A DNA stretch of 64,000 nucleotides from the IMG/VR virus record IMGVR_UViG_3300035670_000172, positions 1-64,000 of that record; one strand, written 5' to 3'. Positions 1 through 64,000 of this stretch are shown piece by piece. The notes beneath the pieces are model-generated. The model was not told where the DNA came from. It saw only the letters and a list, made by a program, of their open reading frames with translations, and did not search any database. Position numbers and translations under genes: made by a program. Origin of the DNA: a virus. The first letter of the stretch is position 1, and each line of letters starts with the position of its first letter.

Positions 1-2
1 TC

Positions 3-2336
3 GGTTTTGCGGATTACTTTTTGATTGTATGGGATTTGGTGAAGTGGGCTGACAATAACGGCATTGGTCGTGGTACTGGTCGTGGGTCTGTTGGCGGTAG
101 TGTCTTGGCGTTTTTGTTGGACATTACTCAAGTTGATCCAATCAAATACAATCTGCTGTTCGCTCGGTTTATCAACCCCGAAAGAAACGACTATCCCGAC
201 ATTGACTTGGACTTTGAAGACAAGCGCCGTGATGAGGTTAAAACTTATCTTGCCACTCGCTGGGGTAAAGATAATGTAGCGGCAATTTCCATCTATGGTA
301 CTTTCAAATCAAAGAGTGCGGTTAAAGATGTTGCAAGAGTGCTACAAGTTCCGTATGCCGAGATCAACTCCATCACACCGTTTTTTGAAACCATTGATGA
401 GCTCAAAGCCACCGAAAAAGGCAAGGTCTTTATCAAGAAATATCCCGATGTTGTACCGTTGGCATCAAGGTTGGAAAATCGGATTCGTACCGCTGGAGTC
501 CATGCGGCTGGAATGGTGGTTTCCTCCGTTCCGTTGACCGATGTTTGCCCCGTTGAATCCCGTAAGGATTCTCAAGGTGGAGACCGTTCGGCTGTTACCG
601 CTTTTGCGATGGAAGATGCCGAAGCCGTTGGGCTTATTAAAATAGATGTTTTGGGTCTAAAGACCGTATCTGTCATTAAAGATTGCTTAGCGAAGATCCA
701 GGAGCGTCTGGGGATAGATGTGAGGGCTCAATCACTCAAGCTGGATGACCATAAAGTGTTTGAAAACTTCAATAATATCAACACCGTTGGTATCTTTCAG
801 GCTGATGCGGCTGCTTATAGAAACCTCATTGAAAGAATGGGTATTGACAACTTTAATGACCTTGTTGTATCTAACGCATTGGTTAGACCTGGAGCCTTGC
901 TCTCACAAGGGCAGAAGTATATTGACTGTAAAAAGGGTGTCGCTAAGCCTAAGTACCCTGACGAAGTAGTGCGAGAAATCTTGGAAGAAACTTACGGTAC
1001 TGTAATTTTCCAAGAGCAACTTATGCAAATGGCTGTGTTGCTCGCAGACTTTACTTGGTCAGAAGCCGACTCGTTGCGTAAGATCATTGGTAAGAAGCGA
1101 GATGCGGCAGGATTTGATAAATACAAAGAGAAGTTTGTAAACAACAAGTACCTTACCCCAGCACAATCTGAGAAGATTTGGGCAGAGTTTGAAATGTCAG
1201 CTTTGTATATGTTTAACAAATCACATGCTGTTGCTTACTCACTCATGTCATATCAGACAATGTGGTTGAAGATCAACTACCCTCTTGAATTCATTTGGGC
1301 ACTTCTTTACAATGAGTCTGCATCTGACAAGATCACTGCTTATCTGATGGAAGCACAAAGGCTTGGATTAAAAATCTATGCGCCTGACATTAATAAGTCA
1401 GAAGAGTTCTTTTCAATGTCACTTCCAGGTGAAGAGGAGGGGATTAGATTCGGTCTTGCCAATGTCACTGGGTGCGGTACTAGTGCGATCAAAGAGATTA
1501 CAACGAAGCGACCATTCAATTCATTTGAGGAGTTTAGTCATAAGTGTTCTAAGTCTGCTGTCAAAGCTCCGCTTAGAGAGAACTTGGATAAAGTTGGTGC
1601 GTTTGAATCAATTGGTCATGTATCGCAATTTGATAATGAGAAATATTATTTGCCGATCCTTGGGTTCCCAATTGCGGCTAATCAACACAAGACTGCTATT
1701 GATGAATTTGTAGAAAATGCGGCTGAATTTCATGAAACAATGTCAAACATTACTCTTATTAAAGCTGTAGTTCGCTCTACAAAGAAAGCTACGGGCTATT
1801 TGCGGGTGGAATTTGAAGATCACTCAGGTTCTTGTACTGTGTTTGGCGAGCGCAATACTGAGCTGGCACAAAGAGATTATGTGTATGCACTTATTGGTGA
1901 TAGAACACTCCATGCATACTGTGATGTATATCAGGCGGAAGATTCAAACCTGTTTAATATCATGATGATGAAGAAGAACGGGCAAGACCATAAGTATTCT
2001 TGGTTGTATGAGCATGGTATTGGTTATGTAACTGACGAAAAAACTCTTGCCTACATCTTTAATATCAGAAACTTTATTACTTCATCTGGCAAGGAAATGG
2101 CTAGCGTTTATTGCTGGGATGGGAAGCAGTTTTTTAAGATTGTAATTTTTTCCGCTGTGTACAAGAAAGTTAAGCAGATGCTTAAGGAAGGCGAATGGTA
2201 CGCTGTTCGTCTGTCAAAAGTTGAAGACAAGAACACTCTTAACCGTCTTGACTCCTACAAGCTTGAAGCGGCAGACAAAATTATCACAGTGGATGATTAT
2301 ATTAAGAGGAAGAATTTAGTAAAAGAGAGTGTTTAA
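3..2336 (+). CDS. dnaE: DNA polymerase III alpha subunit, C-terminal part (5'-truncated)
   Basis: This is a family C (bacterial-type) replicative DNA polymerase, which would copy the phage genome. The frame is open to the left edge. Its first residues, GFADYFLIVWDLVKWA, are an internal conserved motif, so the PHP domain and true start lie outside the window and the TTG at 21 is not a start. PDIDLDF near nt 195-215 gives two catalytic aspartates and IKIDVLGLK near 635-660 the third. FQEQLMQMA and FNKSHAVAYSLMSYQT match further polymerase motifs. The last 250 or so residues are less conserved and probably hold the OB-fold region. The stop overlaps the next start (TAATG), which places it in a rightward operon with the RecA-like gene. 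Confidence 0.95.
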   Translation, partial: GFADYFLIVWDLVKWADNNGIGRGTGRGSVGGSVLAFLLDITQVDPIKYNLLFARFINPERNDYPDIDLDFEDKRRDEVKTYLATRWGKDNVAAISIYGTFKSKSAVKDVARVLQVPYAEINSITPFFETIDELKATEKGKVFIKKYPDVVPLASRLENRIRTAGVHAAGMVVSSVPLTDVCPVESRKDSQGGDRSAVTAFAMEDAEAVGLIKIDVLGLKTVSVIKDCLAKIQERLGIDVRAQSLKLDDHKVFENFNNINTVGIFQADAAAYRNLIERMGIDNFNDLVVSNALVRPGALLSQGQKYIDCKKGVAKPKYPDEVVREILEETYGTVIFQEQLMQMAVLLADFTWSEADSLRKIIGKKRDAAGFDKYKEKFVNNKYLTPAQSEKIWAEFEMSALYMFNKSHAVAYSLMSYQTMWLKINYPLEFIWALLYNESASDKITAYLMEAQRLGLKIYAPDINKSEEFFSMSLPGEEEGIRFGLANVTGCGTSAIKEITTKRPFNSFEEFSHKCSKSAVKAPLRENLDKVGAFESIGHVSQFDNEKYYLPILGFPIAANQHKTAIDEFVENAAEFHETMSNITLIKAVVRSTKKATGYLRVEFEDHSGSCTVFGERNTELAQRDYVYALIGDRTLHAYCDVYQAEDSNLFNIMMMKKNGQDHKYSWLYEHGIGYVTDEKTLAYIFNIRNFITSSGKEMASVYCWDGKQFFKIVIFSAVYKKVKQMLKEGEWYAVRLSKVEDKNTLNRLDSYKLEAADKIITVDDYIKRKNLVKESV

Positions 2337-3058
2337 TGCTTCTTACTATTTATATACCAACATATAGGCGTGAATCTGTTGTTCATTGCGTTGAAAGTAT
2401 AATTGATCAGATGACAGATCAAGTTGAGTTAATCATATCTGACAATGATGAAGATGGTTTTGCAAAAAACCTTTTATATCCATATTCACAATACATAACG
2501 GAGTACTCTGTAAGAAAACAAAACATAGGGTGTGATGGTAATTGTTTGTACGGAATAACTAGCGGTAGCGGTGAGTATGTATGGGTGATTGGTGATGACG
2601 ATGTTCTTCTTCCAGGAGCTATTGAAACAATACTTCCGATGTTAAATGGAGTAGACAGAGTTATGCAATTTGCACCTTACTCTGGCGAAGTTGTGTCTGG
2701 TTTTTCTGGTACAATGGCTGAGTTGATAAATCTTTTAAATGATAAATCATTTTTAGTCGCAGCAACACTTGCAAGCATGAATATTTGGAGAAGAGATGTT
2801 ATGGATTACAAGATTGGGGTTAAAAATCTGGATTCAAGGAATGTCCTTGCATGGTCTGGTATTAACTGCAAGACCGTATCTACCCCTCCAGTTCCAACTG
2901 TTCTTGTTAATGACACTAACCTATACGAATTCAAGGGTTTTGACACAGTGATGTTTGACTACACAGACTCACTAGCTGACGCTAATGGTGTAGATAGATT
3001 TACATTTTACAATGCAAATAGATGGACATTTGTTAGTTCATCACTGGAGAAAAAATGA
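2336..3058 (+). CDS. family 2 (GT-A) glycosyltransferase
   Basis: A probable GT-A fold sugar transferase using a nucleotide-sugar donor. The N-terminus LTIYIPTYRRESVVHCVESI is the usual GT2 start. VELIISDNDEDG follows, and VWVIGDDDVLLPGAIE near residues 80-95 carries the metal-binding Asp cluster. No membrane segment is visible, so it is probably cytoplasmic. The acceptor cannot be read from the sequence. It overlaps the polymerase gene at its start and the cytidylyltransferase gene at its end (ATGA), so the three are translationally coupled. Pairing with a nucleotidyltransferase suggests a joint role in making and using an activated precursor. Confidence 0.8.
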   Translation: MLLTIYIPTYRRESVVHCVESIIDQMTDQVELIISDNDEDGFAKNLLYPYSQYITEYSVRKQNIGCDGNCLYGITSGSGEYVWVIGDDDVLLPGAIETILPMLNGVDRVMQFAPYSGEVVSGFSGTMAELINLLNDKSFLVAATLASMNIWRRDVMDYKIGVKNLDSRNVLAWSGINCKTVSTPPVPTVLVNDTNLYEFKGFDTVMFDYTDSLADANGVDRFTFYNANRWTFVSSSLEKK

Positions 3059-3489
3059 TTGTATATACTGGCGGCACATTTGACCTGTTTCATTCAGGTC
3101 ATGTTAGGTTATTAAAGAAGTGTAGGGATTTGGCGGGTGATGATGGGCAAGTTGTTGTCTCTGTAAACCCAAGCGAGTTTGTGTCTGCCTATAAAGAACC
3201 ACCAATTTGTGACTTGATGGAGAGAATGGAAGTTGTTGCTTCATGTAAATGGGTTGACAAAGTTATCATCAATATAGGCGAAGCTGATTCCAAGCCTGCT
3301 ATTTTAGAGACAAATCCAGATCTAATCGTTGTCGGCTCTGATTGGGCAAATAAAGATTATCATAAACAAATGGGATTTACTCAGAAGTGGTTGGATGAGC
3401 ACAATATCAAAGTTGTATTCGTATCATACACAGAGGACATCTCAACAACAATTATTAAAGCAAGAATTTTAGATAGAATGTTTCAATAA
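3055..3489 (+). CDS. cytidylyltransferase-like nucleotidyltransferase
   Basis: This matches the TagD/HldE-type nucleotidyltransferase family, which activates small phosphorylated substrates (for example glycerol-3-phosphate or heptose-phosphate) with CTP or ATP. The HxGH signature is present in TGGTFDLFHSGHVRLLKK, and the C-terminal ISTTIIKARI matches the family's substrate-nucleotide motif. At 144 residues it is the normal length for a one-domain enzyme. It overlaps the upstream glycosyltransferase by 4 nt. The exact substrate cannot be assigned. With the neighbouring glycosyltransferase it may supply an activated sugar or alcohol for surface or nucleic-acid decoration; that is inference. 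Confidence 0.82.
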   Translation: MIVYTGGTFDLFHSGHVRLLKKCRDLAGDDGQVVVSVNPSEFVSAYKEPPICDLMERMEVVASCKWVDKVIINIGEADSKPAILETNPDLIVVGSDWANKDYHKQMGFTQKWLDEHNIKVVFVSYTEDISTTIIKARILDRMFQ

Positions 3490-3498
3490 AGGAGAAAT

Positions 3499-4413
3499 AT
3501 GTTAATTGTAGATAAGCGCAAAGGGCACACAATGCCTATTCATGATGTTATTCCAACTCCCAGTATCGGTTTAAATCGGGCTTTAGGCGGTGGGCTTAAT
3601 ACTGGTGCAACTCACTTGTTTTGGGGTACGCCATCGGTAGGTAAAACTACTATGTGTTTTCGGATTATTGCCGAAGCTCAAAAGCTTGGGTACCGACCAG
3701 TAATCATTGATTCGGAGTCATCCTATAATGATGAGTATGCCGCCAAGTGCGGTATTGATATTAATGATGTGGTGATTATTCAGTCAACCATCGTAGAAGA
3801 GATTATGAAGAACCTGATTGGATATCTGACAGATGACAAGGAGAAGCACATATTCTTGTTTGATTCGCTGTCCAACATTATCAAGGAAGAGTTTTATGAC
3901 AAGCCTGAAGGTGGTAAGGCAATGGGCTTGCAGTCACGCTCACAGGGATACCTGTTGCAAAAACTGGTGAACTATCTCCATAAGGAGCGCAACATCATGC
4001 TATTCGTTGCTCACCAAACGGTTGACTTGAGCGGAATGTTTGCGGTAACGAAAGCCAAGATGGGCAACACGGTTCACCATAACATGCACAACATCGTTAA
4101 GCTATTTCTCTCAATGTCAAAGAGCGAAATGGAGCGTGAGGAGAATAATATGATTACCTCGCAACGAGCGACTTGGACTGTTGAAAAGACAAAACAAATC
4201 CCCACAATCGGGGCAACAGGTTATTATTATGTACTTCCACAAGAGGGGCGAATTGATCAAGGTCGTGAGATCATTGATATTGCCATTGAGATGGATCTCA
4301 TCCAGCGCAAAGGTGCCTGGTATACATATGAAGAAAGTAAGTGGAATGGTATGGGTGCAATTGAATTGACTGACAAGCAGGTTAAGGAAATTCTTAAAAG
4401 GATTAACTCATGA
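3499..4413 (+). CDS. RecA/UvsX-like recombinase ATPase
   Basis: A RecA-fold ATPase likely to pair homologous strands during phage recombination and repair. The Walker A motif is GTPSVGKTT near residue 46, and the hydrophobic strand HIFLFDSLS near 115 is Walker B. A SRSQGYLLQKLVNYL segment resembles the region before L1, and FVAHQT near 170 matches the RecA-family glutamine/threonine switch region. Length 304 aa is shorter than host RecA (about 350) and lacks its C-terminal acidic tail, as in phage versions. SD AAGGAG stands before the ATG. It sits between polymerase and resolvase genes. The glycines and flanks fit RecA better than DnaB or RadA, but I cannot separate RecA from UvsX by eye. Confidence 0.85.
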   Translation: MLIVDKRKGHTMPIHDVIPTPSIGLNRALGGGLNTGATHLFWGTPSVGKTTMCFRIIAEAQKLGYRPVIIDSESSYNDEYAAKCGIDINDVVIIQSTIVEEIMKNLIGYLTDDKEKHIFLFDSLSNIIKEEFYDKPEGGKAMGLQSRSQGYLLQKLVNYLHKERNIMLFVAHQTVDLSGMFAVTKAKMGNTVHHNMHNIVKLFLSMSKSEMEREENNMITSQRATWTVEKTKQIPTIGATGYYYVLPQEGRIDQGREIIDIAIEMDLIQRKGAWYTYEESKWNGMGAIELTDKQVKEILKRINS

Positions 4414-4562
4414 GTGATGAACTTAAGCGGTTACGAGAAATAGTTCGTAATTATGTAAAAGCTGAAGATGCATATCTTAGCGCACACCCAGAAACTGATA
4501 CATCTCAACTGAAAAAGAAAGTTGATGAAGCGTGGAAGGCGCTAAAGAACGAGGTGTTATAA
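4410..4562 (+). CDS. small hypothetical protein (50 aa)
   Basis: A short, highly charged protein (starts MSDELKRLREIVRNY, ends WKALKNEVL), predicted all-helical. Its ATG overlaps the stop of the RecA-like gene (ATGA) and its stop abuts the next gene, so it is translationally coupled. No family recognised. Confidence 0.65.
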   Translation: MSDELKRLREIVRNYVKAEDAYLSAHPETDTSQLKKKVDEAWKALKNEVL

Positions 4563-5816
4563 TTGATTTTTTCAATTCATACCGATCAGCACATTAAGGA
4601 TGCGGAGGGTGTATTTGGCTATGCCTATGGTTACGATAATATTGTAAAGCATTTTAATCAGTTCTCTTATCGTGGTAAGAATCTTGAGGTTGTAGATAAC
4701 GACCCAGCCGCTCAGATCCAGATGTTTTATATGGAACCAGAGTGGCATCACCCCGTCACAGGGCAGGACTTTAGACAGCCAGGGTTTAAGAAACATCATG
4801 ACCATCAGTACAAAATTAATGGTACATATTTAGAAGCAACAAAGGTTTGGGATTGGTGGATTCCCACGATGAAAACATTTGATGAGATCTGGGTGGGTAA
4901 TCAATTCTCTGCAGATGCAATTGCTAATTCTGGGATAGATGTACCAACATATGTATTTGAACTTGGTATTGATGATATGTGGAAGCCATTTAAGCGAGGT
5001 GGTCGGGATAAAATACGATTTCTCCATGTTGATTCTGGAAGTCAACGCAAGAGGGCAGATCTTGTTGAGAAAGCTTTCCTTAAGTTGTTTAAAAACAATA
5101 ATGATGTTCAATTAACATTAAAATATCATGGCACTGGCGAGAGTGCTGGATATAGCGTCATGAATCTTTTTGAAGAAAACTACGGTTCAAATATTTTTAG
5201 AATTTTTAAAACTCTTTCACAGGAAGAAATGGTTCAATTATATTACAAACATGACATTTTGATTTACCCAACAGAGGGCGAGGGATTCGGTTTGATACCC
5301 CTCCAGGCTTTAGCTACAGGCATGCCAACGATTTCAACGAGCAGATGGTGTAGCTACGAAAAGTACTTAGGCAGTAATATTATTGAATCAACACTTGGCA
5401 AAACACAGCACTCTGGTTATCATACTGGCGATGTTATTCTTCCAGATTTTGATTCAACAGTTGAGTTGATGAAGAATGCGGTGGATAATTTTGATGCTCA
5501 ATGTGATTTTTATTATAATCAAGCGCCAGAAGTGATTAAAGAATACAATTGGCAGAAGCAATGTAACAAGATGTTGAACGGCTTAATTAAGCGTGTTGGT
5601 GTCGGGATGTTTAAACCTCTCGGCAGAGTATCTAGGAAAAAGCATATATATTTTGATCATGGAACGGGGTATGCCTTGCAATCTGGTATTAAATTTACAA
5701 AAGAACAGCGGATTCTATTGGTTTCCCAGGAAGAATATGATATGTTAATAACTAATCCTAATTTTAGAGAACCAACAGAGCAAGAACTGGAAAAATATTT
5801 TAGTGAAAAGAACTGA
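4563..5816 (+). CDS. GT4-type glycosyltransferase with a C-terminal extra module
   Basis: A GT-B fold glycosyltransferase of the GT4 kind. MKTFDEIWVGNQF (about residue 100) and IRFLHVDSGSQRKRADLVEKA open the donor domain. YPTEGEGFGLIPLQALATG near residue 240 is the conserved nucleotide-sugar site with its Glu-x7-Glu pattern. It starts at TTG directly after the preceding stop. Residues 362-417 form a separate module (FDHGTGYALQSGIKF ... NFREPTEQELEKYF) that is clearly related to the C-terminus of the small protein at 57326-57733 near the capsid gene. That link suggests the enzyme may be targeted to the virion. Sugar and acceptor are unknown. Confidence 0.82.
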   Translation: MIFSIHTDQHIKDAEGVFGYAYGYDNIVKHFNQFSYRGKNLEVVDNDPAAQIQMFYMEPEWHHPVTGQDFRQPGFKKHHDHQYKINGTYLEATKVWDWWIPTMKTFDEIWVGNQFSADAIANSGIDVPTYVFELGIDDMWKPFKRGGRDKIRFLHVDSGSQRKRADLVEKAFLKLFKNNNDVQLTLKYHGTGESAGYSVMNLFEENYGSNIFRIFKTLSQEEMVQLYYKHDILIYPTEGEGFGLIPLQALATGMPTISTSRWCSYEKYLGSNIIESTLGKTQHSGYHTGDVILPDFDSTVELMKNAVDNFDAQCDFYYNQAPEVIKEYNWQKQCNKMLNGLIKRVGVGMFKPLGRVSRKKHIYFDHGTGYALQSGIKFTKEQRILLVSQEEYDMLITNPNFREPTEQELEKYFSEKN

Positions 5817-6105
5817 AAAAGAAGAAATTAAAAGAGATCGGGCTAAGCCTGTAAAGAATTCTGGTCGTGGTATTAAGAAGGGCGATGCTTCTCTACATAA
5901 GTTTCTAGTTGACTATAAACATAATGAGAAAACATTTACTCTCACCCTAAAGGCTTGGATGAAAATGAGAAAGGATGCATGGAACGCTAATTACAAATAC
6001 CCATGTATTTCCGTAGTGTTTGGCGAGAATTCCGAAACCAAAGTTGCTATAATTGACTGGGAAGTGTTCCAAGATCTAATTAAAGGAAGTGAATATGAAG
6101 TTTAA
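5803..6105 (+). CDS. Hjc-like PD-(D/E)xK endonuclease / Holliday junction resolvase candidate
   Basis: A 100-aa protein resembling the small phage resolvase-like nucleases. KNSGRGIKKGDAS supplies the conserved Arg/Gly-Lys-Gly-Asp segment, and FLVDYKHNEKTFTLTL contains the D-x-K element followed by the usual Thr/Ser-Leu. After this comes YPCISVVFGE, a typical core strand. These residues would coordinate the metal that cuts branched DNA. It overlaps the glycosyltransferase by 14 nt and lies between recombinase and nuclease genes, which fits a role in recombination. Assignment rests on motif pattern only. Confidence 0.6.
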   Translation: MKRTEKEEIKRDRAKPVKNSGRGIKKGDASLHKFLVDYKHNEKTFTLTLKAWMKMRKDAWNANYKYPCISVVFGENSETKVAIIDWEVFQDLIKGSEYEV

Positions 6106-6271
6106 ATTTTGTTGCGATAAATTATCTGGTCATAAAAGTCTTGGCATAAACCTGGATCATGATGAGTTTGCTATTGGTGTAAATCTTATATTTTGGTTTG
6201 TTGGGATTGCAAAAGTTTATCCACCATATCAATCTTTAGTTAAAACAGAAGATCTCAGAAAGGATATCTAG
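6095..6271 (+). CDS. small hypothetical protein (58 aa)
   Basis: The ATG at 6095 is chosen because AAAGGAAG lies at good spacing upstream; an in-frame GTG at 6089 would sit inside the SD spacer. Starts MKFKFCCDKLSGHKSLG and has a hydrophobic middle (IGVNLIFWFVGIAKVY) that might be a membrane segment. Overlaps both neighbours by a few bases. Function unknown. Confidence 0.6.
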   Translation: MKFKFCCDKLSGHKSLGINLDHDEFAIGVNLIFWFVGIAKVYPPYQSLVKTEDLRKDI

Positions 6272-6591
6272 TGCCCGATATTATAATTAATAAAGAAATT
6301 TTAGCCGAACAGATGGGTGATAAGGCTGATGAATTTCTGGAATGTATTAGAATAGTAGAGGACATTATTCAAAACCCAGACCATTATCTAGGCGCTCAGG
6401 CTATTAAGTATGCTAATATATTAGCAGCGTATAGAACATTAATGATTGTTAAATCTCAAGCTTTCAAAAGAAAGTCTGCTGTTATGAATGATCAAGATAA
6501 GTTTGTTAATGATATATGGAAAACCATGTATGAAGCATTAGCGGAAAATATAAATGCACTAAAACTCGCTGCGAAAGGCGGTATTCAATGA
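6271..6591 (+). CDS. hypothetical helical protein (106 aa)
   Basis: Starts with GTG overlapping the preceding TAG. Entirely predicted helix with a repeated pattern of hydrophobic positions (ECIRIVEDIIQNPDHY, KYANILAAYRTLMIV). The composition and position before a Cas4-like nuclease resemble small recombination accessory proteins, but no motif identifies it. Ends with ATGA overlap to the next gene. Confidence 0.65.
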   Translation: MPDIIINKEILAEQMGDKADEFLECIRIVEDIIQNPDHYLGAQAIKYANILAAYRTLMIVKSQAFKRKSAVMNDQDKFVNDIWKTMYEALAENINALKLAAKGGIQ

Positions 6592-7328
6592 AATCATTAA
6601 AAGTATTAAGGAACCCAAAGCCAACGGAAGTTGTAGTGGAAGTTCCAGAGGAGAGCTTTACTACTGCTCAGTTAGTAGATAGCTTGAATAAAGCTATTGA
6701 TGAAAATTTGACGGAAAGAAATAAGCCAGAATTTAAAAAAGTAAAAGGGTTTCACCCAAGCTACACCAACCAGTGCTCACGCTATTGGTACTATATGTTT
6801 GACGGAGTTAGCGTAACTCCAGATTTCAGAGCGCAAACACTTAGAATTTTTGATAATGGTCATGCTGTTCATGACAGGCTGTACGGTTACTTTAGAGATA
6901 TGGGCATCCTGGTCGCTGAGGAAATCCCAGTGACCTATTCATCACCTCCAATTGAGGGAACTGCTGATGGAATCATTAATTGGCATGGAGAGAAGTTAAT
7001 TGAATTAAAGTCAATTAGCTCAGAAGGCTTTCACTACAGAAAGATGTACAACAAGCCAAAAGATGAACACTACAGACAGGCACAGATTTATATGGAATGC
7101 TTGAATTTAGATGGCGGTTTTGTTATTTATGAATGTAAGAATAATCAAGAAATTCTTCCTATTTATATTGAAAAAGACCAGCCGTTTATAGACAAGCTTT
7201 TTAAGAAATACAGAGATATTTATGGGAATTACACTAGCGGTAATATCCCTGACAGACCGTATAAGAGAACATCTAAGCATTGTTCTGATTGTAATGTGTC
7301 TTCTTTATGCTGGGGAGAAAGTGAGTAA
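6588..7328 (+). CDS. Cas4/RecB-like PD-(D/E)xK exonuclease
   Basis: A 246-aa nuclease of the Cas4-like branch. HPSYTNQCSRYWYY near residue 56 gives the first Cys. EGTADGIINWHGEKLIELKS near 124-143 carries the D...E-x-K catalytic core, and HYRQAQIYMECL holds the conserved Gln (motif QxxxY). Three C-terminal cysteines in HCSDCNVSSLC complete a four-Cys set able to hold a 4Fe-4S cluster as in Cas4 and AddB. No CRISPR array or other cas gene is visible, so this is a phage recombination or end-resection enzyme. It overlaps its upstream neighbour by 4 nt. Confidence 0.85.
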   Translation: MKSLKVLRNPKPTEVVVEVPEESFTTAQLVDSLNKAIDENLTERNKPEFKKVKGFHPSYTNQCSRYWYYMFDGVSVTPDFRAQTLRIFDNGHAVHDRLYGYFRDMGILVAEEIPVTYSSPPIEGTADGIINWHGEKLIELKSISSEGFHYRKMYNKPKDEHYRQAQIYMECLNLDGGFVIYECKNNQEILPIYIEKDQPFIDKLFKKYRDIYGNYTSGNIPDRPYKRTSKHCSDCNVSSLCWGESE

Positions 7329-7629
7329 TGAAGAAAGAATTTGCAAGAATTTAGATTGTAGTAAAGCATTTACCCCAAAATCTTATAACAGCATTTATTG
7401 CTCTGCTGAATGCAGGAGATTAGTAACAAATGCAAAATTATTAAATAATTATTATGAAAAAAAAGCAAATATAAATAAAAAAAGAATTTGTAAAACAAAA
7501 AATTGTGAAACTGTTTTATCAAGATATAATAAAGAAAATATTTGTGAAAAATGTAAAAGAGAGAGGTATGTTCAAAGACTAGTTGGTTGGGGCTGGGATG
7601 AAAAAACCATCAGGGATGGTATTGAGTGA
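7321..7629 (+). CDS. small double zinc-finger protein
   Basis: GTG at 7321 is taken as start because GGAGAAAG lies directly upstream; the frame is open further back but overlaps the nuclease. Two zinc-binding units are visible: ICKNLDC ... YCSAEC and ICKTKNCETVLSRYN ... ICEKCK. The second unit (C-x4-C-x-TVLSRYN-x4-C) recurs in the protein at 31189-31521, so the two are partial paralogs. Probably nucleic-acid binding. Very Lys/Asn-rich middle. The C-terminus (LVGWGWDEKTIRDGIE) is conserved-looking but unknown. Confidence 0.75.
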   Translation: MSNEERICKNLDCSKAFTPKSYNSIYCSAECRRLVTNAKLLNNYYEKKANINKKRICKTKNCETVLSRYNKENICEKCKRERYVQRLVGWGWDEKTIRDGIE

Positions 7630-8189
7630 ATCTAAAAAATATAGTTAACACAAGTGATAAAAGAATTTTATCAATAGATCCATCATCTCACTCCCTAGGG
7701 TGGGCTGTGATTGATTTTAATAGTGGTTTAAAATTAGTTGATTGCGGTAAAATAAAATTTACAAAAACAAATGACATATCAGTTAAATTTAATGAAATTA
7801 ATGCGGGGATTAAAGAAATTTGTAAAAAATACAGCCCTAGCATGACTATCATTGAACAATCTGTTTACATTCAAAATTTTCAAACAAGTAGGGTTATTTC
7901 TTATATAATTGGCTACACCTGGGGAATAGTTCAAAACTATTGTTTTAAAGTTATGGATATTAACCCCATTCTTTGGAAACGAGGGATTGGTTATAAAAAT
8001 ATTTCTAAATCAGATAAAATAATTTTTGATACGGAATCTAAAAAGAAAAAAGAAAGAAAAGACAGGGTTCGGGATATTGTGCTTGATTATTTTCAAATGT
8101 CTGAAGAAAATGTAAAAGATGACGACATTATTGATGCAATCGGTATTGGTCTTTGGTATTATTTAATGGTGATTTCTAATGGCTCTTGA
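7626..8189 (+). CDS. RuvC-like Holliday junction resolvase
   Basis: An RNase H-fold resolvase expected to cut four-way junctions before packaging. The first catalytic Asp lies in RILSIDPSSHSLGWAVID, the Glu in MTIIEQSVYI near residue 78, and the last acidic cluster in VKDDDIIDAIGIGLW near 165. The order and spacing fit RuvC. Starts at GTG overlapping the preceding TGA. Length 187 aa matches RuvC. With the Hjc-like protein at 5803 this gives the phage two candidate resolvases. Confidence 0.82.
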   Translation: MNLKNIVNTSDKRILSIDPSSHSLGWAVIDFNSGLKLVDCGKIKFTKTNDISVKFNEINAGIKEICKKYSPSMTIIEQSVYIQNFQTSRVISYIIGYTWGIVQNYCFKVMDINPILWKRGIGYKNISKSDKIIFDTESKKKKERKDRVRDIVLDYFQMSEENVKDDDIIDAIGIGLWYYLMVISNGS

Positions 8190-8472
8190 ACCTTACAAAG
8201 ATAAAAGCTGGCTGTACGAGCACTATGTTAAGAAGCGTATGAATTTAACAGATATTGTTAAATTACTTAAACAAACATACAATACTGAAATAACCCCGCA
8301 GGGCTTATATAACTGGTGCAAAAAGTATGATTTATTAAAGTTTAGGGGAAAGGGTAGAAACCTTTCTGCTACATCTAAAAGACCAAAATCTCCAATGCAA
8401 CAAAAAGCTGAGCAAATGAAAAGAGACAGAAGGAAATCCATGCAACAAAAAAAGAAAGGTATGGGAAGATAA
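8179..8472 (+). CDS. helix-turn-helix DNA-binding protein
   Basis: Residues 20-50 (LTDIVKLLKQTYNTEITPQG then LYNWCKKYDL) form a helix-turn-helix of the homeodomain-like/transposase type. The C-terminal 40 residues are strongly basic (KRPKSPMQQKAEQMKRDRRK) and would bind nucleic acid. Overlaps the RuvC-like gene by 11 nt. Could be a small packaging or regulatory factor; no closer family is visible. Confidence 0.7.
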   Translation: MALEPYKDKSWLYEHYVKKRMNLTDIVKLLKQTYNTEITPQGLYNWCKKYDLLKFRGKGRNLSATSKRPKSPMQQKAEQMKRDRRKSMQQKKKGMGR

Positions 8473-9227
8473 TGCAAAGAAGAGTTTCGGGTGCCGATTT
8501 AGGAATATTTGCCGAACTAGACATGGTGTATAACCAGGCAAGGATGATTGAGGCAAGTCAAAATAAAACAAAATATAAATGTTTGGGGTCGGGCAATTGT
8601 TGCACGATAGGATTAACAATCCATATGACTGAGTGTGCAAATATTGCGTTCAATATCACTCAGCAGTTTTATTTGCATTTGGAAAATAAAGGTAAAGAGT
8701 ACGCAGATGAGTGGTTTGGTTCAGTAGTTAGTTCTTTAAAGGAGGCAATGTACGATGAAACATGGCAATTCGGTGGTGAGACTGAGAGAAAATGTTCTTT
8801 CTATAAAAACGGGTGCACTATCTATGGGTTTAGACCTCTGGTGTGCAGAAGCTATGGGGCTTTTGTCGGTGTTGACGATGTTTGTCCTAGAGAAAGAAAT
8901 GTTTACGGCAATGTAGAGCACTTCTCTGGTACCCCAGTTGAGGAAATGGTAAAACAGTTTCAGGGGTTGCTTAAGAGATATTCAAAGGATAAAGATTCAA
9001 ACTATGATGTAGTGGTTTATATGCCTCTCGGAGTTCTCAGTTTTCTTTTAAGCCCAGAAGAATTAGAAGATCTTGCTGATAAAACAGATGATAGGATGTG
9101 GAAAGCTGTTGAAGGCTGGTTTAATTATAGAGTTGAATATACAAAGGTTCATGGGCTACCCCTGCCAAAATTAAGAGAAGCTGCTGATGCTGCTGGGAAA
9201 AAAATTGCGTTTCAAGTAGAGCAGTAA
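8472..9227 (+). CDS. YkgJ-like cysteine-cluster protein (UPF0153-type)
   Basis: The Cys pattern matches the YkgJ/CxxxxxCC family, thought to bind zinc or iron: CLGSGNCCTIG near residue 37, then CSFYKNGCTIYGFRPLVCRS near residue 112, then VCPRERN. The RPLVCR segment is diagnostic. Phage copies are common but their role is not established. The first 30 residues and the 100-aa tail show no other motif. It overlaps the flanking genes by one base each (TAATG). Confidence 0.8.
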   Translation: MQRRVSGADLGIFAELDMVYNQARMIEASQNKTKYKCLGSGNCCTIGLTIHMTECANIAFNITQQFYLHLENKGKEYADEWFGSVVSSLKEAMYDETWQFGGETERKCSFYKNGCTIYGFRPLVCRSYGAFVGVDDVCPRERNVYGNVEHFSGTPVEEMVKQFQGLLKRYSKDKDSNYDVVVYMPLGVLSFLLSPEELEDLADKTDDRMWKAVEGWFNYRVEYTKVHGLPLPKLREAADAAGKKIAFQVEQ

Positions 9228-10258
9228 TGATCACCTGGACAGATAATGGTTCGTCAAGAATTGGTGAGGGCTATGGCGATGCATCGTATCACATTACTAA
9301 GTATTTAAAATCTAGCGGTCTAGATTTTCACAAGACCGAGCTAGAGCCGCCAGATGAGATCAGCGGTCTGCAAATCGGTTACTCAATTAAAACTAGTATT
9401 CATGAAGGTGTTGTTATCAATCACTGCCTGCCAGAGTATTACGGTAGTCATGGTGATTATAAGATAGGTTTTTCATATTGGGAGACAACTCAATTACCTA
9501 ATCACTGGGTTGATGAGTGCAACAAGATGGATGAAATATGGACTACATCTGATTTTATGAGATCGGTATTTATCTATAGCGGCGTGACTAAGCCAGTGTA
9601 TAGTTTTAAACTAGGGGTTGACCCAGAAATCTATTATCCAGTAAAAAGGAGCAGAAAAAGCCCTTTTACATTTTTAAGTATAGGCTCACCCTCAACAAGA
9701 AAAAATTCTCAAGTAGCTGTTGATGCTTTTATAAAAATGTTTGGCGGTAACGATGGGTACCGTATGATATACAAATCCAAAGGTCCTCCAGATGCTAGAT
9801 CATTTAGCAATGGAATGAAGGGGGCGCTAAACCATCCACAAATTGATATCATTGATTATGAAATTAGTACAGAAGAATTAGGGAAGCTTTATGACAAAGC
9901 AGACTGCTTAGTTTACCCAACAAGCGGAGAAGGGTGGGGTCTTCTACCTTTCCAGGCGATAGCCAAAGGTATCCCAACGATATGCACAAATTTTACTGCA
10001 TGTGCAGAGTTTGCTCATCTTTCTGTGCCGCTTGATTATTCAGTCTCAGATTACAAGATGTCTGGTATATATGAGGGTGCTGGACACTGGGCAATGCCAG
10101 ATTTCAGCGATTTGTGTGATAAAATGTTGTATGTAGTAAATAACTACGAAAGAGTCTCTAATGAGACATATTTATCCGCATTGTACATACAAGACACTAT
10201 GACATGGGAAAAGGTTTCAAAGGAGTACATAGATAGATTATGTCAGATATTGAAGTAG
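9227..10258 (+). CDS. GT4-type glycosyltransferase
   Basis: A GT-B fold glycosyltransferase related to those at 4563 and 48960. N-terminal part: FSYWETTQLPNHWVDECNKM and MDEIWTTSDFMRSVF. Donor domain: FTFLSIGSPSTRKNSQVAVD, then YPTSGEGWGLLPFQAIAKG near residue 228, the nucleotide-sugar site. Unlike the 4563 enzyme it has no extra C-terminal module. Cytoplasmic. It is placed directly before the terminase genes and overlaps the next gene by 19 nt. Confidence 0.85.
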   Translation: MITWTDNGSSRIGEGYGDASYHITKYLKSSGLDFHKTELEPPDEISGLQIGYSIKTSIHEGVVINHCLPEYYGSHGDYKIGFSYWETTQLPNHWVDECNKMDEIWTTSDFMRSVFIYSGVTKPVYSFKLGVDPEIYYPVKRSRKSPFTFLSIGSPSTRKNSQVAVDAFIKMFGGNDGYRMIYKSKGPPDARSFSNGMKGALNHPQIDIIDYEISTEELGKLYDKADCLVYPTSGEGWGLLPFQAIAKGIPTICTNFTACAEFAHLSVPLDYSVSDYKMSGIYEGAGHWAMPDFSDLCDKMLYVVNNYERVSNETYLSALYIQDTMTWEKVSKEYIDRLCQILK

Positions 10259-10812
10259 TAAAAACAAAAAGTTTAATTGATAAAATAAAAGATGTTGAGC
10301 AAGTTGGTGTTTTACATGTAAAGGGTTATTCAATGAGAGAAATATCAACTCTCATGTCAATTCCCGTAAATGAAATAAAAGAATATATTGAAGAATACAA
10401 ATTGATTCTTAATCAAACCATTGAAGAAGACCCATTTTTTCTTGAAAAGGTTCAATTTAATACGATCAAAGCGTTAACTGAATTTGATGAATTAAGCAAA
10501 GAGGCGTGGGAAACAATAAACATTGCTACTGACAATGGTATGGTTGCAGCTAGAATACAGGCTATCAAGCTGGCTGCTGAAATTGCAACTAAAAAAGCTC
10601 AATTACACAAATTGATGGGCGGGAATCAAACTGACGGTGAGTACATTGCAAGAATGCAAAAAGCAGAAAATGTTAATCAAATTCTGTCTAAGATTCTTAG
10701 AGATGTTATTTCAAAGCATCCTGCTATTGCTGAAGAAGTCAGGAAAGAACTAGAAATTGCATTTGAAATTATGACAGGTAAATCTTCTAATTTGAAACAA
10801 GAGGAGTCATAA
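10240..10812 (+). CDS. terS: probable terminase small subunit
   Basis: A 190-aa protein immediately before the large terminase, the usual place for the DNA-recognition subunit. Residues 28-50 (GYSMREISTLMSIPVNEIKE) form a helix-turn-helix, followed by long helices rich in Ala/Glu/Lys suited to ring assembly. No ATPase motif. The assignment uses position, size and architecture rather than a diagnostic motif. The repeats just downstream could be its binding site, which is inference. Confidence 0.6.
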   Translation: MSDIEVVKTKSLIDKIKDVEQVGVLHVKGYSMREISTLMSIPVNEIKEYIEEYKLILNQTIEEDPFFLEKVQFNTIKALTEFDELSKEAWETINIATDNGMVAARIQAIKLAAEIATKKAQLHKLMGGNQTDGEYIARMQKAENVNQILSKILRDVISKHPAIAEEVRKELEIAFEIMTGKSSNLKQEES

Positions 10813-10939
10813 TTTGAGAACTATATTTTTGACATTTAAGACTAAAATTCATCAGAATTTGAGAACCTGTTTTTTGCCATTTAGGTCTATTTTTGATCAG
10901 AATTTGAGAACCCGTTTTCTCCCATTTAGAGAGGTATTT
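10811..10939 (+). repeat. three tandem 45-bp repeats before terL
   Basis: Units begin AATTTGAGAAC at 10811, 10856 and 10901, an exact 45-bp period. Shared positions include TTTTTTGCCATTTAG and ATCAG before the next unit; the third unit is cut short by the terL leader. The core AATTTGAGAA recurs at about 33529, 33886 and, shortened, 33980, and resembles TTGAGAATGTGTATT of the 34-40 kb array. Possible terS or regulator binding sites, or part of the packaging region. Confidence 0.8.
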
Positions 10940-10943
10940 ACAA

Positions 10944-12683
10944 ATGTCTGATTTCCTGGGTGTCAACCTTGAATTTGACGATTTTGATCGTTTATTAAGA
11001 CAAGATGAACTTATGGAACAACCTGTCTCTATTGAAACTTTTGTCCAAGATAAACATTATTTAGGTTTACCCCCTCTATCTGAAATTCAGCTTGAGATTG
11101 TAAAGCATAGCACACAAATTTTCAAATTACCTACTTTACAAAAACTTTATGGTGAAGAAGCTGGACTTGAATATTATAAGAAGTATACAGACAATGAAGT
11201 GATTTGCATGCTTGGAAAAGGATCAGGCAAGGACCATTGTGCAAGAATATCTATGGCTTACACAGTTTATTTACTACATTGTTTGAGAGACCCATTGGGC
11301 TATTACGGTAAAGCTCATGGTGTTTATATAGACCTTTTGAACCTGGCTGTAAACGCACAGCAAGCTCAAAGAGTATTCTTTGAACCATTAAAGAACCTTT
11401 TGCTATCATCTCCTTTCTTTAATAATGTTGGATTTGAACCTAGAGTATCAGAAATATTTTTCTTTTCTCGCCCAGTTAGATTATTTTCTGGACACTCAGA
11501 ATCAGAAGGTTGGGAAGGTTATGAAGTACTAACAGTTATTCTAGACGAAATTTCTGCATTTAAAACAGACAGTGAATTAAAAGGTGATGTTAGATCAAAA
11601 GGATCTGCATCTGCAATTTACAACATGAGTAAATTATCCGTGATGTCTCGTTTCCCAGAAATAGGAAAAGTAATTCTTTTGTCTTTCCCTCGTTATAAAG
11701 GTGACTTTATTCAGCAGCGATATTTTAATTCCAGAGAGAAGAGCGAACCAAAAACATGGTCTATTAAGGCTGCGACATGGGAAGTTAACCCTACAATTAA
11801 AAGAGAACAATTAGAATCAGAATATATTAGAAATCCAATTGAAGCAGCATCTCGTTTTGAATGTGAGCCTCCAACAATGGAGGATGCATATTTTAGAGAT
11901 GAAGAAAAAGTAAGAAAAGCTTTTATGTATGCTGACGATCCTTTGGATGAAGATGGGAAATTTCATAAATGGTTTAATAATACAGATGGTCACAGAAGAT
12001 ACATTCATATAGACCTTGGACATAAAAGAGACAGAACGGCATTGTGTATGTCTCATTGTTCTGGCTTTAAAGAAGTAGTTACATCAATGGGTGTAGAAAA
12101 ACTACCAATTATTAATGTTGATTTAGTTCACTCCTGGAAGGCTTCCCCTGGAGAAGAAATTAATTTTGCATCAGTTAGGCAATTAATTGTTGATCTATGC
12201 AAAAGATTTGATGTTGCTAAAGTAACATTTGATAGATGGCAGTCAATTGAAATGATTCAAAGCTTAAGATCACAAGGTATAAATGCAGATTTTCATTCAG
12301 TTAAAAAAACTGATTATGATACACTAATGACTTCAATTTATGATACAAGATTAAGAGGTTACTGGAATCAGATCTTGGTTGAAGAAGAATTGTTAAAGTT
12401 AAGATTATTTTCAAATAATAAAATTGATCACCCCAATGCTGGGTCCAAGGACCTTGCTGATGCCGTAGCTGGTTCTGTATTTGCAGCTATTGAAAATATG
12501 TCAATGGAAACGGAAGTTGAAATAGAAATTTTAGGACTGGACTTAGATATAGAACAATATGATGGATTGGAAGATTTTGGAACAGTAACTAAGTATGATC
12601 ATAATTTGGGAGGGTTTATTCCTGGATATATAAAATCTAATATGCCAATGGAGGAGGTGGGACCGTGGATGGAAAATCTGTAG
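10944..12683 (+). CDS. terL: terminase large subunit
   Basis: The packaging motor that translocates and cuts phage DNA. ATPase domain: Walker A-like CMLGKGSGKDHCAR near residue 92, Walker B LTVILDEISAF near 196. Nuclease domain: YIHIDLGHKRDRTAL near 355 gives the first metal-binding Asp, VTFDRWQSIEMIQ near 430 the second, and KDLADAVAGSVFAA near 505 the last. Length 579 aa is normal. A short leader with GAGAGG precedes the ATG. The 45-bp repeats lie just upstream. Confidence 0.95.
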   Translation: MSDFLGVNLEFDDFDRLLRQDELMEQPVSIETFVQDKHYLGLPPLSEIQLEIVKHSTQIFKLPTLQKLYGEEAGLEYYKKYTDNEVICMLGKGSGKDHCARISMAYTVYLLHCLRDPLGYYGKAHGVYIDLLNLAVNAQQAQRVFFEPLKNLLLSSPFFNNVGFEPRVSEIFFFSRPVRLFSGHSESEGWEGYEVLTVILDEISAFKTDSELKGDVRSKGSASAIYNMSKLSVMSRFPEIGKVILLSFPRYKGDFIQQRYFNSREKSEPKTWSIKAATWEVNPTIKREQLESEYIRNPIEAASRFECEPPTMEDAYFRDEEKVRKAFMYADDPLDEDGKFHKWFNNTDGHRRYIHIDLGHKRDRTALCMSHCSGFKEVVTSMGVEKLPIINVDLVHSWKASPGEEINFASVRQLIVDLCKRFDVAKVTFDRWQSIEMIQSLRSQGINADFHSVKKTDYDTLMTSIYDTRLRGYWNQILVEEELLKLRLFSNNKIDHPNAGSKDLADAVAGSVFAAIENMSMETEVEIEILGLDLDIEQYDGLEDFGTVTKYDHNLGGFIPGYIKSNMPMEEVGPWMENL

Positions 12684-12802
12684 AAAATAATAATCAAGTT
12701 GATGCCAGTGATGTAGTGAGAATTCTCGCTGCTAAAATAACTGAATTAATAGTTGAGAATGCGTTATTGACAGCGCAACTAAACAAGGTGGCGAACGGGT
12801 AG
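12665..12802 (+). CDS. small coiled-coil protein (45 aa)
   Basis: GTG start with GGAGG at ideal spacing, overlapping the end of terL. The protein has a heptad pattern (VVRILAAKITELIVENALLT) ending AQLNKVANG, a short dimerising helix. Function unknown; its coupling to terL suggests a packaging or head-related helper. Confidence 0.65.
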   Translation: MDGKSVENNNQVDASDVVRILAAKITELIVENALLTAQLNKVANG

Positions 12803-12915
12803 TAGAAAAATAATTTTCTAAAAAACTGGCAAAATACGCACCTACCTAGTAATCAGGTGCTAGATTACTTATCAAGCCAAAAGGCTACACAAAAAATCAA
12901 ACATTGGAGAATAAA
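12803..12915 (+). promoter_or_regulatory. structured intergenic leader
   Basis: Gap of 113 bp holding three inverted repeats: TAGAAAA/TTTTCTA just after the stop, GCACCT/AGGTGC at about 12839-12861, and AGCC/GGCT near 12875. TTGGAGA at 12904 is the SD for the next gene. No clear -35/-10 pair seen. Confidence 0.4.
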
Positions 12916-13269
12916 ATGGAAATTAAGCAAGCAGACAAGTTCCCAGTAATCTCACGCACTGGTCGTACATCGGCAGAATTGCAAATGATTATTGACACTC
13001 TTGTAATGTCGGGAAAAACTGGATCACCTTTCTCAATTGAAAACATTGAGGCTGGTAAGAAGTATAATTCAATGCAACAAAGAATTCGTGCGCAAGCAAA
13101 GAAGCTCGGTCTAAATGTAGAAATTCATTTTGACAAAGCGAACTCTACTCTCTATTTTCGTGTGCCAAATGCAAATGGTTCAGAATTTGAGAATACACAA
13201 ACGCCGATTACAAAGACTGTAAAGGCAAAGGACATTAAGAATGTCAGAACTGCTGCAAAAACTAAGTAA
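12916..13269 (+). CDS. hypothetical basic protein (117 aa), array-protein-like architecture
   Basis: ATG at 12916 follows TTGGAGA at good spacing; the TTG at 12904 is part of the SD. The sequence has an early RTGRTSAEL segment, a middle MQQRIRAQAKKLG and a strand pair VEIHFDKANSTLYFRV. The same order of elements (R-x-R-[VI] helix, V-x-I-x-[WF] strand, turn, strand) is seen in the small leftward genes at 34138-36272. The tail is Lys/Thr-rich. Possibly a small DNA-binding protein. A strong terminator follows. Confidence 0.7.
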   Translation: MEIKQADKFPVISRTGRTSAELQMIIDTLVMSGKTGSPFSIENIEAGKKYNSMQQRIRAQAKKLGLNVEIHFDKANSTLYFRVPNANGSEFENTQTPITKTVKAKDIKNVRTAAKTK

Positions 13270-13289
13270 TAAATAAAAAACAAAATTGA

Positions 13290-13319
13290 GGGCAGAGAGC
13301 AATCTCTGCCCTTTTTTTT
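13290..13319 (+). terminator. intrinsic terminator
   Basis: Perfect 9-bp stem GGGCAGAGA/TCTCTGCCC with GCAA loop followed by eight T residues. It ends the rightward unit containing terS, terL and the two small genes. Confidence 0.95.
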
Positions 13320-13320
13320 G

Positions 13321-13335
13321 TGTATACTATTGAGA
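13321..13335 (+). promoter_or_regulatory. -10 box for a leaderless mRNA
   Basis: TATACT lies 6 nt before the ATG at 13335 (TATACT-ATTGAG-ATG), so transcription should begin at or next to the start codon. There is no SD. The same spacing recurs at 40613, 48708 and 52030. Confidence 0.6.
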
Positions 13336-14177
13336 TGGGACTTTTTGAAACACAAACAATAGAGATTGATAGTAAGCAATTACAAAGCTGGAATGTACTT
13401 TTTGCTATTCCTTGTTATGACCAACAGATTAGCGAACCTACAATGATGAGTCTAATTAAAACAACAATGTATTTTAGAGATCATAACATCAAGTTTGCTA
13501 TTGCAACTATCACTGATTCTCTGATTAATAGAGCAAGAAATAATATGACTGCTAAGTTTATGGCGAATCCTCAATTTACTCACATGATGTTTATTGATGC
13601 AGACATATCGTGGGAGCCAGATGCAATTATTAAATTGCTATGGCATAATCAAGATGTAATAACTGGCGCTTATCCGATTAAAAAAATTGAATGGGATAGA
13701 GTTGTTAAAAATGTAAATGAAGGTATGCCCTCTGAAGATTTAGCAGAGAATAGCGTTAGATTTGTTGTTAATCCAACTAAGAATAAAGAAACCAGTAACT
13801 TGAATGTCGTCAATGGAGCTGTTGAAATTTTTGACGCAGGCACTGGCTTTATGTTAATTAAGAGAGAAACTATTACTAGATTAATTGAATCTTACCCCGA
13901 ATTAAAATATAGTGACGATACTGGCTCACTGAATGATGAAGAAAAAAACTGGACATATGCTTTTTTTAATTCTTACATTGATAAGCATTTGAATAGATTC
14001 CTTTCTGAGGACTATGGTTTTTGCAGGTATTGGCAAGAAATTGGTGGGAAGATTTGGGTAGATCCAGGTATTACTTTAGGTCATTTAGGTCGTATGAAAT
14101 ATAGTGGTACTATGATGACATTCTTAGAACAGAACGCTCGGTTTGTAGATAAAGATGAAAAACCATCTGAAGACTGA
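13335..14177 (+). CDS. GT-A glycosyltransferase (Anp1/GT2-like)
   Basis: A GT-A fold transferase. VLFAIPCYDQQISEPTMMSL is the N-terminal nucleotide-binding strand. FTHMMFIDADISWEPDAI near residue 90 holds the D-x-D metal motif, and FLSEDYGFCRYWQEIGGKIW near 230 supplies the catalytic acidic region, followed by LGHLG. ATG at 13335 is preferred over the GTG at 13320 because TATACT sits 6 nt upstream (leaderless). It stands alone between two terminator/promoter regions. The product is cytoplasmic and its acceptor unknown. Confidence 0.82.
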   Translation: MGLFETQTIEIDSKQLQSWNVLFAIPCYDQQISEPTMMSLIKTTMYFRDHNIKFAIATITDSLINRARNNMTAKFMANPQFTHMMFIDADISWEPDAIIKLLWHNQDVITGAYPIKKIEWDRVVKNVNEGMPSEDLAENSVRFVVNPTKNKETSNLNVVNGAVEIFDAGTGFMLIKRETITRLIESYPELKYSDDTGSLNDEEKNWTYAFFNSYIDKHLNRFLSEDYGFCRYWQEIGGKIWVDPGITLGHLGRMKYSGTMMTFLEQNARFVDKDEKPSED

Positions 14178-14625
14178 AACTTATTAAAATAAGTCATACC
14201 CAGTAAAAATATATACTCAATTTCATAGAAAAAAGCAAAATAAAGCGGGTGGTTCATATGTTGAAGCTTTTAATATATGACGAGAGTGTGAGACAAACAT
14301 ATACTCAACTTTTTGCTATATTCACTTCATACCCGTTCCCGCAATAAAGTTTTTTTTATAACTTTTAATATAGGCTTCGTGCTGTCCTTAAACATACGCT
14401 AAGATAAAGCCTTTATCTTATGCCGATCAATCGCACCACTAATCGGACCATTAATGCCCCGATCAAAAAATGTGCCTTATCTCCGCAATAAAATCCATCA
14501 AATAAACTTTTAAATAATGTACTGGACTTACTAATTGCGCTATGATAGGATATGTCAATGCTTATATCAGAGATTGTACAGGAAATAACAAAAAATATAT
14601 TAAAAAATATAAGAAAGGGATTAGT
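14178..14625 (+). promoter_or_regulatory. regulatory region with two ATATACTCAA promoters and a perfect palindrome
   Basis: About 450 bp without a convincing gene. TATACT boxes followed by CAA occur at 14212-14217 and 14300-14305, and TATGAT at 14541-14546. A perfect palindrome TAAGATAAAG-C-CTTTATCTTA spans 14400-14420, and CCGAT...ATCGG lies at about 14423-14445. This probably controls the long rightward operon starting at 14626. A leftward open frame here looks like chance. Confidence 0.6.
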
Positions 14626-15006
14626 GTGACTAAAGTATATTCTATGACGCATGATATGATACAACATAACGCACAAGATATTGTGGAGTATAGCGATAAA
14701 GAAAAGCAATTGTTGGGCTCAGAAATAGTTGCTGGTAAAGTAAATTACGGCTTTATTGTTAGTTTCAAATATACTTATACTGGTTATGAAACAATTACAA
14801 GTGCTCTTACTGATAAAGATTACGAGTTTGATATGGAACAATTATTGTCATTTATTAGACAAATAGAATTGCGTAATGCAAACATTGCTATTGTTTATCC
14901 TGATGGTTCTGATTATTCCAAACGCAAATTTGGTTCGCAAAGAAAAGCAAGAACTTCTGCTATTACTGGTAATTCACAAATACATCCATCTCATTATCTA
15001 AAATAA
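14626..15006 (+). CDS. hypothetical protein (126 aa)
   Basis: GTG at 14626 is chosen: GAAAGGG lies 6 nt upstream, the same layout as the next gene, whereas the upstream in-frame ATG at 14542 overlaps the TATGAT box. Begins VTKVYSMTHDMIQHNAQDI. A GYETITSALTDKDYEFDMEQ segment and a basic tail (SKRKFGSQRKARTSA) are visible. No family recognised. First gene of a long operon of small accessory genes. Confidence 0.65.
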   Translation: MTKVYSMTHDMIQHNAQDIVEYSDKEKQLLGSEIVAGKVNYGFIVSFKYTYTGYETITSALTDKDYEFDMEQLLSFIRQIELRNANIAIVYPDGSDYSKRKFGSQRKARTSAITGNSQIHPSHYLK

Positions 15007-15020
15007 GAAAGGCAAATAAA

Positions 15021-15527
15021 GTGACAAAAGTAAACCTTAAAAATATTCAATCAAAAATTATTTCATCTGTTGATATAGATGTTGCTGTTTATACACCTAT
15101 TGCTCCACGCAAAGATTGTGTAAAAGTAAATCTTAACAACATAAATAATCTTAGTCGTGCTTGGAAAAAACAAGATATTGTTCCAGCATCATTTGATATT
15201 ATTCTTGATACATATGATTCAATTGAAGAAATTGAACATATGAAGTCATTGCTAAAGATAAAAGCAATTCGCAATAATCGTACTGGTAAAGTATTTGATT
15301 TAGCAGAAGAGCGTTTATTTATGCGTCTAAAAAAGATAGAACAAATAAAAGTAGTTGTTCATATTCTTGAATCAGATATTGATGTTGTTATTGCTGGCTA
15401 CGAAGAAAAAGCAATTGACACCAATATTGCCCAGCTTAAAAAACTAATTGCTAAATTAGAAATTGAACATAAGAAAAAGCAAGTACTGATAAACGATAAT
15501 GTACGCCGTATGGCACGAAGTATCTAA
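15021..15527 (+). CDS. hypothetical protein (168 aa)
   Basis: GTG start after AAGAAAGG. Alternates strands and helices, with a Lys-rich helical C-terminus (LKKLIAKLEIEHKKKQVLIN) likely to be a coiled coil. No recognisable motif; a soluble cytoplasmic protein. Confidence 0.7.
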   Translation: MTKVNLKNIQSKIISSVDIDVAVYTPIAPRKDCVKVNLNNINNLSRAWKKQDIVPASFDIILDTYDSIEEIEHMKSLLKIKAIRNNRTGKVFDLAEERLFMRLKKIEQIKVVVHILESDIDVVIAGYEEKAIDTNIAQLKKLIAKLEIEHKKKQVLINDNVRRMARSI

Positions 15528-15547
15528 TAGAGAAAGGAATTATAATA

Positions 15548-15730
15548 ATGGAACATAAAGACCAATTATTAAATGAATTAGAAAATCTAACTACTGTTAT
15601 GAATATTCCAGTAGGTAGAAGAAAAGATTATTATTGGATAATGCGTAATGGTTCAATTCTAAATGAAAATAATCGCAATTTAGATAAAGTAATCAAAATT
15701 TGTAAAATATTAGCAAAAGGTGATCAATAA
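15548..15730 (+). CDS. small hypothetical protein (60 aa)
   Basis: Good SD (AGAAAGGA). Starts MEHKDQLLNELENLTTVM; a central RRKDYYWIMRNGSIL segment. Its stop TAATG overlaps the next start. Unknown function. Confidence 0.65.
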   Translation: MEHKDQLLNELENLTTVMNIPVGRRKDYYWIMRNGSILNENNRNLDKVIKICKILAKGDQ

Positions 15731-15948
15731 TGACAAAATGGAATATGATTGATACAAAAGAAAATGGCAAAGTTGCTATTGAAAGTCTTAATAATATTGA
15801 GTTAGCAAAAGAGTTTGATCAAAGAACAAGTGTTCTTATGGACATTGTTGAATCAAATACCAAAACTATTAATAATCTTCAATCTCAAATTTTTGAATTG
15901 AAAGATCAAGTAGAAAGAATGATAAATGGCTCAATGCATATATTGTGA
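15730..15948 (+). CDS. small coiled-coil protein (72 aa)
   Basis: Residues 30-65 form a clear coiled coil (VESNTKTINNLQSQIFELKD). Overlaps both neighbours, so it is coupled. Likely a dimerising helper; partner unknown. Confidence 0.65.
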   Translation: MTKWNMIDTKENGKVAIESLNNIELAKEFDQRTSVLMDIVESNTKTINNLQSQIFELKDQVERMINGSMHIL

Positions 15949-16156
15949 ATCTGAATTTATTAACGAAAGATTTGAAGCGGGATATGAATATTGTTTGACT
16001 GATAGTTGTCAAAAAATTGGATTGGATGTTTCAGAGAGAGCATTTCGTAAAGAATATACCCCAGCTTTATTACACAAAAGTAATTATTTCTGGGTAAAGA
16101 AAACAGAGTTAAAATCTTTAAATGTACGATCAGACCTATTGCAACAAATTGATTGA
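15926..16156 (+). CDS. small zinc-finger-like protein (76 aa)
   Basis: N-terminal CIYCESEF ... YCLTDSCQKIG gives four cysteines in the pattern C-x2-C ... C-x5-C, consistent with one zinc site. The rest (ERAFRKEYTPALLHKSNYFW) has no motif. Overlaps the preceding gene by 23 nt. Confidence 0.65.
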   Translation: MAQCIYCESEFINERFEAGYEYCLTDSCQKIGLDVSERAFRKEYTPALLHKSNYFWVKKTELKSLNVRSDLLQQID

Positions 16157-16167
16157 AAGGAATAACT

Positions 16168-16284
16168 ATGGAAAATTACAAAGACAATACCAATTATGAG
16201 CGTGAAGCAATTTATGATTGGGAATTAGATATTGATGAAAATCCAAGCTGGAAAATATGGGAAATGGAGTTGAAATTCAAATGA
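16168..16284 (+). CDS. very small acidic protein (38 aa)
   Basis: SD GAAAGGAA then ATG; reads MENYKDNTNYEREAIYDWEL and ends MELKFK. Stop overlaps next start (ATGA). Rich in Trp, Tyr and acidic residues. Function unknown. Confidence 0.55.
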   Translation: MENYKDNTNYEREAIYDWELDIDENPSWKIWEMELKFK

Positions 16285-16652
16285 GTATTTTAAAAGAATT
16301 TAAAAATTCAGAAGAGGGTCAAATTTTTATTCACCTTGAGCGTCTTTGGCTTATTGAGAATGATAAAGCAAATAATGGGTTTACTCCTCGCCCAGTTCCT
16401 AATAAATTTTTCAAATATGTCTTTATTGGCAAAGTTAAAGAATATCTTGAAACAGATTACAACATTACAAGGTATGTTGATAAAAACCAAGCAACTTTAA
16501 ATTTCGCATCTAAGTATGAATATGCAGTTCAATTGACATATCCATACATGGGTAGTGATGATAGTAAACTTGGAAAAGAAGTTATTTCTTTGTGGTTAGT
16601 AAAAAATGATCAAGAAATAATGCACTATCAAAGAATTTGGCAAGAGATTTAG
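16281..16652 (+). CDS. hypothetical protein (123 aa)
   Basis: ATG at 16281 overlaps the preceding stop. Mixed alpha/beta with a conserved-looking YPYMGSDDSKLGKEVISLWL. No family recognised. Confidence 0.65.
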   Translation: MSILKEFKNSEEGQIFIHLERLWLIENDKANNGFTPRPVPNKFFKYVFIGKVKEYLETDYNITRYVDKNQATLNFASKYEYAVQLTYPYMGSDDSKLGKEVISLWLVKNDQEIMHYQRIWQEI

Positions 16653-16653
16653 T

Positions 16654-16809
16654 ATGGATGAAGAATGGTTTACTTCATTAGATGAAGATTCAAAGAATGT
16701 TATAAGAAACACTCTTTCCAGTCTAAGAGACAATGTTGTTGAAGCAGAAGTTAACTTATTAAAATTAGACATAATGATCTACGAAATGGGGCAAAAAAAT
16801 GGGAAATAA
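16654..16809 (+). CDS. small acidic helical protein (51 aa)
   Basis: Begins MDEEWFTSLDEDSKNVIRNT, all helix. Overlaps the following gene by 11 nt. Unknown function. Confidence 0.55.
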   Translation: MDEEWFTSLDEDSKNVIRNTLSSLRDNVVEAEVNLLKLDIMIYEMGQKNGK

Positions 16810-17290
16810 AGTTATTTTGAGTAAAAAAGATTGGCGTGAATGTGATGGTTGCGGTGAAAAAATAAAGCCAGTCTATTGGAATAGAGTTTGGGATGATGAA
16901 TCAAATGATATGATTGATGCTGAAGAAACTGAAGTAGATACTGATTTTATGTTTCCCAATACTCTAATTAATCAATTAGATGGCGGTTTAAGTTTTGAAT
17001 TAGTAGGCGGTTATGATGAATTCTTTGATTGTATGTCAGAGAAAGATATTATTAAAGTAAATGCTTGTCATGATTGCACAGTTAAATTGTTTGCTTTATT
17101 TCCAAACAAAACAAAAAACTTAAATGGTTTACATCCTTCAAGATGTGAAGATGATTTATGTTGTGATTTTGCATGGAGTTATGATTTTGGCAAAGAACAA
17201 ATAAAATATATGTCAGCTGGAAAAATTATTTTAGAAGAACGAGAATTAACTACTTATCATAAAAACGAGGAGGGGAAATGGGAAAAGTAA
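16799..17290 (+). CDS. Cys-rich hypothetical protein (163 aa)
   Basis: Three Cys pairs suggest zinc binding: ECDGCGEKIKPVYW at the N-terminus, NACHDCTVK near residue 98, and RCEDDLCCDFAW near 122. The first pair resembles a zinc ribbon knuckle. No catalytic motif is visible. Confidence 0.7.
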   Translation: MGNKVILSKKDWRECDGCGEKIKPVYWNRVWDDESNDMIDAEETEVDTDFMFPNTLINQLDGGLSFELVGGYDEFFDCMSEKDIIKVNACHDCTVKLFALFPNKTKNLNGLHPSRCEDDLCCDFAWSYDFGKEQIKYMSAGKIILEERELTTYHKNEEGKWEK

Positions 17291-17424
17291 AAGTATTGAA
17301 ATGGGTTAAGCATATTGCTGAACCTCAGTATTACTGGACTGCAAAAACAGGCTGGACTAAAAAAGATATGCCTGAAGAATATTGGAAAATAGAAGAAATC
17401 GGAGAGGTAGAAGAAAATGATTGA
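17278..17424 (+). CDS. small hypothetical protein (48 aa)
   Basis: GGAGGGGAA stands before the ATG. Reads MGKVKVLKWVKHIAEPQYYW, with an acidic tail EEIGEVEEND. Overlaps both neighbours. Confidence 0.55.
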   Translation: MGKVKVLKWVKHIAEPQYYWTAKTGWTKKDMPEEYWKIEEIGEVEEND

Positions 17425-17752
17425 CTATCTATATTTAGGACCAACTCCTGGTGATGAAGATTGTGCTCAAGTTGGAAGTGATAATTTTCGTGAACAATGT
17501 GATAAAGAAATGGATACTTACATTGATCAGCTTAAAAGAATGTATCCAGAAGTAGCAAATTATAAAGGTATGAGTTTTAAGAAGCATTGGCAACAACATG
17601 ACTTTGGTTCTTATGGAGAAGTTATTATTACTTATAATGATGAAGATGAAGAAGAAGAAACTTTAGCATTAAAAGTAGAATGGAATCTTCCAAGAAATTG
17701 GGATGAAATAGCAAAAGAAAAAATATCCGAAAAAGTGAGCAAAGGAAACTAA
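17417..17752 (+). CDS. conserved phage protein of unknown function (111 aa)
   Basis: The N-terminus YLYLGPTPGDEDCAQVG and the HDFGSYGEVIITYND segment match a family I recognise from actinobacteriophage accessory regions, with no known function. Acidic, soluble. AGAGG precedes the ATG. Confidence 0.72.
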   Translation: MIDYLYLGPTPGDEDCAQVGSDNFREQCDKEMDTYIDQLKRMYPEVANYKGMSFKKHWQQHDFGSYGEVIITYNDEDEEEETLALKVEWNLPRNWDEIAKEKISEKVSKGN

Positions 17753-17753
17753 A

Positions 17754-18224
17754 ATGAAAACATTAACGCAAGAGCAATTTAAGAGCGCAGTAGAAGTAAT
17801 TTCAAAACAAGTACCAGTTGATTACAATTCAAGCAAAGCTTTAATGTATGGTGTTGTCTTTGATGAAAATGATCAAATCACATTTAATAAGATTTCTGAG
17901 CATGGAGATGTTTATGAAATGCTTAATCCATTTAATGTTGTTTGGAAAATGAAAGGTTATGATTTTTTTACAATTGTAACTTGTGGTTGGGCTGCACCAA
18001 TTAAAGATGATATTAGTGAAGATGAACAAGTAGCACCTTCTCAACATCCAGAAAAAAGAAGAGTTATGTTAACAGTAAACGCAACTACTGATAGCAAAAT
18101 TGGAAGCATTATTACATTTCAAGACGATCCAGATAATCAAGTTTTTGATTATGGTGATGCTAGAGGTTCACTTGCAGAAGCAGTTTTAGAATTAATTAGC
18201 TGCTATAACGAAGATCAAAAATAA
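17754..18224 (+). CDS. hypothetical protein (156 aa)
   Basis: Begins MKTLTQEQFKSAVEVISKQV. A central GYDFFTIVTCGWAAPI and a later RRVMLTVNATTDSKIGSIIT look like core strands. Last gene before a terminator. Function unknown. Confidence 0.7.
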   Translation: MKTLTQEQFKSAVEVISKQVPVDYNSSKALMYGVVFDENDQITFNKISEHGDVYEMLNPFNVVWKMKGYDFFTIVTCGWAAPIKDDISEDEQVAPSQHPEKRRVMLTVNATTDSKIGSIITFQDDPDNQVFDYGDARGSLAEAVLELISCYNEDQK

Positions 18225-18238
18225 TAAAAAATAAATGC

Positions 18239-18270
18239 GGGGCTACTGAGAAATCAGTAGCCCCATTTTT
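18239..18270 (+). terminator. intrinsic terminator
   Basis: Perfect 11-bp stem GGGGCTACTGA/TCAGTAGCCCC with a GAAA tetraloop followed by ATTTTTAT. Ends the 14.6-18.2 kb unit. Confidence 0.92.
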
Positions 18271-18292
18271 ATATATCCGAATAGGAGATAAT

Positions 18293-18976
18293 ATGTCATA
18301 TGTTGAAAACATAGAAAAATACGCTAAACAAGCTACAACTAAACCTGAGGACTTTGGTTATTGGGGAAGTGAAGATATGTTTGTTACTTGGGGTTTTACT
18401 AATATTGATCAGAATAGAGATTCCGATATATTAGAAAAAGCAAATTTCAAATATATTACGGAAGAGTTAATGGCTATTTTCCCTGATGATTATAGAATTG
18501 AAAACTATGCTCATTGGGCTGTTGGTAGTGTTGATAGATTAGTTTGTCGTGTTTATGAAGATGATACAGATAAAAAAGTTATTGCATCTTCATTCTATTT
18601 GGCAATGGAATGGTTAGATAAGCTAGATGATTATCCAGTTGCTGATGAAGAAACATACGACAAAATGATTGATGATGACAACATTGATAGTATTGAATTT
18701 TGGAATACTATTAGTCCTGGCTATGTAGACATTGTTAATAACCCAGATTGGGCTTCTGAAGTTTATCATGAACTAGAATTCAACATGGATATTGATGTTA
18801 GATCAGGCTTTAAAGACAATGATATCATTATGGCAATCTATAATCTTCAGTATTGGAGTGCAGAAGGTTATCAAAAATGGTTTGACTTCTGCGATGAAAT
18901 TAATTTAGAAAGACCACCGTTTTCAGTAAATGAAATATCAAAATATAATCCCAATCAATTAGAAATGGAGTTTTAA
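18293..18976 (+). CDS. hypothetical protein (227 aa)
   Basis: AGGAG precedes the ATG. Acidic, Trp/Tyr-rich protein (EDFGYWGSEDMFVTWGFTN; NYAHWAVGSVDRLVCRVYED). No catalytic motif seen. First gene of the next rightward unit after a terminator. Confidence 0.7.
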   Translation: MSYVENIEKYAKQATTKPEDFGYWGSEDMFVTWGFTNIDQNRDSDILEKANFKYITEELMAIFPDDYRIENYAHWAVGSVDRLVCRVYEDDTDKKVIASSFYLAMEWLDKLDDYPVADEETYDKMIDDDNIDSIEFWNTISPGYVDIVNNPDWASEVYHELEFNMDIDVRSGFKDNDIIMAIYNLQYWSAEGYQKWFDFCDEINLERPPFSVNEISKYNPNQLEMEF

Positions 18977-18977
18977 A

Positions 18978-19583
18978 ATGCCAAATCATTGCAATAACAG
19001 GTTAGGAATAACTGGTCCAACTGATGATTTAGAAAAATTTATTGCCTTTGTAAAAAATGATGGTGATGATAAAGAAGAAAATGAATACAATCTATTTGAA
19101 TCATTAATTCCAATGCCAAAAGAATTAGAAGGCACGACATCACCCTCAAAAGAAAGTAATGTAGATTTGATTGATAAATATGGTCATGATAATTGGTACG
19201 ATTGGTGCAACCATAACTGGGGAACTAAGTGGGGCGATTATAATATGGATGCTGAAAGCATTGTTTATGAGACAAAAGTTAATTATCCATACTTAGAAGA
19301 TGGTGATGTTGATTTTGACAATGGTGTTACTGTATTAACAGGTAATGCAAGTATTCATTTTCAATATGATACAGCATGGGCTCCTGGTTGTGATGAATTA
19401 GCAGAAGCTATTGTTAAACAATTTCCTACATTGAATGGTTTTATTCATTATGAAGAACCAGGAATGGCTTTTGCTGGACAATTGATATTTGCCAATGGTG
19501 AAATTAAACAACATAATCAATGGGAACATCATTATGTTCCAGATGAAGTAACAGATATTGATTTTGACCTATACGCAAACTAA
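18978..19583 (+). CDS. YubB/Api92-like ferredoxin-fold protein (DUF1281-like)
   Basis: Matches the YubB (DUF1281) family found on plasmids and phages: start MPNHCNNRLGITG, FESLIPMPKEL, NWYDWCNHNWGTKWGDY near residue 72, and the FQYDTAWAPGCDELAEAI block near residue 130. The family has a ferredoxin-like fold without an iron-sulfur cluster and no firmly known role. 201 aa is typical. Confidence 0.82.
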   Translation: MPNHCNNRLGITGPTDDLEKFIAFVKNDGDDKEENEYNLFESLIPMPKELEGTTSPSKESNVDLIDKYGHDNWYDWCNHNWGTKWGDYNMDAESIVYETKVNYPYLEDGDVDFDNGVTVLTGNASIHFQYDTAWAPGCDELAEAIVKQFPTLNGFIHYEEPGMAFAGQLIFANGEIKQHNQWEHHYVPDEVTDIDFDLYAN

Positions 19584-19591
19584 GGAGACAG

Positions 19592-19969
19592 ATGTTTAAT
19601 TTTGATGATATTAACAACCCAAGAGATTTGGGAAACAAGATTCCAGAAGGTATGACAGATGAGACTGAATTCGCAATAATAATGCAATCAATTTTAAACA
19701 TACTTAAAAGTGCAGAATATGAAGAAAGTGTTGGTAGAGAACGATTGTCAATGCAAATATTAAATATTGCTTGTGATCAAGATGGTGAGTTAAATGACGA
19801 CAGAGTTGTAAGTGTTATATTGTCATTGCTTCAACATGTTGTTTATCTTCTTAACTCATTTAAGCAATTTGAAGATATTGAAATTGACAGATACTTTCAA
19901 TATTTTCAAGAATCAGTGATAACGCCTTTATTTGAAAACCCAAACATACCATACTACAAGGAGGATTAA
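19592..19969 (+). CDS. hypothetical protein (125 aa)
   Basis: AAGGAGAC SD. Predicted mostly helical (EFAIIMQSILNILKSAEYEE; VSVILSLLQHVVYLLNSF). Sits directly before the WhiB gene. Function unknown. Confidence 0.68.
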   Translation: MFNFDDINNPRDLGNKIPEGMTDETEFAIIMQSILNILKSAEYEESVGRERLSMQILNIACDQDGELNDDRVVSVILSLLQHVVYLLNSFKQFEDIEIDRYFQYFQESVITPLFENPNIPYYKED

Positions 19970-20287
19970 TTGGGATTGAATAATGAATTTTGGAGAGAAA
20001 ACGCTAAATGTAGAAAGATCGGACCAAGCCTTTTCTTTTCTGAAGATGAAGATGGCAATCTTTCTAGAAAAAACGATCTAGACGCAAAAAAAATGTGTAA
20101 AGATTGCCCAGTTAAAACTGAGTGTCTTGCTTATGCATTAAATCAGCAAATTAGATTCGGTATATGGGGAGGCTTTACTTCTCGTGAAAGATCATCAATA
20201 GCTAAAAAATTCGGACTTGATGATTACACAGCGATAACCAGTGAGTTAGTAAATAAATCATTACACATGATCAAATATAAAAATTAA
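19970..20287 (+). CDS. whiB: WhiB-family iron-sulfur transcription factor
   Basis: WhiB proteins hold a 4Fe-4S cluster with four Cys and bind the host housekeeping sigma factor. Here the ligands are the Cys in NAKCRKIGP near residue 14 and those in KMCKDCPVKTECLAYAL near 41-50 (C-x2-C-x5-C). They are followed by the diagnostic FGIWGGFTSRER. 105 aa with a TTG start after GGAGGA. WhiB is restricted to actinobacteria and their phages, so this is the best host marker in the window. It may regulate phage or host promoters. Confidence 0.93.
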   Translation: MGLNNEFWRENAKCRKIGPSLFFSEDEDGNLSRKNDLDAKKMCKDCPVKTECLAYALNQQIRFGIWGGFTSRERSSIAKKFGLDDYTAITSELVNKSLHMIKYKN

Positions 20288-20293
20288 AAGATT

Positions 20294-20327
20294 TGGGGCT
20301 AGGTTAGGCTGATCACTAATCTAGCCC
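20294..20327 (+). terminator. hairpin terminator after whiB
   Basis: Stem GGGGCTAG-TTAG / CTAA-CTAGCCCC with an 8-nt loop. It lacks a T-run on the plus strand (ATTAAG follows), so its strength is uncertain. Confidence 0.55.
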
Positions 20328-20352
20328 CATTAAGAAAAGATTGGAGAAATAT

Positions 20353-20724
20353 ATGAGTAATTATCCACCTGGAGTTACTGGCAATGAATATGAAATTGCT
20401 GGCGGTGATGAATTTGAAGAACATTTTGATTGTTCTGCAGAAATGGAATGTGTAGCGCTTACAAGAAAACAAATATACAATCTTTCTGATCACGCATTAA
20501 CTCTATATAACGAATATAAGAAATATGGGGCTATTCATTCAATTAATGCTCATCTTAAACAATTAATGCATGAGCTGAATGATTACTATAATTCAGATGA
20601 TCTGATTGTAAAGAATTGTGATTTTTCTGGAGTGGTATTGAAAGAAGAATATAGGGGGACAGTTTATTTTGAATGTCCTAAATGTGAAACAACATACGAA
20701 AAAGATAGATGGGATAGGTACTAA
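20353..20724 (+). CDS. conserved phage protein with zinc ribbon (123 aa)
   Basis: ATG at 20353 follows TTGGAGAAA. The opening MSNYPPGVTGNEYEIAGGDE is a conserved start I recognise from actinophage proteins of unknown function. C-terminal ECPKCETTYEKDRW provides a C-x2-C pair, and earlier FDCSAEMEC another. Possible zinc binding. Confidence 0.72.
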   Translation: MSNYPPGVTGNEYEIAGGDEFEEHFDCSAEMECVALTRKQIYNLSDHALTLYNEYKKYGAIHSINAHLKQLMHELNDYYNSDDLIVKNCDFSGVVLKEEYRGTVYFECPKCETTYEKDRWDRY

Positions 20725-20726
20725 TT

Positions 20727-21215
20727 ATGTCTATGATTAAAAATATATACTCAGATAACAGAGATATTGAATTCTATAAGAAAGAAAGGGTTCAGTATAA
20801 TTGGTCAAGTATTGATCCAAATAAAGATATTCATGATGGTCGCTTGGCTATTAATATTAAAATGCATCATCTGAATTTCAACCCTCTGAATTCAGATGAA
20901 ACAAATGAAACTATTTACGAAGCGGTGCAATATTATTTCTTTGATAAAGCAATGAATATTGCAGTTGCTTATGGTTATTCTGGGTTTTCTACTAGTGGTA
21001 GGAGTAATGGTTGGCTACAACCATTTACAAAGCATGATGCTGATAAATTTTTATATAAAACACATGCTGATACATTTGAAGAGTATCTTGAAATAGAAAA
21101 GTTTTTGTCTTTCAAAGACAAAATTAAATGTTTGCTTGAATTCATCAGGCTGACAATTCAATATCCAACAAAAGAAACATATCACGATTATATTCAATAT
21201 ATAGAGGAGATGTAA
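20727..21215 (+). CDS. hypothetical protein (162 aa)
   Basis: Soluble alpha/beta protein; AYGYSGFSTSGRSNGWLQPF near residue 82 is its most distinctive stretch. Its stop overlaps the next ATG. No family recognised. Confidence 0.68.
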   Translation: MSMIKNIYSDNRDIEFYKKERVQYNWSSIDPNKDIHDGRLAINIKMHHLNFNPLNSDETNETIYEAVQYYFFDKAMNIAVAYGYSGFSTSGRSNGWLQPFTKHDADKFLYKTHADTFEEYLEIEKFLSFKDKIKCLLEFIRLTIQYPTKETYHDYIQYIEEM

Positions 21216-21610
21216 TGTCAAATACAAAACAAAAAACATGTCAAGAGCGTATTGAGGAAGAATATCGTAGAACTGATGATTATCTTGAACTTATGTTTAG
21301 GGTATTAGATGATGATCTTGATGAAGATAATGAGGATGATAAAGAAATCCTTAAACAAATTGAAGATGAAGAAATTGATGAACAATCTATTTATGAATAT
21401 GCAGCTGGTTCAAATATGAAAAAGTTATTGACAATTGAATTAAGCGGTGGTGGTCCTTCTTCACATATTGAAGCAATTATTAATGAAGATAATGTTGTTG
21501 AATCAGCACAATATGTTTTCTTAGATTGGTTTGATGGTGCAAGAAGGAAGATCAATGAAGATTCAGCAATGTTTAGATATGTTGAATGGGAAGCGGAAAG
21601 GTATTTCTAA
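21215..21610 (+). CDS. acidic hypothetical protein (131 aa)
   Basis: A very acidic stretch (DDDLDEDNEDDKEILKQIED) follows a helical N-terminus. Then LLTIELSGGGPSSHIEAII and FLDWFDGARRKI match a small phage family of unknown function. The acidic surface could mimic nucleic acid, but nothing proves it. Confidence 0.68.
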   Translation: MSNTKQKTCQERIEEEYRRTDDYLELMFRVLDDDLDEDNEDDKEILKQIEDEEIDEQSIYEYAAGSNMKKLLTIELSGGGPSSHIEAIINEDNVVESAQYVFLDWFDGARRKINEDSAMFRYVEWEAERYF

Positions 21611-22260
21611 TGGAATATTTAGAGAGAACAGAAACAGCAGGAAATTATATAAATACACCGATTGGAGAAATTAAAATGGAAGCAGTAAAAGCAAAAGATG
21701 TCGTAGCAACAATGACATTTCCATCAGAACAGTTAATTGAAATGTTTAAAGACTATACAATGACTGGCGATCAAGTTGAGGAATTGATTGCAGGTTATGA
21801 TTTTGACGATGTAATTTCATCATCAATTGATGATATTGACTGGAATGATAAGGTTACGGATGTCCTTAATGATATCAATGTTGAGGATTATTTGGATGAA
21901 GATAGAATTGCAAATAATGTAGTAGAAAATCTTGACTATAGCGATATTGCTCGTGAAGTAAAAGATTATTTGGATCCACCTGATGCTTTAGCATTAGCTG
22001 AAGAATTGCTTACATCTTTTAATTATGATGGTCCTTGCCATACTGGTAGTCTATATATCAAATCAGTAGAAGCGATTATTGAAGGCTATATGAAAAAGCA
22101 AACGGAAGGTATTGTTCAGCCAACTGTTATTGAAGAAAATAAAGAAGCCATTATTACATACACAGTTAAAGAAATTAATGAAGTTCTAGAATCGCTTCAG
22201 TATACTGAGTATAATAAAAGCCGTATCCTTACAGCGCTATCATTAAAAGAAAGAGGTTAA
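21610..22260 (+). CDS. hypothetical acidic protein (216 aa)
   Basis: ATG at 21610 overlaps the preceding stop. An alternative start at 21676 has GGAGAAAT upstream and may be the true one. The middle consists of Asp-rich helices (DFDDVISSSIDDIDWNDKV, VENLDYSDIAREVKDYLD). C-terminal VKEINEVLESLQYTEYNKSR suggests a helical domain. No family recognised. Confidence 0.65.
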   Translation: MEYLERTETAGNYINTPIGEIKMEAVKAKDVVATMTFPSEQLIEMFKDYTMTGDQVEELIAGYDFDDVISSSIDDIDWNDKVTDVLNDINVEDYLDEDRIANNVVENLDYSDIAREVKDYLDPPDALALAEELLTSFNYDGPCHTGSLYIKSVEAIIEGYMKKQTEGIVQPTVIEENKEAIITYTVKEINEVLESLQYTEYNKSRILTALSLKERG

Positions 22261-22263
22261 TGA

Positions 22264-23913
22264 ATGTCCTATATTAAAATAACAAACTATGCTGATTCAG
22301 TTAACAGACTAAGCTTGGAAAAGCTTGGTTTGTCAACTAAAAGGGATAATCCAGAAACAATTGGTCAGTTTGGTTCAGGCATTAAGTATGCTCCAATTGC
22401 AGCCCTAAGAATGGGTTTGGAATGGATCTTTACTGGTAACGACAGTGAAGGTAATTACATTCTAAAGTACAAATCAATTGATGAGAATGGCATCAATTCA
22501 ATCTATTACGATTATTGCAATGGATTTGTAAAGCCATCTTCATTTACATTGGAAGCTGGAATTATGAGTTGGGAAGATGAATTCCAAATATATCGTGAGG
22601 CTGTTTCTAATGCTAAAGATAGTGGGGAATGGAAGCGAGAGATTGTTGAATCAATTGATAAAGCCGAACCTGGTGAATTCAGTGTTTATATTACTGCATC
22701 CCCAGGTATTATGGAAGTATATAATAACCATAATTTCTTCTTCTGTGATGATCACAAAGTAATTTCTGTTTATGGAAACAAGCCAAATCAAACCTCAATG
22801 CTTGAAGCAATAGAAGGACCATTGCGTATTTATTGTAAATCAGTAATGGTTCATGAAGGCGATGAACGAAACAATATGTATAACTATGAGATCAATAATG
22901 CGGTATTGAATGAGGATAGGCAGATCAAAAGCATATACAGCGCTTCATACGAAATTGCAAAAGTTATTGCAAGACTTGACGATGAAGATGAAATCAAGAA
23001 GATTTTTAAACTTGTTATTGATAAACAAAAACAAGTTTGGGAGTTTGATACCATCTCGGAATCAACATATTCCTATGTTAGTCCTTCTCATCAATGGAAG
23101 TCTATGTTCAATAAAATCTATGGCGATAATGCAGTATTGCTTAGTCCGACTGAATCATTAATTCCAGGAATTGATTCCTTTATTAAGAACAAAGGCAAGA
23201 ACCCAGTTAAGTGTTTATCTGAAGGCTTTTATAATCTTCTAAAAGAAATAAAAGTTGATTTAGCTGGCGAGCTCATAAGTGAAGAATTTACTTATGAAAT
23301 TGATCTTGATATTGATAAGTTTCCTAAGCTTATTAAAGCTTTGAAAATTGCTGAAGCATATGAGCCAGGTCTTTTGAAAATGAATAAGCCAATCGGCGTG
23401 TTCAAATCAAAATCAAATGATGCGCTTGGTTATACTTTTAATGTTGGGAAAGATATCAGTGAGCGTCAAATTGTTATTGAACACAGTCATGCTAGCAATT
23501 CTAACATTTATGAAATTGTAGCTACAATTATTCATGAGTATGACCATTATTCAACTGGGATTACTGATATTATGTACCGAGAATTTAGAAATCTCGCAGA
23601 TAATCGGATCGGAAGATTGATTGTTGATGCATATGAAAACAATATCCTTAATGTAAACGAAGCTGGCTTCTGGGTTAATATTGAAGACCTTGGTGAATTT
23701 GGTGGTTTGAACTATCAGATTTACGAAACAGAAATTGGTGGACTAATCATGCAGATCGGCAAAAAGAAGTTCTTTGTTACAAACGAAGATGAAAATGTAT
23801 CCGTAATAGCTGATAAAATGTCTGGTCAACTGATACCATCAAGTGACGGTAAATCAATGGGAATTAGCTTTTCTATTGATGATCCCGAGCTTCTAGTTAT
23901 TAACAAATTGTAG
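22264..23913 (+). CDS. GHKL-like ATPase domain joined to a HExxH (metalloprotease-like) domain
   Basis: A 549-aa protein with two recognisable parts. Near residues 30-45, ETIGQFGSGIKYAPIAALR resembles the G-x-G-x-G ATP-lid region of GHKL (Hsp90/histidine kinase) ATPases. Near residue 422, ATIIHEYDHYSTG contains HExxH, the zinc site of many metalloproteases, with a downstream Glu-rich helix that could give the third ligand. Phage proteins with the first part are usually annotated as ATP-binding, rIIA-like proteins. The combination suggests an ATP-gated protease or host-modifying factor; that is inference. SD absent; the ATG is 3 nt after the previous stop. Confidence 0.7.
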   Translation: MSYIKITNYADSVNRLSLEKLGLSTKRDNPETIGQFGSGIKYAPIAALRMGLEWIFTGNDSEGNYILKYKSIDENGINSIYYDYCNGFVKPSSFTLEAGIMSWEDEFQIYREAVSNAKDSGEWKREIVESIDKAEPGEFSVYITASPGIMEVYNNHNFFFCDDHKVISVYGNKPNQTSMLEAIEGPLRIYCKSVMVHEGDERNNMYNYEINNAVLNEDRQIKSIYSASYEIAKVIARLDDEDEIKKIFKLVIDKQKQVWEFDTISESTYSYVSPSHQWKSMFNKIYGDNAVLLSPTESLIPGIDSFIKNKGKNPVKCLSEGFYNLLKEIKVDLAGELISEEFTYEIDLDIDKFPKLIKALKIAEAYEPGLLKMNKPIGVFKSKSNDALGYTFNVGKDISERQIVIEHSHASNSNIYEIVATIIHEYDHYSTGITDIMYREFRNLADNRIGRLIVDAYENNILNVNEAGFWVNIEDLGEFGGLNYQIYETEIGGLIMQIGKKKFFVTNEDENVSVIADKMSGQLIPSSDGKSMGISFSIDDPELLVINKL

Positions 23914-23920
23914 GAGAAAT

Positions 23921-24049
23921 ATGTCAGAACACACAATGTGGATTATATTTTGGTCAATAATTGGGATTGGAACATTGCTAATGTTTTCTTCGTTGATATT
24001 GCTAATACCGTTGGCGATAACAATATTGGCTATTGGAAGTAAATTGTAA
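23921..24049 (+). CDS. small membrane protein (42 aa)
   Basis: TAGGAGAAAT then ATG. After MSEHTM the protein is nearly all hydrophobic (WIIFWSIIGIGTLLMFSSLI), giving one long or two short membrane helices. Its stop overlaps the next start (TAATG). Confidence 0.7.
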   Translation: MSEHTMWIIFWSIIGIGTLLMFSSLILLIPLAITILAIGSKL

Positions 24050-24390
24050 TGCCTAAGTTTGATAACTACTATATTGTTGAATTCAGAATACCTATTAGGG
24101 TGGATGATGTTGATAATGTTATGTCAGCTGTATCTATTGCAAATAGAATATGCGAAAGACAACATGGGTTTAAACCTGATAATTGGTATGCTAGAGTGTT
24201 TGAATATTCTGTTGGAGAAAAAGTTATTGGTCATGTAAAAGAATATTTTTACAATCCAAACTCTGCTTCCTCTAGAGAGATTACAAAAAACATTGGGCAT
24301 CATAATGATTTGGTTTCTCGTGGTGAAGTCCCTGCAGATATCATTGAGTTAAACAAGAAAATGATTGAGGAAGAACAAGGAATTGACTAA
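24049..24390 (+). CDS. hypothetical protein (113 aa)
   Basis: N-terminal strand YYIVEFRIPIRVDDVDNVMS and a helix IANRICERQHGF suggest a small alpha/beta fold. The sequence around DNWYARVFEYSVGEKVIGHV looks conserved. Function unknown. Last gene before a promoter. Confidence 0.66.
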   Translation: MPKFDNYYIVEFRIPIRVDDVDNVMSAVSIANRICERQHGFKPDNWYARVFEYSVGEKVIGHVKEYFYNPNSASSREITKNIGHHNDLVSRGEVPADIIELNKKMIEEEQGID

Positions 24391-24394
24391 TTAT

Positions 24395-24420
24395 CCAATT
24401 AATGGTAAGATATATACTCA
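24395..24420 (+). promoter_or_regulatory. promoter with TATACTCAA -10 region
   Basis: TATACT at 24413-24418 followed by CAAA, 20 nt before the ATG at 24439, with GAAAGGA between. TTATCC 16 bp upstream is a weak -35. Same ATATACTCAA signature as 14211 and 14300. Confidence 0.6.
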
Positions 24421-24438
24421 AATCCTGAAAGGAACAGT

Positions 24439-24780
24439 ATGAACGATAATCAAGAATACTTATATACAGATTACGCAGTACAAATAATTTCTGCGTTTCT
24501 AAATAAAGAAAGATCCAGTGTAGCTAGTTTGTTAGAAACATTTGATGATGAACTAGAGGATCCAGCATTTATTCCTGGGATTTTGTTTGGTTTTTTAATT
24601 CACATAGAGACACTTTTTAATACTGTTGCGGATGTAAGCAATACATCAGTTGCTGATGCATTTCAGAAATACGCATTGTATTACGATAGTATAAGAGAAG
24701 AGCTAAAAGAAATTGCTCCTCTTAGCCCAACATTTGCAAAGCAAGCGTTGAAGGAATTAAGGGAAGAATTGGGTTTTTAG
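24439..24780 (+). CDS. hypothetical protein (113 aa)
   Basis: GAAAGGAA SD. All-helical with conserved hydrophobic stretch PAFIPGILFGFLIHIETLFN. Own promoter. Function unknown. Confidence 0.68.
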   Translation: MNDNQEYLYTDYAVQIISAFLNKERSSVASLLETFDDELEDPAFIPGILFGFLIHIETLFNTVADVSNTSVADAFQKYALYYDSIREELKEIAPLSPTFAKQALKELREELGF

Positions 24781-24937
24781 AAACCACCCTTATAATCATT
24801 ATTAACTATACATTTGGAGGTATTTTTATTATATAAAACCAAAGGAAGCGGAGGTAAAGTTGTATGATTTACTTGCGTCTTTCTTCTAAAGCTATGCTAA
24901 TGCGAACTAATCGCAAAACCTAAACTCTGGAGGAAAC

Positions 24938-25504
24938 ATGAGAATAAAATCTTCACCATTGCTTTACGCAATAGGTATTATATATGCATCATTAATATTT
25001 GGAATTAGTCATATCAATTCTGACGGTTCAGAAACAAAATACATTGATGCAACCCCTTACATAATTAATTCAACAGTTACTACACTAAGCGTAATTGAAT
25101 CGTTTGCTGCTGTAGAAACAACTACAACTACTACAACAGTTTCATTACCTAAAGAAGTGCCAAGTGATCTTGATAAAAGATGCCCTGCATTTGAACATAA
25201 ATTTGCTGAGTATAATTTACCAGTAGAAACATTTTCATACATTGCTTGGCGAGAAAGTAGATGTAACCCTAAAGCTGTTAATGCAAAATGGGATGCAAAA
25301 GGTAATGTTATTTGGACATTAAATAAGAATGGTTCAATTGATAGAGGCTTGGTACAAATCAATAGTAGCTGGAAAACAGTGACTAAAAATGTTTGTGGAA
25401 CAAAACTAAGCGGTCTGTTTAATATTGATTGCAATCTTAAGGTTGCAAAATATATTATGGACAATTCACAAGGTAAGTTATTAAACTGGAAAATAAGTAA
25501 CTAG
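24938..25504 (+). CDS. secreted transglycosylase/lysozyme-like muralytic protein
   Basis: An N-terminal signal anchor (SSPLLYAIGIIYASLIFGIS) is followed by a Thr-rich linker (VETTTTTTTVS), typical of actinobacterial exported proteins. The catalytic-like domain has FSYIAWRESRCNPKAVNAKW near residue 100, where the Glu in the R-E-S motif is the expected catalytic residue, and RGLVQINSSWKT near 137, the matching lytic transglycosylase motif. Two further Cys may form a disulfide. Only 188 aa, so a single domain. It could act in lysis or in local wall opening; it is the only peptidoglycan enzyme I see here. GGAGGAAA SD. Confidence 0.75.
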   Translation: MRIKSSPLLYAIGIIYASLIFGISHINSDGSETKYIDATPYIINSTVTTLSVIESFAAVETTTTTTTVSLPKEVPSDLDKRCPAFEHKFAEYNLPVETFSYIAWRESRCNPKAVNAKWDAKGNVIWTLNKNGSIDRGLVQINSSWKTVTKNVCGTKLSGLFNIDCNLKVAKYIMDNSQGKLLNWKISN

Positions 25505-25520
25505 AAGAAAGGAGTATCCG

Positions 25521-25994
25521 ATGGGATACTACACAAGAATAACAGAAGCAGATATCTTTGTATCAAAAGATGATTTTGAATATTGCTATGAAGCAATGTG
25601 CAAACTTAATGATAGAGATGACCTAAAAATTGGTGGTAGTTGGGGCGGTGGTAATAGTATATCCGCAGATAGCCCAAGACCTGAAGGAATGACTTATCAT
25701 CCAGCTAAATGGTTTAGTTGGCTAGATGCTAATTATCCAGAAAAATGCAAAACTATGCAAGATATTCTTTTTGAGCTTGGTTTTGAAGATATCAAATTGG
25801 ATGAAGATGGTAATCTAATTAGTCTTTGGTATGACAATAAAACTGGCAGTGAAGATTTGTTTTTACAAGTAATTGCCCCGTATGTAAAAGCAGGTGGTTA
25901 TATTAATTGGCAAGGTGAAGATGGAAGTCATTACCAATATTCATTTAATGGTAAAGAAATGATAATGAAATCAGGAGTTATATCATGGGAGTAG
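25521..25994 (+). CDS. conserved phage protein of unknown function (157 aa)
   Basis: Widespread accessory family: MGYYTRITEADIFVSKDDF, LNDRDDLKIGGSWGGG, SPRPEGMTYHPAKWFSWLD near residue 53, and GGYINWQGEDGSHYQY at the end. Soluble. AGAAAGGAG SD. The role is not known. Confidence 0.78.
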   Translation: MGYYTRITEADIFVSKDDFEYCYEAMCKLNDRDDLKIGGSWGGGNSISADSPRPEGMTYHPAKWFSWLDANYPEKCKTMQDILFELGFEDIKLDEDGNLISLWYDNKTGSEDLFLQVIAPYVKAGGYINWQGEDGSHYQYSFNGKEMIMKSGVISWE

Positions 25995-26140
25995 ATACAG
26001 AAATAACAGAAGCCGAGAGAAATCAAGGTTATGTTGATCATATCAATAGCAATCAAAAAGCTAAGTTCACATATGAACAGCTTAAAAGTATGGGTCTCCC
26101 AACTTATATAAATGAAAAAGGTTATATAACCTGGGAGTAA
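25985..26140 (+). CDS. small hypothetical protein (51 aa)
   Basis: Overlaps the preceding gene by 10 nt. Reads MGVDTEITEAERNQGYVDHI and ends KGYITWE, an ending that echoes the C-terminus of its neighbour. Unknown function. Confidence 0.58.
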   Translation: MGVDTEITEAERNQGYVDHINSNQKAKFTYEQLKSMGLPTYINEKGYITWE

Positions 26141-26142
26141 AG

Positions 26143-26223
26143 TTTTAATACCAGAAGATACTTGGTTTTTTTGGTCATTAATTAAGTATTTGTGTGTTGT
26201 TCATAAATACTCTGGTATTAAAA
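26143..26223. repeat. 13-bp perfect inverted repeat, long hairpin
   Basis: TTTTAATACCAGA (26143-26155) and TCTGGTATTAAAA (26211-26223) pair perfectly; TACTT/AAGTA may pair inside. First of three structured units around tRNA-Arg. Confidence 0.8.
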
Positions 26224-26229
26224 ACAGGT

Positions 26230-26288
26230 TTGGTTAAAGCCTGGAAAATTCTATTTGTCTAGCATATGCAAAAGGCGAGTTTAACCAA
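26230..26288. repeat. 9-bp inverted repeat with inner 4-bp stem
   Basis: TTGGTTAAA (26230-26238) pairs with TTTAACCAA (26280-26288), and GCCT with AGGC just inside. Ends 9 nt before the tRNA. Confidence 0.75.
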
Positions 26289-26297
26289 TATGCCTAT

Positions 26298-26371
26298 GTA
26301 TCCGTAGCTCAATTGGATAGAGCAAAACACTTCTAATGTTTAGGTTATAGGTTCAAGTCCTATCGGATACG
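26298..26371 (+). tRNA. tRNA-Arg (anticodon TCT)
   Basis: Full cloverleaf of 74 nt: acceptor GTATCCG/CGGATAC perfect, D-arm GCTC/GAGC, anticodon stem AAACA/TGTTT with loop CTTCTAA (TCT, reads AGA/AGG), T-arm ATAGG-TTCAAGT-CCTAT, discriminator G. No encoded CCA. AGA is frequent in this AT-rich genome, so the tRNA probably supports phage translation. Confidence 0.95.
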
Positions 26372-26400
26372 CTAAGTTCTATAAAATATAGTGCTTAATT

Positions 26401-26564
26401 AAAAGTGGTATACAAGAGAATTAGGCTAAGGCTAACCCTTTCAGTCTAAGAGAAATATGCGATGTACTAATTTTTTAAGGTTTATTAGTAATCGTCAAAG
26501 TGTCGTGAAATTCATAGATAGCCGACTTAATGTTTCTTGCCTAATTCTCTTGTATACCACTTTT
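26401..26564. repeat. 26-bp perfect inverted repeat enclosing a branched structure
   Basis: The arms run 26401-26426 (starts AAAAGTGGTATACAAGAG) and 26539-26564, perfectly complementary over 26 bp. Inside, CGAT-G-TACTAAT pairs with ATTAGTAATCG (about 26460-26506), and AAG..TCG with CGACTT near 26508-26540. The 164-nt unit could be a structured RNA or a MITE-like element; no target-site duplication is visible. No protein start with SD lies inside. Confidence 0.8.
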
Positions 26565-26595
26565 TCTATATACAAAACAACGAAAGGAATAATAT

Positions 26596-26958
26596 ATGAG
26601 ATATGCAATAATCACAGAAGAAAATACAATTGTAAGGCAAGATACCAAAGAAGAATTAACACTAGATAAACTGCAATATATGGTGGGAGGCTATATTGAG
26701 CGTGTAACTGTCAGTAAAGAAAACAGATTAGCTTTTTATATTAATGAAGAAGGTAAGTTCACACAAAGCAGTAATCTTATTGCAACTCAATTCTGGCTTG
26801 ATTGTCTAAAGAAAGATGGCTATGAATTGAAATCTTTTAATGATTATATTTCTGGTCCAGCTGTCCTTGTTAAGGAAGATAGGTATGGTAATCAAATTGA
26901 TTTAACCGATGAAGATAATGAAGCCCTAATGTTAACTATGATTGGAATGATTAAATGA
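26596..26958 (+). CDS. DUF3846-like phage protein (120 aa)
   Basis: Matches the DUF3846 pattern: LQYMVGGYIERVTVSKE near residue 27, FYINEEGKFTQSSNLIATQF near 51, and YISGPAVLVKED near 90. The family is common in actinophages and other Gram-positive phages; function unknown. CGAAAGGA SD. First gene after the RNA block. Confidence 0.78.
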   Translation: MRYAIITEENTIVRQDTKEELTLDKLQYMVGGYIERVTVSKENRLAFYINEEGKFTQSSNLIATQFWLDCLKKDGYELKSFNDYISGPAVLVKEDRYGNQIDLTDEDNEALMLTMIGMIK

Positions 26959-27146
26959 ATCAAAAAAATGACTATGCAATTATACTTACAAAAGATGACA
27001 ACATTGTGCAGATAAGAACATTGTATTCAACAATGGAAAAAGCCATTGAAGAAGCAAAGATTGTAAAAAATGTTGAATCAAATAAATTTGATGATGTAAT
27101 GGTTTACAAAACAGTATCACACTACACACAGAAAGCAGGAAAATAA
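26955..27146 (+). CDS. small hypothetical protein (63 aa)
   Basis: ATGA overlap with the preceding gene. Small alpha/beta protein (DYAIILTKDDNIVQIRTLYS, helix TMEKAIEEAKIV). Unknown function. Confidence 0.62.
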   Translation: MNQKNDYAIILTKDDNIVQIRTLYSTMEKAIEEAKIVKNVESNKFDDVMVYKTVSHYTQKAGK

Positions 27147-27147
27147 A

Positions 27148-27597
27148 ATGCCATTAAATTACGATATATCAGATATTGCAATGTACAAAGATAACTTTGA
27201 CGAAGCTTATACAGAATACAAGCAGTTTGGTGATACTTATAAGGATGTAAAGCCATTCCTTAAAGGTTTGATTTTTGCTGGAGGTATGGTTGCACTTGGT
27301 TCAATCAATTACAAAAATGTAAGTGAATGGTATGCAAGATTGAAATTATGTGAAGAAATGTACAGCACATATCTTACAACTGAATATGTTGAAGAAGAAG
27401 ATACTTACAAAGAAAAGCCATTGGATGCAAAAGAATTGGTTAAGTATATTGGTTTGCATACAAATCATTCAACCATTACTAGAGGTCAATGGATTAAGAA
27501 TGTACAGCGTAATCAGTCAGTTAAGTTTACAGCTACACAAATGCAATATCGTTTGAAGAAACTAGAAGAGCAATTTTTGAAAGAGGTATTCGCATGA
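27148..27597 (+). CDS. conserved phage protein of unknown function (149 aa)
   Basis: The start MPLNYDISDIAMYKDNF and LIFAGGMVALGSINYKNVSE recall an accessory family seen in phages. C-terminal part is helical and basic. Role unknown. Ends with ATGA overlap. Confidence 0.7.
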   Translation: MPLNYDISDIAMYKDNFDEAYTEYKQFGDTYKDVKPFLKGLIFAGGMVALGSINYKNVSEWYARLKLCEEMYSTYLTTEYVEEEDTYKEKPLDAKELVKYIGLHTNHSTITRGQWIKNVQRNQSVKFTATQMQYRLKKLEEQFLKEVFA

Positions 27598-27911
27598 GTA
27601 TCAAACCAAGTCAAGCAATTATGTATCCAAGAGTTTCTAATTGGTATGAAACAAATGTTGTTGAATACCGAGAGAATACACCTTTTGATAAATGGTACAT
27701 TGAAGTTGTTTATTTTGAAGCAGATGCGGAGTATTCATATGGTTCAGATAAAAAACAAATCATGGGTGGTGGATATCAAAGAGTTGAAATTACTGACAAA
27801 CTAAATGGTAATTTCTGGGAAGAAGCATTTCTTGGAGAAACTGCTATAAGTGATGCTGAAAGATGGGCTAATGATATTGTTACAAAAATCAAATATGGAA
27901 AGGTTAAGTGA
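27594..27911 (+). CDS. hypothetical protein (105 aa)
   Basis: Overlaps both neighbours. Beta-rich middle (KWYIEVVYFEADAEYSYGSD) and a C-terminal helix. No family recognised. Confidence 0.66.
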   Translation: MSIKPSQAIMYPRVSNWYETNVVEYRENTPFDKWYIEVVYFEADAEYSYGSDKKQIMGGGYQRVEITDKLNGNFWEEAFLGETAISDAERWANDIVTKIKYGKVK

Positions 27912-28297
27912 TGGTACTTCTAAACTTAGAAACAGACTATGATGTATTTAACTATGTTAAAGAACATCTTTTAAAACAGAATGAGAAATCATTAGACCCT
28001 TGGTCATTATCTTGTTATTATCGTTCGCAAAAAGAAGACGGTAAAGTATTGATGTGTGCTGTTGGTTGTCTAATGGATGATAGATTCTATTTAGAAGAAT
28101 TTGAAAATAGTTCACCAAGTGATGCAAGAGTTAGACAAGCAATTGAAAGTTCAATTAATAATTGGACTTACAATGTAAGTTTACTTAGCGAATTGCAAAA
28201 TATTCATGATGAGTATGAGCCAGATAATTGGTCTTTGAAATTAGAATACCTTGAAAGTTATTTCAATGAAGACAATGAATATATACAGGCAGGTTAA
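27911..28297 (+). CDS. phage protein with CAVGCLM motif (128 aa)
   Basis: ATG at 27911 overlaps the previous TGA; the GTG at 27908 is less likely. VLMCAVGCLMDDRFYLEEF near residue 50 is the hallmark of a phage accessory family; the gene at 31563 has the related CAVGHIIDPAYYD. The Cys, Gly and Asp/Tyr pattern is conserved, but no activity is known. Confidence 0.72.
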   Translation: MVLLNLETDYDVFNYVKEHLLKQNEKSLDPWSLSCYYRSQKEDGKVLMCAVGCLMDDRFYLEEFENSSPSDARVRQAIESSINNWTYNVSLLSELQNIHDEYEPDNWSLKLEYLESYFNEDNEYIQAG

Positions 28298-28299
28298 TT

Positions 28300-28602
28300 A
28301 TGGGATTAATATATAACTATATCCTGGGTTATGATACAGAAGATAATACATGGTTTCATAATGTTGATGCTGAATCTGATTTTATGGAAGGTAAAACAGT
28401 ATTCAATAACAAGTATGAAGAATATATATCTGAATATCAAGGTGATGGAATCTATCTAACAGATGCTGAAAGATTGATTGAATCATTCAATGAAGCTGTA
28501 GAAACTCTAAACAAAAAAGAAGTGGAAGCAGTTGCGAAAAAACTGATTGCATTTCATGAAGCGGTTGAAAGGATACATAGTGAGCGCAATAACGACATTT
28601 GA
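28300..28602 (+). CDS. hypothetical protein (100 aa)
   Basis: Short beta-rich N-terminus and a long acidic C-terminal helix (LNKKEVEAVAKKLIAFHEAV). Overlaps the next gene by 23 nt. Function unknown. Confidence 0.65.
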   Translation: MGLIYNYILGYDTEDNTWFHNVDAESDFMEGKTVFNNKYEEYISEYQGDGIYLTDAERLIESFNEAVETLNKKEVEAVAKKLIAFHEAVERIHSERNNDI

Positions 28603-29023
28603 AACAAAGTTTGACTTTACAGAAGATACATCTTCACCTGAATTTTATTGTTTAGGTAAAACATCAAACCTAGTAATGACTGTTAGCAATGTTGATCTTA
28701 AAGATAAATTCATTGCTATCTATTGTGATGGGGATATGTTACTTGAATATAATGGTGAAACAATAAGAGATTGCTATGAATTGGTAGACAGCGGTATTAC
28801 TAATGATAGTGATCTATCAGAAATCTTTGATGGGACTGAACCTGGTTCACAAGTAATTATGAATCCTTGGTTTGATCTTTATGATCAAGATGGTGAGCAT
28901 TTAGATATGATTTTTCATGATATCTATCTTGCTATGGAAGAAGCAAAGACTATTCTTTTTAAAATGCAAAGAGAAGAATATGATAGATTACACAACACAA
29001 CAAAGGAGTTGGGCAATGACTAG
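28580..29023 (+). CDS. hypothetical protein (147 aa)
   Basis: GTG at 28580 is chosen because GAAAGGA lies 8 nt upstream; the in-frame ATG at 28547 has no SD. Begins VSAITTFETKFDFTED. Contains NPWFDLYDQDGEHLDMIFHD and a C-terminal helix. Function unknown. Confidence 0.66.
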   Translation: MSAITTFETKFDFTEDTSSPEFYCLGKTSNLVMTVSNVDLKDKFIAIYCDGDMLLEYNGETIRDCYELVDSGITNDSDLSEIFDGTEPGSQVIMNPWFDLYDQDGEHLDMIFHDIYLAMEEAKTILFKMQREEYDRLHNTTKELGND

Positions 29024-29252
29024 AACTAGATTTAGTTATAATGATGTAAACCTATCTTGGGAAACTAAGTTAGAAAACTATGGTGATTACAAAGATCTAT
29101 CTCTTATTCATGCTCGTCATGCAAAAGAATTAATGATCAGTGTTGAATTTGATCCTAAATTAATTCCTACAATTACTGACCCAGCATTGACTGAAGCATT
29201 AATTCATGCACAATTATCAACAACATATGCGATATTAAATGAAGGAAAGTGA
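29016..29252 (+). CDS. hypothetical protein (78 aa)
   Basis: ATG at 29016 follows AAGGAGTTGGG. Begins MTRTRFSYNDVNLSWETKL. Mixed fold, no motif. Overlaps both neighbours. Confidence 0.62.
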   Translation: MTRTRFSYNDVNLSWETKLENYGDYKDLSLIHARHAKELMISVEFDPKLIPTITDPALTEALIHAQLSTTYAILNEGK

Positions 29253-29458
29253 TGAATGAATATACAGCAATAATCGTATTTCCTTTTCATAGTGTTTCAA
29301 TTAACCGTTGGAGAACTGAAGCGGTAGGTATTGAAGCACTTGAAGAAGAAGCAATAGAGAAAATGTTTGAATTAATTCCAGACATTTCACAATATCAAAA
29401 AGATCTTTTAGTAGGTCAAATTATAGATATATCGGTAGAGCTATATGAGGAATACTAA
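29252..29458 (+). CDS. small hypothetical protein (68 aa)
   Basis: ATG at 29252 after GAAGGAAAG. Reads MNEYTAIIVFPFHSVSINRW, then an acidic helix. Function unknown. Confidence 0.6.
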   Translation: MNEYTAIIVFPFHSVSINRWRTEAVGIEALEEEAIEKMFELIPDISQYQKDLLVGQIIDISVELYEEY

Positions 29459-29459
29459 T

Positions 29460-29711
29460 ATGGGCGGAAACATTAGACACGGAGATATCCACAGAAAAGA
29501 ACATCACTTTATTGTAAAGGGATGGATTGATAAAGAAGACAAGATTAACTTTGATTTAGATCTTGAAAATGTTGAAGTGTTTTATCCAACCCCAGTTTTT
29601 AATATGGGAACTGGTGAATGGATAAAGCTAGAAGATGGCAAAATTATGGAAGAAGATACAAAGATATTACAAAATCTACAAGAAAGGTTGAGTATCAATA
29701 ATGGCAAGTAA
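29460..29711 (+). CDS. small hypothetical protein (83 aa)
   Basis: ATG at 29460 with TGAGG upstream is preferred over the ATG at 29445 inside the preceding gene. His-rich start (MGGNIRHGDIHRKEHHFIV), then strands. Unknown function. Confidence 0.6.
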   Translation: MGGNIRHGDIHRKEHHFIVKGWIDKEDKINFDLDLENVEVFYPTPVFNMGTGEWIKLEDGKIMEEDTKILQNLQERLSINNGK

Positions 29712-30018
29712 AAAAATAGCAAGAACAGATAAGCGCTCAGATAAAGAAATTGCAATTCAAGGAGCTATGAATTCTAATTATAGTCTTTTGATGCCTTGTG
29801 TGGATCAAAAGTTTGTCTATGTTAGAAACCCATTAACAAATGAAACAAAACATTTTCAAACAGACAAACCAGAATTTGTTGCTTACATTAAAGAGCTAGC
29901 AGAGCTTGGTTTGAATGACAAATTAGAAAGTGATTTCCTTGATTTGGGTGCCAATAATAATGAAGGTTGGTTAAAGGTGCTTGATTTCTTAAGAGTAGAG
30001 AAAGCTTTGATGTTTTAA
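29701..30018 (+). CDS. hypothetical protein (105 aa)
   Basis: Basic N-terminus (MASKKIARTDKRSDKEIAIQ), then YSLLMPCVDQKFVYVRNPLT. Overlaps the preceding gene. No family recognised. Confidence 0.64.
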   Translation: MASKKIARTDKRSDKEIAIQGAMNSNYSLLMPCVDQKFVYVRNPLTNETKHFQTDKPEFVAYIKELAELGLNDKLESDFLDLGANNNEGWLKVLDFLRVEKALMF

Positions 30019-30019
30019 T

Positions 30020-30262
30020 ATGACAACAGTAAAACAAGCAATAAGAATGCTCAATGATTATTTAGACCAAGATGAAGAAATTTGTATTGCATGGTGGGCT
30101 AAGGAATTATTTGAAGGCGCATATGACAAAGATATAAAAGAAGAAGTTTGGAAAACTGTTGTATCAGATTTTGATGATATGACTGTACATCACCAAGCTT
30201 TAATATATAACCAAATAGTACAAGAAATAACTGAAAACAAAGGATGGGTGGGTAATGAATAA
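30020..30262 (+). CDS. small acidic hypothetical protein (80 aa)
   Basis: Starts at an ATG 1 nt after the previous stop. Acidic and helical (ICIAWWAKELFEGAYDKDIK). Overlaps the next gene by 8 nt. Confidence 0.62.
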   Translation: MTTVKQAIRMLNDYLDQDEEICIAWWAKELFEGAYDKDIKEEVWKTVVSDFDDMTVHHQALIYNQIVQEITENKGWVGNE

Positions 30263-30878
30263 AGAAAATATGCAAAAGTTAATTGATGCCATTAAGTTTG
30301 ACGGACAAAAGAAGTTTAATATGTCCGCTTTCATTGGTAAACTTAATCAAGATATACATGAACAATGGGTATTTGAAGATGAAGAATTAGCAAGTAAGTA
30401 TCCAGCATCAAGAGTTCTTCGTATTGAAGAAGGTACGGATATTTTCAATTGTACATCAATGGGTTGTATTGCAGGATTTGCTACAGCATTAGCAAATAAT
30501 TGGAAAGCACCTAGTTGGTTAGCAGTAGATAATCATAGTGTGCAAGTTTCAAATTTTGAAGATACATCAAATGAATTTTTAGGCTTTACATATGAAGAAG
30601 GAAGAAATCTTTATTTTGGTGATGGTAAAAGCATCTGGAAATGGCTAATGGAAAATGAGCCTGAAAGATATGAATTGGAAGTGGAAGATTACGGCTCAAT
30701 GGATAATGCCAATGAAGAAGGTATTGCATGGTGGGAAGATGAACTTACAATTGATTTTACTACCATTGATTATCTAACAGCAATTGATGTATTGACAAGA
30801 ATTATGAACGGTGAAATTGGATTAGCTGGTATTGATAATGAGCCATACTATATTAAAAAGGAAGAAGTAGTATCATGA
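30255..30878 (+). CDS. phage protein with CxSMGCIAG motif (207 aa)
   Basis: FNCTSMGCIAGFATALANNW near residue 73 matches an accessory-gene family in phages with a conserved C-x-x-x-x-C-I-A-G segment, similar in kind to the CAVG proteins at 27911 and 31563. The following EFLGFTYEEGRNLYFGDG looks like a second conserved block. No activity known. Confidence 0.7.
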   Translation: MNKENMQKLIDAIKFDGQKKFNMSAFIGKLNQDIHEQWVFEDEELASKYPASRVLRIEEGTDIFNCTSMGCIAGFATALANNWKAPSWLAVDNHSVQVSNFEDTSNEFLGFTYEEGRNLYFGDGKSIWKWLMENEPERYELEVEDYGSMDNANEEGIAWWEDELTIDFTTIDYLTAIDVLTRIMNGEIGLAGIDNEPYYIKKEEVVS

Positions 30879-31078
30879 AAAATAAATACCCAGCATATTG
30901 GAGAAATATGGTAAAGGATGCACTTGGATGTGATGATGATTATGCTGAAATTCTTTTAGATTTTCAACATACTGTATCTAACGGCATAGATTCATCTGAA
31001 GCTACAAATGCAGAATTAAAGAAATACTGGAGATATATCCATCAAGAATATCAATCCAGAGAAAAAGAGGGAGAATGA
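30875..31078 (+). CDS. small hypothetical protein (67 aa)
   Basis: ATGA overlap. Reads MKNKYPAYWRNMVKDALGCD, helical, ending in charged residues. Unknown function. Confidence 0.62.
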   Translation: MKNKYPAYWRNMVKDALGCDDDYAEILLDFQHTVSNGIDSSEATNAELKKYWRYIHQEYQSREKEGE

Positions 31079-31079
31079 C

Positions 31080-31196
31080 ATGGGATTGGATAATTTATTT
31101 ATCACTATTTACACTGTAGGAATTACCTTTATTGTTGTAATTAATTACAAAATTAGAAAAGCCCAAAAAAGAAAAGGAGTTTGGAGAAATGACTGA
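31080..31196 (+). CDS. small membrane protein (38 aa)
   Basis: AGGGAGAATGAC precedes the ATG. One membrane helix (LFITIYTVGITFIVVINY) then a basic tail, so N-out/C-in is expected. Overlaps the next gene by 8 nt. Confidence 0.65.
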   Translation: MGLDNLFITIYTVGITFIVVINYKIRKAQKRKGVWRND

Positions 31197-31521
31197 AGTA
31201 AAAAAGAAAGCTGTTAATCGTGAGTGGTCAAAAGCAAAAAGCAGCCCAGAACTTACAAAAGCTTATAACCAAAAGAGGAGGGAAAGGCAGAAAGCTCGTG
31301 TGACCGTTGCTCTTGATGAAATTGGTATTGATCATAATAAAATTGGTACAAACATTTGTGCAAGTAAAACTTGCACCACTGTATTGAGTAGATATAACCC
31401 AAACTATCTATGTGCCAAGCACGAAGGAAAAGTCAATACCTCTGGTATTGAAGATTATCTAAGAAAGAACCATTCAGTTTCTATTCTTAATAAGCAACTG
31501 CCAAAGCTAGAACTAGTTTAA
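31189..31521 (+). CDS. zinc-finger protein with TVLSRYN motif (110 aa)
   Basis: Residues 62-85 carry NICASKTCTTVLSRYN ... YLCAKH, that is C-x4-C ... C-x2-H with the conserved LSRYN in the loop. This is the same unit as the second finger of the protein at 7321. The N-terminal 45 residues are basic and helical (REWSKAKSSPELTKAYNQKR), consistent with nucleic-acid binding. GGAGTTTGGAGAA lies upstream of the ATG. Confidence 0.74.
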   Translation: MTEVKKKAVNREWSKAKSSPELTKAYNQKRRERQKARVTVALDEIGIDHNKIGTNICASKTCTTVLSRYNPNYLCAKHEGKVNTSGIEDYLRKNHSVSILNKQLPKLELV

Positions 31522-31562
31522 AAACGATTACAGACCCTTACAAAGCCAAATGGAGGCTAATT

Positions 31563-32150
31563 ATGGTAACAGATAAAGATATCCTTTTGAAGATTAAAGA
31601 AAAGCTGATCGCACAAGGTAAGCCTGCTTATAGGATGTACCAAAGCGAATGGACAGATGAATTAGAAGAAGAAATAGGAAGCTGTGCATATTTTAATCAG
31701 GCTGGTGATAGATGTGCAGTAGGTCACATTATTGATCCCGCTTATTATGATTATGGACTTGAAGATAGACCAGTTACTAACAGTGAAATTATTGATGTTG
31801 TTGCCCAGTCTAATCCTGATTGGAAAATGGATGTAAAAAGTGTTTTGATGCTAGGTATAGCACAAAAAGTCCATGATGCTAATTTTGATTACCTGGCTGA
31901 AATATTCACAGTAATGGAAAAATACTTTGATGAGAACGGTAGTTTTGACCTTATTGAATACAAGCAAGAATACGGTAACTGGTTCATAAAAGAAGAACTT
32001 TGTCCAAAACTTGAAGAGTTACAGTCAAATGTAATGAAAGACTTTTTAACTAATATGGATGTAAGAGCTGCATTGAGAGAAGAAAGTAATCACTTTATTG
32101 CAGGTGATTACTATAACTCATTTATCAAAATAATGGAAGCTTTAGTATAA
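31563..32150 (+). CDS. phage protein with CAVGHII motif (195 aa)
   Basis: SCAYFNQAGDRCAVGHIIDP near residue 42-60 places it in the same family as 27911-28297. The remaining 130 residues are helical. TGGAGGC SD. Three members of this motif class occur within 4 kb, suggesting local duplication. Function unknown. Confidence 0.7.
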   Translation: MVTDKDILLKIKEKLIAQGKPAYRMYQSEWTDELEEEIGSCAYFNQAGDRCAVGHIIDPAYYDYGLEDRPVTNSEIIDVVAQSNPDWKMDVKSVLMLGIAQKVHDANFDYLAEIFTVMEKYFDENGSFDLIEYKQEYGNWFIKEELCPKLEELQSNVMKDFLTNMDVRAALREESNHFIAGDYYNSFIKIMEALV

Positions 32151-32195
32151 TTAATAGACCTAATATAAACCACAAATAATACTAAGGATAAAAAC

Positions 32196-32360
32196 ATGAA
32201 ATATCAAGAGAATGCACACAGAATGGCAAAAGTTAAAATTGATGCAGTCAAGGCATTACAGGATCCTGAAACAGGTAAATTGTTTTATGATATTTGCTTT
32301 GAATGTGACAAAATGTTAGATGAAGAAGAGTTTGCTTATGGACATGATTGTGAGGGATAG
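32196..32360 (+). CDS. small Cys-containing protein (54 aa)
   Basis: AAGGATAA then ATG. Contains YDICFECDKMLDEEEFAYGH followed by DCEG: a C-x2-C plus H-D-C set that could bind zinc. Stop abuts next ATG. Confidence 0.6.
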   Translation: MKYQENAHRMAKVKIDAVKALQDPETGKLFYDICFECDKMLDEEEFAYGHDCEG

Positions 32361-32495
32361 ATGGTTCTATTTATAATTTTAGCGCTTGGGATTGGACTAG
32401 CCGTAAACCTTTATGCAAAGAAATCGGTTGATAAATACGATCAGCATAAAGGATACGGTGCCCAATGGGATCAGGAAAGGTATTGGAATAAGTAA
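32361..32495 (+). CDS. small membrane protein (44 aa)
   Basis: One N-terminal membrane helix (VLFIILALGIGLAVNLY), then a polar cytoplasmic tail ending YWNK. Directly follows the previous stop; TAATG overlap with the next. Confidence 0.62.
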   Translation: MVLFIILALGIGLAVNLYAKKSVDKYDQHKGYGAQWDQERYWNK

Positions 32496-32602
32496 TGTAC
32501 CAAACATTAATAGTGGGTTGGACTATTGTTTATAGCCTTTTCTTTGGCATTGGATTAGCCCTTTATATTTATAATAAAAAGCGGGAAGGTGACGAAAAAT
32601 AA
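32495..32602 (+). CDS. small membrane protein (35 aa)
   Basis: MYQTLIVGWTIVYSLFFGIG is one membrane helix followed by KKREGDEK. TAATG overlaps at both ends couple it to its neighbours. Confidence 0.6.
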   Translation: MYQTLIVGWTIVYSLFFGIGLALYIYNKKREGDEK

Positions 32603-32808
32603 TGACTAACCAGATAGATGAAATGCAAAAGGAATTGACTCTTCTAGCCTTAGAGATACAAGAAATTGAATTTAAAATGGAAGAGCTATCTAAAGATTAC
32701 GGGCAAAATAAAGGAATGCTCGCTTTCTTTGATGAAGTGGCAAATAGGAAAACAAAGAGGTTTTTAGACCTCAAGATTAAGATAGAGAGGATGGGGAGTA
32801 ATGTCTAA
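32602..32808 (+). CDS. small coiled-coil protein (68 aa)
   Basis: Long charged helix with heptads (LTLLALEIQEIEFKMEELSK). Follows two membrane peptides in the same coupled unit, which recalls holin/spanin-type gene groups, though nothing proves a lysis role. Confidence 0.62.
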   Translation: MTNQIDEMQKELTLLALEIQEIEFKMEELSKDYGQNKGMLAFFDEVANRKTKRFLDLKIKIERMGSNV

Positions 32809-33232
32809 CGAAAACAATGATCATGAAGATGACTTTAATGATTCTTGGATGGAGGTGTTTGCTTTAAGAATAGGCACAGACAATATCCTAGACTTCTTAG
32901 AGAGAATAAAGCCTGAGTTTGATGATATCAATAGGATAGCTGAAATAGAAATGTCTCTGATCTCCCTAAAGCAAATGAAGGGCTATTTTAAAAGAAAGGC
33001 GGATGAGATTGATAATATCTTAGATAATCATCCAGCCTGGGGAAATAGTATAAAAGCGGGGGATAAGGAAGAATATCCTACAGGGTTCAATATGCCTATA
33101 GATATGCATTCAGGATATCCTCATACACATAGTACAGCAGAATGGAAACCAGATCTTGATTTGGTAACTAATGAATCAGATATGATTAAAGATAATATCA
33201 TTCCATTTAGATTTAAAGATAATAATAACTAA
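32801..33232 (+). CDS. hypothetical protein (143 aa)
   Basis: Overlaps the previous gene by 8 nt. Helical N-terminal half, then a Pro/His-rich stretch (MPIDMHSGYPHTHSTAEW). Last rightward gene before the non-coding region. Function unknown. Confidence 0.65.
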   Translation: MSNENNDHEDDFNDSWMEVFALRIGTDNILDFLERIKPEFDDINRIAEIEMSLISLKQMKGYFKRKADEIDNILDNHPAWGNSIKAGDKEEYPTGFNMPIDMHSGYPHTHSTAEWKPDLDLVTNESDMIKDNIIPFRFKDNNN

Positions 33233-33391
33233 TTTGAATTGATAGAAGAAATAGGCAAAAAACTGCTAGCGTGTGAGTGGAGTGAGCTCTAATATATCTC
33301 TAATATATTCAATAAGACTCCAGTTCATATCATGGTCATATCATGTATATATTAATAATATGTAATTGATATATCACATACAGGCAAAGGA

Positions 33392-33438
33392 AAAGCTCGG
33401 AAATAGGCATAAATATAGCTTATTTTCGGGCTTTTTTT
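33392..33438 (+). terminator. intrinsic terminator
   Basis: Long stem with small interruptions, AAAGC-CG-AAATA-GC paired with GC-TATTT-CG-GCTTT, followed by T8. Ends the 24-33 kb rightward transcription. Confidence 0.85.
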
Positions 33439-33744
33439 TGTCTAAAAACAGGTAATAAAAGCAAAAAAATAAGCAAAAACATAGCTAAATGCTACTAAAA
33501 CAGTCAAGAATTGGGTAAAAAAAGCTCAGAATTTGAGAACGCATATATACCCCTATAGTAAATACCTATATATCTTCCTCTAGAGGATATTAGATACATA
33601 AATATAAATTAACATCCCCCTTTTTATAGGGCTTTATGTAGATTCTAATATCGTTCCATTAATCGTAGAAATTGAGTGTGCATTTCTGGCGGCTTAAACA
33701 GTTTGATATATGCACTAGTAGATGTATTGATTACATCGGTGTAA

Positions 33745-33879
33745 TTCCCCAGCTTTGATACAACCTTTGATGCAGGCTTTGATCGCCCCTATGATCCGCC
33801 TAAAAAAATTTGTCCTCGGTGCAAAGATAAAAGAAAAAGCAAAACAAAATACAATTTAGGAACTAATTGTATAAAGTAA
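33745..33879 (+). pseudogene. possible remnant of a zinc-ribbon gene
   Basis: An open stretch with no ATG, GTG or TTG in frame reads PYDPPKKICPRCKDKRKSK and then NCIK before TAA. The C-x2-C with basic flank looks protein-like, so it may be a decayed gene fragment. Chance is not excluded. Confidence 0.25.
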
Positions 33880-33930
33880 CATCATAATTTGAGAATGTAT
33901 TAAAAGCAAAAGAAAAATTAAAAGAAAAAC

Positions 33931-33977
33931 GGCGGGTGTACAAATGAATGTTCCACATTGATTTGGAACACCCGCCC
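33931..33977. repeat. hairpin GGCGGGTGT/ACACCCGCC
   Basis: Outer 9-bp stem with an alternative inner stem TGTTCCA/TGGAACA. Lies at the left border of the leftward array, between AATTTGAGAA-type motifs. Confidence 0.65.
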
Positions 33978-34043
33978 GATATAAGAATTTGAGTTGTGAT
34001 TAGAAATGTATATTAAATTAGAATAAGGAAGGATACAAGCATA

Positions 34044-34084
34044 GCTGGTGCTCACGGTGCGCCTAGCACTAAGTGAGCACCAGC
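34044..34084 (+). repeat. conserved-loop stem-loop, plus copy 1
   Basis: Perfect 12-bp stem GCTGGTGCTCAC/GTGAGCACCAGC around loop GGTGCGCCTAGCACTAA. The loop contains the shared core TGCGNNTAGCANNAA, in which TGC and GCA can pair. Confidence 0.88.
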
Positions 34085-34091
34085 GAATAAA

Positions 34092-34115
34092 AGCCCCCAG
34101 CGAGTGCTGGGGGCT
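34092..34115 (-). terminator. terminator of array cassette 1
   Basis: Stem AGCCCCCAGC/GCTGGGGGCT, loop of 4; on the minus strand it is followed by TTTTATT. Confidence 0.85.
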
Positions 34116-34137
34116 TTCGTACTCAATGCGTATGCAA

Positions 34138-34446
34138 TTACTTGCGATTACGCTTTTTCTTTTGCACCTTTAATGCAACAAGCATTTCACCATCCTCTGT
34201 CCAAAAAATTGACACATCACGCTGTGCAATTTCTGCGCATTTGGCGACACGATTACGCCATGTGTTCTTGTGGTTCACATAGTCATCATCGGATGGTGTG
34301 CCCTGTGCCTTGTCAATTCTCACAGCGTCACCATCAATGCTTGCATCAAGCGACAGGATATCGGCAACAATTTCATCATCATGAAACGCCTCACGCCCAC
34401 GCTTGACCAAATTGGTCACTTGATTAAGGTTTATCTTTTGGCTCAT
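34138..34446 (-). CDS. array cassette 1: small basic-tailed protein, paralog family A
   Basis: 102-aa protein starting MSQKINLNQVTNLVKRGREA; the ATG at 34446 matches its paralogs and follows GAGGG. Family A has three members here (this one, 34746-35054, 35391-35699). All share the N-terminal KINLN-x-VTNLVKRGRE helix, an acidic middle (VADILSLDASIDGDA), NHKNTWRNRVAK, and a strand pair V-S-I-x-W-T-x-x-G-x-M ending in a Lys/Arg tail (KKKRNRK). A DNA- or RNA-binding role is likely from the basic ends; no known family. Confidence 0.85.
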   Translation of the reverse strand: MSQKINLNQVTNLVKRGREAFHDDEIVADILSLDASIDGDAVRIDKAQGTPSDDDYVNHKNTWRNRVAKCAEIAQRDVSIFWTEDGEMLVALKVQKKKRNRK

Positions 34447-34458
34447 TGTTATTCCCTC

Positions 34459-34528
34459 TGTCAAGGTGGTTAGGAATTGTCCTTGACATCAATTACTTTA
34501 TCATATGCGGAGAATATGTGTATTCAAT
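34459..34528 (-). promoter_or_regulatory. cassette 1 promoter and leader hairpin
   Basis: Minus strand: TTGAAT (34522-34527), 21 bp, TAAAGT (34495-34500). Leader stem TGTCAAGG/CCTTGACA at 34459-34488 lies just before the SD. Confidence 0.75.
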
Positions 34529-34552
34529 TTAAGAGAGACCTGATCCCCTTAT

Positions 34553-34597
34553 GGCGGTTGTGCAACTTGATGCTAAGCGCACCGTTGCACCACCGCC
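34553..34597 (-). repeat. conserved-loop stem-loop, minus copy 1
   Basis: Stem GGCGGTGGTGCAAC/GTTGCACAACCGCC; loop GGTGCGCTTAGCATCAA on the minus strand. Lies upstream of the cassette 1 promoter. Confidence 0.88.
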
Positions 34598-34610
34598 GAC
34601 CATGTGAGTT

Positions 34611-34627
34611 GAGAATGTGTATTAAAA
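34611..34627. repeat. element B (GAGAATGTGTATTAAAA)
   Basis: Near-copy of the promoter element TTGAATACACATTCTC on the far side of the stem-loop, but without TAnnGT 21 bp away. Similar copies: 35225, 35894, 36432, 37088, 37599, 38481, 39010, 39621. Confidence 0.65.
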
Positions 34628-34652
34628 ACATCTATACCTGGACTCCCAAAAA

Positions 34653-34693
34653 GCTGGCGTTCACGGTGCGACTAGCACCAAGTGAACGCCAGC
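34653..34693 (+). repeat. conserved-loop stem-loop, plus copy 2
   Basis: Perfect 12-bp stem GCTGGCGTTCAC/GTGAACGCCAGC; loop GGTGCGACTAGCACCAA. Stem bases differ from copy 1 but pairing is kept. Confidence 0.88.
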
Positions 34694-34700
34694 AAACAAA

Positions 34701-34724
34701 AGCCCCCAGCGGGTGCTGGGGGCT
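34701..34724 (-). terminator. terminator of array cassette 2
   Basis: Stem AGCCCCCAGC/GCTGGGGGCT with 4-nt loop; minus-strand TTTTGTT follows. Confidence 0.85.
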
Positions 34725-34745
34725 ATTGCCAACGCTGATTAGGCG

Positions 34746-35054
34746 TTACTTGCGCTTGCGCTTAGCCTTGACAGGCTTGAGTGAGACGATCATCTCGCCT
34801 TCGGTAGTCCAATGAATGGACACTTCACGATCAGCCTGCTCGGCAGACTTCGCAACTCGGTTACGCCAAGTGTTTTTGTGGTTGAGATATTCATCATCGC
34901 TCGGGTCTCCCGTTGCGGTTGGAAAGATGAACGCATCGCCTTCAATGCTCGCATCTAATGCGAGAATATCAGCAACCAACTCGGGGTCGTTATATCCTTC
35001 ACGACCACGCTTGACTAGGTTTGTAACTTCATTCAGGTTTATTTTCATTGCCAT
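34746..35054 (-). CDS. array cassette 2: paralog family A
   Basis: 102 aa, MAMKINLNEVTNLVKRGREG at the start and KAKRKRK at the end, very close to cassettes 1 and 3. Differences cluster in the middle (GDAFIFPTATGDPSDDEYLN). Leader SD is AAGGG. Adjacent near-identical cassettes imply tandem duplication of the whole unit including its promoter and stem-loops. Confidence 0.85.
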   Translation of the reverse strand: MAMKINLNEVTNLVKRGREGYNDPELVADILALDASIEGDAFIFPTATGDPSDDEYLNHKNTWRNRVAKSAEQADREVSIHWTTEGEMIVSLKPVKAKRKRK

Positions 35055-35068
35055 AGGTATATCCCTTA

Positions 35069-35141
35069 TCGGCAGGGGTCTAGGTTTGTTTTCCTACCGA
35101 CAAATACACAATATCATATGCGATGAGAATGTGTATTCAAT
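35069..35141 (-). promoter_or_regulatory. cassette 2 promoter and leader hairpin
   Basis: TTGAAT (35135-35140), 21 bp, TATTGT (35108-35113). Leader stem TCGGTAGG/CCTGCCGA at 35069-35100. Confidence 0.75.
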
Positions 35142-35166
35142 ATAATATGTAACTCATACCCAGCCA

Positions 35167-35209
35167 GCGGTTGTGCAACTTGATGCTAGGCGCACCGTTG
35201 CACCACCGC
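35167..35209 (-). repeat. conserved-loop stem-loop, minus copy 2
   Basis: Stem GCGGTGGTGCAAC/GTTGCACAACCGC; loop GGTGCGCCTAGCATCAA on the minus strand. Confidence 0.88.
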
Positions 35210-35267
35210 CTGCGGGTGAGGATTGAGAATTTGTACTAAACATGTGAATGTATGTAGCTCTATACGA

Positions 35268-35306
35268 CAGGTGTTCACGGTGCGAATAGCACAAAGTGAA
35301 CACCTG
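35268..35306 (+). repeat. conserved-loop stem-loop, plus copy 3
   Basis: Perfect 11-bp stem CAGGTGTTCAC/GTGAACACCTG; loop GGTGCGAATAGCACAAA. Last of the plus-strand copies. Confidence 0.88.
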
Positions 35307-35314
35307 CGAAGAAA

Positions 35315-35340
35315 AGCCCCCATGCCGAAGCATGGGGGCT
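35315..35340 (-). terminator. terminator of array cassette 3
   Basis: Stem AGCCCCCATGC/GCATGGGGGCT around CGAA; TTTTC follows on the minus strand. Confidence 0.82.
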
Positions 35341-35390
35341 CTCTCCGTTGCAGGGATAACCCTGCGCCACACTGCCGAAGCGAGTGTAGA

Positions 35391-35699
35391 TTACTTGCGT
35401 GTGCGCTTCTTCTTCACTGGCTTGAGCGAGACAATCATTTGACCGTCTTCAGTCCAGTGAATTGAGCATTCACGGTCTGCCTGTTCTGCAGACTTCGCAA
35501 CACGATTGCGCCAAGTGTTCTTGTGATTGACGAACTCTTCGTCACTTGGATCACCTGTTGCACTCTCGTAAATGAATGCGTCACCGTCAATGGAAGCGTC
35601 AAGCGACAGAATGTCTGCCACTAGTTCAGGGTCATTGTAACCCTCACGCCCACGCTTGACGAGGTTCGTGACCTCATTCAGATTGATTTTCTGTGCCAT
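35391..35699 (-). CDS. array cassette 3: paralog family A
   Basis: 102 aa, MAQKINLNEVTNLVKRGREG ... KKKRTRK. Closest to cassette 2; GDAFIYESATGDPSDEEFVN replaces its variable middle. GGGAGAAATATA precedes the ATG. Same inferred nucleic-acid-binding role. Confidence 0.85.
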   Translation of the reverse strand: MAQKINLNEVTNLVKRGREGYNDPELVADILSLDASIDGDAFIYESATGDPSDEEFVNHKNTWRNRVAKSAEQADRECSIHWTEDGQMIVSLKPVKKKRTRK

Positions 35700-35712
35700 T
35701 ATATTTCTCCCT

Positions 35713-35806
35713 GTTCATGAACTACCCCACCCAAAGGGTATGGGTGGTATTAGGTGTTCACCAACACTTCATACAATACCCAATGGTATGAGAATATCTA
35801 TTCAAT
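35713..35806 (-). promoter_or_regulatory. cassette 3 promoter and leader
   Basis: TTGAAT (35800-35805), 21 bp, TATTGT (35773-35778). The leader hairpin differs from the others: CCACCCA/TGGGTGG at about 35727-35747. Confidence 0.72.
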
Positions 35807-35831
35807 ATATGAGATCATTTATCACCAGTTA

Positions 35832-35874
35832 GCGGTTGTGCAACTTTCTGCTAATCGCACCGTAGCCCCACCGC
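35832..35874 (-). repeat. conserved-loop stem-loop, minus copy 3
   Basis: Loop GGTGCGATTAGCAGAAA on the minus strand; stem GCGGTG...CTAC/GTTG...CACAACCGC with some mismatches. Confidence 0.82.
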
Positions 35875-35956
35875 CAAATCGTCTTGTGAGCATGTGAATA
35901 TATATTAAATATTGAAATGGTTACGATACGATTGGGTCGGAGTTCAGGCAAAAAAA

Positions 35957-35992
35957 AACCCCCCAAGCCTCGGGGGTGAGGCTTGAGGGGTT
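35957..35992 (-). terminator. terminator of array cassette 4
   Basis: Stem of about 13 bp pairing CCCCTCAAGCCTC with GAGGCTTGGGGGG, followed by T8 on the minus strand. Confidence 0.9.
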
Positions 35993-36008
35993 CGCTGGAG
36001 AAGCGACC

Positions 36009-36272
36009 TTATTGCTTGGTAATGACTGGCACTGCTATCTTACCGTTTTCCAGTGTGTACCATAACACACTGACTTTCTTATCTCCTGCGAGGCTGATAA
36101 TGCGAGCACGAACACGGTTTTTGTTGGGTAGTGTGTTCGGCACTGCTCGGCGTGAGGCAACGACATCATAGACACTGCTCACCTCATCTACACACTTGGC
36201 AAGGTAAGCGTCATAGTAACGCTTGCGCCCACGCTTGGCAGTCTGTATTGAGCCTCTCTGTACTTTACGCAT
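36009..36272 (-). CDS. array cassette 4: small basic protein (87 aa)
   Basis: Start ATG at 36272 follows AAGGAGAAAG. Begins MRKVQRGSIQTAKRGRKRYY, strongly basic, with a KRGRKR patch. The C-terminal half (KNRVRARIISLAGDKKVSVL then WYTLENGKIAVPVI) repeats the helix-strand-turn-strand order of family A and of the protein at 12916, so it may be a distant relative. Likely nucleic-acid binding. Confidence 0.78.
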   Translation of the reverse strand: MRKVQRGSIQTAKRGRKRYYDAYLAKCVDEVSSVYDVVASRRAVPNTLPNKNRVRARIISLAGDKKVSVLWYTLENGKIAVPVITKQ

Positions 36273-36284
36273 TTGCTTTCTCCT

Positions 36285-36353
36285 TGTCAGCGGGGTTAGG
36301 GTAATCGCTGACAGACATAACCTTACAATATGGTATGAGAATATGTATTCAAT
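36285..36353 (-). promoter_or_regulatory. cassette 4 promoter and leader hairpin
   Basis: TTGAAT (36347-36352), 21 bp, TAAGGT (36320-36325). Leader stem TGTCAGCG/CGCTGACA at 36285-36313 directly before AAGGAG. Confidence 0.78.
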
Positions 36354-36379
36354 GTGAACGCACCATGACACCCTGTCAA

Positions 36380-36420
36380 CTGGTGTGCAATTTGTTGCTA
36401 GCCGCATCATCGCCCTCCAG
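36380..36420 (-). repeat. conserved-loop stem-loop, minus copy 4
   Basis: Loop core TGCGGCTAGCAACAA on the minus strand; stem CTGG..GCGAT/ATTGC..CCAG. Confidence 0.84.
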
Positions 36421-36486
36421 CGAAATGTGATGAGAATTTTGTATGTATTAAATATCCAGAGATGTTCAGCTCAGTTCGGTGGGAGT

Positions 36487-36518
36487 TTCCCCCTCGCACC
36501 CGTAGGCACGAGGGGGAA
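36487..36518 (-). terminator. hairpin after array cassette 5
   Basis: Stem TTCCCCCTCG/CGAGGGGGAA 4 nt after the last stop codon. No T-run follows, so it may need a factor or serve mRNA stability. Confidence 0.6.
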
Positions 36519-36521
36519 GTT

Positions 36522-36707
36522 TCACTTGGATAGGTTGAGAGCGTGGCTGTGGACACGCCTGATTTGCTTGCGGACAATACCCCGCAGGCTCTCCCTGCAA
36601 TTAGGGCAACACTTGGTCAATATGTATGTCTCCGCCTGAACAGGGACACTGGATGTTCTGCCATTGGCATAAATACCATTGACCATACGGATATGTGTGG
36701 GGTTCAT
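36522..36707 (-). CDS. array cassette 5, second gene: small Cys-containing protein (61 aa)
   Basis: Starts MNPTHIRMVNGIYANGRTSS at an ATG overlapping the stop of the upstream gene (ATGA). LTKCCPNCRESLRGIV gives a C-x2-C knuckle (with an extra Cys), and the C-terminus is basic. Possibly zinc and nucleic-acid binding. Confidence 0.7.
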   Translation of the reverse strand: MNPTHIRMVNGIYANGRTSSVPVQAETYILTKCCPNCRESLRGIVRKQIRRVHSHALNLSK

Positions 36708-36925
36708 TCTGCACCGCCGAACATGCTATCCCAGCACTTGTCGTGGAAGCCGTTGATGAGTTGCTCACGCTGGGCTGGGGTAAGGGTAGGGAAGCAATTC
36801 TGAATGAGTTCGCCTGCCCACATGCGGGTCTTGCCGATCTCCCAGTCGTTGAAGTCTATGGTGATCTCACCATAACACTTGCACTCGGGGCAGAGCGGGG
36901 TTGGAACGGTTATCATAGTTTTCAC
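36704..36925 (-). CDS. array cassette 5, first gene: small zinc-ribbon-like protein (73 aa)
   Basis: GTG at 36925 is chosen from TTGGAG at good spacing (an in-frame ATG at 36916 is possible). TPLCPECKCYGEITIDFNDW carries C-x2-C-x-C; later ELIQNC and HDKCWDSMFGG hold further Cys. Coupled to the gene at 36522. Confidence 0.72.
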   Translation of the reverse strand: MKTMITVPTPLCPECKCYGEITIDFNDWEIGKTRMWAGELIQNCFPTLTPAQREQLINGFHDKCWDSMFGGAE

Positions 36926-36941
36926 TGCAATCTCCAATCTG

Positions 36942-37003
36942 TGCCAACGGGATTGTTGGCAACGACATAACCTTAGCGTATGGCTTGAGAATGTGTATTC
37001 AAT
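36942..37003 (-). promoter_or_regulatory. cassette 5 promoter and leader hairpin
   Basis: TTGAAT (36997-37002), 21 bp, TAAGGT (36970-36975). Leader stem TGCCAAC/GTTGGCA at 36942-36961. Confidence 0.76.
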
Positions 37004-37028
37004 GTTTGACCTGGCTGTATCCCTTTCC

Positions 37029-37071
37029 GCTGTCGTTCAATTTATTGCTAGACGCATCATCGCACGCCAGC
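37029..37071 (-). repeat. conserved-loop stem-loop, minus copy 5
   Basis: Loop core TGCGTCTAGCAATAA on the minus strand; stem GCTGGCGT..GAT/ATTGAACGACAGC with mismatches. Confidence 0.82.
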
Positions 37072-37138
37072 GAAATGCGATGAGATCGTGAATGTGTATT
37101 AAACATTGTGACAATCTCATCGCAGTACGCTTGGGGTT

Positions 37139-37164
37139 CTCCCCCCGCCCGAAGGCGGGGGGAG
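37139..37164 (-). terminator. hairpin after array cassette 6
   Basis: Perfect stem CTCCCCCCGCC/GGCGGGGGGAG around CGAA, but no T-run follows on the minus strand. Confidence 0.6.
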
Positions 37165-37177
37165 AGGGGATTGATTG

Positions 37178-37441
37178 TCATTGTGTGACGAAGGAAAGGT
37201 AATCCATTTCCTCAATTGAACCCTGAACATCTGTGAACAGTTGTTCAATGTCGCTCAACTTGTCCTGAACTTCACCAATGAACTCTTGGCGCAGGGCAAT
37301 CTTCATGTCAACCACAATGCTGAGCATCTGTGCGCTCATATCCATTGGGCTGATCAAGCCAGCTTCTAGTTGCCTAGCAACTTTGACTGCAGCCTCATGA
37401 GCAAGTGTGAGTGCCCTTGGGTGATCGGGTAAGTGTGTCAT
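37178..37441 (-). CDS. array cassette 6: helical protein (87 aa)
   Basis: MTHLPDHPRALTLAHEAAVK start after AAGGAGATAGCA. Entirely helical (FIGEVQDKLSDIEQLFTDVQ), probably a coiled-coil or helical bundle. No family recognised. Confidence 0.76.
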   Translation of the reverse strand: MTHLPDHPRALTLAHEAAVKVARQLEAGLISPMDMSAQMLSIVVDMKIALRQEFIGEVQDKLSDIEQLFTDVQGSIEEMDYLSFVTQ

Positions 37442-37451
37442 TGCTATCTCC

Positions 37452-37521
37452 TTGTCAAGGGGGTATGGAATGTCCTTGACAACTTCTACATTACCCGATG
37501 AGGTGAGAATGTGTATTCAAT
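37452..37521 (-). promoter_or_regulatory. cassette 6 promoter and leader hairpin
   Basis: TTGAAT (37515-37520), 21 bp, TAATGT (37488-37493). Leader stem TTGTCAAGG/CCTTGACAA at 37452-37482 just before AAGGAG. Confidence 0.78.
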
Positions 37522-37547
37522 CTGTAATGTCCTTCCCTTCCATTGAA

Positions 37548-37588
37548 CTGGTGTGCAACTTGTTGCTAGACGCATCGCCGCCCTCCAG
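37548..37588 (-). repeat. conserved-loop stem-loop, minus copy 6
   Basis: Loop core TGCGTCTAGCAACAA on the minus strand; stem CTGG...GGC/GTTGC..CCAG. Confidence 0.84.
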
Positions 37589-37669
37589 CGATTGTAATGA
37601 GAAAATGTGAATGTATTAAAAATTGAAACTGTCTAAGCACAATCGGATCGGAGTTCAGGCACAAAAAAA

Positions 37670-37695
37670 TCCCCCAAGCCCGAAGGCTTGGGGGA
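37670..37695 (-). terminator. terminator of array cassette 7
   Basis: Perfect stem TCCCCCAAGCC/GGCTTGGGGGA around CGAA; T7 follows on the minus strand. Confidence 0.92.
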
Positions 37696-37714
37696 CTGGG
37701 GGACTGACTATGAG

Positions 37715-37894
37715 TTATTGCTGAGCGTTGCGCTCGGCAATTGTTTTCTCATACGAGCGAAGCAACATTGCCAAGCCTTGGATTGCTTGAGTGTTGCCCG
37801 TCTGGGTTGCTCGGTTGAGCGCACCCGACACAACGAGGAATTGTTCCTCAAGTGTCATTGGCTTTCGTGGAGCAATATCGTTCTGCTTTTTCAT
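37715..37894 (-). CDS. array cassette 7: small helical protein (59 aa)
   Basis: ATG at 37894 after AAGGAGAAGCA. Reads MKKQNDIAPRKPMTLEEQFL, then VVSGALNRATQTGNTQAIQG and a helix ending AERNAQQ. Cassette context (promoter, leader hairpin, terminator) supports it as a real gene despite its size. Confidence 0.75.
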   Translation of the reverse strand: MKKQNDIAPRKPMTLEEQFLVVSGALNRATQTGNTQAIQGLAMLLRSYEKTIAERNAQQ

Positions 37895-37904
37895 TGCTTC
37901 TCCT

Positions 37905-37972
37905 TGTCGGTGGGGTTAGGAGTATCACCGACACTCATACCTTACCCAATGGCTTGAGAATGTGTATTCAAT
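37905..37972 (-). promoter_or_regulatory. cassette 7 promoter and leader hairpin
   Basis: TTGAAT (37966-37971), 21 bp, TAAGGT (37939-37944). Leader stem TGTCGGTG/CACCGACA at 37905-37933 before AAGGAG. Confidence 0.78.
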
Positions 37973-37998
37973 GTAAGAGTGTCATCATATGCAGTAAA

Positions 37999-38039
37999 CT
38001 GGTGTGCAACTTACTGCTATTCGCAACGCCGCACTCCAG
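37999..38039 (-). repeat. conserved-loop stem-loop, minus copy 7
   Basis: Loop core TGCGAATAGCAGTAA on the minus strand; stem CTGGAGTGCGGC/GTTGCACACCAG. Confidence 0.83.
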
Positions 38040-38056
38040 CTCTTCTGTAATTAAAA

Positions 38057-38082
38057 ACCCCCAAGCCCGAAGGCTTGGGGGT
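38057..38082 (-). terminator. terminator of array cassette 8
   Basis: Perfect stem ACCCCCAAGCC/GGCTTGGGGGT around CGAA; TTTTAATT follows on the minus strand. Confidence 0.9.
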
Positions 38083-38102
38083 CTGTGTGAATGAATTGTC
38101 AA

Positions 38103-38315
38103 TCACTTGTTCTTTTTCAACTCAAACAATTCCATTCGCAACGCTTGAACACTCTTTACTGCATTGTCATAGTCGTTCTCTATCCTGCTGGTGACATCAT
38201 AGAGTGCGGTGAATGCTTGCCTGTGATCATCGTTGTTCATGTCTAGTAAGATGTAGATTGCATCTAGTGCGGGTCCAAAGTAACTTCTCCACACTCCGTC
38301 ATGATCCTTGTACAT
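38103..38315 (-). CDS. array cassette 8: small protein (70 aa)
   Basis: ATG at 38315 after AAGGAGAGGCA. Starts MYKDHDGVWRSYFGPALDAI; helical C-terminus (NAVKSVQALRMELFELKKNK). Acidic middle (MNNDDHRQAF). Unknown function. Confidence 0.76.
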   Translation of the reverse strand: MYKDHDGVWRSYFGPALDAIYILLDMNNDDHRQAFTALYDVTSRIENDYDNAVKSVQALRMELFELKKNK

Positions 38316-38329
38316 TGCCTCTCCTTGTC

Positions 38330-38393
38330 TGTGCCAGCGGGTTGCTTGGCACATCTCTTACATTATCCAATCGGGTGTGAATGTGTATTCAAG
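38330..38393 (-). promoter_or_regulatory. cassette 8 promoter and leader hairpin
   Basis: TTGAAT (38387-38392), 21 bp, TAATGT (38360-38365). Leader stem TGTGCCA/TGGCACA at 38330-38353 before AAGGAG. Confidence 0.78.
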
Positions 38394-38418
38394 GTAAGAA
38401 CCTCATGCCCTCCTTATT

Positions 38419-38461
38419 GCTGGTGTACAAGTTATTGCTATTCGCATCCTCGCACCCCAGC
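38419..38461 (-). repeat. conserved-loop stem-loop, minus copy 8
   Basis: Loop core TGCGAATAGCAATAA on the minus strand; stem GCTGGGGTGCGAG/CTTGTACACCAGC, partly mismatched. Confidence 0.83.
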
Positions 38462-38529
38462 GCTTATGCCATGAGACTCAGAATGTGTATTAAACATCAA
38501 GAGAATCATGGCACAAGCAGATTGGGGTT

Positions 38530-38555
38530 CTCCCCCCACCCGAAGGTGAGGGGAG
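38530..38555 (-). terminator. hairpin after array cassette 9
   Basis: Stem CTCCCC-CACC/GGTG-GGGGAG around CGAA, no T-run on the minus strand; similar to the cassette 6 hairpin. Confidence 0.55.
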
Positions 38556-38561
38556 ATCGTA

Positions 38562-38831
38562 TCAGTCGTAGATACGGTACCTGTCTTGTTGCTTCTCCAA
38601 GACATGAGCCTGACGATACTTGTCAAACATCTCGCACCAAATCTTTGCGAGTGTCAATGACCCTGCAACGAAGCGCTCTACTTCATGTTGCATCTTGCCA
38701 GTCTCATCAGTGACATAGCACCAAGCAATATAGTTTGGTGTGTCGTCATGAGCCTTGTAGATCTCGTACATATGCCAATATGTCCAAGCGTACTCGGCTC
38801 TACCGATACTTACCCACTTCATATCACTCAT
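38562..38831 (-). CDS. array cassette 9: small hypothetical protein (89 aa)
   Basis: MSDMKWVSIGRAEYAWTYWH start after AAAGGAATA. Aromatic-rich N-terminal half, then IAWCYVTDETGKMQHEVERF and a helix. Could be a small alpha/beta fold. Unknown function. Confidence 0.77.
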   Translation of the reverse strand: MSDMKWVSIGRAEYAWTYWHMYEIYKAHDDTPNYIAWCYVTDETGKMQHEVERFVAGSLTLAKIWCEMFDKYRQAHVLEKQQDRYRIYD

Positions 38832-38845
38832 GGGATATTCCTTTC

Positions 38846-38910
38846 TATCGGGGCTAGGTTTGTTCCGACAAGAGATACCTTAGCAAGTGAGACCCAAATG
38901 TGTATTCAAT
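38846..38910 (-). promoter_or_regulatory. cassette 9 promoter and leader hairpin
   Basis: TTGAAT (38904-38909), 21 bp, TAAGGT (38877-38882). Leader stem TGTCGG/CCGATA at 38846-38870. Confidence 0.75.
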
Positions 38911-38936
38911 CTGAGAGCTCCTTCTACGCCTTGCTG

Positions 38937-38980
38937 CTGGTGTACAACTTGTTGCTAATCGCACCGTTGCCCACCACCGC
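38937..38980 (-). repeat. conserved-loop stem-loop, minus copy 9
   Basis: Loop GGTGCGATTAGCAACAA on the minus strand; stem GGTGG..GCAAC/GTTGTACACC. Confidence 0.82.
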
Positions 38981-39070
38981 AGGCATGTCGTTCTTTTGGT
39001 GAGTGAAGTAAATATGTATTCAACTTAAGAATGATCTGCCTGCGAATGGGTGGGTGTTGGCACAAAAAAA

Positions 39071-39111
39071 GAACCCCGAACGCTTCAGGGGGTGAGAAGC
39101 GTTCGGGGTTC
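39071..39111 (-). terminator. terminator of array cassette 10
   Basis: Perfect 16-bp stem GAACCCCGAACGCTTC/GAAGCGTTCGGGGTTC; T7 follows on the minus strand. Confidence 0.93.
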
Positions 39112-39114
39112 GGG

Positions 39115-39201
39115 TCAGAATGCTAGACGAAGTGCGCCTGACAAGATACTGAATATCAAGCAAGCGTACACTATGCCAGCGCCAATTTGTCCGAGTGTCA
39201 T
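39115..39201 (-). CDS. array cassette 10, second gene: membrane peptide (28 aa)
   Basis: ATG overlaps the stop of the upstream gene. Sequence MTLGQIGAGIVYACLIFSIL continues SGALRLAF: one membrane helix. The tight coupling and the following terminator support it. Confidence 0.6.
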   Translation of the reverse strand: MTLGQIGAGIVYACLIFSILSGALRLAF

Positions 39202-39425
39202 TGGGATACCTTGCGATACTCAAGCACCTCGTAGTGATTGCCTGCGGGGTGGAATTGGGCACTTACGGTAATCTCAACTACACCGCCGTCAAGTTTGAAC
39301 CTGAATACTTGGTATTCCCAAGTCTCATCAACCTCAACGGGGATAGTGTTGGATAGGATAAGGTTCAGTGCACGCTTGCCGAGCAAGGCACGCTGAACGG
39401 TTTCGCTTGTGTCTATGGTGGACAT
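39198..39425 (-). CDS. array cassette 10, first gene: small beta-rich protein (75 aa)
   Basis: ATG at 39425 after AGAAAGGGAA. Begins MSTIDTSETVQRALLGKRAL; then strands ETWEYQVFRFKLDGGVVEIT. No family recognised. Confidence 0.76.
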   Translation of the reverse strand: MSTIDTSETVQRALLGKRALNLILSNTIPVEVDETWEYQVFRFKLDGGVVEITVSAQFHPAGNHYEVLEYRKVSQ

Positions 39426-39436
39426 AGTTCCCTTTC

Positions 39437-39500
39437 TGTCTCGGCGGGATTGCCTTGACAACCATTACCTTACCAAGTGAGTACCGAATGTGTATTCAAT
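39437..39500 (-). promoter_or_regulatory. cassette 10 promoter and leader hairpin
   Basis: TTGAAT (39494-39499), 21 bp, TAAGGT (39467-39472). Leader TGTC...GGC/GCC...GACA at 39437-39460. Confidence 0.75.
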
Positions 39501-39528
39501 GTCCGATCACCCTTGCCCCCTGTTGAGT

Positions 39529-39568
39529 GGTGTTCCACTTTCTGCTACTCGCATCGTAGACCAACACC
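39529..39568 (-). repeat. conserved-loop stem-loop, minus copy 10
   Basis: Loop core TGCGAGTAGCAGAAA on the minus strand; stem GGTGTT...GT/AC..AACACC. Confidence 0.82.
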
Positions 39569-39682
39569 GAAACGGGATTTGTGAATTGCGCTTTGCGCTT
39601 TGTGTCGTGTCTTGTTTGTTGTGAATGTACTCAATGAGTGCAAGTGCCTGGTGCATATGGGTGGGAGGAAGCACAAAAAAAA

Positions 39683-39708
39683 GGGGGAGGAGCCGAAGCC
39701 CCTCCCCC
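39683..39708 (-). terminator. terminator of array cassette 11
   Basis: Stem GGGGGAGG/CCTCCCCC with inner GC pairs; T8 follows on the minus strand. Confidence 0.9.
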
Positions 39709-39729
39709 ACTTGATTGCCCTGACGGGTC

Positions 39730-39987
39730 TTACATCAAGTCCTTTGCCATCTGGCTGACAGCCTCTGCACGAGCCTTGAGGTTCACCAACAAGATTGTCG
39801 CCTCGTTGATTGCAGTGGTCAAGTCTTGCTTGATGGTCTCCATGCGGAGTACATCTGCGATCTGGTCAAGACCGATTGCATTGGACATGTCAGTGCCTTC
39901 GCTCATGGCAACTTCAGCGACCCGTGTGAGCCAACTGAAGCACTGAACGGATGTAGCCTGCACTGGTTCTGCATGCTTCTTACTCAT
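39730..39987 (-). CDS. array cassette 11: helical protein (85 aa)
   Basis: ATG at 39987 after GGAGAACAATC. Starts MSKKHAEPVQATSVQCFSWL; all-helical (TTAINEATILLVNLKARAEA). First gene transcribed if the array is read from its right end. Unknown function. Confidence 0.77.
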   Translation of the reverse strand: MSKKHAEPVQATSVQCFSWLTRVAEVAMSEGTDMSNAIGLDQIADVLRMETIKQDLTTAINEATILLVNLKARAEAVSQMAKDLM

Positions 39988-39998
39988 GATTGTTCTCC

Positions 39999-40066
39999 TG
40001 TCAGGATGTCTGGGCATCTCGTTGACAAATACACTGTATCAAATCACTTGCGAATGTGTATTCAAT
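39999..40066 (-). promoter_or_regulatory. cassette 11 promoter and leader hairpin
   Basis: TTGAAT (40060-40065), 21 bp, TACAGT (40033-40038). Leader TGTCA/TGACA with inner GATG/CATC at 39999-40027. Confidence 0.74.
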
Positions 40067-40090
40067 TCACTTGCATCCTCTTCCCCATTT

Positions 40091-40135
40091 TGCGGGTGTA
40101 CAACTCTGTGCTAGACGCACCGTTGCACGCCCGCA
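40091..40135 (-). repeat. conserved-loop stem-loop, minus copy 11
   Basis: Loop GGTGCGTCTAGCACAGA (one change from the consensus) and stem TGCGGGCGTGCAAC/GTTGTACACCCGCA on the minus strand. Right end of the array. Confidence 0.85.
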
Positions 40136-40269
40136 TTGACCCTCCCCGACACAGGGTCCGCAGAACACAAAAAAACATAAAGTAACACTCATAAAATATA
40201 TACTCAAATTTTGGATGGGATGGTGCAGTGCGGGTATAGGAGTATAAAAGTTTGGGGGAGAATAAAAAA

Positions 40270-40331
40270 GACCGCTAGAGATGCACATGCCCCTGGGGTT
40301 GAGCCCAGAGGCATCTGCACCTATAACGGTC
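40270..40331 (-). terminator. large hairpin terminator after the FmdB gene
   Basis: Stem GACCG...TGCA-ATGCC-CTGGG paired with CCCAG-GGCAT-TGCA...CGGTC, followed by TTTTTTATT on the minus strand. Longer than usual, so it may also be a stable small RNA 3' end. Confidence 0.8.
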
Positions 40332-40406
40332 CTAAGGTTAGCTTTCGCTGCCTTTATCAGTATACACAGATACTAATTTGCGGGGTAGTAATAATGATTG
40401 GGTGTA

Positions 40407-40580
40407 TTACCGAGAGTTCCGATAGAAGCCATGACCTTTGAAGTTGATTCCTGGCGGGGAGAATATTTGTTTAATTGGAAGGTCGCACTCAGGACAAGTA
40501 TCTCTTACTTGCTCTTCAGACATCTTTCTTCTTTCTTCGTACAGATGCTGGTTAGGACAACGGTAGTGATAGATAGCCAT
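40407..40580 (-). CDS. FmdB-type zinc-ribbon protein (57 aa)
   Basis: Matches the small FmdB zinc-ribbon family. MAIYHYRCPNQHLYEERRKM carries Cys and His where the first knuckle of the family usually has two Cys. TCPECDLPIKQIFSPPG is the second knuckle, and FKGHGFYRNSR the conserved end. The family is of uncertain role, found in bacteria and phages. There is no good SD; a TATACT box lies about 14 nt upstream, giving a very short leader. Divergent from the nuclease gene. Confidence 0.85.
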   Translation of the reverse strand: MAIYHYRCPNQHLYEERRKMSEEQVRDTCPECDLPIKQIFSPPGINFKGHGFYRNSR

Positions 40581-40612
40581 ATGTTATATAGTATACATGT
40601 TATACTTGGTAA
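40581..40612. promoter_or_regulatory. divergent promoters with shared palindrome
   Basis: AGTATA-CATGT-TATACT (40590-40606) contains the -10 box of both directions: TATACT 6 nt before the ATG at 40613 (leaderless) and TATACT on the minus strand before the FmdB gene. A repressor bound here would control both. Confidence 0.6.
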
Positions 40613-41014
40613 ATGTACGAATATAATGTTAAGAAGGTAACAAAAGTAGTAGATGGTGACACGATTGATGTGGACATTGATCTGGGTTTCAACATCTCCT
40701 ACACACAGCGTGTTCGCTTGGCTGGAATTGACACCCCCGAGTCACGCACCAAAGACCTCCGAGAGAAGGCTCTGGGGCTTGAGGTTAAAAATAAAGTCAA
40801 GAATGCGATAGATAATGCCAAAACAATTATTATAAAAACAGAGCTCCCCGATAGCACCGAGAAATACGGGCGCATTCTGGGCTGGGTGTATCTGGATAAC
40901 TCTCTCAAGTCATTAAACGAACAACTCATTGACGAGGGCTATGCTTGGGGATACATGGGCGCAACCAAAGTCAAAGACTTTGACGCACTGCTCGCAAAGC
41001 GGGTGGGTAAATGA
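40613..41014 (+). CDS. thermonuclease (staphylococcal nuclease-like)
   Basis: SNase-fold, calcium-dependent nuclease. Motifs in order: KVVDGDTIDVDIDLG near residue 11 (metal-binding Asp), QRVRLAGIDTPESR near 32 (catalytic Arg and Asp/Glu), and EKYGRILGWVYLD near 83 (second Arg). Then LNEQLIDEGYAWGY, the typical C-terminal helix. No signal peptide, so it acts inside the cell, perhaps on host DNA. The mRNA appears leaderless. ATGA overlap with the ferredoxin gene. Confidence 0.92.
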   Translation: MYEYNVKKVTKVVDGDTIDVDIDLGFNISYTQRVRLAGIDTPESRTKDLREKALGLEVKNKVKNAIDNAKTIIIKTELPDSTEKYGRILGWVYLDNSLKSLNEQLIDEGYAWGYMGATKVKDFDALLAKRVGK

Positions 41015-41256
41015 GAGTATGGATTGACCAAGACCTATGTACTGGAGATGGTCTGTGCGCCGAGATAGCCCCCGATGTTTTCACCATGCTGGAGGATGGA
41101 TTAGCCTATGTCCAAGAGAACGGCAAGATTTACTCCAAGCTCCGAGGAAACCCCGAAGGCGCAGAAGGCATGGCATCTTTCGCTGACGCAAGACTTGATG
41201 ATGTGATTGAAGCGGCAACCGAATGCCCTGGCGAATGCATTTTCATTGAGCCATAA
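41011..41256 (+). CDS. ferredoxin (Cys-x5-Cys, actinobacterial type)
   Basis: A small electron carrier. VWIDQDLCTGDGLCAEIAPD near residues 3-22 gives Cys-x5-Cys with Asp where a second Cys stands in 4Fe-4S relatives. ECPGECIFIEP at the end supplies the last Cys of the cluster plus one more. The pattern fits 3Fe-4S or Asp-ligated 4Fe-4S ferredoxins that feed cytochromes P450 and similar oxygenases in actinobacteria. Coupled to the nuclease gene by ATGA. A redox partner is not in the window, though three oxygenase-like genes are. Confidence 0.88.
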   Translation: MRVWIDQDLCTGDGLCAEIAPDVFTMLEDGLAYVQENGKIYSKLRGNPEGAEGMASFADARLDDVIEAATECPGECIFIEP

Positions 41257-41326
41257 AGACCACAACAGCCACAAGCAAGCAAACTTTTTTTAGTTAGTAT
41301 TTACCCGTTTTTCGCCACCGCTAAAA

Positions 41327-41623
41327 TTATTCCAAATCTTTAAATTCGGGGAAGTACTTCTCAATAGCTTTATCCCGACTGATTCCATAATTGACGCACC
41401 ATTCCTGGAGGAGACCGTTGGCAATATCCCGCCATCTATCTCGTTCCGCCTCTAACAGCTTCATCTCGTTAAAAGTATCCATATCCATTTTGAGCATTTT
41501 ACTCTTATCCATAAAATCAACCTCCGATCCGCAATCTCCAGTTCCTTCAAAGGAACACTGTGACTTCCAAGGTGTCATGTCGTAAACATCACACCACTTT
41601 ACGCCGCATGGTAGTACGCCCAT
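41327..41623 (-). CDS. hypothetical Cys-containing protein (98 aa)
   Basis: Starts MGVLPCGVKWCDVYDMTPWK at an ATG abutting the upstream gene's stop. Several Cys in the first 32 residues, then a helical part (NEMKLLEAERDRWRDIANGL). Last gene of the leftward operon; converges with the ferredoxin gene. Unknown function. Confidence 0.68.
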   Translation of the reverse strand: MGVLPCGVKWCDVYDMTPWKSQCSFEGTGDCGSEVDFMDKSKMLKMDMDTFNEMKLLEAERDRWRDIANGLLQEWCVNYGISRDKAIEKYFPEFKDLE

Positions 41624-42180
41624 TACAGAACCTTGAAGTCTACATTAAGTATAAACCTAAATGGATTCTTAACAGGGTTTGAAGCTGCGTGAATCTGACT
41701 GCCATCAAAAATTACAGCACGACCTTTTTTGGGATAAACCGTGTCGGTTAGCTCTTTTTTATTGTTAAAAAAATAAGTTGGTCCATCTGTATCATTGATA
41801 TAGTAAAGAAGCACCTTGTGTTCAACTGCAGTGCCATCATCGTACTGAAGATCAATGTGAGGAGTCTGATGCTCGTAATTCATCATTGGGGGATATGGGG
41901 ATGTTACATTTACCTTAGCCCGCAAAAGTCTGATGTTGCCGACCACACCTGCCAGATTTGCAACAAGCTTACTAATGGCGGGAAGATGTTTGGATGCAAT
42001 ATCTGATTCAGATTCATAAAGGTGATGTGACATCTGCATTGGTGCATGATTCCATTTCCTATCTTCGTGGTAGATATGGCTGCGGTAGAAACGATAAGTA
42101 ACCTGAGGGTCAGTGAAGTATCCATATAGATACCCCTGATCCTCTATAGATATGTAATTATCTATGATTTGCATTTGCAA
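41623..42180 (-). CDS. 2OG-Fe(II) oxygenase-like protein (185 aa)
   Basis: Fits the double-stranded beta-helix dioxygenases, which hydroxylate proteins or small molecules. HQTPHIDLQYDDG near residue 108 has H-x-D, and FDGSQIHAASNPVKNPFRF near 155 gives the distal His and the Arg for 2-oxoglutarate. VLLYYINDTDGPTYFFNN lies between, as expected. Overlaps the next upstream oxygenase gene by 19 nt. Substrate unknown. Confidence 0.8.
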   Translation of the reverse strand: MQMQIIDNYISIEDQGYLYGYFTDPQVTYRFYRSHIYHEDRKWNHAPMQMSHHLYESESDIASKHLPAISKLVANLAGVVGNIRLLRAKVNVTSPYPPMMNYEHQTPHIDLQYDDGTAVEHKVLLYYINDTDGPTYFFNNKKELTDTVYPKKGRAVIFDGSQIHAASNPVKNPFRFILNVDFKVL

Positions 42181-42836
42181 TTTTTACAACCTTTTTTACA
42201 TCCATCGTTACTATTAACATGAATTAGCGTTCCATACGGAACTGGAGCCCCCATTGTTCCCTTAAAGAAGCTATTTATAGAGATTGCAACTCGTGTTACA
42301 TCTTCAGTGACTGTTGGAACGAAGTGAAGAAGCTCTGACGGAAATAAGATGATATCCCCAGGCTTAGCCATCATAGCAAATGTGTCTGAATTGTAATAAT
42401 TTTCTTCATTTGAATTAAAACTCCATCTTTTTACACCTGGTCTATAAAACATTGTCCCGTCTAGCTCTTGCAAGGAAACATATACAACTCCAGAAACAAT
42501 ACTGTTTTGATGAGCATGAGCAGTGTGATAATCACCTTTATCCAACCTTGTCACCCAAGAAGAGGTTAGTGCAAGACCTACATCATCCGATGTGTTATAT
42601 ATATTTTTAAAATAATTATCAAGATTTACTTGTATTCTATATTTAAGATCAGAAAGAATTTCGTTTTCAAGAATCTCTCTGTCATTAGTAACCCAAACGC
42701 CATCAAACCTATCAGCACCGTGAGCTTGCTCAAAAAGAAATTTTATTTCTTCCTGTGTGAAATCTCTGCCTATTGATGATTTATAAATAGGCGTTGCAAA
42801 TGCGTTATATATTGTTGCTTCCATGTTTTGTTCCAT
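42162..42836 (-). CDS. 2OG-Fe(II) oxygenase-like protein with Cys-rich tail (224 aa)
   Basis: Resembles the phage family of putative 2OG-Fe(II) oxygenases: TAHAHQNSIVSGVVYVSL near residue 107 as metal-binding part, then PGDIILFPSELLHFVPTV near 168 with the distal His and VTRVAISINSFFKG. The tail GCKKGCKNCKCKS has four Cys and may bind metal. Two oxygenase-like genes in tandem with a third at 62642. SD AGGAAATATG. Confidence 0.78.
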   Translation of the reverse strand: MEQNMEATIYNAFATPIYKSSIGRDFTQEEIKFLFEQAHGADRFDGVWVTNDREILENEILSDLKYRIQVNLDNYFKNIYNTSDDVGLALTSSWVTRLDKGDYHTAHAHQNSIVSGVVYVSLQELDGTMFYRPGVKRWSFNSNEENYYNSDTFAMMAKPGDIILFPSELLHFVPTVTEDVTRVAISINSFFKGTMGAPVPYGTLIHVNSNDGCKKGCKNCKCKS

Positions 42837-42854
42837 ATTTCCTCCGTTTTATAG

Positions 42855-42927
42855 CTGGCGAGGTAGGGCTTGAACCTACGACCCAGGGATTAACAGTCCC
42901 TTGCTCTGCCAACTGAGCTACTCGCCA
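42855..42927 (-). tRNA. tRNA-Asn (anticodon GTT)
   Basis: Minus-strand cloverleaf of 73 nt: acceptor TGGCGAG/CTCGCCA, D-arm GCTC/GAGC, anticodon stem AGGGA/TCCCT with loop CTGTTAA, T-arm GTAGG-TTCAAGC-CCTAC, discriminator G. No encoded CCA. Confidence 0.95.
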
Positions 42928-42932
42928 TTGTA

Positions 42933-43013
42933 TTACTTAATCAACAGTATAGCAATTGTAATTGCATGCAGTGTGAAATACACTGCATGTGTAATCTTAT
43001 CTTGTTTTGACAT
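42933..43013 (-). CDS. membrane peptide between two tRNAs (26 aa)
   Basis: AGGAGG then AAAT and ATG; MSKQDKITHAVYFTLHAITI continues AILLIK, one short membrane helix. The same DNA forms a hairpin GCATGCAGTGT/ACACTGCATGT, so it could instead be a processing signal between the tRNAs. Confidence 0.5.
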   Translation of the reverse strand: MSKQDKITHAVYFTLHAITIAILLIK

Positions 43014-43025
43014 ATTTCCTCCTAG

Positions 43026-43097
43026 AGCCCCCTCTCGGACTTGAACCGAGGACCGCTTCATTACAAGTGAAGTGCTCTACCACTGAGCTAAAGGGGC
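43026..43097 (-). tRNA. tRNA-Thr (anticodon TGT)
   Basis: Minus-strand cloverleaf of 72 nt: acceptor GCCCCTT/AGGGGGC (one G-T), D-arm GCTC/GAGC, anticodon stem CTTCA/TGAAG with loop CTTGTAA, T-arm CTCGG-TTCAAGT-CCGAG. Reads ACA, common in this genome. Confidence 0.95.
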
Positions 43098-43101
43098 GGT
43101 G

Positions 43102-43743
43102 TTAATCTTCTTTAGAGACAACATCATAATCATACCTATCATCATCCGATGTTGTCCATTTATCTCCATCTTCCACATCCCAAACTTTTGTATTGATCAA
43201 TCTTTCAATCAACCTTTCGTCTTTCTTTGTTGTGTAGGAAGGATCCCATAGACGAACTCTGTTGTTTGGCTGAATGGCAAAGTTACCATCTTTTCTATTT
43301 ATCACATGACCACACTTGTGTTGACCTGGATTAACTGAATATCCTGTATTTACAATATTTGAATCAGGGGTATGCCAGTCTAGTGTAAACATGTATTTAC
43401 CATCAACTTTATTCTTACGCCTGTCAAGGTAGGTCATAGACATACCACGCATGTGTTCAAAAGTTGTTACTGTGATATGAGAAGAAAAGCTGTTCCACAT
43501 AACCAAGTCATGCAAATCAACCTCTGGACTGTCTGGTGAAGAACAGAAAGCGTTTATTGGAGCCCTCCACCACACACCGCCATCTTCCATCAAAAAATGA
43601 AATACAGGTGCTCTATCTGGAATTGATGCTACTCCAAAAATTACGCATGGAAATTTAACATCATGGCTATCAACCTGATTGCGTAAAAAGTTACCACGAA
43701 CATAACACTCAATTGGCGGGATGTTTGCATTTAATTCTGGCAT
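43102..43743 (-). CDS. hypothetical protein (213 aa)
   Basis: Starts MPELNANIPPIECYVRGNFL. Beta-rich with many aromatic residues (FHFLMEDGGVWWRAPINAFC, KYMFTLDWHTPDSNIVNTGY, HKCGHVINRKDGNFAIQPNN), suggesting a jelly-roll or similar fold. No catalytic motif assigned. Directly downstream is tRNA-Thr. Confidence 0.7.
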   Translation of the reverse strand: MPELNANIPPIECYVRGNFLRNQVDSHDVKFPCVIFGVASIPDRAPVFHFLMEDGGVWWRAPINAFCSSPDSPEVDLHDLVMWNSFSSHITVTTFEHMRGMSMTYLDRRKNKVDGKYMFTLDWHTPDSNIVNTGYSVNPGQHKCGHVINRKDGNFAIQPNNRVRLWDPSYTTKKDERLIERLINTKVWDVEDGDKWTTSDDDRYDYDVVSKED

Positions 43744-43766
43744 GTTGTTTATTCCTTTATAAAAAA

Positions 43767-44366
43767 TTAAACATATTTAATTGCACTAGAAAGTGCATAT
43801 TTAACAATACCATAATTAGCAGTAGCAATATCTGCTGCAACAAGTGTATAGTCGTATAATATATTATCAATCCTTCTTCTGTTATACGCTGAATGATACT
43901 CAATCAAATAAATATCTGGCTTAATAACCATGTTTTCTAGTATTTCAATCTCAGCACCTTCGGTATCAATTTTCACAATATCTGCTTTTGGCAGCAAACT
44001 TGCTGCTACAACAGAAACATCCTCACCCTCTTCAACCTGCTCAGCGCCATGTTGAAAACTGCATTCACCAACATTGTGAGCTCCATAATACATTCTTCTT
44101 TGCTCTGTCTTTGAACCTATTGCAAGATTCATAACCATAATGTTATCAAGATCTTTTGTATTTGATTTTAAAAACTCAAAATTTTTCTTAATTGGTTCAT
44201 ATGAATAAATTTTTGAATTCTTCCATCTCTGATTAGCCCATAAACAAAATCCACCAACATTACCACCGATGTCTAGAATTACTGGATTTTCTTTTTCATA
44301 TGGAATGTCGTACTCCCCTTTGAATATTTTTTCAATATGGGAAATCATGTTGTTTGGAGCTTTCAT
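43767..44366 (-). CDS. FkbM-family methyltransferase
   Basis: A Rossmann-fold SAM-dependent methyltransferase. NPVILDIGGNVGGFCLWANQ near residue 28-47 is motif I. IYSYEPIKKNFEFLK follows with the acidic ribose contact, and ADIVKIDTEGAEIEILENM near 130 is the FkbM signature. FkbM enzymes often methylate sugars or glycolipids, which fits the glycosyltransferases in this genome. No membrane segment. Confidence 0.88.
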   Translation of the reverse strand: MKAPNNMISHIEKIFKGEYDIPYEKENPVILDIGGNVGGFCLWANQRWKNSKIYSYEPIKKNFEFLKSNTKDLDNIMVMNLAIGSKTEQRRMYYGAHNVGECSFQHGAEQVEEGEDVSVVAASLLPKADIVKIDTEGAEIEILENMVIKPDIYLIEYHSAYNRRRIDNILYDYTLVAADIATANYGIVKYALSSAIKYV

Positions 44367-44367
44367 G

Positions 44368-44862
44368 TTATATTTTTCTTTTTACTTGTTTTTTAACAAT
44401 CTTCTTTGCCGCTTTCTTTTTAGCTCTTGGTTTTGGCATATCGGGCGTGGGCATCCACTTACCCATTGATTCAGCAAGAGCATCAATAATTCTTTCACAT
44501 TCATAATCAATTAGCGATGTCACCATCTTGTTAACAGTGTTGTCCTTATTGGAGCTATCAGGGTCTGGCTTTAACACTTCACTCACAGCTTCTGAAATTA
44601 TAGCCATGTGACAATGAAGGAGTTCATGAACAATTGTTGCACGAAGATCTTCTGGCTTATCTTTTCTAAAATCCTTGTGTAAATACATTTTTGCAAGATG
44701 TTGCCCGTGAATAACTTCCGTTTCACCGAGCGCATCTGGATGACATGGCTTTGTCTGCATCATAATTACCCAATGAGATAGCCCCATCATGTTCTTAAGT
44801 TTATTTACATAGCGAACAACCCACGGGTCCATTGCTTCTATTTTTACAGGTGCCTTAGCCAT
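44368..44862 (-). CDS. HExxH metallopeptidase-like protein (164 aa)
   Basis: RATIVHELLHCHMAII near residue 75-90 contains HELLH, a zinc-protease signature; DYECERIIDALAES further on may give the third ligand. The layout resembles SprT/ImmA-like minimal metallopeptidases. The C-terminus is a Lys/Ala-rich tail (KKKAAKKIVKKQVKRKI) that could bind nucleic acid. Overlaps the upstream gene by 8 nt. Confidence 0.75.
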   Translation of the reverse strand: MAKAPVKIEAMDPWVVRYVNKLKNMMGLSHWVIMMQTKPCHPDALGETEVIHGQHLAKMYLHKDFRKDKPEDLRATIVHELLHCHMAIISEAVSEVLKPDPDSSNKDNTVNKMVTSLIDYECERIIDALAESMGKWMPTPDMPKPRAKKKAAKKIVKKQVKRKI

Positions 44863-45118
44863 AATGCGGACCCATGTTTTCTATTACGGCAAGTCTTTCT
44901 TCTTCACTGGAGAATAACCTGACTGCATATACGCATGGATCTCCACCGTCTTCCCAGTCAAGATCCTCTTCCCTTGTGCTTGGGATTCCGTCATGAACGG
45001 AACAAACTGGTTTACTTACCCAACCATTTTGAATTCCCAATAACAACCAATCGTCAAAACTTTTTTCAACAGACCAAGGGTTGTAATTTTTTTCTGGGTC
45101 ATAAAAATTATCTGTCAT
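44855..45118 (-). CDS. conserved phage protein of unknown function (87 aa)
   Basis: SFDDWLLLGIQNGWVSKPVC, SVHDGIPSTREED and GGDPCVYAVRLFSSE mark a small family I recognise from actinophages. No activity known. Overlaps both neighbours. Confidence 0.75.
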   Translation of the reverse strand: MTDNFYDPEKNYNPWSVEKSFDDWLLLGIQNGWVSKPVCSVHDGIPSTREEDLDWEDGGDPCVYAVRLFSSEEERLAVIENMGPHYG

Positions 45119-45332
45119 TTTTTCTCCATGTTAATGCATTTTTTAAATAAACTATACCATAGGCAAGTGAACCAAGTATAAAACCATACTGCTTAGTGAT
45201 AATTGCATAGTATGTCCAAAAACACTCTACACAAATCATCCACAGAAAAGCTTCCCACTTTTTCTTGCCAATAAAGAACATACCAACAATGCCCATTGAT
45301 GCTAATAGCCATGACCATTGTTGGTTGCTCAT
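45108..45332 (-). CDS. small membrane protein with about three helices (74 aa)
   Basis: Second Met (45332) chosen: MSNQQWSWLLASMGIVGMFF. Hydrophobic segments near residues 6-22, 28-45 and 48-65, with KKKW between the first two. The overall look recalls phage-encoded PnuC-like or holin-like proteins; neither is proven. Confidence 0.7.
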   Translation of the reverse strand: MSNQQWSWLLASMGIVGMFFIGKKKWEAFLWMICVECFWTYYAIITKQYGFILGSLAYGIVYLKNALTWRKNDR

Positions 45333-45340
45333 AAACAATA

Positions 45341-45796
45341 TTAGCTGTTTGCTCTTTCCACTTCTGGATTTACAATTTCAAAATGCCCACGCTTTACTTT
45401 CTTAAAGTACGAACGATTTGCGTTGTAGAAGTTGTAAAATGTTGGGAGGGAAACTTCAGTTCCTGTTGCTACCTGAACTGGTGTTACTACTTTACCAACA
45501 TTTACTTTCAAAAAATTAACAATATTGTCTTGCTTAGACTTTCTTCCAGCCATTTCTTTTACCATCCTTTGTTTGAAGTTAAATATTTCTGAATAATGAT
45601 TGTATTCCTCAATAGAAATTCCATAGTACTTGCATGTCTTTTGAACACCCCAATCTCTGTAGTGACCATAAATAACAGACGAAGCTGCTCTGTGGTCATT
45701 GACTGGGATTTTAGAAATTAGATGTTGATAAACTTTGTCAAACTCAGCAGTGCTGGTAAAACTGGTTTCCTCTTCATTTACAATCTCTTCTGACAT
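45341..45796 (-). CDS. DNA-binding-like protein with C-terminal winged helix (151 aa)
   Basis: The last 65 residues (SKQDNIVNFLKVNVGKVVTP, then VQVATGTEVSLPTFYNFYNA, then KVKRGHFEIV) look like a winged helix. The N-terminal part is acidic and helical. It has its own promoter and is the first gene of the leftward operon that ends at 41327, so it may regulate it. SD AAAGGA. Confidence 0.72.
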   Translation of the reverse strand: MSEEIVNEEETSFTSTAEFDKVYQHLISKIPVNDHRAASSVIYGHYRDWGVQKTCKYYGISIEEYNHYSEIFNFKQRMVKEMAGRKSKQDNIVNFLKVNVGKVVTPVQVATGTEVSLPTFYNFYNANRSYFKKVKRGHFEIVNPEVERANS

Positions 45797-45823
45797 TTTG
45801 TGTCCTTTCTATTAGAGAGTGAA

Positions 45824-45852
45824 AGTTTACCATTTCTAAAAAAGAAAATCAA
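45824..45852 (-). promoter_or_regulatory. sigma70-like promoter for the leftward operon
   Basis: Minus strand: TTGATT (45847-45852), 17 bp, TAAACT (45824-45829), 28 nt before the ATG. A canonical spacing unlike the array promoters. Confidence 0.75.
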
Positions 45853-45875
45853 CTAGTTTTATAAAAATAAATAAC

Positions 45876-45935
45876 GGGCGCTTCCCACACCTGTAATAAC
45901 CTTTCAGAATACTACAAGCCAAGAAACGCCCGTTA
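45876..45935 (-). terminator. hairpin AACGGGCG/CGCCCGTT
   Basis: 8-bp stem closing a long loop, followed by ATTTATTTTTAT on the minus strand. It separates the 45.9-48.5 kb genes from the operon to the left. Confidence 0.65.
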
Positions 45936-45939
45936 AAAT

Positions 45940-46131
45940 TTATTTTTTAGTTAAATGCCAATCAATGTGTTTATCAAGTTTATTTTCAACTTTTACAACA
46001 TCCTTATGAAGATCCTGTAGAAGCGAAGCGACTACGCCGTGATCGTTTTTGTTTTCTTCTCTACTTTTTTGCACCAGTGCTGCGAGTATTCCACCCACAG
46101 CAGCAATAGCCGCAACAATCACAGCTTCCAT
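45940..46131 (-). CDS. small membrane protein, holin-like candidate (63 aa)
   Basis: N-terminal helix VIVAAIAAVGGILAALVQKS spans the membrane; the rest is a polar helix ending KHIDWHLTKK. Actinophage proteins with this arrangement are often found near lysis genes, but the only muralytic gene here is 20 kb away, so holin is a guess. Confidence 0.65.
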   Translation of the reverse strand: MEAVIVAAIAAVGGILAALVQKSREENKNDHGVVASLLQDLHKDVVKVENKLDKHIDWHLTKK

Positions 46132-46140
46132 TGTGCAACA

Positions 46141-46524
46141 TTACTCTGCCAGTAAGAAGCTTGCAATATCTTCTACCGACATATCAAACTTTCCAAACTG
46201 CTCTTCGTGCTGGGAAAGGATTTCAACAAGATCGCCCTTCTTAACCGTTTTGGGGTCAAGAGGAATTTCTTTTGTTGGCGATGTCTTACCAGAGCCAGAT
46301 GTTGGGGCTGATGCTGATCCACCTGTTGGAACACCACTAACCTTCTTTTCTGGATCAAGCGGGACTTCGTTGATCATTCCCTTGATAATATTAACCTGTG
46401 AGTCGTGCCAAGCGGCAGCCTTAATGTGATCTTGCATCTGCTCAGCTGCTGATTTTGCAGCAGTTTCATGCCAAGACTTCATTGCGTTATGGTCAGAAAC
46501 CATCTTTTTCATATTGTCTTTCAT
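46141..46524 (-). CDS. hypothetical protein with helical ends (127 aa)
   Basis: MKDNMKKMVSDHNAMKSWHE is a His-rich helix. Then a Gly/Ser/Pro linker (VPTGGSASAPTSGSGKTSPT), then VKKGDLVEILSQHEEQFGKF. A two-domain linker protein with no known family. GGAGAGTT SD. Confidence 0.7.
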   Translation of the reverse strand: MKDNMKKMVSDHNAMKSWHETAAKSAAEQMQDHIKAAAWHDSQVNIIKGMINEVPLDPEKKVSGVPTGGSASAPTSGSGKTSPTKEIPLDPKTVKKGDLVEILSQHEEQFGKFDMSVEDIASFLLAE

Positions 46525-46584
46525 AACTCTCCTTATATCAAAGATATGCTTAATAGCATATCATATTTACCATTCAATGGTATA

Positions 46585-47364
46585 TTACTCACCCATCCTA
46601 TCGTTTTCTTTATCTTCTACCTCAACAACTCCGTCAGGAATAATAGCAAACCTGCACATGCCTTCGTCCTCAACTTTTTGAGCGATAATCATACACACTC
46701 CGTTTTTTTCATATAAAACACAGTTTGCACATTTTACACCAATGTCCTTGACATCGTTTTCTTCGGCACTTTCGTAACCAGCCCAAATGCCAGTTTCATC
46801 TTCATTAAACTTTCCAAACTTCCTAGCGATTGTTACTAGAGCATCAGCAAGCGCCGCCTCTTCTTCCGCCAGGTCCTCGGCAATTTTTGAAATATCAAAT
46901 GCTTTATTCACTGTTCTATAACCTCCACCTCTTTTTTTATATTCACGAACCAGCCATGCATTTGCATAGGCAGATGGATATACATCAAACTTAGCTTTTG
47001 CTTCAGCTTTAACCCTTGCATACAGAGCTGGGTTGGTTGGGACATTTCTTGTTGCTTTTTCAACATCTGTTGAAACATTAATCGGTTTTTTATCCTCTCT
47101 ACTTTGAGTGGACTCCGCCCTGCGCTTTCTTTGAACAGCAGAACGAATTTGTTCTGGTGTCATTTGTGCGGCACGAGCAGCTGGGACACACTTTGGGTAT
47201 TTGCCAGACTCAGCATCTGCTCTCCCACAGGGCTCAAAACCACCACCAGCTTTCGGTCTTGAAATATCAACCCATTTTTCCTTAAACCAATCTTTTAAAG
47301 ATTTAATTGCATATTCAACATCTTCCTCTGTCAGGCTGTTTTGAGGTTCTTGATTCGTTGACAT
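46585..47364 (-). CDS. DUF5872-like phage protein (259 aa)
   Basis: KEKWVDISRPKAGGGFEPCG ... YPKCVPAARAAQM near residues 28-66 and NPALYARVKAEAKAKFDVYP ... WLVREYKKRGGGY near 112-149 match a family widespread in large phages, also seen as inserts in capsid-protease genes. The C-terminal CANCVLYEKNGVCMIIAQK adds a Cys-rich domain. TAAAAT lies 8 nt before the ATG, so the mRNA may be leaderless. Confidence 0.78.
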   Translation of the reverse strand: MSTNQEPQNSLTEEDVEYAIKSLKDWFKEKWVDISRPKAGGGFEPCGRADAESGKYPKCVPAARAAQMTPEQIRSAVQRKRRAESTQSREDKKPINVSTDVEKATRNVPTNPALYARVKAEAKAKFDVYPSAYANAWLVREYKKRGGGYRTVNKAFDISKIAEDLAEEEAALADALVTIARKFGKFNEDETGIWAGYESAEENDVKDIGVKCANCVLYEKNGVCMIIAQKVEDEGMCRFAIIPDGVVEVEDKENDRMGE

Positions 47365-47383
47365 AATCTATAATTTTATCACA

Positions 47384-47671
47384 TTATTGGTAAATTGAAT
47401 AAAGCTCTTCCTTGGTCCACCTTTGGACTGGCATTTGTATATCTTTAAAATAAAAAAATGCATCTTCCGATGTATAGTATATGCGAGCATAGGCTTGTAG
47501 TGCACCTTCGTCATACGCAGGACAGTTAGGGTTTTTATCTAAATATAAAGCTTTGTATTGATACACATCCTCACCCCAATGAATAGCATTAACTGGCACA
47601 AGCTTCCAGTTGCAGTATGGGCATAATTTTTCTGGATATGGGAAATCTTTTTTTATACCACCTAATATCAT
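47384..47671 (-). CDS. hypothetical zinc-knuckle protein (95 aa)
   Basis: LCPYCNWKLVPVNAIHWGED near residue 16 gives C-x2-C, and NPNCPAYDEG another Cys. Tyr-rich C-terminal half. Abuts the next gene. Confidence 0.68.
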   Translation of the reverse strand: MILGGIKKDFPYPEKLCPYCNWKLVPVNAIHWGEDVYQYKALYLDKNPNCPAYDEGALQAYARIYYTSEDAFFYFKDIQMPVQRWTKEELYSIYQ

Positions 47672-47937
47672 TAAAAACCATCTTCTTTTTCGTTGTCATC
47701 TTTATCAAATGTTCTTTGAAGTAAGAATGCAATTATGTGATCAACACTTTTATGAGCTATTTCTACTCCATCCATTAGACAGTTTAACTCATCAAGAGAC
47801 ATTGGATAATCTTCCTCTGGGCTTTGAATAAAGAATGCAGGGACAAAGCTGTTTTCAAAAGGAACTGCTTTAATTACTATAGACAGGCTCTCAATGTCTT
47901 CTAGGTTTTCCTCACCGTTGTAAGGTATAATTCTCAT
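47671..47937 (-). CDS. hypothetical acidic protein (88 aa)
   Basis: MRIIPYNGEENLEDIESLSI start; PMSLDELNCLMDGVEIAHKS is its helical core. Overlaps both neighbours. Function unknown. Confidence 0.66.
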   Translation of the reverse strand: MRIIPYNGEENLEDIESLSIVIKAVPFENSFVPAFFIQSPEEDYPMSLDELNCLMDGVEIAHKSVDHIIAFLLQRTFDKDDNEKEDGF

Positions 47938-48319
47938 CGCAATCTATTCCTTTTTCTGTAACAATTGTAATATTTTTGTAAGACAATATCATACTTTTCA
48001 AAAGCTTACGCAGCAAACTTCCTTCTTCATTTTTTTCTTTACCAAAAAAAAGAACTATTTCATAATCATCAATTTCTTTTTTAAAAAACATTTTGTAATG
48101 TTTATCTTTAATAATATTTACTTTTTTATTTAATTGCATTTTAACCCACAACTGAACAAATCTAGAAGTTGTTGCTGGGCATATATATATATAAACCTGG
48201 GATTCGGACAGTTTAGAAATAAATTGTGTTATGTATGGATATGGAAAACCAGTGTCACTTAGTATTAAAACTTTTTTTTGTTTTAAAAATGAAAAATCAA
48301 TTTCATCTATTTGAAACAT
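47912..48319 (-). CDS. hypothetical Rossmann-like protein (135 aa)
   Basis: Start ATG at 48319 (MFQIDEIDFSFLKQKKVLIL). The alternation of strands (KKVLILSDTGFPY, QVYIYICPATT, YEIVLFFGKEK, NITIVTEKG) suggests an alpha/beta sandwich. No active-site motif found. Confidence 0.66.
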   Translation of the reverse strand: MFQIDEIDFSFLKQKKVLILSDTGFPYPYITQFISKLSESQVYIYICPATTSRFVQLWVKMQLNKKVNIIKDKHYKMFFKKEIDDYEIVLFFGKEKNEEGSLLRKLLKSMILSYKNITIVTEKGIDCDENYTLQR

Positions 48320-48494
48320 TGTTATTTGTATTCCTGTACTTATGAAGTACAACAAACATACTAGATACTAACGAAAACAATAAGGCTGACCCCCAGCCAA
48401 TGTTATGATCAAAACCCCAATCAATAGCTGTTTTAATACAGAGGGCGTTTAAAAACATATAAGTCATATACAATAAAAAAGCAGCAAACATCAT
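48303..48494 (-). CDS. small two-helix membrane protein (63 aa)
   Basis: Hydrophobic segments FAAFLLYMTYMFLNALCI and GWGSALLFSLVSSMFVVL. First gene of its leftward unit, divergent from 48708. Confidence 0.65.
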   Translation of the reverse strand: MMFAAFLLYMTYMFLNALCIKTAIDWGFDHNIGWGSALLFSLVSSMFVVLHKYRNTNNNVSNR

Positions 48495-48707
48495 GGTTAC
48501 ATCATCTCACATTTTTTAAGAAAAATCTCGTCTTTCAAAAAAAAGTAGAAACTATTGAATTCCCCAGAATTTTTTGATATGCTTCGCATGCAAAGCGAGC
48601 GATAGTACTTGGTATACAAAGCATACTGCTTATACTTATACACAATAAGTATATTGGTATACTTAGCATACAGGTTGCAATAATAGCGAAAGTGATATAA
48701 TTACACT
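48495..48707. promoter_or_regulatory. divergent regulatory region with repeated GGTATAC..AGCATAC
   Basis: TTGGTATACAAAGCATAC (about 48610) and TTGGTATACTTAGCATAC (about 48654) are near-identical direct repeats about 45 bp apart, each a partial palindrome: likely operator sites. TATAAT (48696-48701) sits 6 nt before the ATG at 48708, giving a leaderless transcript. Confidence 0.65.
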
Positions 48708-48953
48708 ATGAAAATTATCGGTATTGTTGAATCTGATGACTATAGCGGTGCGGCGATAATTGACGCAGATTACATCTCGGTAATCCAAATGAACGGTTAT
48801 TGGATGGCGGCTTCAAAATGCATGTTTAGTCACATGCCAGTTACTTGTGAAATTTCTAAAGAAGCGGCTGATAAGTTTGTAGAAAATGGTGTAAAATATT
48901 TAGACTTTGATGCCAATACAAATCCTACAAAAAAAACTAAAAAAAGCAAGTAA
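48708..48953 (+). CDS. hypothetical protein (81 aa)
   Basis: MKIIGIVESDDYSGAAIIDA start, leaderless. Small beta-rich core (YISVIQMNGYWMAASKCMF) and a Lys/Thr tail (PTKKTKKSK). Unknown function; precedes a glycosyltransferase by 6 nt. Confidence 0.72.
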   Translation: MKIIGIVESDDYSGAAIIDADYISVIQMNGYWMAASKCMFSHMPVTCEISKEAADKFVENGVKYLDFDANTNPTKKTKKSK

Positions 48954-48959
48954 CATTTT

Positions 48960-49973
48960 ATGAAAAAAATAAGCTGGTTTAGCCCTGGTAGTGTTGATGT
49001 AAGCGGTATGCCTTGGTATAGTCAAGGCTACAGTAATGCTGCTTTAAATGTCATTAACTCATTAATGCAAAAAGATATTGGTGTCTTCTACAATAGAAAT
49101 GAAATTCCATTTCATATTAATTTTTGCCAGCCTCATTATTATCAAATGCAGAATCTATATAAGGTTGGTTACACACCTTGGGAGTCAACAAAGATTCCAG
49201 TAGGTTGGTATCACAACATGCAGAAGATGGATGAGATATGGGCAACATCAAATTTTGTAAAAGATGTGTATGTTAAAAACAATGTTCATCACAATATTCA
49301 TGTAATACCTCACGGCATCTCGGATGACTTTAAAATAGTAGATAGAGAAGTTACAAAAACATTTAATTTCCTTCATGTTGGCGGAGATTCAAAAAGAAAA
49401 AATGCGCAGATGGTGGTTGATGCTTTTCTTGAACTATATGAAGACAATATGGACTTTAAGCTTGTATTAAAATACAATGGTTTTTGCCAAGCTGAAGTTT
49501 ACATTGATAATAATTTGGTACCAGCAACTCAACATCCTCAGATAGTTGGGATACCAGAAAACTTAAGCACAGAAGACCTAGTTAAGCTTTATCATAAATG
49601 TCACTGCCTTGTTTACCCAACAAGTGGTGAAGGTTTTGGAATGATTCCATTTGAAGCAATCTGTACAGGTATGCCGACAATTGTAACAGATGCAACTGGC
49701 TGTAGTGATTTTGCAAAATATTCAATACCTTTGTCATGTAGGATGGATAATGCTGAGTGGAATAATCACCAATATGGTGAAGACACTGGCATGTGGGCAT
49801 ATCCAGATATGGACCAGCTTATGGATCTTATGACTCATGTTGTTTCTGAATACGATGAGTTTAAGAAATATACGATGCAGTCTGCAAGGATATTGCATAA
49901 TGAGCATTCTTGGTCAAACATTGCAGACAAAATTATTGAAAGAATTTCTTTTTACGAAAATAATTTTTCTTAG
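48960..49973 (+). CDS. GT4-type glycosyltransferase
   Basis: Third GT-B enzyme of the window. VGYTPWESTKIPVGWYHNMQ and MDEIWATSNFVKDVYV parallel the gene at 9227. FNFLHVGGDSKRKNAQMVVD opens the donor domain, and YPTSGEGFGMIPFEAICTG near residue 218 is the nucleotide-sugar site. DATGCSDFAKYSIPL follows. Its position just upstream of nrdJ and the virion genes separates it from the other two. Confidence 0.86.
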   Translation: MKKISWFSPGSVDVSGMPWYSQGYSNAALNVINSLMQKDIGVFYNRNEIPFHINFCQPHYYQMQNLYKVGYTPWESTKIPVGWYHNMQKMDEIWATSNFVKDVYVKNNVHHNIHVIPHGISDDFKIVDREVTKTFNFLHVGGDSKRKNAQMVVDAFLELYEDNMDFKLVLKYNGFCQAEVYIDNNLVPATQHPQIVGIPENLSTEDLVKLYHKCHCLVYPTSGEGFGMIPFEAICTGMPTIVTDATGCSDFAKYSIPLSCRMDNAEWNNHQYGEDTGMWAYPDMDQLMDLMTHVVSEYDEFKKYTMQSARILHNEHSWSNIADKIIERISFYENNFS

Positions 49974-50047
49974 ACCTAAGTATCTTTAGTTGCTACGACT
50001 AGATCCACAGGGTAAGATGGTTCTTCTTACTTTCGGAGGTATGTCAA
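49974..50047 (+). promoter_or_regulatory. nrdJ leader
   Basis: 74 bp with short hairpins TAGT/ACTA (near 49988-50002) and GTAAGA/TCTTAC (near 50012-50031), then CGGAGG before the ATG. I looked for a cobalamin riboswitch because the gene is B12-dependent; the leader is too short and lacks the B12 box. Confidence 0.4.
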
Positions 50048-51976
50048 ATGTCAGTTTTAACATCAGATTTTATTAATAGCTATAGTTCAAAAACACCACC
50101 TTGGGGTTTTGGAGGTCTTGGCGAAGTTGTTTATTTAAGAACATATAGTAGAAAAATTGATGGAACTGATAAATCAGAAACTTGGGTTGAAACTATTAAA
50201 AGAATTATTGATGGAGCAGTTGAAATTGGAGTTCCATTTAGTCAAGCAGAAGCGGAATCTTTGTTTGACCACATGTTTAATCTCAGATGCTCAGTCTCAG
50301 GCAGAGCCCTTTGGCAGCTTGGTACGCCTCTTGTAAAGAAGTTTTCAGGAACTTCTCTTAACAATTGTTTTTTTACAAACATTGAGAAAATTGAAGACTT
50401 TGAGCTTTTGTTTGATTATCTAATGCTTGGTGGTGGAGTTGGCTTCTCTGTTGAGCGTTCAAAGATTCATGATCTACCAAAAGTCAAAAAAGTAGATCAC
50501 ATTACCGCTGAAAAAACAAACGATGCTGATTTCATCGTTCCTGATTCAAGACAGGGTTGGAGAGAATTGCTTCATAAAGTGCTTGAGTCTTACTTTGTAA
50601 CTGGTAAATCTTTTACATACTCAACTTTGTTGATTCGTGAGTTTGGAACACCACTTAAGACATTTGGTGGTACAGCTTCTGGATCTGGCGCACTCGTAGA
50701 TGGCATTGCAGACATATCTAAAGTTTTAGATCAAAGAGTTGGGAAGAAACTTCGTTCAATTGATGTTCTTGATATTTGCAACATTATTGGTAGAATTGTT
50801 GTATCTGGTTCATCACGCAGATCTGCGCAAATTGCAATCGGAGATCCTGACGACATGTTGTTTATCAGAGCCAAGAATTGGGGTAGTGGTAATATTCCCG
50901 CTTGGCGAGCAAACTCAAACAACTCTATCTATGCCGACTCTTACGATGAGATTGTCTCGGAATTCTGGAAGGGATATGACGGAACTGGCGAGCCATACGG
51001 TTTGTTAAACAGAAAACTTGCCAGAACACACGGAAGGCTCGGTGAGAAATCCCCAGATCCAACCATTGAAGGATTCAATCCTTGCGCAGAGATTGCGCTC
51101 GCTGATGGTGAATCATGTAACCTTGCAACAATTTTTTTACCAAACATTGAGTCACTAGCACAACTATTAGAAATTTCAAGACTTCTTTATATGGTGCAAA
51201 AACAAATTACAAGGCTTTCATATCCATACGAGAAGACAAATACTATTGTTCACAAGAATGGTCGCCTTGGTCAATCTGTGACTGGGATCTTGCAGTGCTC
51301 AGATGTGCAAATTGGTTGGTTAAAAACGGCTTACGAATATTTGAAAGAATACGATAAGAGCTACAGTGAAGAGCATGGCTGGAACCCATCGGTAAGGCTT
51401 ACAACTGTTCAACCTTCTGGGACACTATCTCTGCTCCCAGGAGTAACACCTGGAATTCACCCAGCTTTTGCTCAGTACTATATTCGCAGAGTTCGCTTTA
51501 GCTCAGTTGACCCACTTGTTGACGCATGCAGAAAGCGTGGTTATAAAGTCACTTGGGATATGGGGTTGGATGGCAGAGAGGATCACAGCAGATATGTCGT
51601 TGAGTTCCCATGTAAATCCCCAGAGGGTGCTGTGTTGGCAGCAAACATGACTGCTATTGAACAGCTTGAGTGGGTTAAGAAAATGCAAACTGAATGGGCA
51701 GACAATGCTGTGTCCGTAACAGTGTATTATCGCAAAGAAGAGCTCCCTGCAATTCAGGAATGGCTGGCAAAGAATTATGACAAGAGCGTTAAGTCTGTAT
51801 CATTTCTTCTACATGTAGACCACAACTTTCCTTTGCCCCCTTACGAGGAAATTACAAAAGATGAATATGACAAAACACTGTCAAAACTCAACCTTTCTGT
51901 ACCTCTGCAGCAAATTTCAACCGACTTGTCTATTGAAATGGATGATTGCGCTACTGGCGCATGCCCAGTCCGCTAA
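50048..51976 (+). CDS. nrdJ: adenosylcobalamin-dependent (class II) ribonucleotide reductase
   Basis: Reduces ribonucleotides to deoxyribonucleotides for phage DNA synthesis, using B12 instead of a metal centre or O2. The layout resembles the monomeric triphosphate reductase type. SGTSLNNCFFTNIEKIEDFE gives the N-terminal active-site Cys. FNPCAEIALADGESCNLATI near residue 346 carries the radical Cys, Glu and the second redox Cys. The C-terminal CATGACPVR is the thioredoxin-reducible Cys pair. 642 aa, apparently full length and without an intein. The phage must draw B12 from its host. Confidence 0.93.
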   Translation: MSVLTSDFINSYSSKTPPWGFGGLGEVVYLRTYSRKIDGTDKSETWVETIKRIIDGAVEIGVPFSQAEAESLFDHMFNLRCSVSGRALWQLGTPLVKKFSGTSLNNCFFTNIEKIEDFELLFDYLMLGGGVGFSVERSKIHDLPKVKKVDHITAEKTNDADFIVPDSRQGWRELLHKVLESYFVTGKSFTYSTLLIREFGTPLKTFGGTASGSGALVDGIADISKVLDQRVGKKLRSIDVLDICNIIGRIVVSGSSRRSAQIAIGDPDDMLFIRAKNWGSGNIPAWRANSNNSIYADSYDEIVSEFWKGYDGTGEPYGLLNRKLARTHGRLGEKSPDPTIEGFNPCAEIALADGESCNLATIFLPNIESLAQLLEISRLLYMVQKQITRLSYPYEKTNTIVHKNGRLGQSVTGILQCSDVQIGWLKTAYEYLKEYDKSYSEEHGWNPSVRLTTVQPSGTLSLLPGVTPGIHPAFAQYYIRRVRFSSVDPLVDACRKRGYKVTWDMGLDGREDHSRYVVEFPCKSPEGAVLAANMTAIEQLEWVKKMQTEWADNAVSVTVYYRKEELPAIQEWLAKNYDKSVKSVSFLLHVDHNFPLPPYEEITKDEYDKTLSKLNLSVPLQQISTDLSIEMDDCATGACPVR

Positions 51977-52014
51977 TATCTGAACCATCTGTGTTAGTTT
52001 TATAACAAAACTAG

Positions 52015-52030
52015 TGTATAATTGAACACA
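52015..52030 (+). promoter_or_regulatory. -10 box for a leaderless mRNA
   Basis: TATAAT (in GTGTATAATTG) lies 7 nt before the ATG at 52030, with no SD. The preceding TTAGTTTT/AAAACTA hairpin may end nrdJ transcription. Confidence 0.6.
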
Positions 52031-52377
52031 TGTCGTCAAATATTGTTAAGGATAAAAACCTTTGGGTCCCTGAGCGTGCTTATGGTGTATGTGTTTATTT
52101 TACTTCAAAAGATGAAGCTTTGTTAGATAGCGATGGCGGTGTTTTGTGCGCTGAAGGTTATATGCACGATTTAGATATTGAAAAAAGAGTTCTTGAAGCT
52201 GGTCGCTATTGGTCTGGAGATGCAGACGGTATTGTTAAATGGATAGCTGGAGCCAGAAAGGTTTCATCGTCAGAAAGAGATGATCAACAAGAAAGGTTGA
52301 ATGATGGATTAGTTGCTGATCCATTTGAAGACATGTATGACGATCACTTTTCAAATAGGAGTAACAATGGAAAATAA
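52030..52377 (+). CDS. conserved phage protein before the portal gene (115 aa)
   Basis: NLWVPERAYGVCVYFTSKDE, LLDSDGGVLCAEGYMHD, and WIAGARKVSSSERDDQQERL match a small protein often found next to portal genes. Overlaps the portal gene by 11 nt. Possibly a head-assembly helper. Confidence 0.75.
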   Translation: MSSNIVKDKNLWVPERAYGVCVYFTSKDEALLDSDGGVLCAEGYMHDLDIEKRVLEAGRYWSGDADGIVKWIAGARKVSSSERDDQQERLNDGLVADPFEDMYDDHFSNRSNNGK

Positions 52378-54028
52378 AACAGAATTGGTTGAGGAAAGAA
52401 TTCTTCTAGATGAAGAGATAGATGATATATCGTACATGGGGTTTACAACCAAAGTTGAGGCAACGGATCCTTTTAACCTGGTAAAGATAGATAGCCTTTC
52501 TCCAAAAATGAAAAGAAAGGCAATGCGCCTTCAGAAAAAACATGAAGGTGAAGATGGAACCGCATCTAAGTATGTTGACCCAGAAGTTGTAAGTGGTTAT
52601 TCGCTTTATGACATTGTAAACCCACCATACGATCTTGACACCTTGGCTGGTCTTTATGATCAAAGCGCAATTCATTACGCAGCAATTAATGCAAGAGTTA
52701 TGAACACCGTTGGTCTTGGCTATGAGTTCACTGAAACGCTAAAAGCAAAAAGAAGGATTGAAAAATCTCAGGGTAGTGAAGATAAATTAATTAGGCTGCG
52801 TCAGCAGTATCAAGATTTGAAAGAAGGTCTTGATGAAACATTTGAAAATTTAAATATTGAAGAAACACTTATTGAAACATTAGTTCGTGTTTGGCAAGAT
52901 GTTTTAACAGTAGGTAATGGGTATCTAGAGGTTGGTAGAAACAATTCTGGAAAAATTGGTTACATTGGTCATGTACCAGCAACACTTGTTCGTGTAAGAA
53001 GGAAGCGAGATGGTTATGTTCAGATTGCAAAAACAAATAAAATTCAAGCTGTGTTCTTTAGGCAGTTTCAAGACACAGAAACTCAGGATCCAATTAATAG
53101 CGATCCAAAACCAAATGAACTAATTCATTTCAAAATCTATTCACCAAATAACACATACTATGGAATCCCATCAGCTGTGTCAGCAGCTGCTGCAATTGTT
53201 GGTGATAAATTTGCAAAAGAATATAATATTGATTATTTTGAAAATAAAGCAATTCCTCGTTATGCAATTATTCTTAAAGGTGCAAAGCTTAGTAATAAAT
53301 CAAAACAAGAACTTATTAATTATTTTAGAAACGAAGTAAAAGGAAGGAATCACGGCACGCTCGTTATTCCAATTCCAGCGAGTCTTGGAACTGATACCGA
53401 CATTAAGTTTGAAAAGCTTGAGGCTGGAATTCAGGATTCATCGTTTGATAAGTACAGAAAATCAAACAGAGATGAAATTCTTGTTGCCAATAGAGTTCCT
53501 GCTCCAAAAGTTGGTGTGTACGATAATGCCAACTTAGCTGTCTCACGAGACGCAGACAAATCATTTAAGATGCAAGTGATTGGACCAGATCAGGCTGTTA
53601 TAGAAAAAAAATTAAACAGGATTGTTTCTGAGTTTACTGATCTAATGCAAATCAAACTTAAGAAAATTGACTTGGTTGATGAGGACATTCAATCAAGAAT
53701 CAACGATAGATATCTTCGTACAGAAGTTCTTACGCCAAACGAAGTTAGAGGTCAAATTGGACTTCCAGAAAGGTTTGATGGAGATGAAGTTTTGCCCTTC
53801 CCAACAAATGTTAAGAAAGAACAGAATGCAGCTGGTAAGCCTGGTCCAGGTGCTCCAGTTGGTAATTCTAATAACGCAGCATTTGAGCCGCCAAAATCAC
53901 CAACTGGTGATGGAGCAACTAGTGATCCAGTGGCAGATGGTGCTCAAGCCGAAAGAGGCGAAAATCAAGATTCTGGAGTGAACAACGATTCAACCAGTAA
54001 ATTTATTCAAGGAGAATACAATGAGTGA
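52367..54028 (+). CDS. portal protein
   Basis: Forms the dodecameric ring at one capsid vertex through which DNA enters. ATG at 52367 follows AATAGGAGTAACA; the frame is open further back in the preceding gene. Visible blocks: DLDTLAGLYDQSAIHYAAIN, LVRVWQDVLTVGNGYLEVGR near residue 175, and FKIYSPNNTYYGIPSAVSAA near 257. Then comes YNIDYFENKAIPRYAIIL, typical of PBSX/SPP1-type portals. The C-terminal 60 residues are low complexity (Pro, Gly, Asn). 553 aa. Confidence 0.88.
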   Translation: MENKTELVEERILLDEEIDDISYMGFTTKVEATDPFNLVKIDSLSPKMKRKAMRLQKKHEGEDGTASKYVDPEVVSGYSLYDIVNPPYDLDTLAGLYDQSAIHYAAINARVMNTVGLGYEFTETLKAKRRIEKSQGSEDKLIRLRQQYQDLKEGLDETFENLNIEETLIETLVRVWQDVLTVGNGYLEVGRNNSGKIGYIGHVPATLVRVRRKRDGYVQIAKTNKIQAVFFRQFQDTETQDPINSDPKPNELIHFKIYSPNNTYYGIPSAVSAAAAIVGDKFAKEYNIDYFENKAIPRYAIILKGAKLSNKSKQELINYFRNEVKGRNHGTLVIPIPASLGTDTDIKFEKLEAGIQDSSFDKYRKSNRDEILVANRVPAPKVGVYDNANLAVSRDADKSFKMQVIGPDQAVIEKKLNRIVSEFTDLMQIKLKKIDLVDEDIQSRINDRYLRTEVLTPNEVRGQIGLPERFDGDEVLPFPTNVKKEQNAAGKPGPGAPVGNSNNAAFEPPKSPTGDGATSDPVADGAQAERGENQDSGVNNDSTSKFIQGEYNE

Positions 54029-54272
54029 AAGTAGTTTGGTATATTCAAATAAAAATTTAGTGACAGCTGATGGTGCTGTAAACATTGGACAGCATACAAG
54101 CGAATTGTATGTTTATAACAAAGGTGCCAGTGATGTTGATATTAAACTGAATGGGCAATATACAATTTTGCTACCAGCAGAATCTACAGAGTATATTGAA
54201 ATTGATGGTGATTATACAACAATTGAGGTGCTTACAGCAGCTTCGGCGGTTGCTGTGTTCGCATTAGGCTGA
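54021..54272 (+). CDS. small virion-region protein (83 aa)
   Basis: Starts MSESSLVYSNKNLVTADGAV; all beta (ELYVYNKGASDVDIKLNGQY, EYIEIDGDYTTIEVLTAAS). Size and fold suggest a small decoration- or connector-like protein. Overlaps the portal gene. Confidence 0.7.
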   Translation: MSESSLVYSNKNLVTADGAVNIGQHTSELYVYNKGASDVDIKLNGQYTILLPAESTEYIEIDGDYTTIEVLTAASAVAVFALG

Positions 54273-54321
54273 TTTGCAGTATTGAGAAAAACAATATATG
54301 CTAGTAGGTCACGAGGCGTAA

Positions 54322-56160
54322 ATGTCAGATTTTAATATTTCATTCCCAATTGATATGATTAAGAGGGAGCAAAGGATAGTGGTTGGCATTGCTACCGCAG
54401 ACAATGTTGATAAAGCTGGCGATATTGTTGACTTTGAGGCTTCCAAAGAGGCTTTTGCAAACTGGGGTGGGAACATCAGAGAGATGCACGCCCCTGTTGC
54501 TGTAGGCAAGGCTGTAAGTTATGAGCCAATCATTATTGATGGTCCAGACGGTGAAAAATATAATGCTTTTAAAGTAGAAGCTTATATTTCAAAGGGAGCC
54601 GAAAACACATGGCAAAAAATCCTTGACGGAACTCTTCGCTCTTTTTCAATCGGCGGTAAAGTTATTCAAAAGGCAGAGTCCACGGAAAAGATGTTCAGAG
54701 GCAAGCCAGTAAATATTATTAAGAAATATGTGCTTGGAGAGCTTAGTCTCGTAGACAACCCAGCAAACGCTTTGGCTGTTATTGATATTGTAAAAATGGA
54801 TCAAGACGGAGCAATGCAGTATGCCCTTGATTGCGATCTTGACTGTCAGCTCGCTAAGGCAAAGCAACCATTGAAAGATCCAAAAGGTGGGCTTACCGCT
54901 GCGGGTAGAAGGCATTTTAAGCAAACAGAGGGCGCTAATCTAAAGCCAGGTGTTAGGGGTGCCGCAAATACTCCAGAAAAATTGCGCCGCAAAGGTTCTT
55001 TCTTAACAAGATTTTTTACCAATCCCTCTGGTCCTATGAAGAAACCAAATGGTGAACCAACAAGGCTTGCACTTTCCGCTGCTGCTTGGGGCGAGCCAAT
55101 CCCTCAAGATAGAGCTGATGCCGCAAGGCTCGCTGCGAAAGGTCGCAGGATGCTTGAGCGATATGCTAATTCAAAAAAGAAAGGTTTCTTTGATGATGAT
55201 TTTAATGAAGATCTATTAAATACGGTTTTAAAATTGATGGATGATAAAAATTGCGAGTGCGGTTGCAATACTTGCGAAGATGTTGAAAAACAAACATCTG
55301 TAACCACAGAAAACGCTGAGTCTAAATATCCATCTAGAAATGGGATTAAGTCCCCAACAGTTCCGCCATTCCCCTCTGGTTCGCCAAAGTTTAAGCCAAA
55401 AAAAGATGGTTCATGCGGGGATGGCTATCACCAAGAAGGTGAAAAAAAAGGCAAGGATGGAAATATGGTACCAAACTGTGTTCCAAATAATCCTGCTAAA
55501 AAAGTAACAAAAAGCAATATCTCTGAACAAGATATGCAATATTTTGATACAATTAAGGAGATGATTAATAAAATGGAAACAGATATTGATAATGGCGTTG
55601 GTTCAGAAGTAAATAATACTAATGATTCCGAATTGCAATTAAATGATACTTATGATAAGATCTCTGACATGAATGAACAAGAAATTAGTAAGCTTAGTCT
55701 ATTGAAAAAGTTTATTGGATGGCTTGTTCCCGATGTCGCAGAAGAAATAACTTCAACTTCCGTTGAAGTAAGTGGAGACACACAGGAGGAAGAAATGGAC
55801 ATTAATGTTCTTAAAGATGCTCTGAGTGCTGTTGTTGATGAAAAACTGGCTAGTTTTGCTACTTCAATCAAGGAAGAAGTTGAAGCCTCTGTTCAGGAAA
55901 AAATTGAAGCAGTCGCAAAGGGTTTTGAAGTTCAGGGTGCTGAACTTCAGCAGAAGCTGGAAACAGCAGAGTTGGCTCTCGCTGAGCAAACAGAAAAGGT
56001 TGAGGCATTTGCCGCAGCTGGCGCTGTAAAGAAGAGCGTTGACCCAGAAGATGATGAAGAAACAGCAGAAGAGGCAATTGCCAAGTCTGCACCTACTTCA
56101 TTCTGGAGAAATACATATCTGCCGCAGGAGTTAATTAACTCCCTAGGTTACAGGTCATAA
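54322..56160 (+). CDS. prohead protease fused to scaffolding protein (XkdF-like)
   Basis: Residues 1-150 fit the XkdF-like head maturation protease: RIVVGIATADNVDKAGDIVD, NIREMHAPVAVGKAVSYEP with the candidate catalytic His, and LRSFSIGGKVIQ ... VLGELSLVDNPANALAVIDI. Residues about 178-295 are an insert (PKGGLTAAGRRHFKQTEGAN, WGEPIPQDRADAARLAAKGR) seen in other large-phage capsid proteases. After a Cys cluster (CECGCNTCED) comes KDGSCGDGYHQEGEKKGKDG. The C-terminal 120 residues are a scaffold-like coiled coil. An internal AGGAGGAAGAA-ATG at 55795 is in frame and could make the scaffold separately. Confidence 0.82.
   Translation: MSDFNISFPIDMIKREQRIVVGIATADNVDKAGDIVDFEASKEAFANWGGNIREMHAPVAVGKAVSYEPIIIDGPDGEKYNAFKVEAYISKGAENTWQKILDGTLRSFSIGGKVIQKAESTEKMFRGKPVNIIKKYVLGELSLVDNPANALAVIDIVKMDQDGAMQYALDCDLDCQLAKAKQPLKDPKGGLTAAGRRHFKQTEGANLKPGVRGAANTPEKLRRKGSFLTRFFTNPSGPMKKPNGEPTRLALSAAAWGEPIPQDRADAARLAAKGRRMLERYANSKKKGFFDDDFNEDLLNTVLKLMDDKNCECGCNTCEDVEKQTSVTTENAESKYPSRNGIKSPTVPPFPSGSPKFKPKKDGSCGDGYHQEGEKKGKDGNMVPNCVPNNPAKKVTKSNISEQDMQYFDTIKEMINKMETDIDNGVGSEVNNTNDSELQLNDTYDKISDMNEQEISKLSLLKKFIGWLVPDVAEEITSTSVEVSGDTQEEEMDINVLKDALSAVVDEKLASFATSIKEEVEASVQEKIEAVAKGFEVQGAELQQKLETAELALAEQTEKVEAFAAAGAVKKSVDPEDDEETAEEAIAKSAPTSFWRNTYLPQELINSLGYRS
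55795..56160 (+). CDS. internal in-frame scaffolding protein (121 aa, candidate)
   Basis: AGGAGG 5 nt before an in-frame ATG at residue 492 of the protease gene, stronger than most SDs here. The product begins MDINVLKDALSAVVDEKLAS, runs through a long Glu/Lys/Ala coiled coil and ends LPQELINSLGYRS. Same principle as lambda C/Nu3; inferred from sequence only. Confidence 0.65.
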   Translation: MDINVLKDALSAVVDEKLASFATSIKEEVEASVQEKIEAVAKGFEVQGAELQQKLETAELALAEQTEKVEAFAAAGAVKKSVDPEDDEETAEEAIAKSAPTSFWRNTYLPQELINSLGYRS

Positions 56161-56180
56161 GGTAAGGAGGAATAACTACT

Positions 56181-57227
56181 ATGGCATCACAAGAAGAAAT
56201 TTTAGCAAAAGCTAACGAAGTCACCACAGCGGTGGTTTCAAACAGCAGCCCAGTCAGCGGTGGTGGTGGTCTTCTCTACCCAGAGCAAGCCAACCGCTTC
56301 CTTGACTTCGTTGTTGATCAATCAGTTTTGATGAAGAACGCACGAGTAATTCGTATGCGTACTCCACAGATGGACATTGATAAGGTATCTGTTGGTACCC
56401 GCTTGCTTGCAAAGGCAACAGAAGCAACAGATGATGGCACAAACGCAGCTGTCACATTCAGCAAGGTATCGCTTTCAACAGTAAAGCTCCGTCTTGACTG
56501 GAACATTTCAACAGAATCGTTGGAAGACAACATTGAGGGAGCTTCACTGGAAGACCATATCGCACAGATCATGGCTCGCCAGACAGCAAACGACCTTGAT
56601 GACTTGTTTATCAACGGTAACACATCGTCAAACAACGCCCTTCTTAAGGCTCTTGACGGCTTTACCAAGCTTGCAAAGGCATCTGGAACAACTGTAGACT
56701 TTGGCGGAAACAATGTTTCTCGTTCGGTCTATGACAAGATTCTACGCAACATGCCAACCAAGTACTTGCAGCGCCGTAATGAACTGAGGTTCTTCTCGGG
56801 TCCAGGTGTTGTACAAGACTCAATTTATAGCTTGGGAAATCCAAACTCGGCAACTGAGGCAACAGCAGGCGCACCTGCTCCAATGTCAACAGCTGGTGAA
56901 ATGGCATTCTTGCAAGGTGCAATGAGAGCTAATGGTGGTCCAGGTGCAACTGGTCTTTCGCCATTCGGTATTCCATTGATTGAAGTACCTTTGATGCCAG
57001 AAACCCTTGCGGGTGACTACTCTGGAACAGCTGGATCACATGGTCATGTGGAACTCACATTCCCTAACAACCGTGTAATTGGTATTCACCGTGACATCAC
57101 AGTGTATCGCCAGTTCAAGCCAAAGACTGACACAATTGAGTACACGCAGTACATGAGAGTTGCAAGTAACATTGAAAATGCTGAGTCGTATGTAATCGGC
57201 AAGAATGTTAAGTTGCGTTCACTCTAA
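56181..57227 (+). CDS. major capsid protein (HK97 fold)
   Basis: Follows the protease-scaffold gene with AAGGAGGAATAACT before the ATG, the strongest SD of the block. GGLLYPEQANRFLDFVVDQS opens the mature-like part, VRLDWN-type strand VKLRLDWNISTESLEDNIEG follows, then LEDHIAQIMARQTANDLDDL (the long spine helix) and SPFGIPLIEVPLMPE with NNRVIGIHRDITVYRQFKPK near the end. 348 aa, typical. A strong terminator follows. More GC-rich codons than neighbours, as often seen for highly expressed capsid genes. Confidence 0.88.
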   Translation: MASQEEILAKANEVTTAVVSNSSPVSGGGGLLYPEQANRFLDFVVDQSVLMKNARVIRMRTPQMDIDKVSVGTRLLAKATEATDDGTNAAVTFSKVSLSTVKLRLDWNISTESLEDNIEGASLEDHIAQIMARQTANDLDDLFINGNTSSNNALLKALDGFTKLAKASGTTVDFGGNNVSRSVYDKILRNMPTKYLQRRNELRFFSGPGVVQDSIYSLGNPNSATEATAGAPAPMSTAGEMAFLQGAMRANGGPGATGLSPFGIPLIEVPLMPETLAGDYSGTAGSHGHVELTFPNNRVIGIHRDITVYRQFKPKTDTIEYTQYMRVASNIENAESYVIGKNVKLRSL

Positions 57228-57251
57228 TCTAAACAATTAAAGTAGATAACG

Positions 57252-57280
57252 GGCGGGGCATTTAACATGCCCCGCCTTTT
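57252..57280 (+). terminator. intrinsic terminator after the capsid gene
   Basis: Perfect 10-bp stem GGCGGGGCAT/ATGCCCCGCC with TTAAC loop and TTTT. Confidence 0.93.
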
Positions 57281-57325
57281 ATCTATATTTTTAAAATATT
57301 ATCCATAGGAAGTCAATTGATTTAA

Positions 57326-57733
57326 ATGGGTATTGATGATAGGATTGATGTTATGAATGTAGAAAAAAATAGTGTAACAACAGATGAAATTAACAAGCCA
57401 AAAAAAGCCGCAGCTAAAAAGGCTGTAGCAAAGAAAGTTGCAAAGAAAGTTGAATTTAAAGAAGATGCAATTGACGCTGATGGTGATGGAATGGTTCAGG
57501 ATGGAACTGAACATGAAAGACCAGTTCAAGAAGTTGTTTCTAACAACGAAAATTTACTGATTCTTTTTGAAAGTGGAGCTGGATATGCAACTAGCTCTGG
57601 ATTTCGCTTTTCTCAAACAAACAAAATGGCAGAAGTTCCAGCTGAAGAAGCCAGACTACTGCTGTCACTAGATAATTTTAGATTGCCTAGTGATGAAGAA
57701 AAGGAAATGTATTATAATAATCTGGAGGATTAA
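57326..57733 (+). CDS. Lys-rich protein with Ca-binding-like loop and C-terminal GT-shared module (135 aa)
   Basis: Three parts: a Lys/Ala-rich stretch (KKAAAKKAVAKKVAKKVEFK), an EF-hand-like loop DADGDGMVQDGTEHER near residue 52-67, and a C-terminal module (residues 79-135) with FESGAGYATSSGFRF and NFRLPSDEEKEMYY. The module is clearly homologous to the end of the glycosyltransferase at 4563. Start may be 57326 or 57353. Position right after the capsid gene suggests a virion or head-tail role. Confidence 0.75.
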   Translation: MGIDDRIDVMNVEKNSVTTDEINKPKKAAAKKAVAKKVAKKVEFKEDAIDADGDGMVQDGTEHERPVQEVVSNNENLLILFESGAGYATSSGFRFSQTNKMAEVPAEEARLLLSLDNFRLPSDEEKEMYYNNLED

Positions 57734-57735
57734 TA

Positions 57736-58119
57736 ATGGCAGGCAATCTTACAAACTATCTTGAGAACAAACTTATTGATCACTTCCTTGGAACCACCTC
57801 ATACACAATGCCAGCCGCTGTGTATATTGGTTTATTTACAGTAGCTCCAACTGACGCTGGTGGTGGAACAGAAGTAACTGGCGGCTCGTATGCTCGCCAG
57901 GCAGCAACTTTCAGCGCAGCATCAAGTGGTGCAACATCAAACGATACAAATATTGACTTTACTGGAATGCCATCTGCTACAACGGTAGCAATTGGTATTT
58001 TTGATGCTTCAACGAGTGGAAACATGTTGTTGTATGGAACACTTACAACAAACAAAACAACAGATGCTGGGGATACTCTAAGAATCGCAACAGGCGATCT
58101 TGATATCAGTATTGACTAA
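57736..58119 (+). CDS. conserved virion-region protein (127 aa)
   Basis: NLTNYLENKLIDHFLGTTSY, AVYIGLFTVAPTDAGGGTEV and GGSYARQAATFSAAS match a widespread phage structural-region family usually labelled tail-fibre- or head-related without proof. Beta-rich. GGAGGATTAATA precedes the ATG. Confidence 0.78.
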   Translation: MAGNLTNYLENKLIDHFLGTTSYTMPAAVYIGLFTVAPTDAGGGTEVTGGSYARQAATFSAASSGATSNDTNIDFTGMPSATTVAIGIFDASTSGNMLLYGTLTTNKTTDAGDTLRIATGDLDISID

Positions 58120-58128
58120 GGAGGAGGT

Positions 58129-58473
58129 GTGGTGTTAAGAAGAGAATTTACTGGAGCAGCTCTAAGAACTAACTTAAGCGCTAATATTTCAAACAGTGCT
58201 TCTTCTTTTTCCGTAACCGATGCAGTAGGTTTTCCTTCTGGATCAAATCCTTTCGCTATTGTTATTGACAGAGGCACGAGTGATGAAGAAAAGATGTTGA
58301 TTTCATCAAGATCTGGAACGACATTCACAGTTCAAACTCGTGGTTATGATGGAACAATCGCAAAACCACACGGCTCTGGAGCGTTTGTTGACCACATTCT
58401 TGATGCGGCAACAATCCAGGATATGAATACTACGACATACGATAATGAAATTTTAATGTGGATGGGGGTATAA
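58129..58473 (+). CDS. virion-region protein (114 aa)
   Basis: GTG start (58129 or 58132) within AAGGAGGAGGTGT. Beta-rich repeats (SSFSVTDAVGFPSGSNPFAI, KMLISSRSGTTFTVQTRGYD) resemble small domains of tail-tip or fibre proteins. Overlaps the next start by one base (TAATG). Confidence 0.72.
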   Translation: MVLRREFTGAALRTNLSANISNSASSFSVTDAVGFPSGSNPFAIVIDRGTSDEEKMLISSRSGTTFTVQTRGYDGTIAKPHGSGAFVDHILDAATIQDMNTTTYDNEILMWMGV

Positions 58474-58805
58474 TGGCAAATTTAGTTCCAAAATCTTTTT
58501 ATCTAGGAAACTCAACTGGATCAAATGTTTATACTGTTGCTAATACGGCAGGTAATTATTCAATTATTAAATCAATTAATATCTGCAACACTAGTGACAC
58601 AGCTAATGCTACAGCTGACATTCATATTCTTGTAGCTGGCGCTTCCCCTGCAAATAATAATAAAATAATTAGCAATGCTAATATTATTAAGAGCGATGTC
58701 CTGTATTACAATACATCAATTGTAGTCCCAGCAAATAGCAATGTTTATGTAGCTTCAAGCAACAGCACTGTAACATTTAATATTAGCGGGGTAGAATATG
58801 CCTAA
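58473..58805 (+). CDS. virion-region beta protein (110 aa)
   Basis: ATG at 58473 (MANLVPKSFYLGNSTGSNVY) overlaps the preceding stop. Beta-sandwich pattern with alternating polar residues (VYVASSNSTVTFNISGVEYA). Probably a small structural protein. Confidence 0.7.
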   Translation: MANLVPKSFYLGNSTGSNVYTVANTAGNYSIIKSINICNTSDTANATADIHILVAGASPANNNKIISNANIIKSDVLYYNTSIVVPANSNVYVASSNSTVTFNISGVEYA

Positions 58806-59166
58806 TCTTGTAAATAGTGGATCTAGCATTGGTGGTTCTGGTGCATCTGCCATAGTCACATGGGATCCTACAAAAGAAGAGTTTAAGATTGGTGACAAGT
58901 TCTACGGTTTTCAGTATTACCCTGCAAATGCAAAATTGATCGTTCAGGAGATACTTGAGCCAAGTACTATAACTAATGAGTACGATACTGGTGTAAATGT
59001 AGTCTCAATTCCAAAGCATAGGCTTGGGGACACATTCACTCCAGATAATGAATATTATGATCCTTCAAATCATGATATATATAAAAACTGGTTAACCAGC
59101 CAAGCTGAATTAACATTTTCTTGGTATACTGGTTATGAAAAGAATTTAATAGTGGAGGTTGCATAA
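58798..59166 (+). CDS. virion-region protein (122 aa)
   Basis: N-terminal Gly/Ser-rich part (NSGSSIGGSGASAIVTWDPT), then a beta-rich core. Overlaps the preceding gene by 8 nt and ends just before the tail-fibre gene. Role unknown. Confidence 0.7.
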   Translation: MPNLVNSGSSIGGSGASAIVTWDPTKEEFKIGDKFYGFQYYPANAKLIVQEILEPSTITNEYDTGVNVVSIPKHRLGDTFTPDNEYYDPSNHDIYKNWLTSQAELTFSWYTGYEKNLIVEVA

Positions 59167-61143
59167 ATGGCTGCAATAGATCTTGGTAGACTAAGGTTCT
59201 ATCATCAGGGTGCATATAGTGGTGCTACCACATATGAAATTAACGATGTTGTGTCGTATGGTGGAAAATCGTATGTATATATCAATACGACAAATGCTGC
59301 TGGCAACCTCCCAACAGACACCACATACTGGCGTGTAATGTCAGAAGGGCAGGACTACAAGGGTGCATGGTCAACGGCTAGCGCTTATATCGTAGATGAC
59401 ATTGTGCAAAGAGGCGGCTCAACATATATTTGTTTAGTAGCCCACACATCAGATACATTTTCAACAGACCTTGCGGCGAATAAATGGGAATCATTTGTTC
59501 GTGGTCTTAGAAATCGTGGTTCATGGGCATCAAATACGGCTTATTTGAAAGACGATGTTGTTTATAATGGCATTGACTACTCAATTGCAACAACTGATTT
59601 TACATCAAACTCCCCTGGGTTTGTTGATGAGACTCCTGGTAATTGGGAGACTATCGTTAACGGCGCAGACCCAATTCCAGCTCAAACTGGAAATACGGGG
59701 AAGTTGCTTACAACTGATGGAACGGATGCGTCTTGGACAAACTCTCCGTCTATTTCAAGCCTAGCAGTTTCTGGTAACACTTTTGTTGGAGCAAATGCTG
59801 GAACATTTGCAACAACTCTTACCAACCCAACTCTTGTTATCCAGTCAAACACAACAGATTATTCACAAGTTGCATTTAGAAATCTTGGAACAAACGCAAA
59901 TAGCTCAACAGACTTTATTGCGTATGCAGATGAAGGTGATGATGATACTGGCTGGATTGACATGGGTATTACATCAACAAACTTCTCGGATCCAAGTTTT
60001 ACCGTTACTGGACCTCATGACGGATATGTATTCGTAGAAGCACCAGCAAACAGTTCTGGACATGGAAACTTAATTCTTGCTACTGGTGGTAATGGTACAC
60101 AAAACAAGATTATCTTTGCAGCTGGCGGTCTTCAGAGTAGCAATACTCAGATGATTATTACCCCAGATACATCTGTAAACATCAACATCGCTACTAATGC
60201 AACAAGCTCTACAACTGGAGCTCTTGTTGTTGCAGGCGGTCTTGGTGTTGGTGGTAATGTTTACATTCAGGGTAATACCAGTATTCAAGGAACTATCACT
60301 GTAGGTGGTGGTGCATTTGAATCAAATAACCTTACTGTATCAGACCCAATTGTGTTCATGGGTAATACGAACACTGGTGATACTTTTGACCTTGGCTTTG
60401 CTGGTAAGTTTGACGATGGTACTGTCAAGTACGCAGGTCTTTTAAGAGATGCAAGTGATGGTAAGTTTAAACTATTTACTGATCTTACATCTGCTCCAAC
60501 CACAACTGCAAACTTTGCAGCGGGATCAAATGCATCCTTGGTTGTTGCAAACTTTGAAGCAAGCGGTAACGCTGCTGTGACAGGAAATGTCACTGTAACA
60601 ACAGACCTTACAGTAACAGGTAATACCACAGCATCAACAAACTTAACTGTAACAGGAAATGCTACTGTGACAACCGATTTGGCAGTAACAGGAAACACTA
60701 CTCTGTCAACAGATCTTGCTGTAACTGGTAACACAACACTGACTGGTGGTTTGACAGTTTCTGGTCCATTAACGGCTGCTGAAATGTCTGAAATCGCAAT
60801 AGCTGGCTCGCTGGTAGGAGCTCAAGTCAATGAGCTTACGCTGAACTGGACAGCTACAAACATTGTTTTTGTAGCTGACCCAGGCAACAACATTACACTA
60901 GATATTACAAATGTTCCAACTACAAACAACAGAGCATTATCTGTGTCTGTGATGGTCTTCCAAAGTGCATTCCAGGCTTTTATTCCTAATGTATTGAGTA
61001 TTGATGGTTCTGCTCAAACAATTAGATGGTCAGGCGGGTCTGCTCCTGCAGGTACTCTAGATAAGATTGACATCTTTAGCTTCGTGTTGCTAAGGCAATC
61101 AAACTCTTGGATAGTCTTTGGTAGTTCAAGCTTGAACTTTTAA
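59167..61143 (+). CDS. tail-fibre-like protein with carbohydrate-binding-type modules
   Basis: A 658-aa fibre. Residues 10-165 hold three repeats of the small chitin-binding-like type (YSGATTYEINDVVSYGGKSY, WSTASAYIVDDIVQRGGSTY, WASNTAYLKDDVVYNGIDYS). Residues about 475-540 contain five tandem 12-residue repeats, V-T-G-N-x-T-x-[ST]-[TG]-[DNG]-L-[TA], suited to a trimeric beta-helix shaft. The last 110 residues form a globular end (VSVMVFQSAFQAFIPNVLSI). Expected to bind host surface sugar. Confidence 0.8.
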   Translation: MAAIDLGRLRFYHQGAYSGATTYEINDVVSYGGKSYVYINTTNAAGNLPTDTTYWRVMSEGQDYKGAWSTASAYIVDDIVQRGGSTYICLVAHTSDTFSTDLAANKWESFVRGLRNRGSWASNTAYLKDDVVYNGIDYSIATTDFTSNSPGFVDETPGNWETIVNGADPIPAQTGNTGKLLTTDGTDASWTNSPSISSLAVSGNTFVGANAGTFATTLTNPTLVIQSNTTDYSQVAFRNLGTNANSSTDFIAYADEGDDDTGWIDMGITSTNFSDPSFTVTGPHDGYVFVEAPANSSGHGNLILATGGNGTQNKIIFAAGGLQSSNTQMIITPDTSVNINIATNATSSTTGALVVAGGLGVGGNVYIQGNTSIQGTITVGGGAFESNNLTVSDPIVFMGNTNTGDTFDLGFAGKFDDGTVKYAGLLRDASDGKFKLFTDLTSAPTTTANFAAGSNASLVVANFEASGNAAVTGNVTVTTDLTVTGNTTASTNLTVTGNATVTTDLAVTGNTTLSTDLAVTGNTTLTGGLTVSGPLTAAEMSEIAIAGSLVGAQVNELTLNWTATNIVFVADPGNNITLDITNVPTTNNRALSVSVMVFQSAFQAFIPNVLSIDGSAQTIRWSGGSAPAGTLDKIDIFSFVLLRQSNSWIVFGSSSLNF

Positions 61144-61155
61144 TGGAGGTATATT

Positions 61156-62070
61156 ATGGGTTTTCTTTTTAAAGCATCAAAAACTTTTGGACCATTAAGC
61201 CCAAGACAGCTTCTGGCTAGACTGGCAAGGTTTACTGACACATTTACTACTGCAAATAGCACAACCACATTGCCAGTATCAGTGGCAACACCGTGGGAAG
61301 CAACTCGTGGAGTATGGGGGGTTGTCAGCAATAAAGCCTACTCAGTAAGCGCTCCAGGCAGTTACGCAGTCGCTGTTGTTGATACAAAAGGAGAAAACGC
61401 CTCGGTTAAATCAACAACTGATAACACTCATGCTGGAGTAGGTGTTTCTTTTTGGGTAACTGATTCCAATAATTGGTGGGGAGCTCATAGTAAAAAAGTA
61501 TCTACAACTGGAACTCCGTACACCTGTCCATCAGGCGGGACATTAAGCGGCTCCACATGTAGCTATACATATGGAGCAACTGCTTATGGAAGCGTATACT
61601 ACTACTGCCCAGGTGGTTATTTTTATCACGGGATCTGCTGTCAATTAAATGGTCATGAATGGGTTGGGTGTATTGGACCAAACCACGCCCCTGGTCCAAC
61701 AACATACGGATGCCCAAGTGGTGGTTCTTTGAGCGGTACAACTTGTTATGTATCCTATGCAGCAAGCTTAACAACATACTATGTTCATACGCTTGAGACA
61801 GTTAAAAACACTGCTGGGTCAATTTCAACAGTAAACTCAACTACAGTTGCCAACACAACAAACAATAGCGATTATGTTGGTTTTGTTAGAGCTAATACTG
61901 GTTCATCAAGTGCAACCATAACAGCTCAAATGACATCTGGTGGTGCTGTTGCATCATACACAGCCTCTTCTGGAACTCCAGCAAAAGCTAAAAAACATGG
62001 TATGCTTACTGGTCCGAGTACTTTGAATGTTGGAACAACAATTGCAACATTTGACTACGATCCACTTTAA
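61156..62070 (+). CDS. tail-associated protein with Cys-rich CPSGGxLSGxxC repeats (304 aa)
   Basis: Residues 35-110 look like a laminin-G-like beta sandwich (GVWGVVSNKAYSVSAPGSYA, GVGVSFWVTDSNNWWG). Between residues 120 and 205 come YTCPSGGTLSGSTCSYTY, YYYCPGGYFYHGICCQL and YGCPSGGSLSGTTCYVSY: paired Cys in repeated loops, unusual for a cytoplasmically made virion protein. The C-terminus is Ser/Thr-rich. GGAGGTATATT precedes the ATG. Likely a surface-exposed adsorption protein. Confidence 0.72.
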   Translation: MGFLFKASKTFGPLSPRQLLARLARFTDTFTTANSTTTLPVSVATPWEATRGVWGVVSNKAYSVSAPGSYAVAVVDTKGENASVKSTTDNTHAGVGVSFWVTDSNNWWGAHSKKVSTTGTPYTCPSGGTLSGSTCSYTYGATAYGSVYYYCPGGYFYHGICCQLNGHEWVGCIGPNHAPGPTTYGCPSGGSLSGTTCYVSYAASLTTYYVHTLETVKNTAGSISTVNSTTVANTTNNSDYVGFVRANTGSSSATITAQMTSGGAVASYTASSGTPAKAKKHGMLTGPSTLNVGTTIATFDYDPL

Positions 62071-62087
62071 TCTAGATAGGAATCTTC

Positions 62088-62246
62088 ATGGAAGAATATA
62101 GCAAAAGCAAGGCTCAAGAGCGTCTTGATATTTGTAAACAGTGCCCCCGTCTATTTAAACCAACTATGACATGCAAAGAGTGCGGTTGTTTTATGAAAGT
62201 TAAAACTCATTTAATAAACGCTACTTGCCCATTAAATAAGTGGTAG
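62088..62246 (+). CDS. small zinc-ribbon protein (52 aa)
   Basis: ICKQCPRLFKPTMTCKECGC then FMKVK and NATCPLNKW: C-x2-C ... C-x2-C-x-C ... C. This small DUF6171-like family is common in phages near tail genes. TAGGAATCTTC lies before the ATG. Confidence 0.75.
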   Translation: MEEYSKSKAQERLDICKQCPRLFKPTMTCKECGCFMKVKTHLINATCPLNKW

Positions 62247-62256
62247 TATTATTGGT

Positions 62257-62652
62257 ATGAAAAAATACGAAATAAAAAAAACAACTATGGGACCAGCTGT
62301 CCTTTATGAAAACGAGATTCTTTTCTTGGATCAAACAATAAGTTTTTTTGACATCATTGACGAAGACCCAGAGTTTTTGTGGGACATCACAGATGCAGTA
62401 ATTGCTCATTATGACGAGCAAGTTAGTTCTTTTAGGTCAGCGCTTACAGATCGTCATACCGCAAGTGCTGGTCCAATTCATACAACCGTAGCTATTATAA
62501 ATAGCTATTGGGAATTGATATTTGATAAATATCCATCGTACAGCCAATCAGTCTTGAAAGCTCAAGGCGAAGATGCCGTTTGGGATATGTCTGATCCAAA
62601 AAAAGCTTTAATTCATCGTTTTTATTCAAAGGCTGATCTTAATGATAATTAA
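62257..62652 (+). CDS. hypothetical protein (131 aa)
   Basis: Starts MKKYEIKKTTMGPAVLYENE close to a TAGTAT box (7 nt upstream), so perhaps leaderless. Middle HTTVAIINSYWELIFDKYPS is helical. Overlaps the hydroxylase gene by 11 nt. Confidence 0.68.
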   Translation: MKKYEIKKTTMGPAVLYENEILFLDQTISFFDIIDEDPEFLWDITDAVIAHYDEQVSSFRSALTDRHTASAGPIHTTVAIINSYWELIFDKYPSYSQSVLKAQGEDAVWDMSDPKKALIHRFYSKADLNDN

Positions 62653-63250
62653 CCCTAATTTTCACTATAGCACAACTCATCCTTTTATTGCACTAAGCGG
62701 AGTGTTTACTAGTGACGAGTGTGATTTGATTAGCGATATTGGTAGCAGTTTGCCGATGATGGATTCTGTTGTTGGCGGAGAGCAATCTATTTATAGCAAT
62801 CATCGTCAATCAAAAAATTCTTTCATGAACCCAGTCGCTGAGACAGATTGGATTTTTAATAGACTTATTGAGGCATCCACCTTTGTCAACGACAAGTATT
62901 TTCAATATGATTTATATGGTTTTTCTTATATTCAATACACTGAATACGGGAGCGATTTAGATCACTACAACTGGCATATGGACATTGATCCAGTTAAAGA
63001 TGTTCAGATTGGTAATATCGCTACAACAAGAAAATTGTCTTTAAGCGTGATTTTAACAGACCAAGGTGATTTTGAAGGTGGAGATTTTGAAATATATATG
63101 AATCCTGATGCAACAGCAGAGCATGTTGTTAATCAAGAAAAAGGAAGTGTTATATTTTTCCCATCTTACGCAATGCATCGTGTTACGCCAGTATCTGACG
63201 GAACAAGAAAAAGTTTAGTTGTTTGGATAGAGGGTCCGAAGTTTAAATGA
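62642..63250 (+). CDS. PKHD-type 2OG-Fe(II) hydroxylase
   Basis: Strong match to the PKHD-type prolyl hydroxylase-like family. YNWHMDIDPVKD near residue 112 gives H-x-D. LTDQGDFEGGDFEIYM near 140-155 follows. GSVIFFPSYAMHRVTPVSDG near 172 gives the distal His, and GTRKSLVVWIEGPKF the 2-oxoglutarate Arg. Enzymes of this group hydroxylate protein or small substrates. Placed next to tail genes, as in cyanophages. Third oxygenase-like gene of the window. Confidence 0.9.
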   Translation: MIINPNFHYSTTHPFIALSGVFTSDECDLISDIGSSLPMMDSVVGGEQSIYSNHRQSKNSFMNPVAETDWIFNRLIEASTFVNDKYFQYDLYGFSYIQYTEYGSDLDHYNWHMDIDPVKDVQIGNIATTRKLSLSVILTDQGDFEGGDFEIYMNPDATAEHVVNQEKGSVIFFPSYAMHRVTPVSDGTRKSLVVWIEGPKFK

Positions 63251-63981
63251 CATTAGATATTCGTTTTGTCCCAATAGGGAAGATCGCAGCCACCGCAACA
63301 CAACATCCAAAACCATCTAAATTTTATGTCCCAGAATGGTGGAGAAAAATTGATTCTTTTATTGGAGGCAAGGCTGACTATCTATCCGACTCCAGCTTGA
63401 ACACTTCTGTAAAGCATTGCATGCCGTACATAGATGCTTTGACAGGTGGATATATTCAAGAGCTGTCAACCGATATATATATAGAAATCAGCAAAAATAA
63501 TAATAATGAGTTTGTTGTAAAAATCAATCATTCATTACAAATACCAGGACTTGTCCCTGTAAGATACCGCACATACCCAAAGAATTCAAACATTCAAAAA
63601 TTTCCAGAAGGGTATTATCCAATTGAATTTACATGGTCTGAGAACTGGGTTGCAGACACACCAGTTGGCTGGTCAATGCTATATACTCATCCAATGAATA
63701 GATATGATCTACCATTTATAACACTGTCTGGCATAGTTGACACAGATCGTGGTCATGTTAATATTGATGGTTCAATACCTTTTTACATCAAAGAGGGGTT
63801 CTCTGGTGTAATCCCAGCAGGAACCCCTATTTATCAAATGATTCCTGTAAAGAGAGAATCTTGGAAATCTGATATTGAGGAGTATAGTGAGTATAGATAT
63901 TTTAGAGACCTTCCTAAATTAAAAAAATATTTTACTGGCGGTTATGTAAAAAGCATTTGGCACAAAAAGAGGTATGACTGA
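63247..63981 (+). CDS. conserved hypothetical protein (244 aa)
   Basis: FYVPEWWRKIDSFIGGKADY and SVKHCMPYIDALTGGYIQEL near residues 27-75, then WHKKRYD at the end. It resembles proteins found beside 2OG-Fe(II) oxygenase genes in large phages, possibly DUF6065-like. Function unknown. ATGA overlap with the hydroxylase gene suggests joint action. Confidence 0.7.
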   Translation: MTLDIRFVPIGKIAATATQHPKPSKFYVPEWWRKIDSFIGGKADYLSDSSLNTSVKHCMPYIDALTGGYIQELSTDIYIEISKNNNNEFVVKINHSLQIPGLVPVRYRTYPKNSNIQKFPEGYYPIEFTWSENWVADTPVGWSMLYTHPMNRYDLPFITLSGIVDTDRGHVNIDGSIPFYIKEGFSGVIPAGTPIYQMIPVKRESWKSDIEEYSEYRYFRDLPKLKKYFTGGYVKSIWHKKRYD

Positions 63982-64000
63982 TGAAAGAAAAGAATTCTAA
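63981..64000 (+). CDS. start of a further gene, cut by the window edge
   Basis: AAGAGG then ATG at 63981, overlapping the preceding TGA; only the first six codons (MKEKNS) are visible. Confidence 0.35.

Follow-up and report, generated by a model that had tools for sequence, protein, structure and literature searches.

Evidence for a single capture of a head-region domain by an actinophage glycosyltransferase, and its possible use as an address to the virion

The targets of phage glycosyltransferases (GTs), whether DNA, cell wall or virion, are usually unclear. Glycosylated capsids have been reported for two mycobacteriophages, Che8 and Rita (Freeman et al. 2023, as cited in PMC11256854 and PMC13313380), virion glycosylation has been proposed for Peregrin and its relatives (PMC13313380), and both DNA protection and cell-wall change have been given as options for the GTs of freshwater actinophages (PMC10202952). 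Here we describe a GT that shares its terminal domain with a protein encoded in the head region of the same genome, a testable pointer to the virion for one such enzyme.

The window, by which we mean the whole stretch of 64,000 nucleotides that was analysed (low GC, 37%), comes from a 68.4-kb virus record of IMG/VR (IMGVR_UViG_3300035670_000172). Relatives of this phage reach 105-109 kb and, on our reading of their metagenome sources, are freshwater phages; WhiB is encoded in all eight of the eight records tested, which points to actinobacterial hosts. The features used below are listed here, the major capsid protein being abbreviated MCP, the protein encoded after it called the post-MCP protein and the shared domain the module.

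2336..3058, + strand: family 2 glycosyltransferase, upstream of the GT at 4563 (Pfam Glycos_transf_2, 1e-11)
3055..3489, + strand: cytidylyltransferase-like nucleotidyltransferase (Pfam CTP_transf_like, 5e-21)
4563..5816, + strand: GT-B family glycosyltransferase (phrog_2170) with C-terminal module (Pfam, PHROG, AF2)
5637..5813, + strand: module, GT copy, GT residues ~359-417 (BLASTP, profile A1)
9227..10258, + strand: GT paralogue without module (phrog_2170, 3e-35; no profile match, C-terminus read directly)
43767..44366, - strand: FkbM-type methyltransferase (Pfam Methyltransf_21, 5e-9)
48960..49973, + strand: GT paralogue without module, beside ribonucleotide reductase (phrog_2170, 3e-44)
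52313..54028, + strand: portal protein (Pfam Phage_portal, 2e-29)
54322..56160, + strand: head maturation protease (phrog_9427, 1e-48)
56181..57227, + strand: MCP, HK97-type (Pfam Phage_capsid, 3e-10; phrog_1623, 4e-82)
57326..57733, + strand: post-MCP protein, a variable Lys/Ala-rich N-terminal half followed by the module
57557..57730, + strand: module, post-MCP copy, C-terminal domain of the post-MCP protein (profile A1)

The module and the two proteins that carry it

The GT at 4563 (417 aa, TTG start) matches Pfam Glycos_transf_1 (E 8e-10) and, over residues 43-341, phrog_2170 (1e-44). Its AF2 model (pLDDT 84) has a GT-B fold, with a Chlorella virus GT as the nearest solved structure (3oy2, Foldseek E 3e-11) and SdgB, GtfA, TarM and many GT-B enzymes among the further matches. 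The GT4-type E-x7-E motif at residues 240-248 reads EGFGLIPLQ, the second Glu being replaced by Gln; this position is Gln in several cultured phrog_2170 relatives, Glu in others, and Glu in the window paralogue at 48960. The gene lies in a DNA-metabolism block, downstream of a UvsX-like recombinase and upstream of a Cas4-type exonuclease and RuvC, and the order GT2-nucleotidyltransferase-UvsX-GT is kept in most relatives. In both window paralogues (9227 and 48960) the chain stops where the catalytic fold does, and neither the profile nor inspection of their C-termini revealed a module; a GT adjoining ribonucleotide reductase, as at 48960, also occurs in Peregrin and Samisti12. No GT of the module-bearing type was found in bacterial genomes.

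The post-MCP protein (135 aa; judging by the family alignment, translation may really begin at the ATG of residue 10) is encoded 51.5 kb away from the GT, in line with the roughly 52 kb first reported, and directly downstream of the MCP gene, the invariant upstream neighbour of this second module copy. It completes a syntenic block ordered portal (52313), protease (54322), MCP (56181) and post-MCP protein (57326). Its N-terminal half contains a DADGDG...DGT stretch, is modelled with low confidence and is probably disordered, whereas its module reaches a pLDDT of about 86-89. Two other products of this region have features of their own. The head protease at 54322-56160 carries a DUF6321 segment and a DGSCGDGYHQEGEKKGKDGNMVPNCVPN stretch (residues ~185-256 and ~360-394), both short and matching several other PHROG families, and the virion protein at 59167-61143 has three CBM_5_12 repeats (Pfam 8e-13), so that the particle may also bind glycans.

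In a single BLASTP comparison, GT residues 362-414 align to residues 79-131 of the post-MCP protein with 20/53 identical and 34/53 positive positions (E 5e-11), and the alignment is free of gaps, as the preliminary description had claimed. The module thereby delimited makes up the C-terminal ~55 residues of the GT and residues 77-131 of the post-MCP protein. Both reading frames lie where they had been placed, but the module starts slightly before the reported 5646, at residue ~360. In an all-against-all comparison of window ORFs the pair (E 1e-8 in that search) is the top non-paralogous match once the repeat block at 34-40 kb is set aside, and profile A1 matches the window at 5637-5798 (E 3e-26) and 57557-57715 (E 5e-27). 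The conserved columns comprise an apparent compact core and an N-F-R-x-P-(T/S)-x-x-E stretch.

The preliminary description had named different folds and a lack of profile similarity as grounds for giving up the shared module. AlphaFold models of the two proteins, built from two disjoint alignments, instead agree in the succession of strands and helices, which fall at matching positions of the alignment (360-364, 384-387, 389-396 and 406-416 in the GT; 76-81, 101-105, 106-113 and 123-134 in the post-MCP protein; offset 283). Profile matches are also significant, including one between the module and phrog_9487, a family of cultured phages discussed below (hhalign probability 96.8, E 2.6e-10). 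Chance similarity is thus ruled out by the BLASTP E-value, profile A1 and the profile-profile match. Common ancestry of the whole proteins is ruled out as well, only the C-terminal domain being common to them, and so is a ubiquitous domain, since whole records hold no further copies except marginal partial matches.

The module has no significant PDB match by sequence or fold, a likeness to the GINS B-domain (5ghr/5ghs) being non-significant at E 0.3-0.9, and only one BFVD match, to a homologue from an uncultured phage, lies below 0.001. Viral contigs scanned with the GT module alone as query yielded nothing. The module bears no curated name in the libraries searched, and its presence on the GT is a genuine fusion of domains within a GT family already known.

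The repeat block mentioned above (34043-40150) is mostly non-coding and contains a ~99-nt element 11 times, at spacings of 421-665 nt, each copy with a conserved promoter-like GAATGTGTATTCAAT, ~25 variable bases and a conserved hairpin part, GCGGTTGTGCAACTT...TGCTA..CGCA.CGTTGCACCACCGCC. The hairpin shows compensatory changes at four pairs, and the copies are interleaved with terminator-like hairpins. The block has the appearance of a series of small structured RNAs whose 5' segment varies; the element has no Rfam match, and a search of six relatives with a strict pattern of it found none. Antisense to the block run three near-copies of a ~105-aa frame (34141-34488, 34749-35093 and 35394-35714, all - strand; 68-85% identical), probably a by-product of the repeats. 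The window also encodes three 2OG-Fe(II) oxygenases (41623-42836, - strand; 62642-63250, + strand), which could hydroxylate residues of virion proteins.

Distribution, origin and selection

Two scans blind to the module used search patterns outside it, one anchored on the MCP and the other on the GT catalytic part. The ORF following the MCP carries the module at 78/80 loci, and the other two loci end at contig borders. At the GT locus the module ends 67 of 70 complete orthologous GTs (two more, truncated at contig ends, fall outside the 70); the module-bearing proteins span 55-83% identity and the three without it represent two lineages. An apparent invariance of DEEKEMYY in post-MCP proteins was an artefact of the search pattern, the motif occurring in 25/78 proteins of the MCP-anchored set.

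When whole records were searched with the profile, five relatives of 91-109 kb (G001, G002, G004, G005 and G006), whose GTs differ by up to 43% from that of the window, had exactly two module copies, at the GT end and after the MCP; G004 has an additional marginal match (21 residues, E 0.003). Such a two-copy arrangement in divergent relatives, together with the single origin of the GT copy described below, bears out the shared module of the preliminary description. In another record (G003) the post-MCP copy is present and the GT is truncated by the contig end, a 106-kb relative (G041) has the post-MCP copy only and no GT of the module-bearing subtype, and a third (G043) encodes, following UvsX at this locus, a GT that lacks the module. 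The absence of the module from the three complete GTs and from the G043 lineage indicates that GT function does not need the module everywhere, and in L147 and L148 the GT C-terminus is shortened.

The relationship extends to cultured phages through phrog_9487. A weak match of the module in Rhodococcus phage Trina (E 4) falls in the gene directly after the MCP, which belongs to this family, and family members occupy the same place (portal-protease-MCP-gene) in Trina, Weasels2, Francesca, Tomas, Samisti12 and Karimac; in NiceHouse an endonuclease VII gene is inserted after the MCP and the phrog_9487 gene lies one further on. Of eight large cultured actinophages whose complete genomes were searched, seven (Rhodococcus and Streptomyces phages) carry phrog_9487, and no module copy was detected in the whole genome of Peregrin. 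The GTs of phrog_9487-bearing phages end with the catalytic fold and lack the module. Similarity to this family is distant for the window post-MCP protein (E 7e-4) and for the GT module alone (0.002). Post-MCP proteins of the cultured phages have a weakly SAP-like N-terminus (E 0.05); a SAP-like or helical half is absent from the window protein, with its Lys/Ala-rich, predicted disordered N-terminus, which is therefore a relative in the C-terminal domain only and not a full member.

A tree of 85 modules, resting on 57 columns only, places the 30 GT modules in one clade (100/90) and the cultured-phage family in another (100/99), outside the GT and freshwater post-MCP copies. With the cultured family as outgroup, the GT clade falls among the post-MCP copies, although its sister group is weakly resolved (94/47). 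Given this nesting and the universal post-MCP copy, the simplest history is one post-MCP-to-GT transfer followed by occasional loss. Both the homology of the copies and the direction of transfer, as judged from sequence, are well supported, and the head-region domain was captured once by the GT.

The median dN/dS of the module is 0.24 on the GT and 0.22 on the post-MCP protein; the catalytic part of the GT has a median of 0.09, and the post-MCP N-terminal half one of 0.38. These values are rough because synonymous sites are near saturation. On these estimates the module in the GT is under purifying selection (0.24), retained and not decaying. Coevolution of the two copies within genomes gave no signal in six genomes (permutation fraction 0.24), GT and post-MCP copies of one genome being no more alike than copies from different genomes; this result does not count against docking of the kind proposed below and adds no support to it.

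Possible roles of the module on the GT

In the ancestor of one freshwater branch, a copy of the post-MCP domain was fused once to the end of one of several GT paralogues. On the mechanism we favour, the module would act there as an address tag by binding a component of the head or procapsid, with the MCP or an intermediate of head assembly as the probable partner, and would bring the GT to the assembling virion, so that sugars could be added to capsid or head-fibre proteins. Glycan genes of the window start at 2336, 3055, 9227, 13320, 43767 and 48960, and an Anp1-like GT candidate is also encoded. The neighbouring nucleotidyltransferase, the other GTs and the FkbM-type enzyme, possibly a sugar O-methyltransferase, might supply the activated sugar and its later modification.

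Docking has the best support of the mechanisms considered, since the gene of the source protein always sits beside that of the capsid and glycan genes lie nearby; for a domain encoded invariably downstream of the capsid gene that has been added to a GT, the simplest role is an address to the head. What counts against it is that the module has no significant PDB relative from which a partner could be read, that the GT module evolves faster than the catalytic part (0.24 vs 0.09), and that the two lineages of complete GTs and the G043 lineage do without it. The preliminary description had suggested that both proteins dock on the same partner, placing the GT on a virion component; the shared domain stands, and docking is a proposal built upon it. 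We give about an even chance to the proposal that, after a single capture from the post-MCP gene, the module docks the GT on the head or procapsid and so directs glycosylation to the virion, and somewhat less than that to the statement that a head-assembly domain, captured once, was reused as the address tag of a virion-targeted GT and kept across an actinophage lineage.

The module might instead associate with itself and recruit the GT to the post-MCP protein as its substrate or scaffold. Every near-complete relative with the module-bearing GT type carries the domain in both proteins, and the variable N-terminal half of the post-MCP protein, rich in Lys, Ala, Ser and Thr, would be a plausible flexible substrate. 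The post-MCP copy nevertheless persists in G041 and the cultured phages, none of which has a module-bearing GT, so its own role is independent of such pairing, and we regard self-association as improbable.

A T4-like modification of phage DNA, with the module as a nucleic-acid-binding or packaging domain, would agree with the position of the GT inside a DNA-metabolism block, with the post-MCP N-terminus (weakly SAP-like in cultured phages, Lys-rich in freshwater ones) and with the DNA protection proposed for freshwater actinophage GTs (PMC10202952). However, no thymidylate synthase-family enzyme, the source of hydroxymethylated pyrimidines, was found in seven records, six of them of 91-109 kb. 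DNA glycosylation becomes less likely for that reason, the search having covered the hydroxymethyl-pyrimidine route only. The GT structure is moreover nearest to GT-B enzymes that modify proteins and small molecules. We therefore consider this reading unlikely, and the nearby glycan genes together with the lack of such an enzyme fit virion rather than DNA glycosylation.

It is also conceivable, if quite unlikely, that the fusion is selectively minor, the domain having been acquired by recombination and persisting as a stabilising or nearly neutral tail. Losses in a few lineages, the shortened C-termini of L147 and L148 and the faster change of the module relative to the catalytic part would agree with this, but the module is present in 67/70 complete GTs across 55-83% identity, and its dN/dS equals the value for the obligate head copy. 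Finally, it is well established that GTs can carry accessory domains for binding glycans, and a virion protein with CBM_5_12 repeats is encoded at 59167, yet a module that is a small carbohydrate-binding domain, holding acceptor or product glycan on the GT and serving as a virion lectin on the head protein, seems very improbable given that neither Pfam nor PDB (sequence or fold) returned a CBM or lectin match and that the conserved columns look like a compact core with the N-F-R-x-P-(T/S)-x-x-E stretch, not like a set of exposed aromatics.

If docking on the head is correct, it would identify the head as the target on which an otherwise orphan phage GT acts. For the post-MCP family phrog_9487, too, the module offers a first lead on function.

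Comparison with known systems

Members of phrog_9487 (Trina gp073 and the Stanwilliamsviridae post-MCP genes) share with the protein at 57326 the place after the MCP and the C-terminal domain; their N-terminal half is helical and weakly SAP/HeH-like, whereas that of 57326 is a Lys/Ala-rich, partly DGDG-bearing linker. The phrog_2170 GTs of Samisti12, Peregrin and others have the same catalytic domain as the GT at 4563 (29-35% identity to cultured relatives), but among the cultured members and window paralogues examined it is the only one with a C-terminal module. The T4-type DNA glucosyltransferase system includes a thymidylate synthase-family enzyme for its hydroxymethylated pyrimidine, unlike the seven records searched here.

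In phage lambda, the gene right after that of the major head protein encodes gpFI, a DNA-packaging chaperone whose C-terminal part binds the head. The window post-MCP protein resembles gpFI in gene position and two-part build; there is no sequence match to the module, and the gpFI fold is not among the 50 PDB fold matches listed for it, none of them significant, so that the functional likeness is a lead only. For Che8 and Rita, phage-encoded GTs are held responsible for glycans on the head proteins of actinophages, and the excerpts of PMC11256854 and PMC13313380 describe no head-protein domain on a GT, whereas the GT at 4563 carries one.
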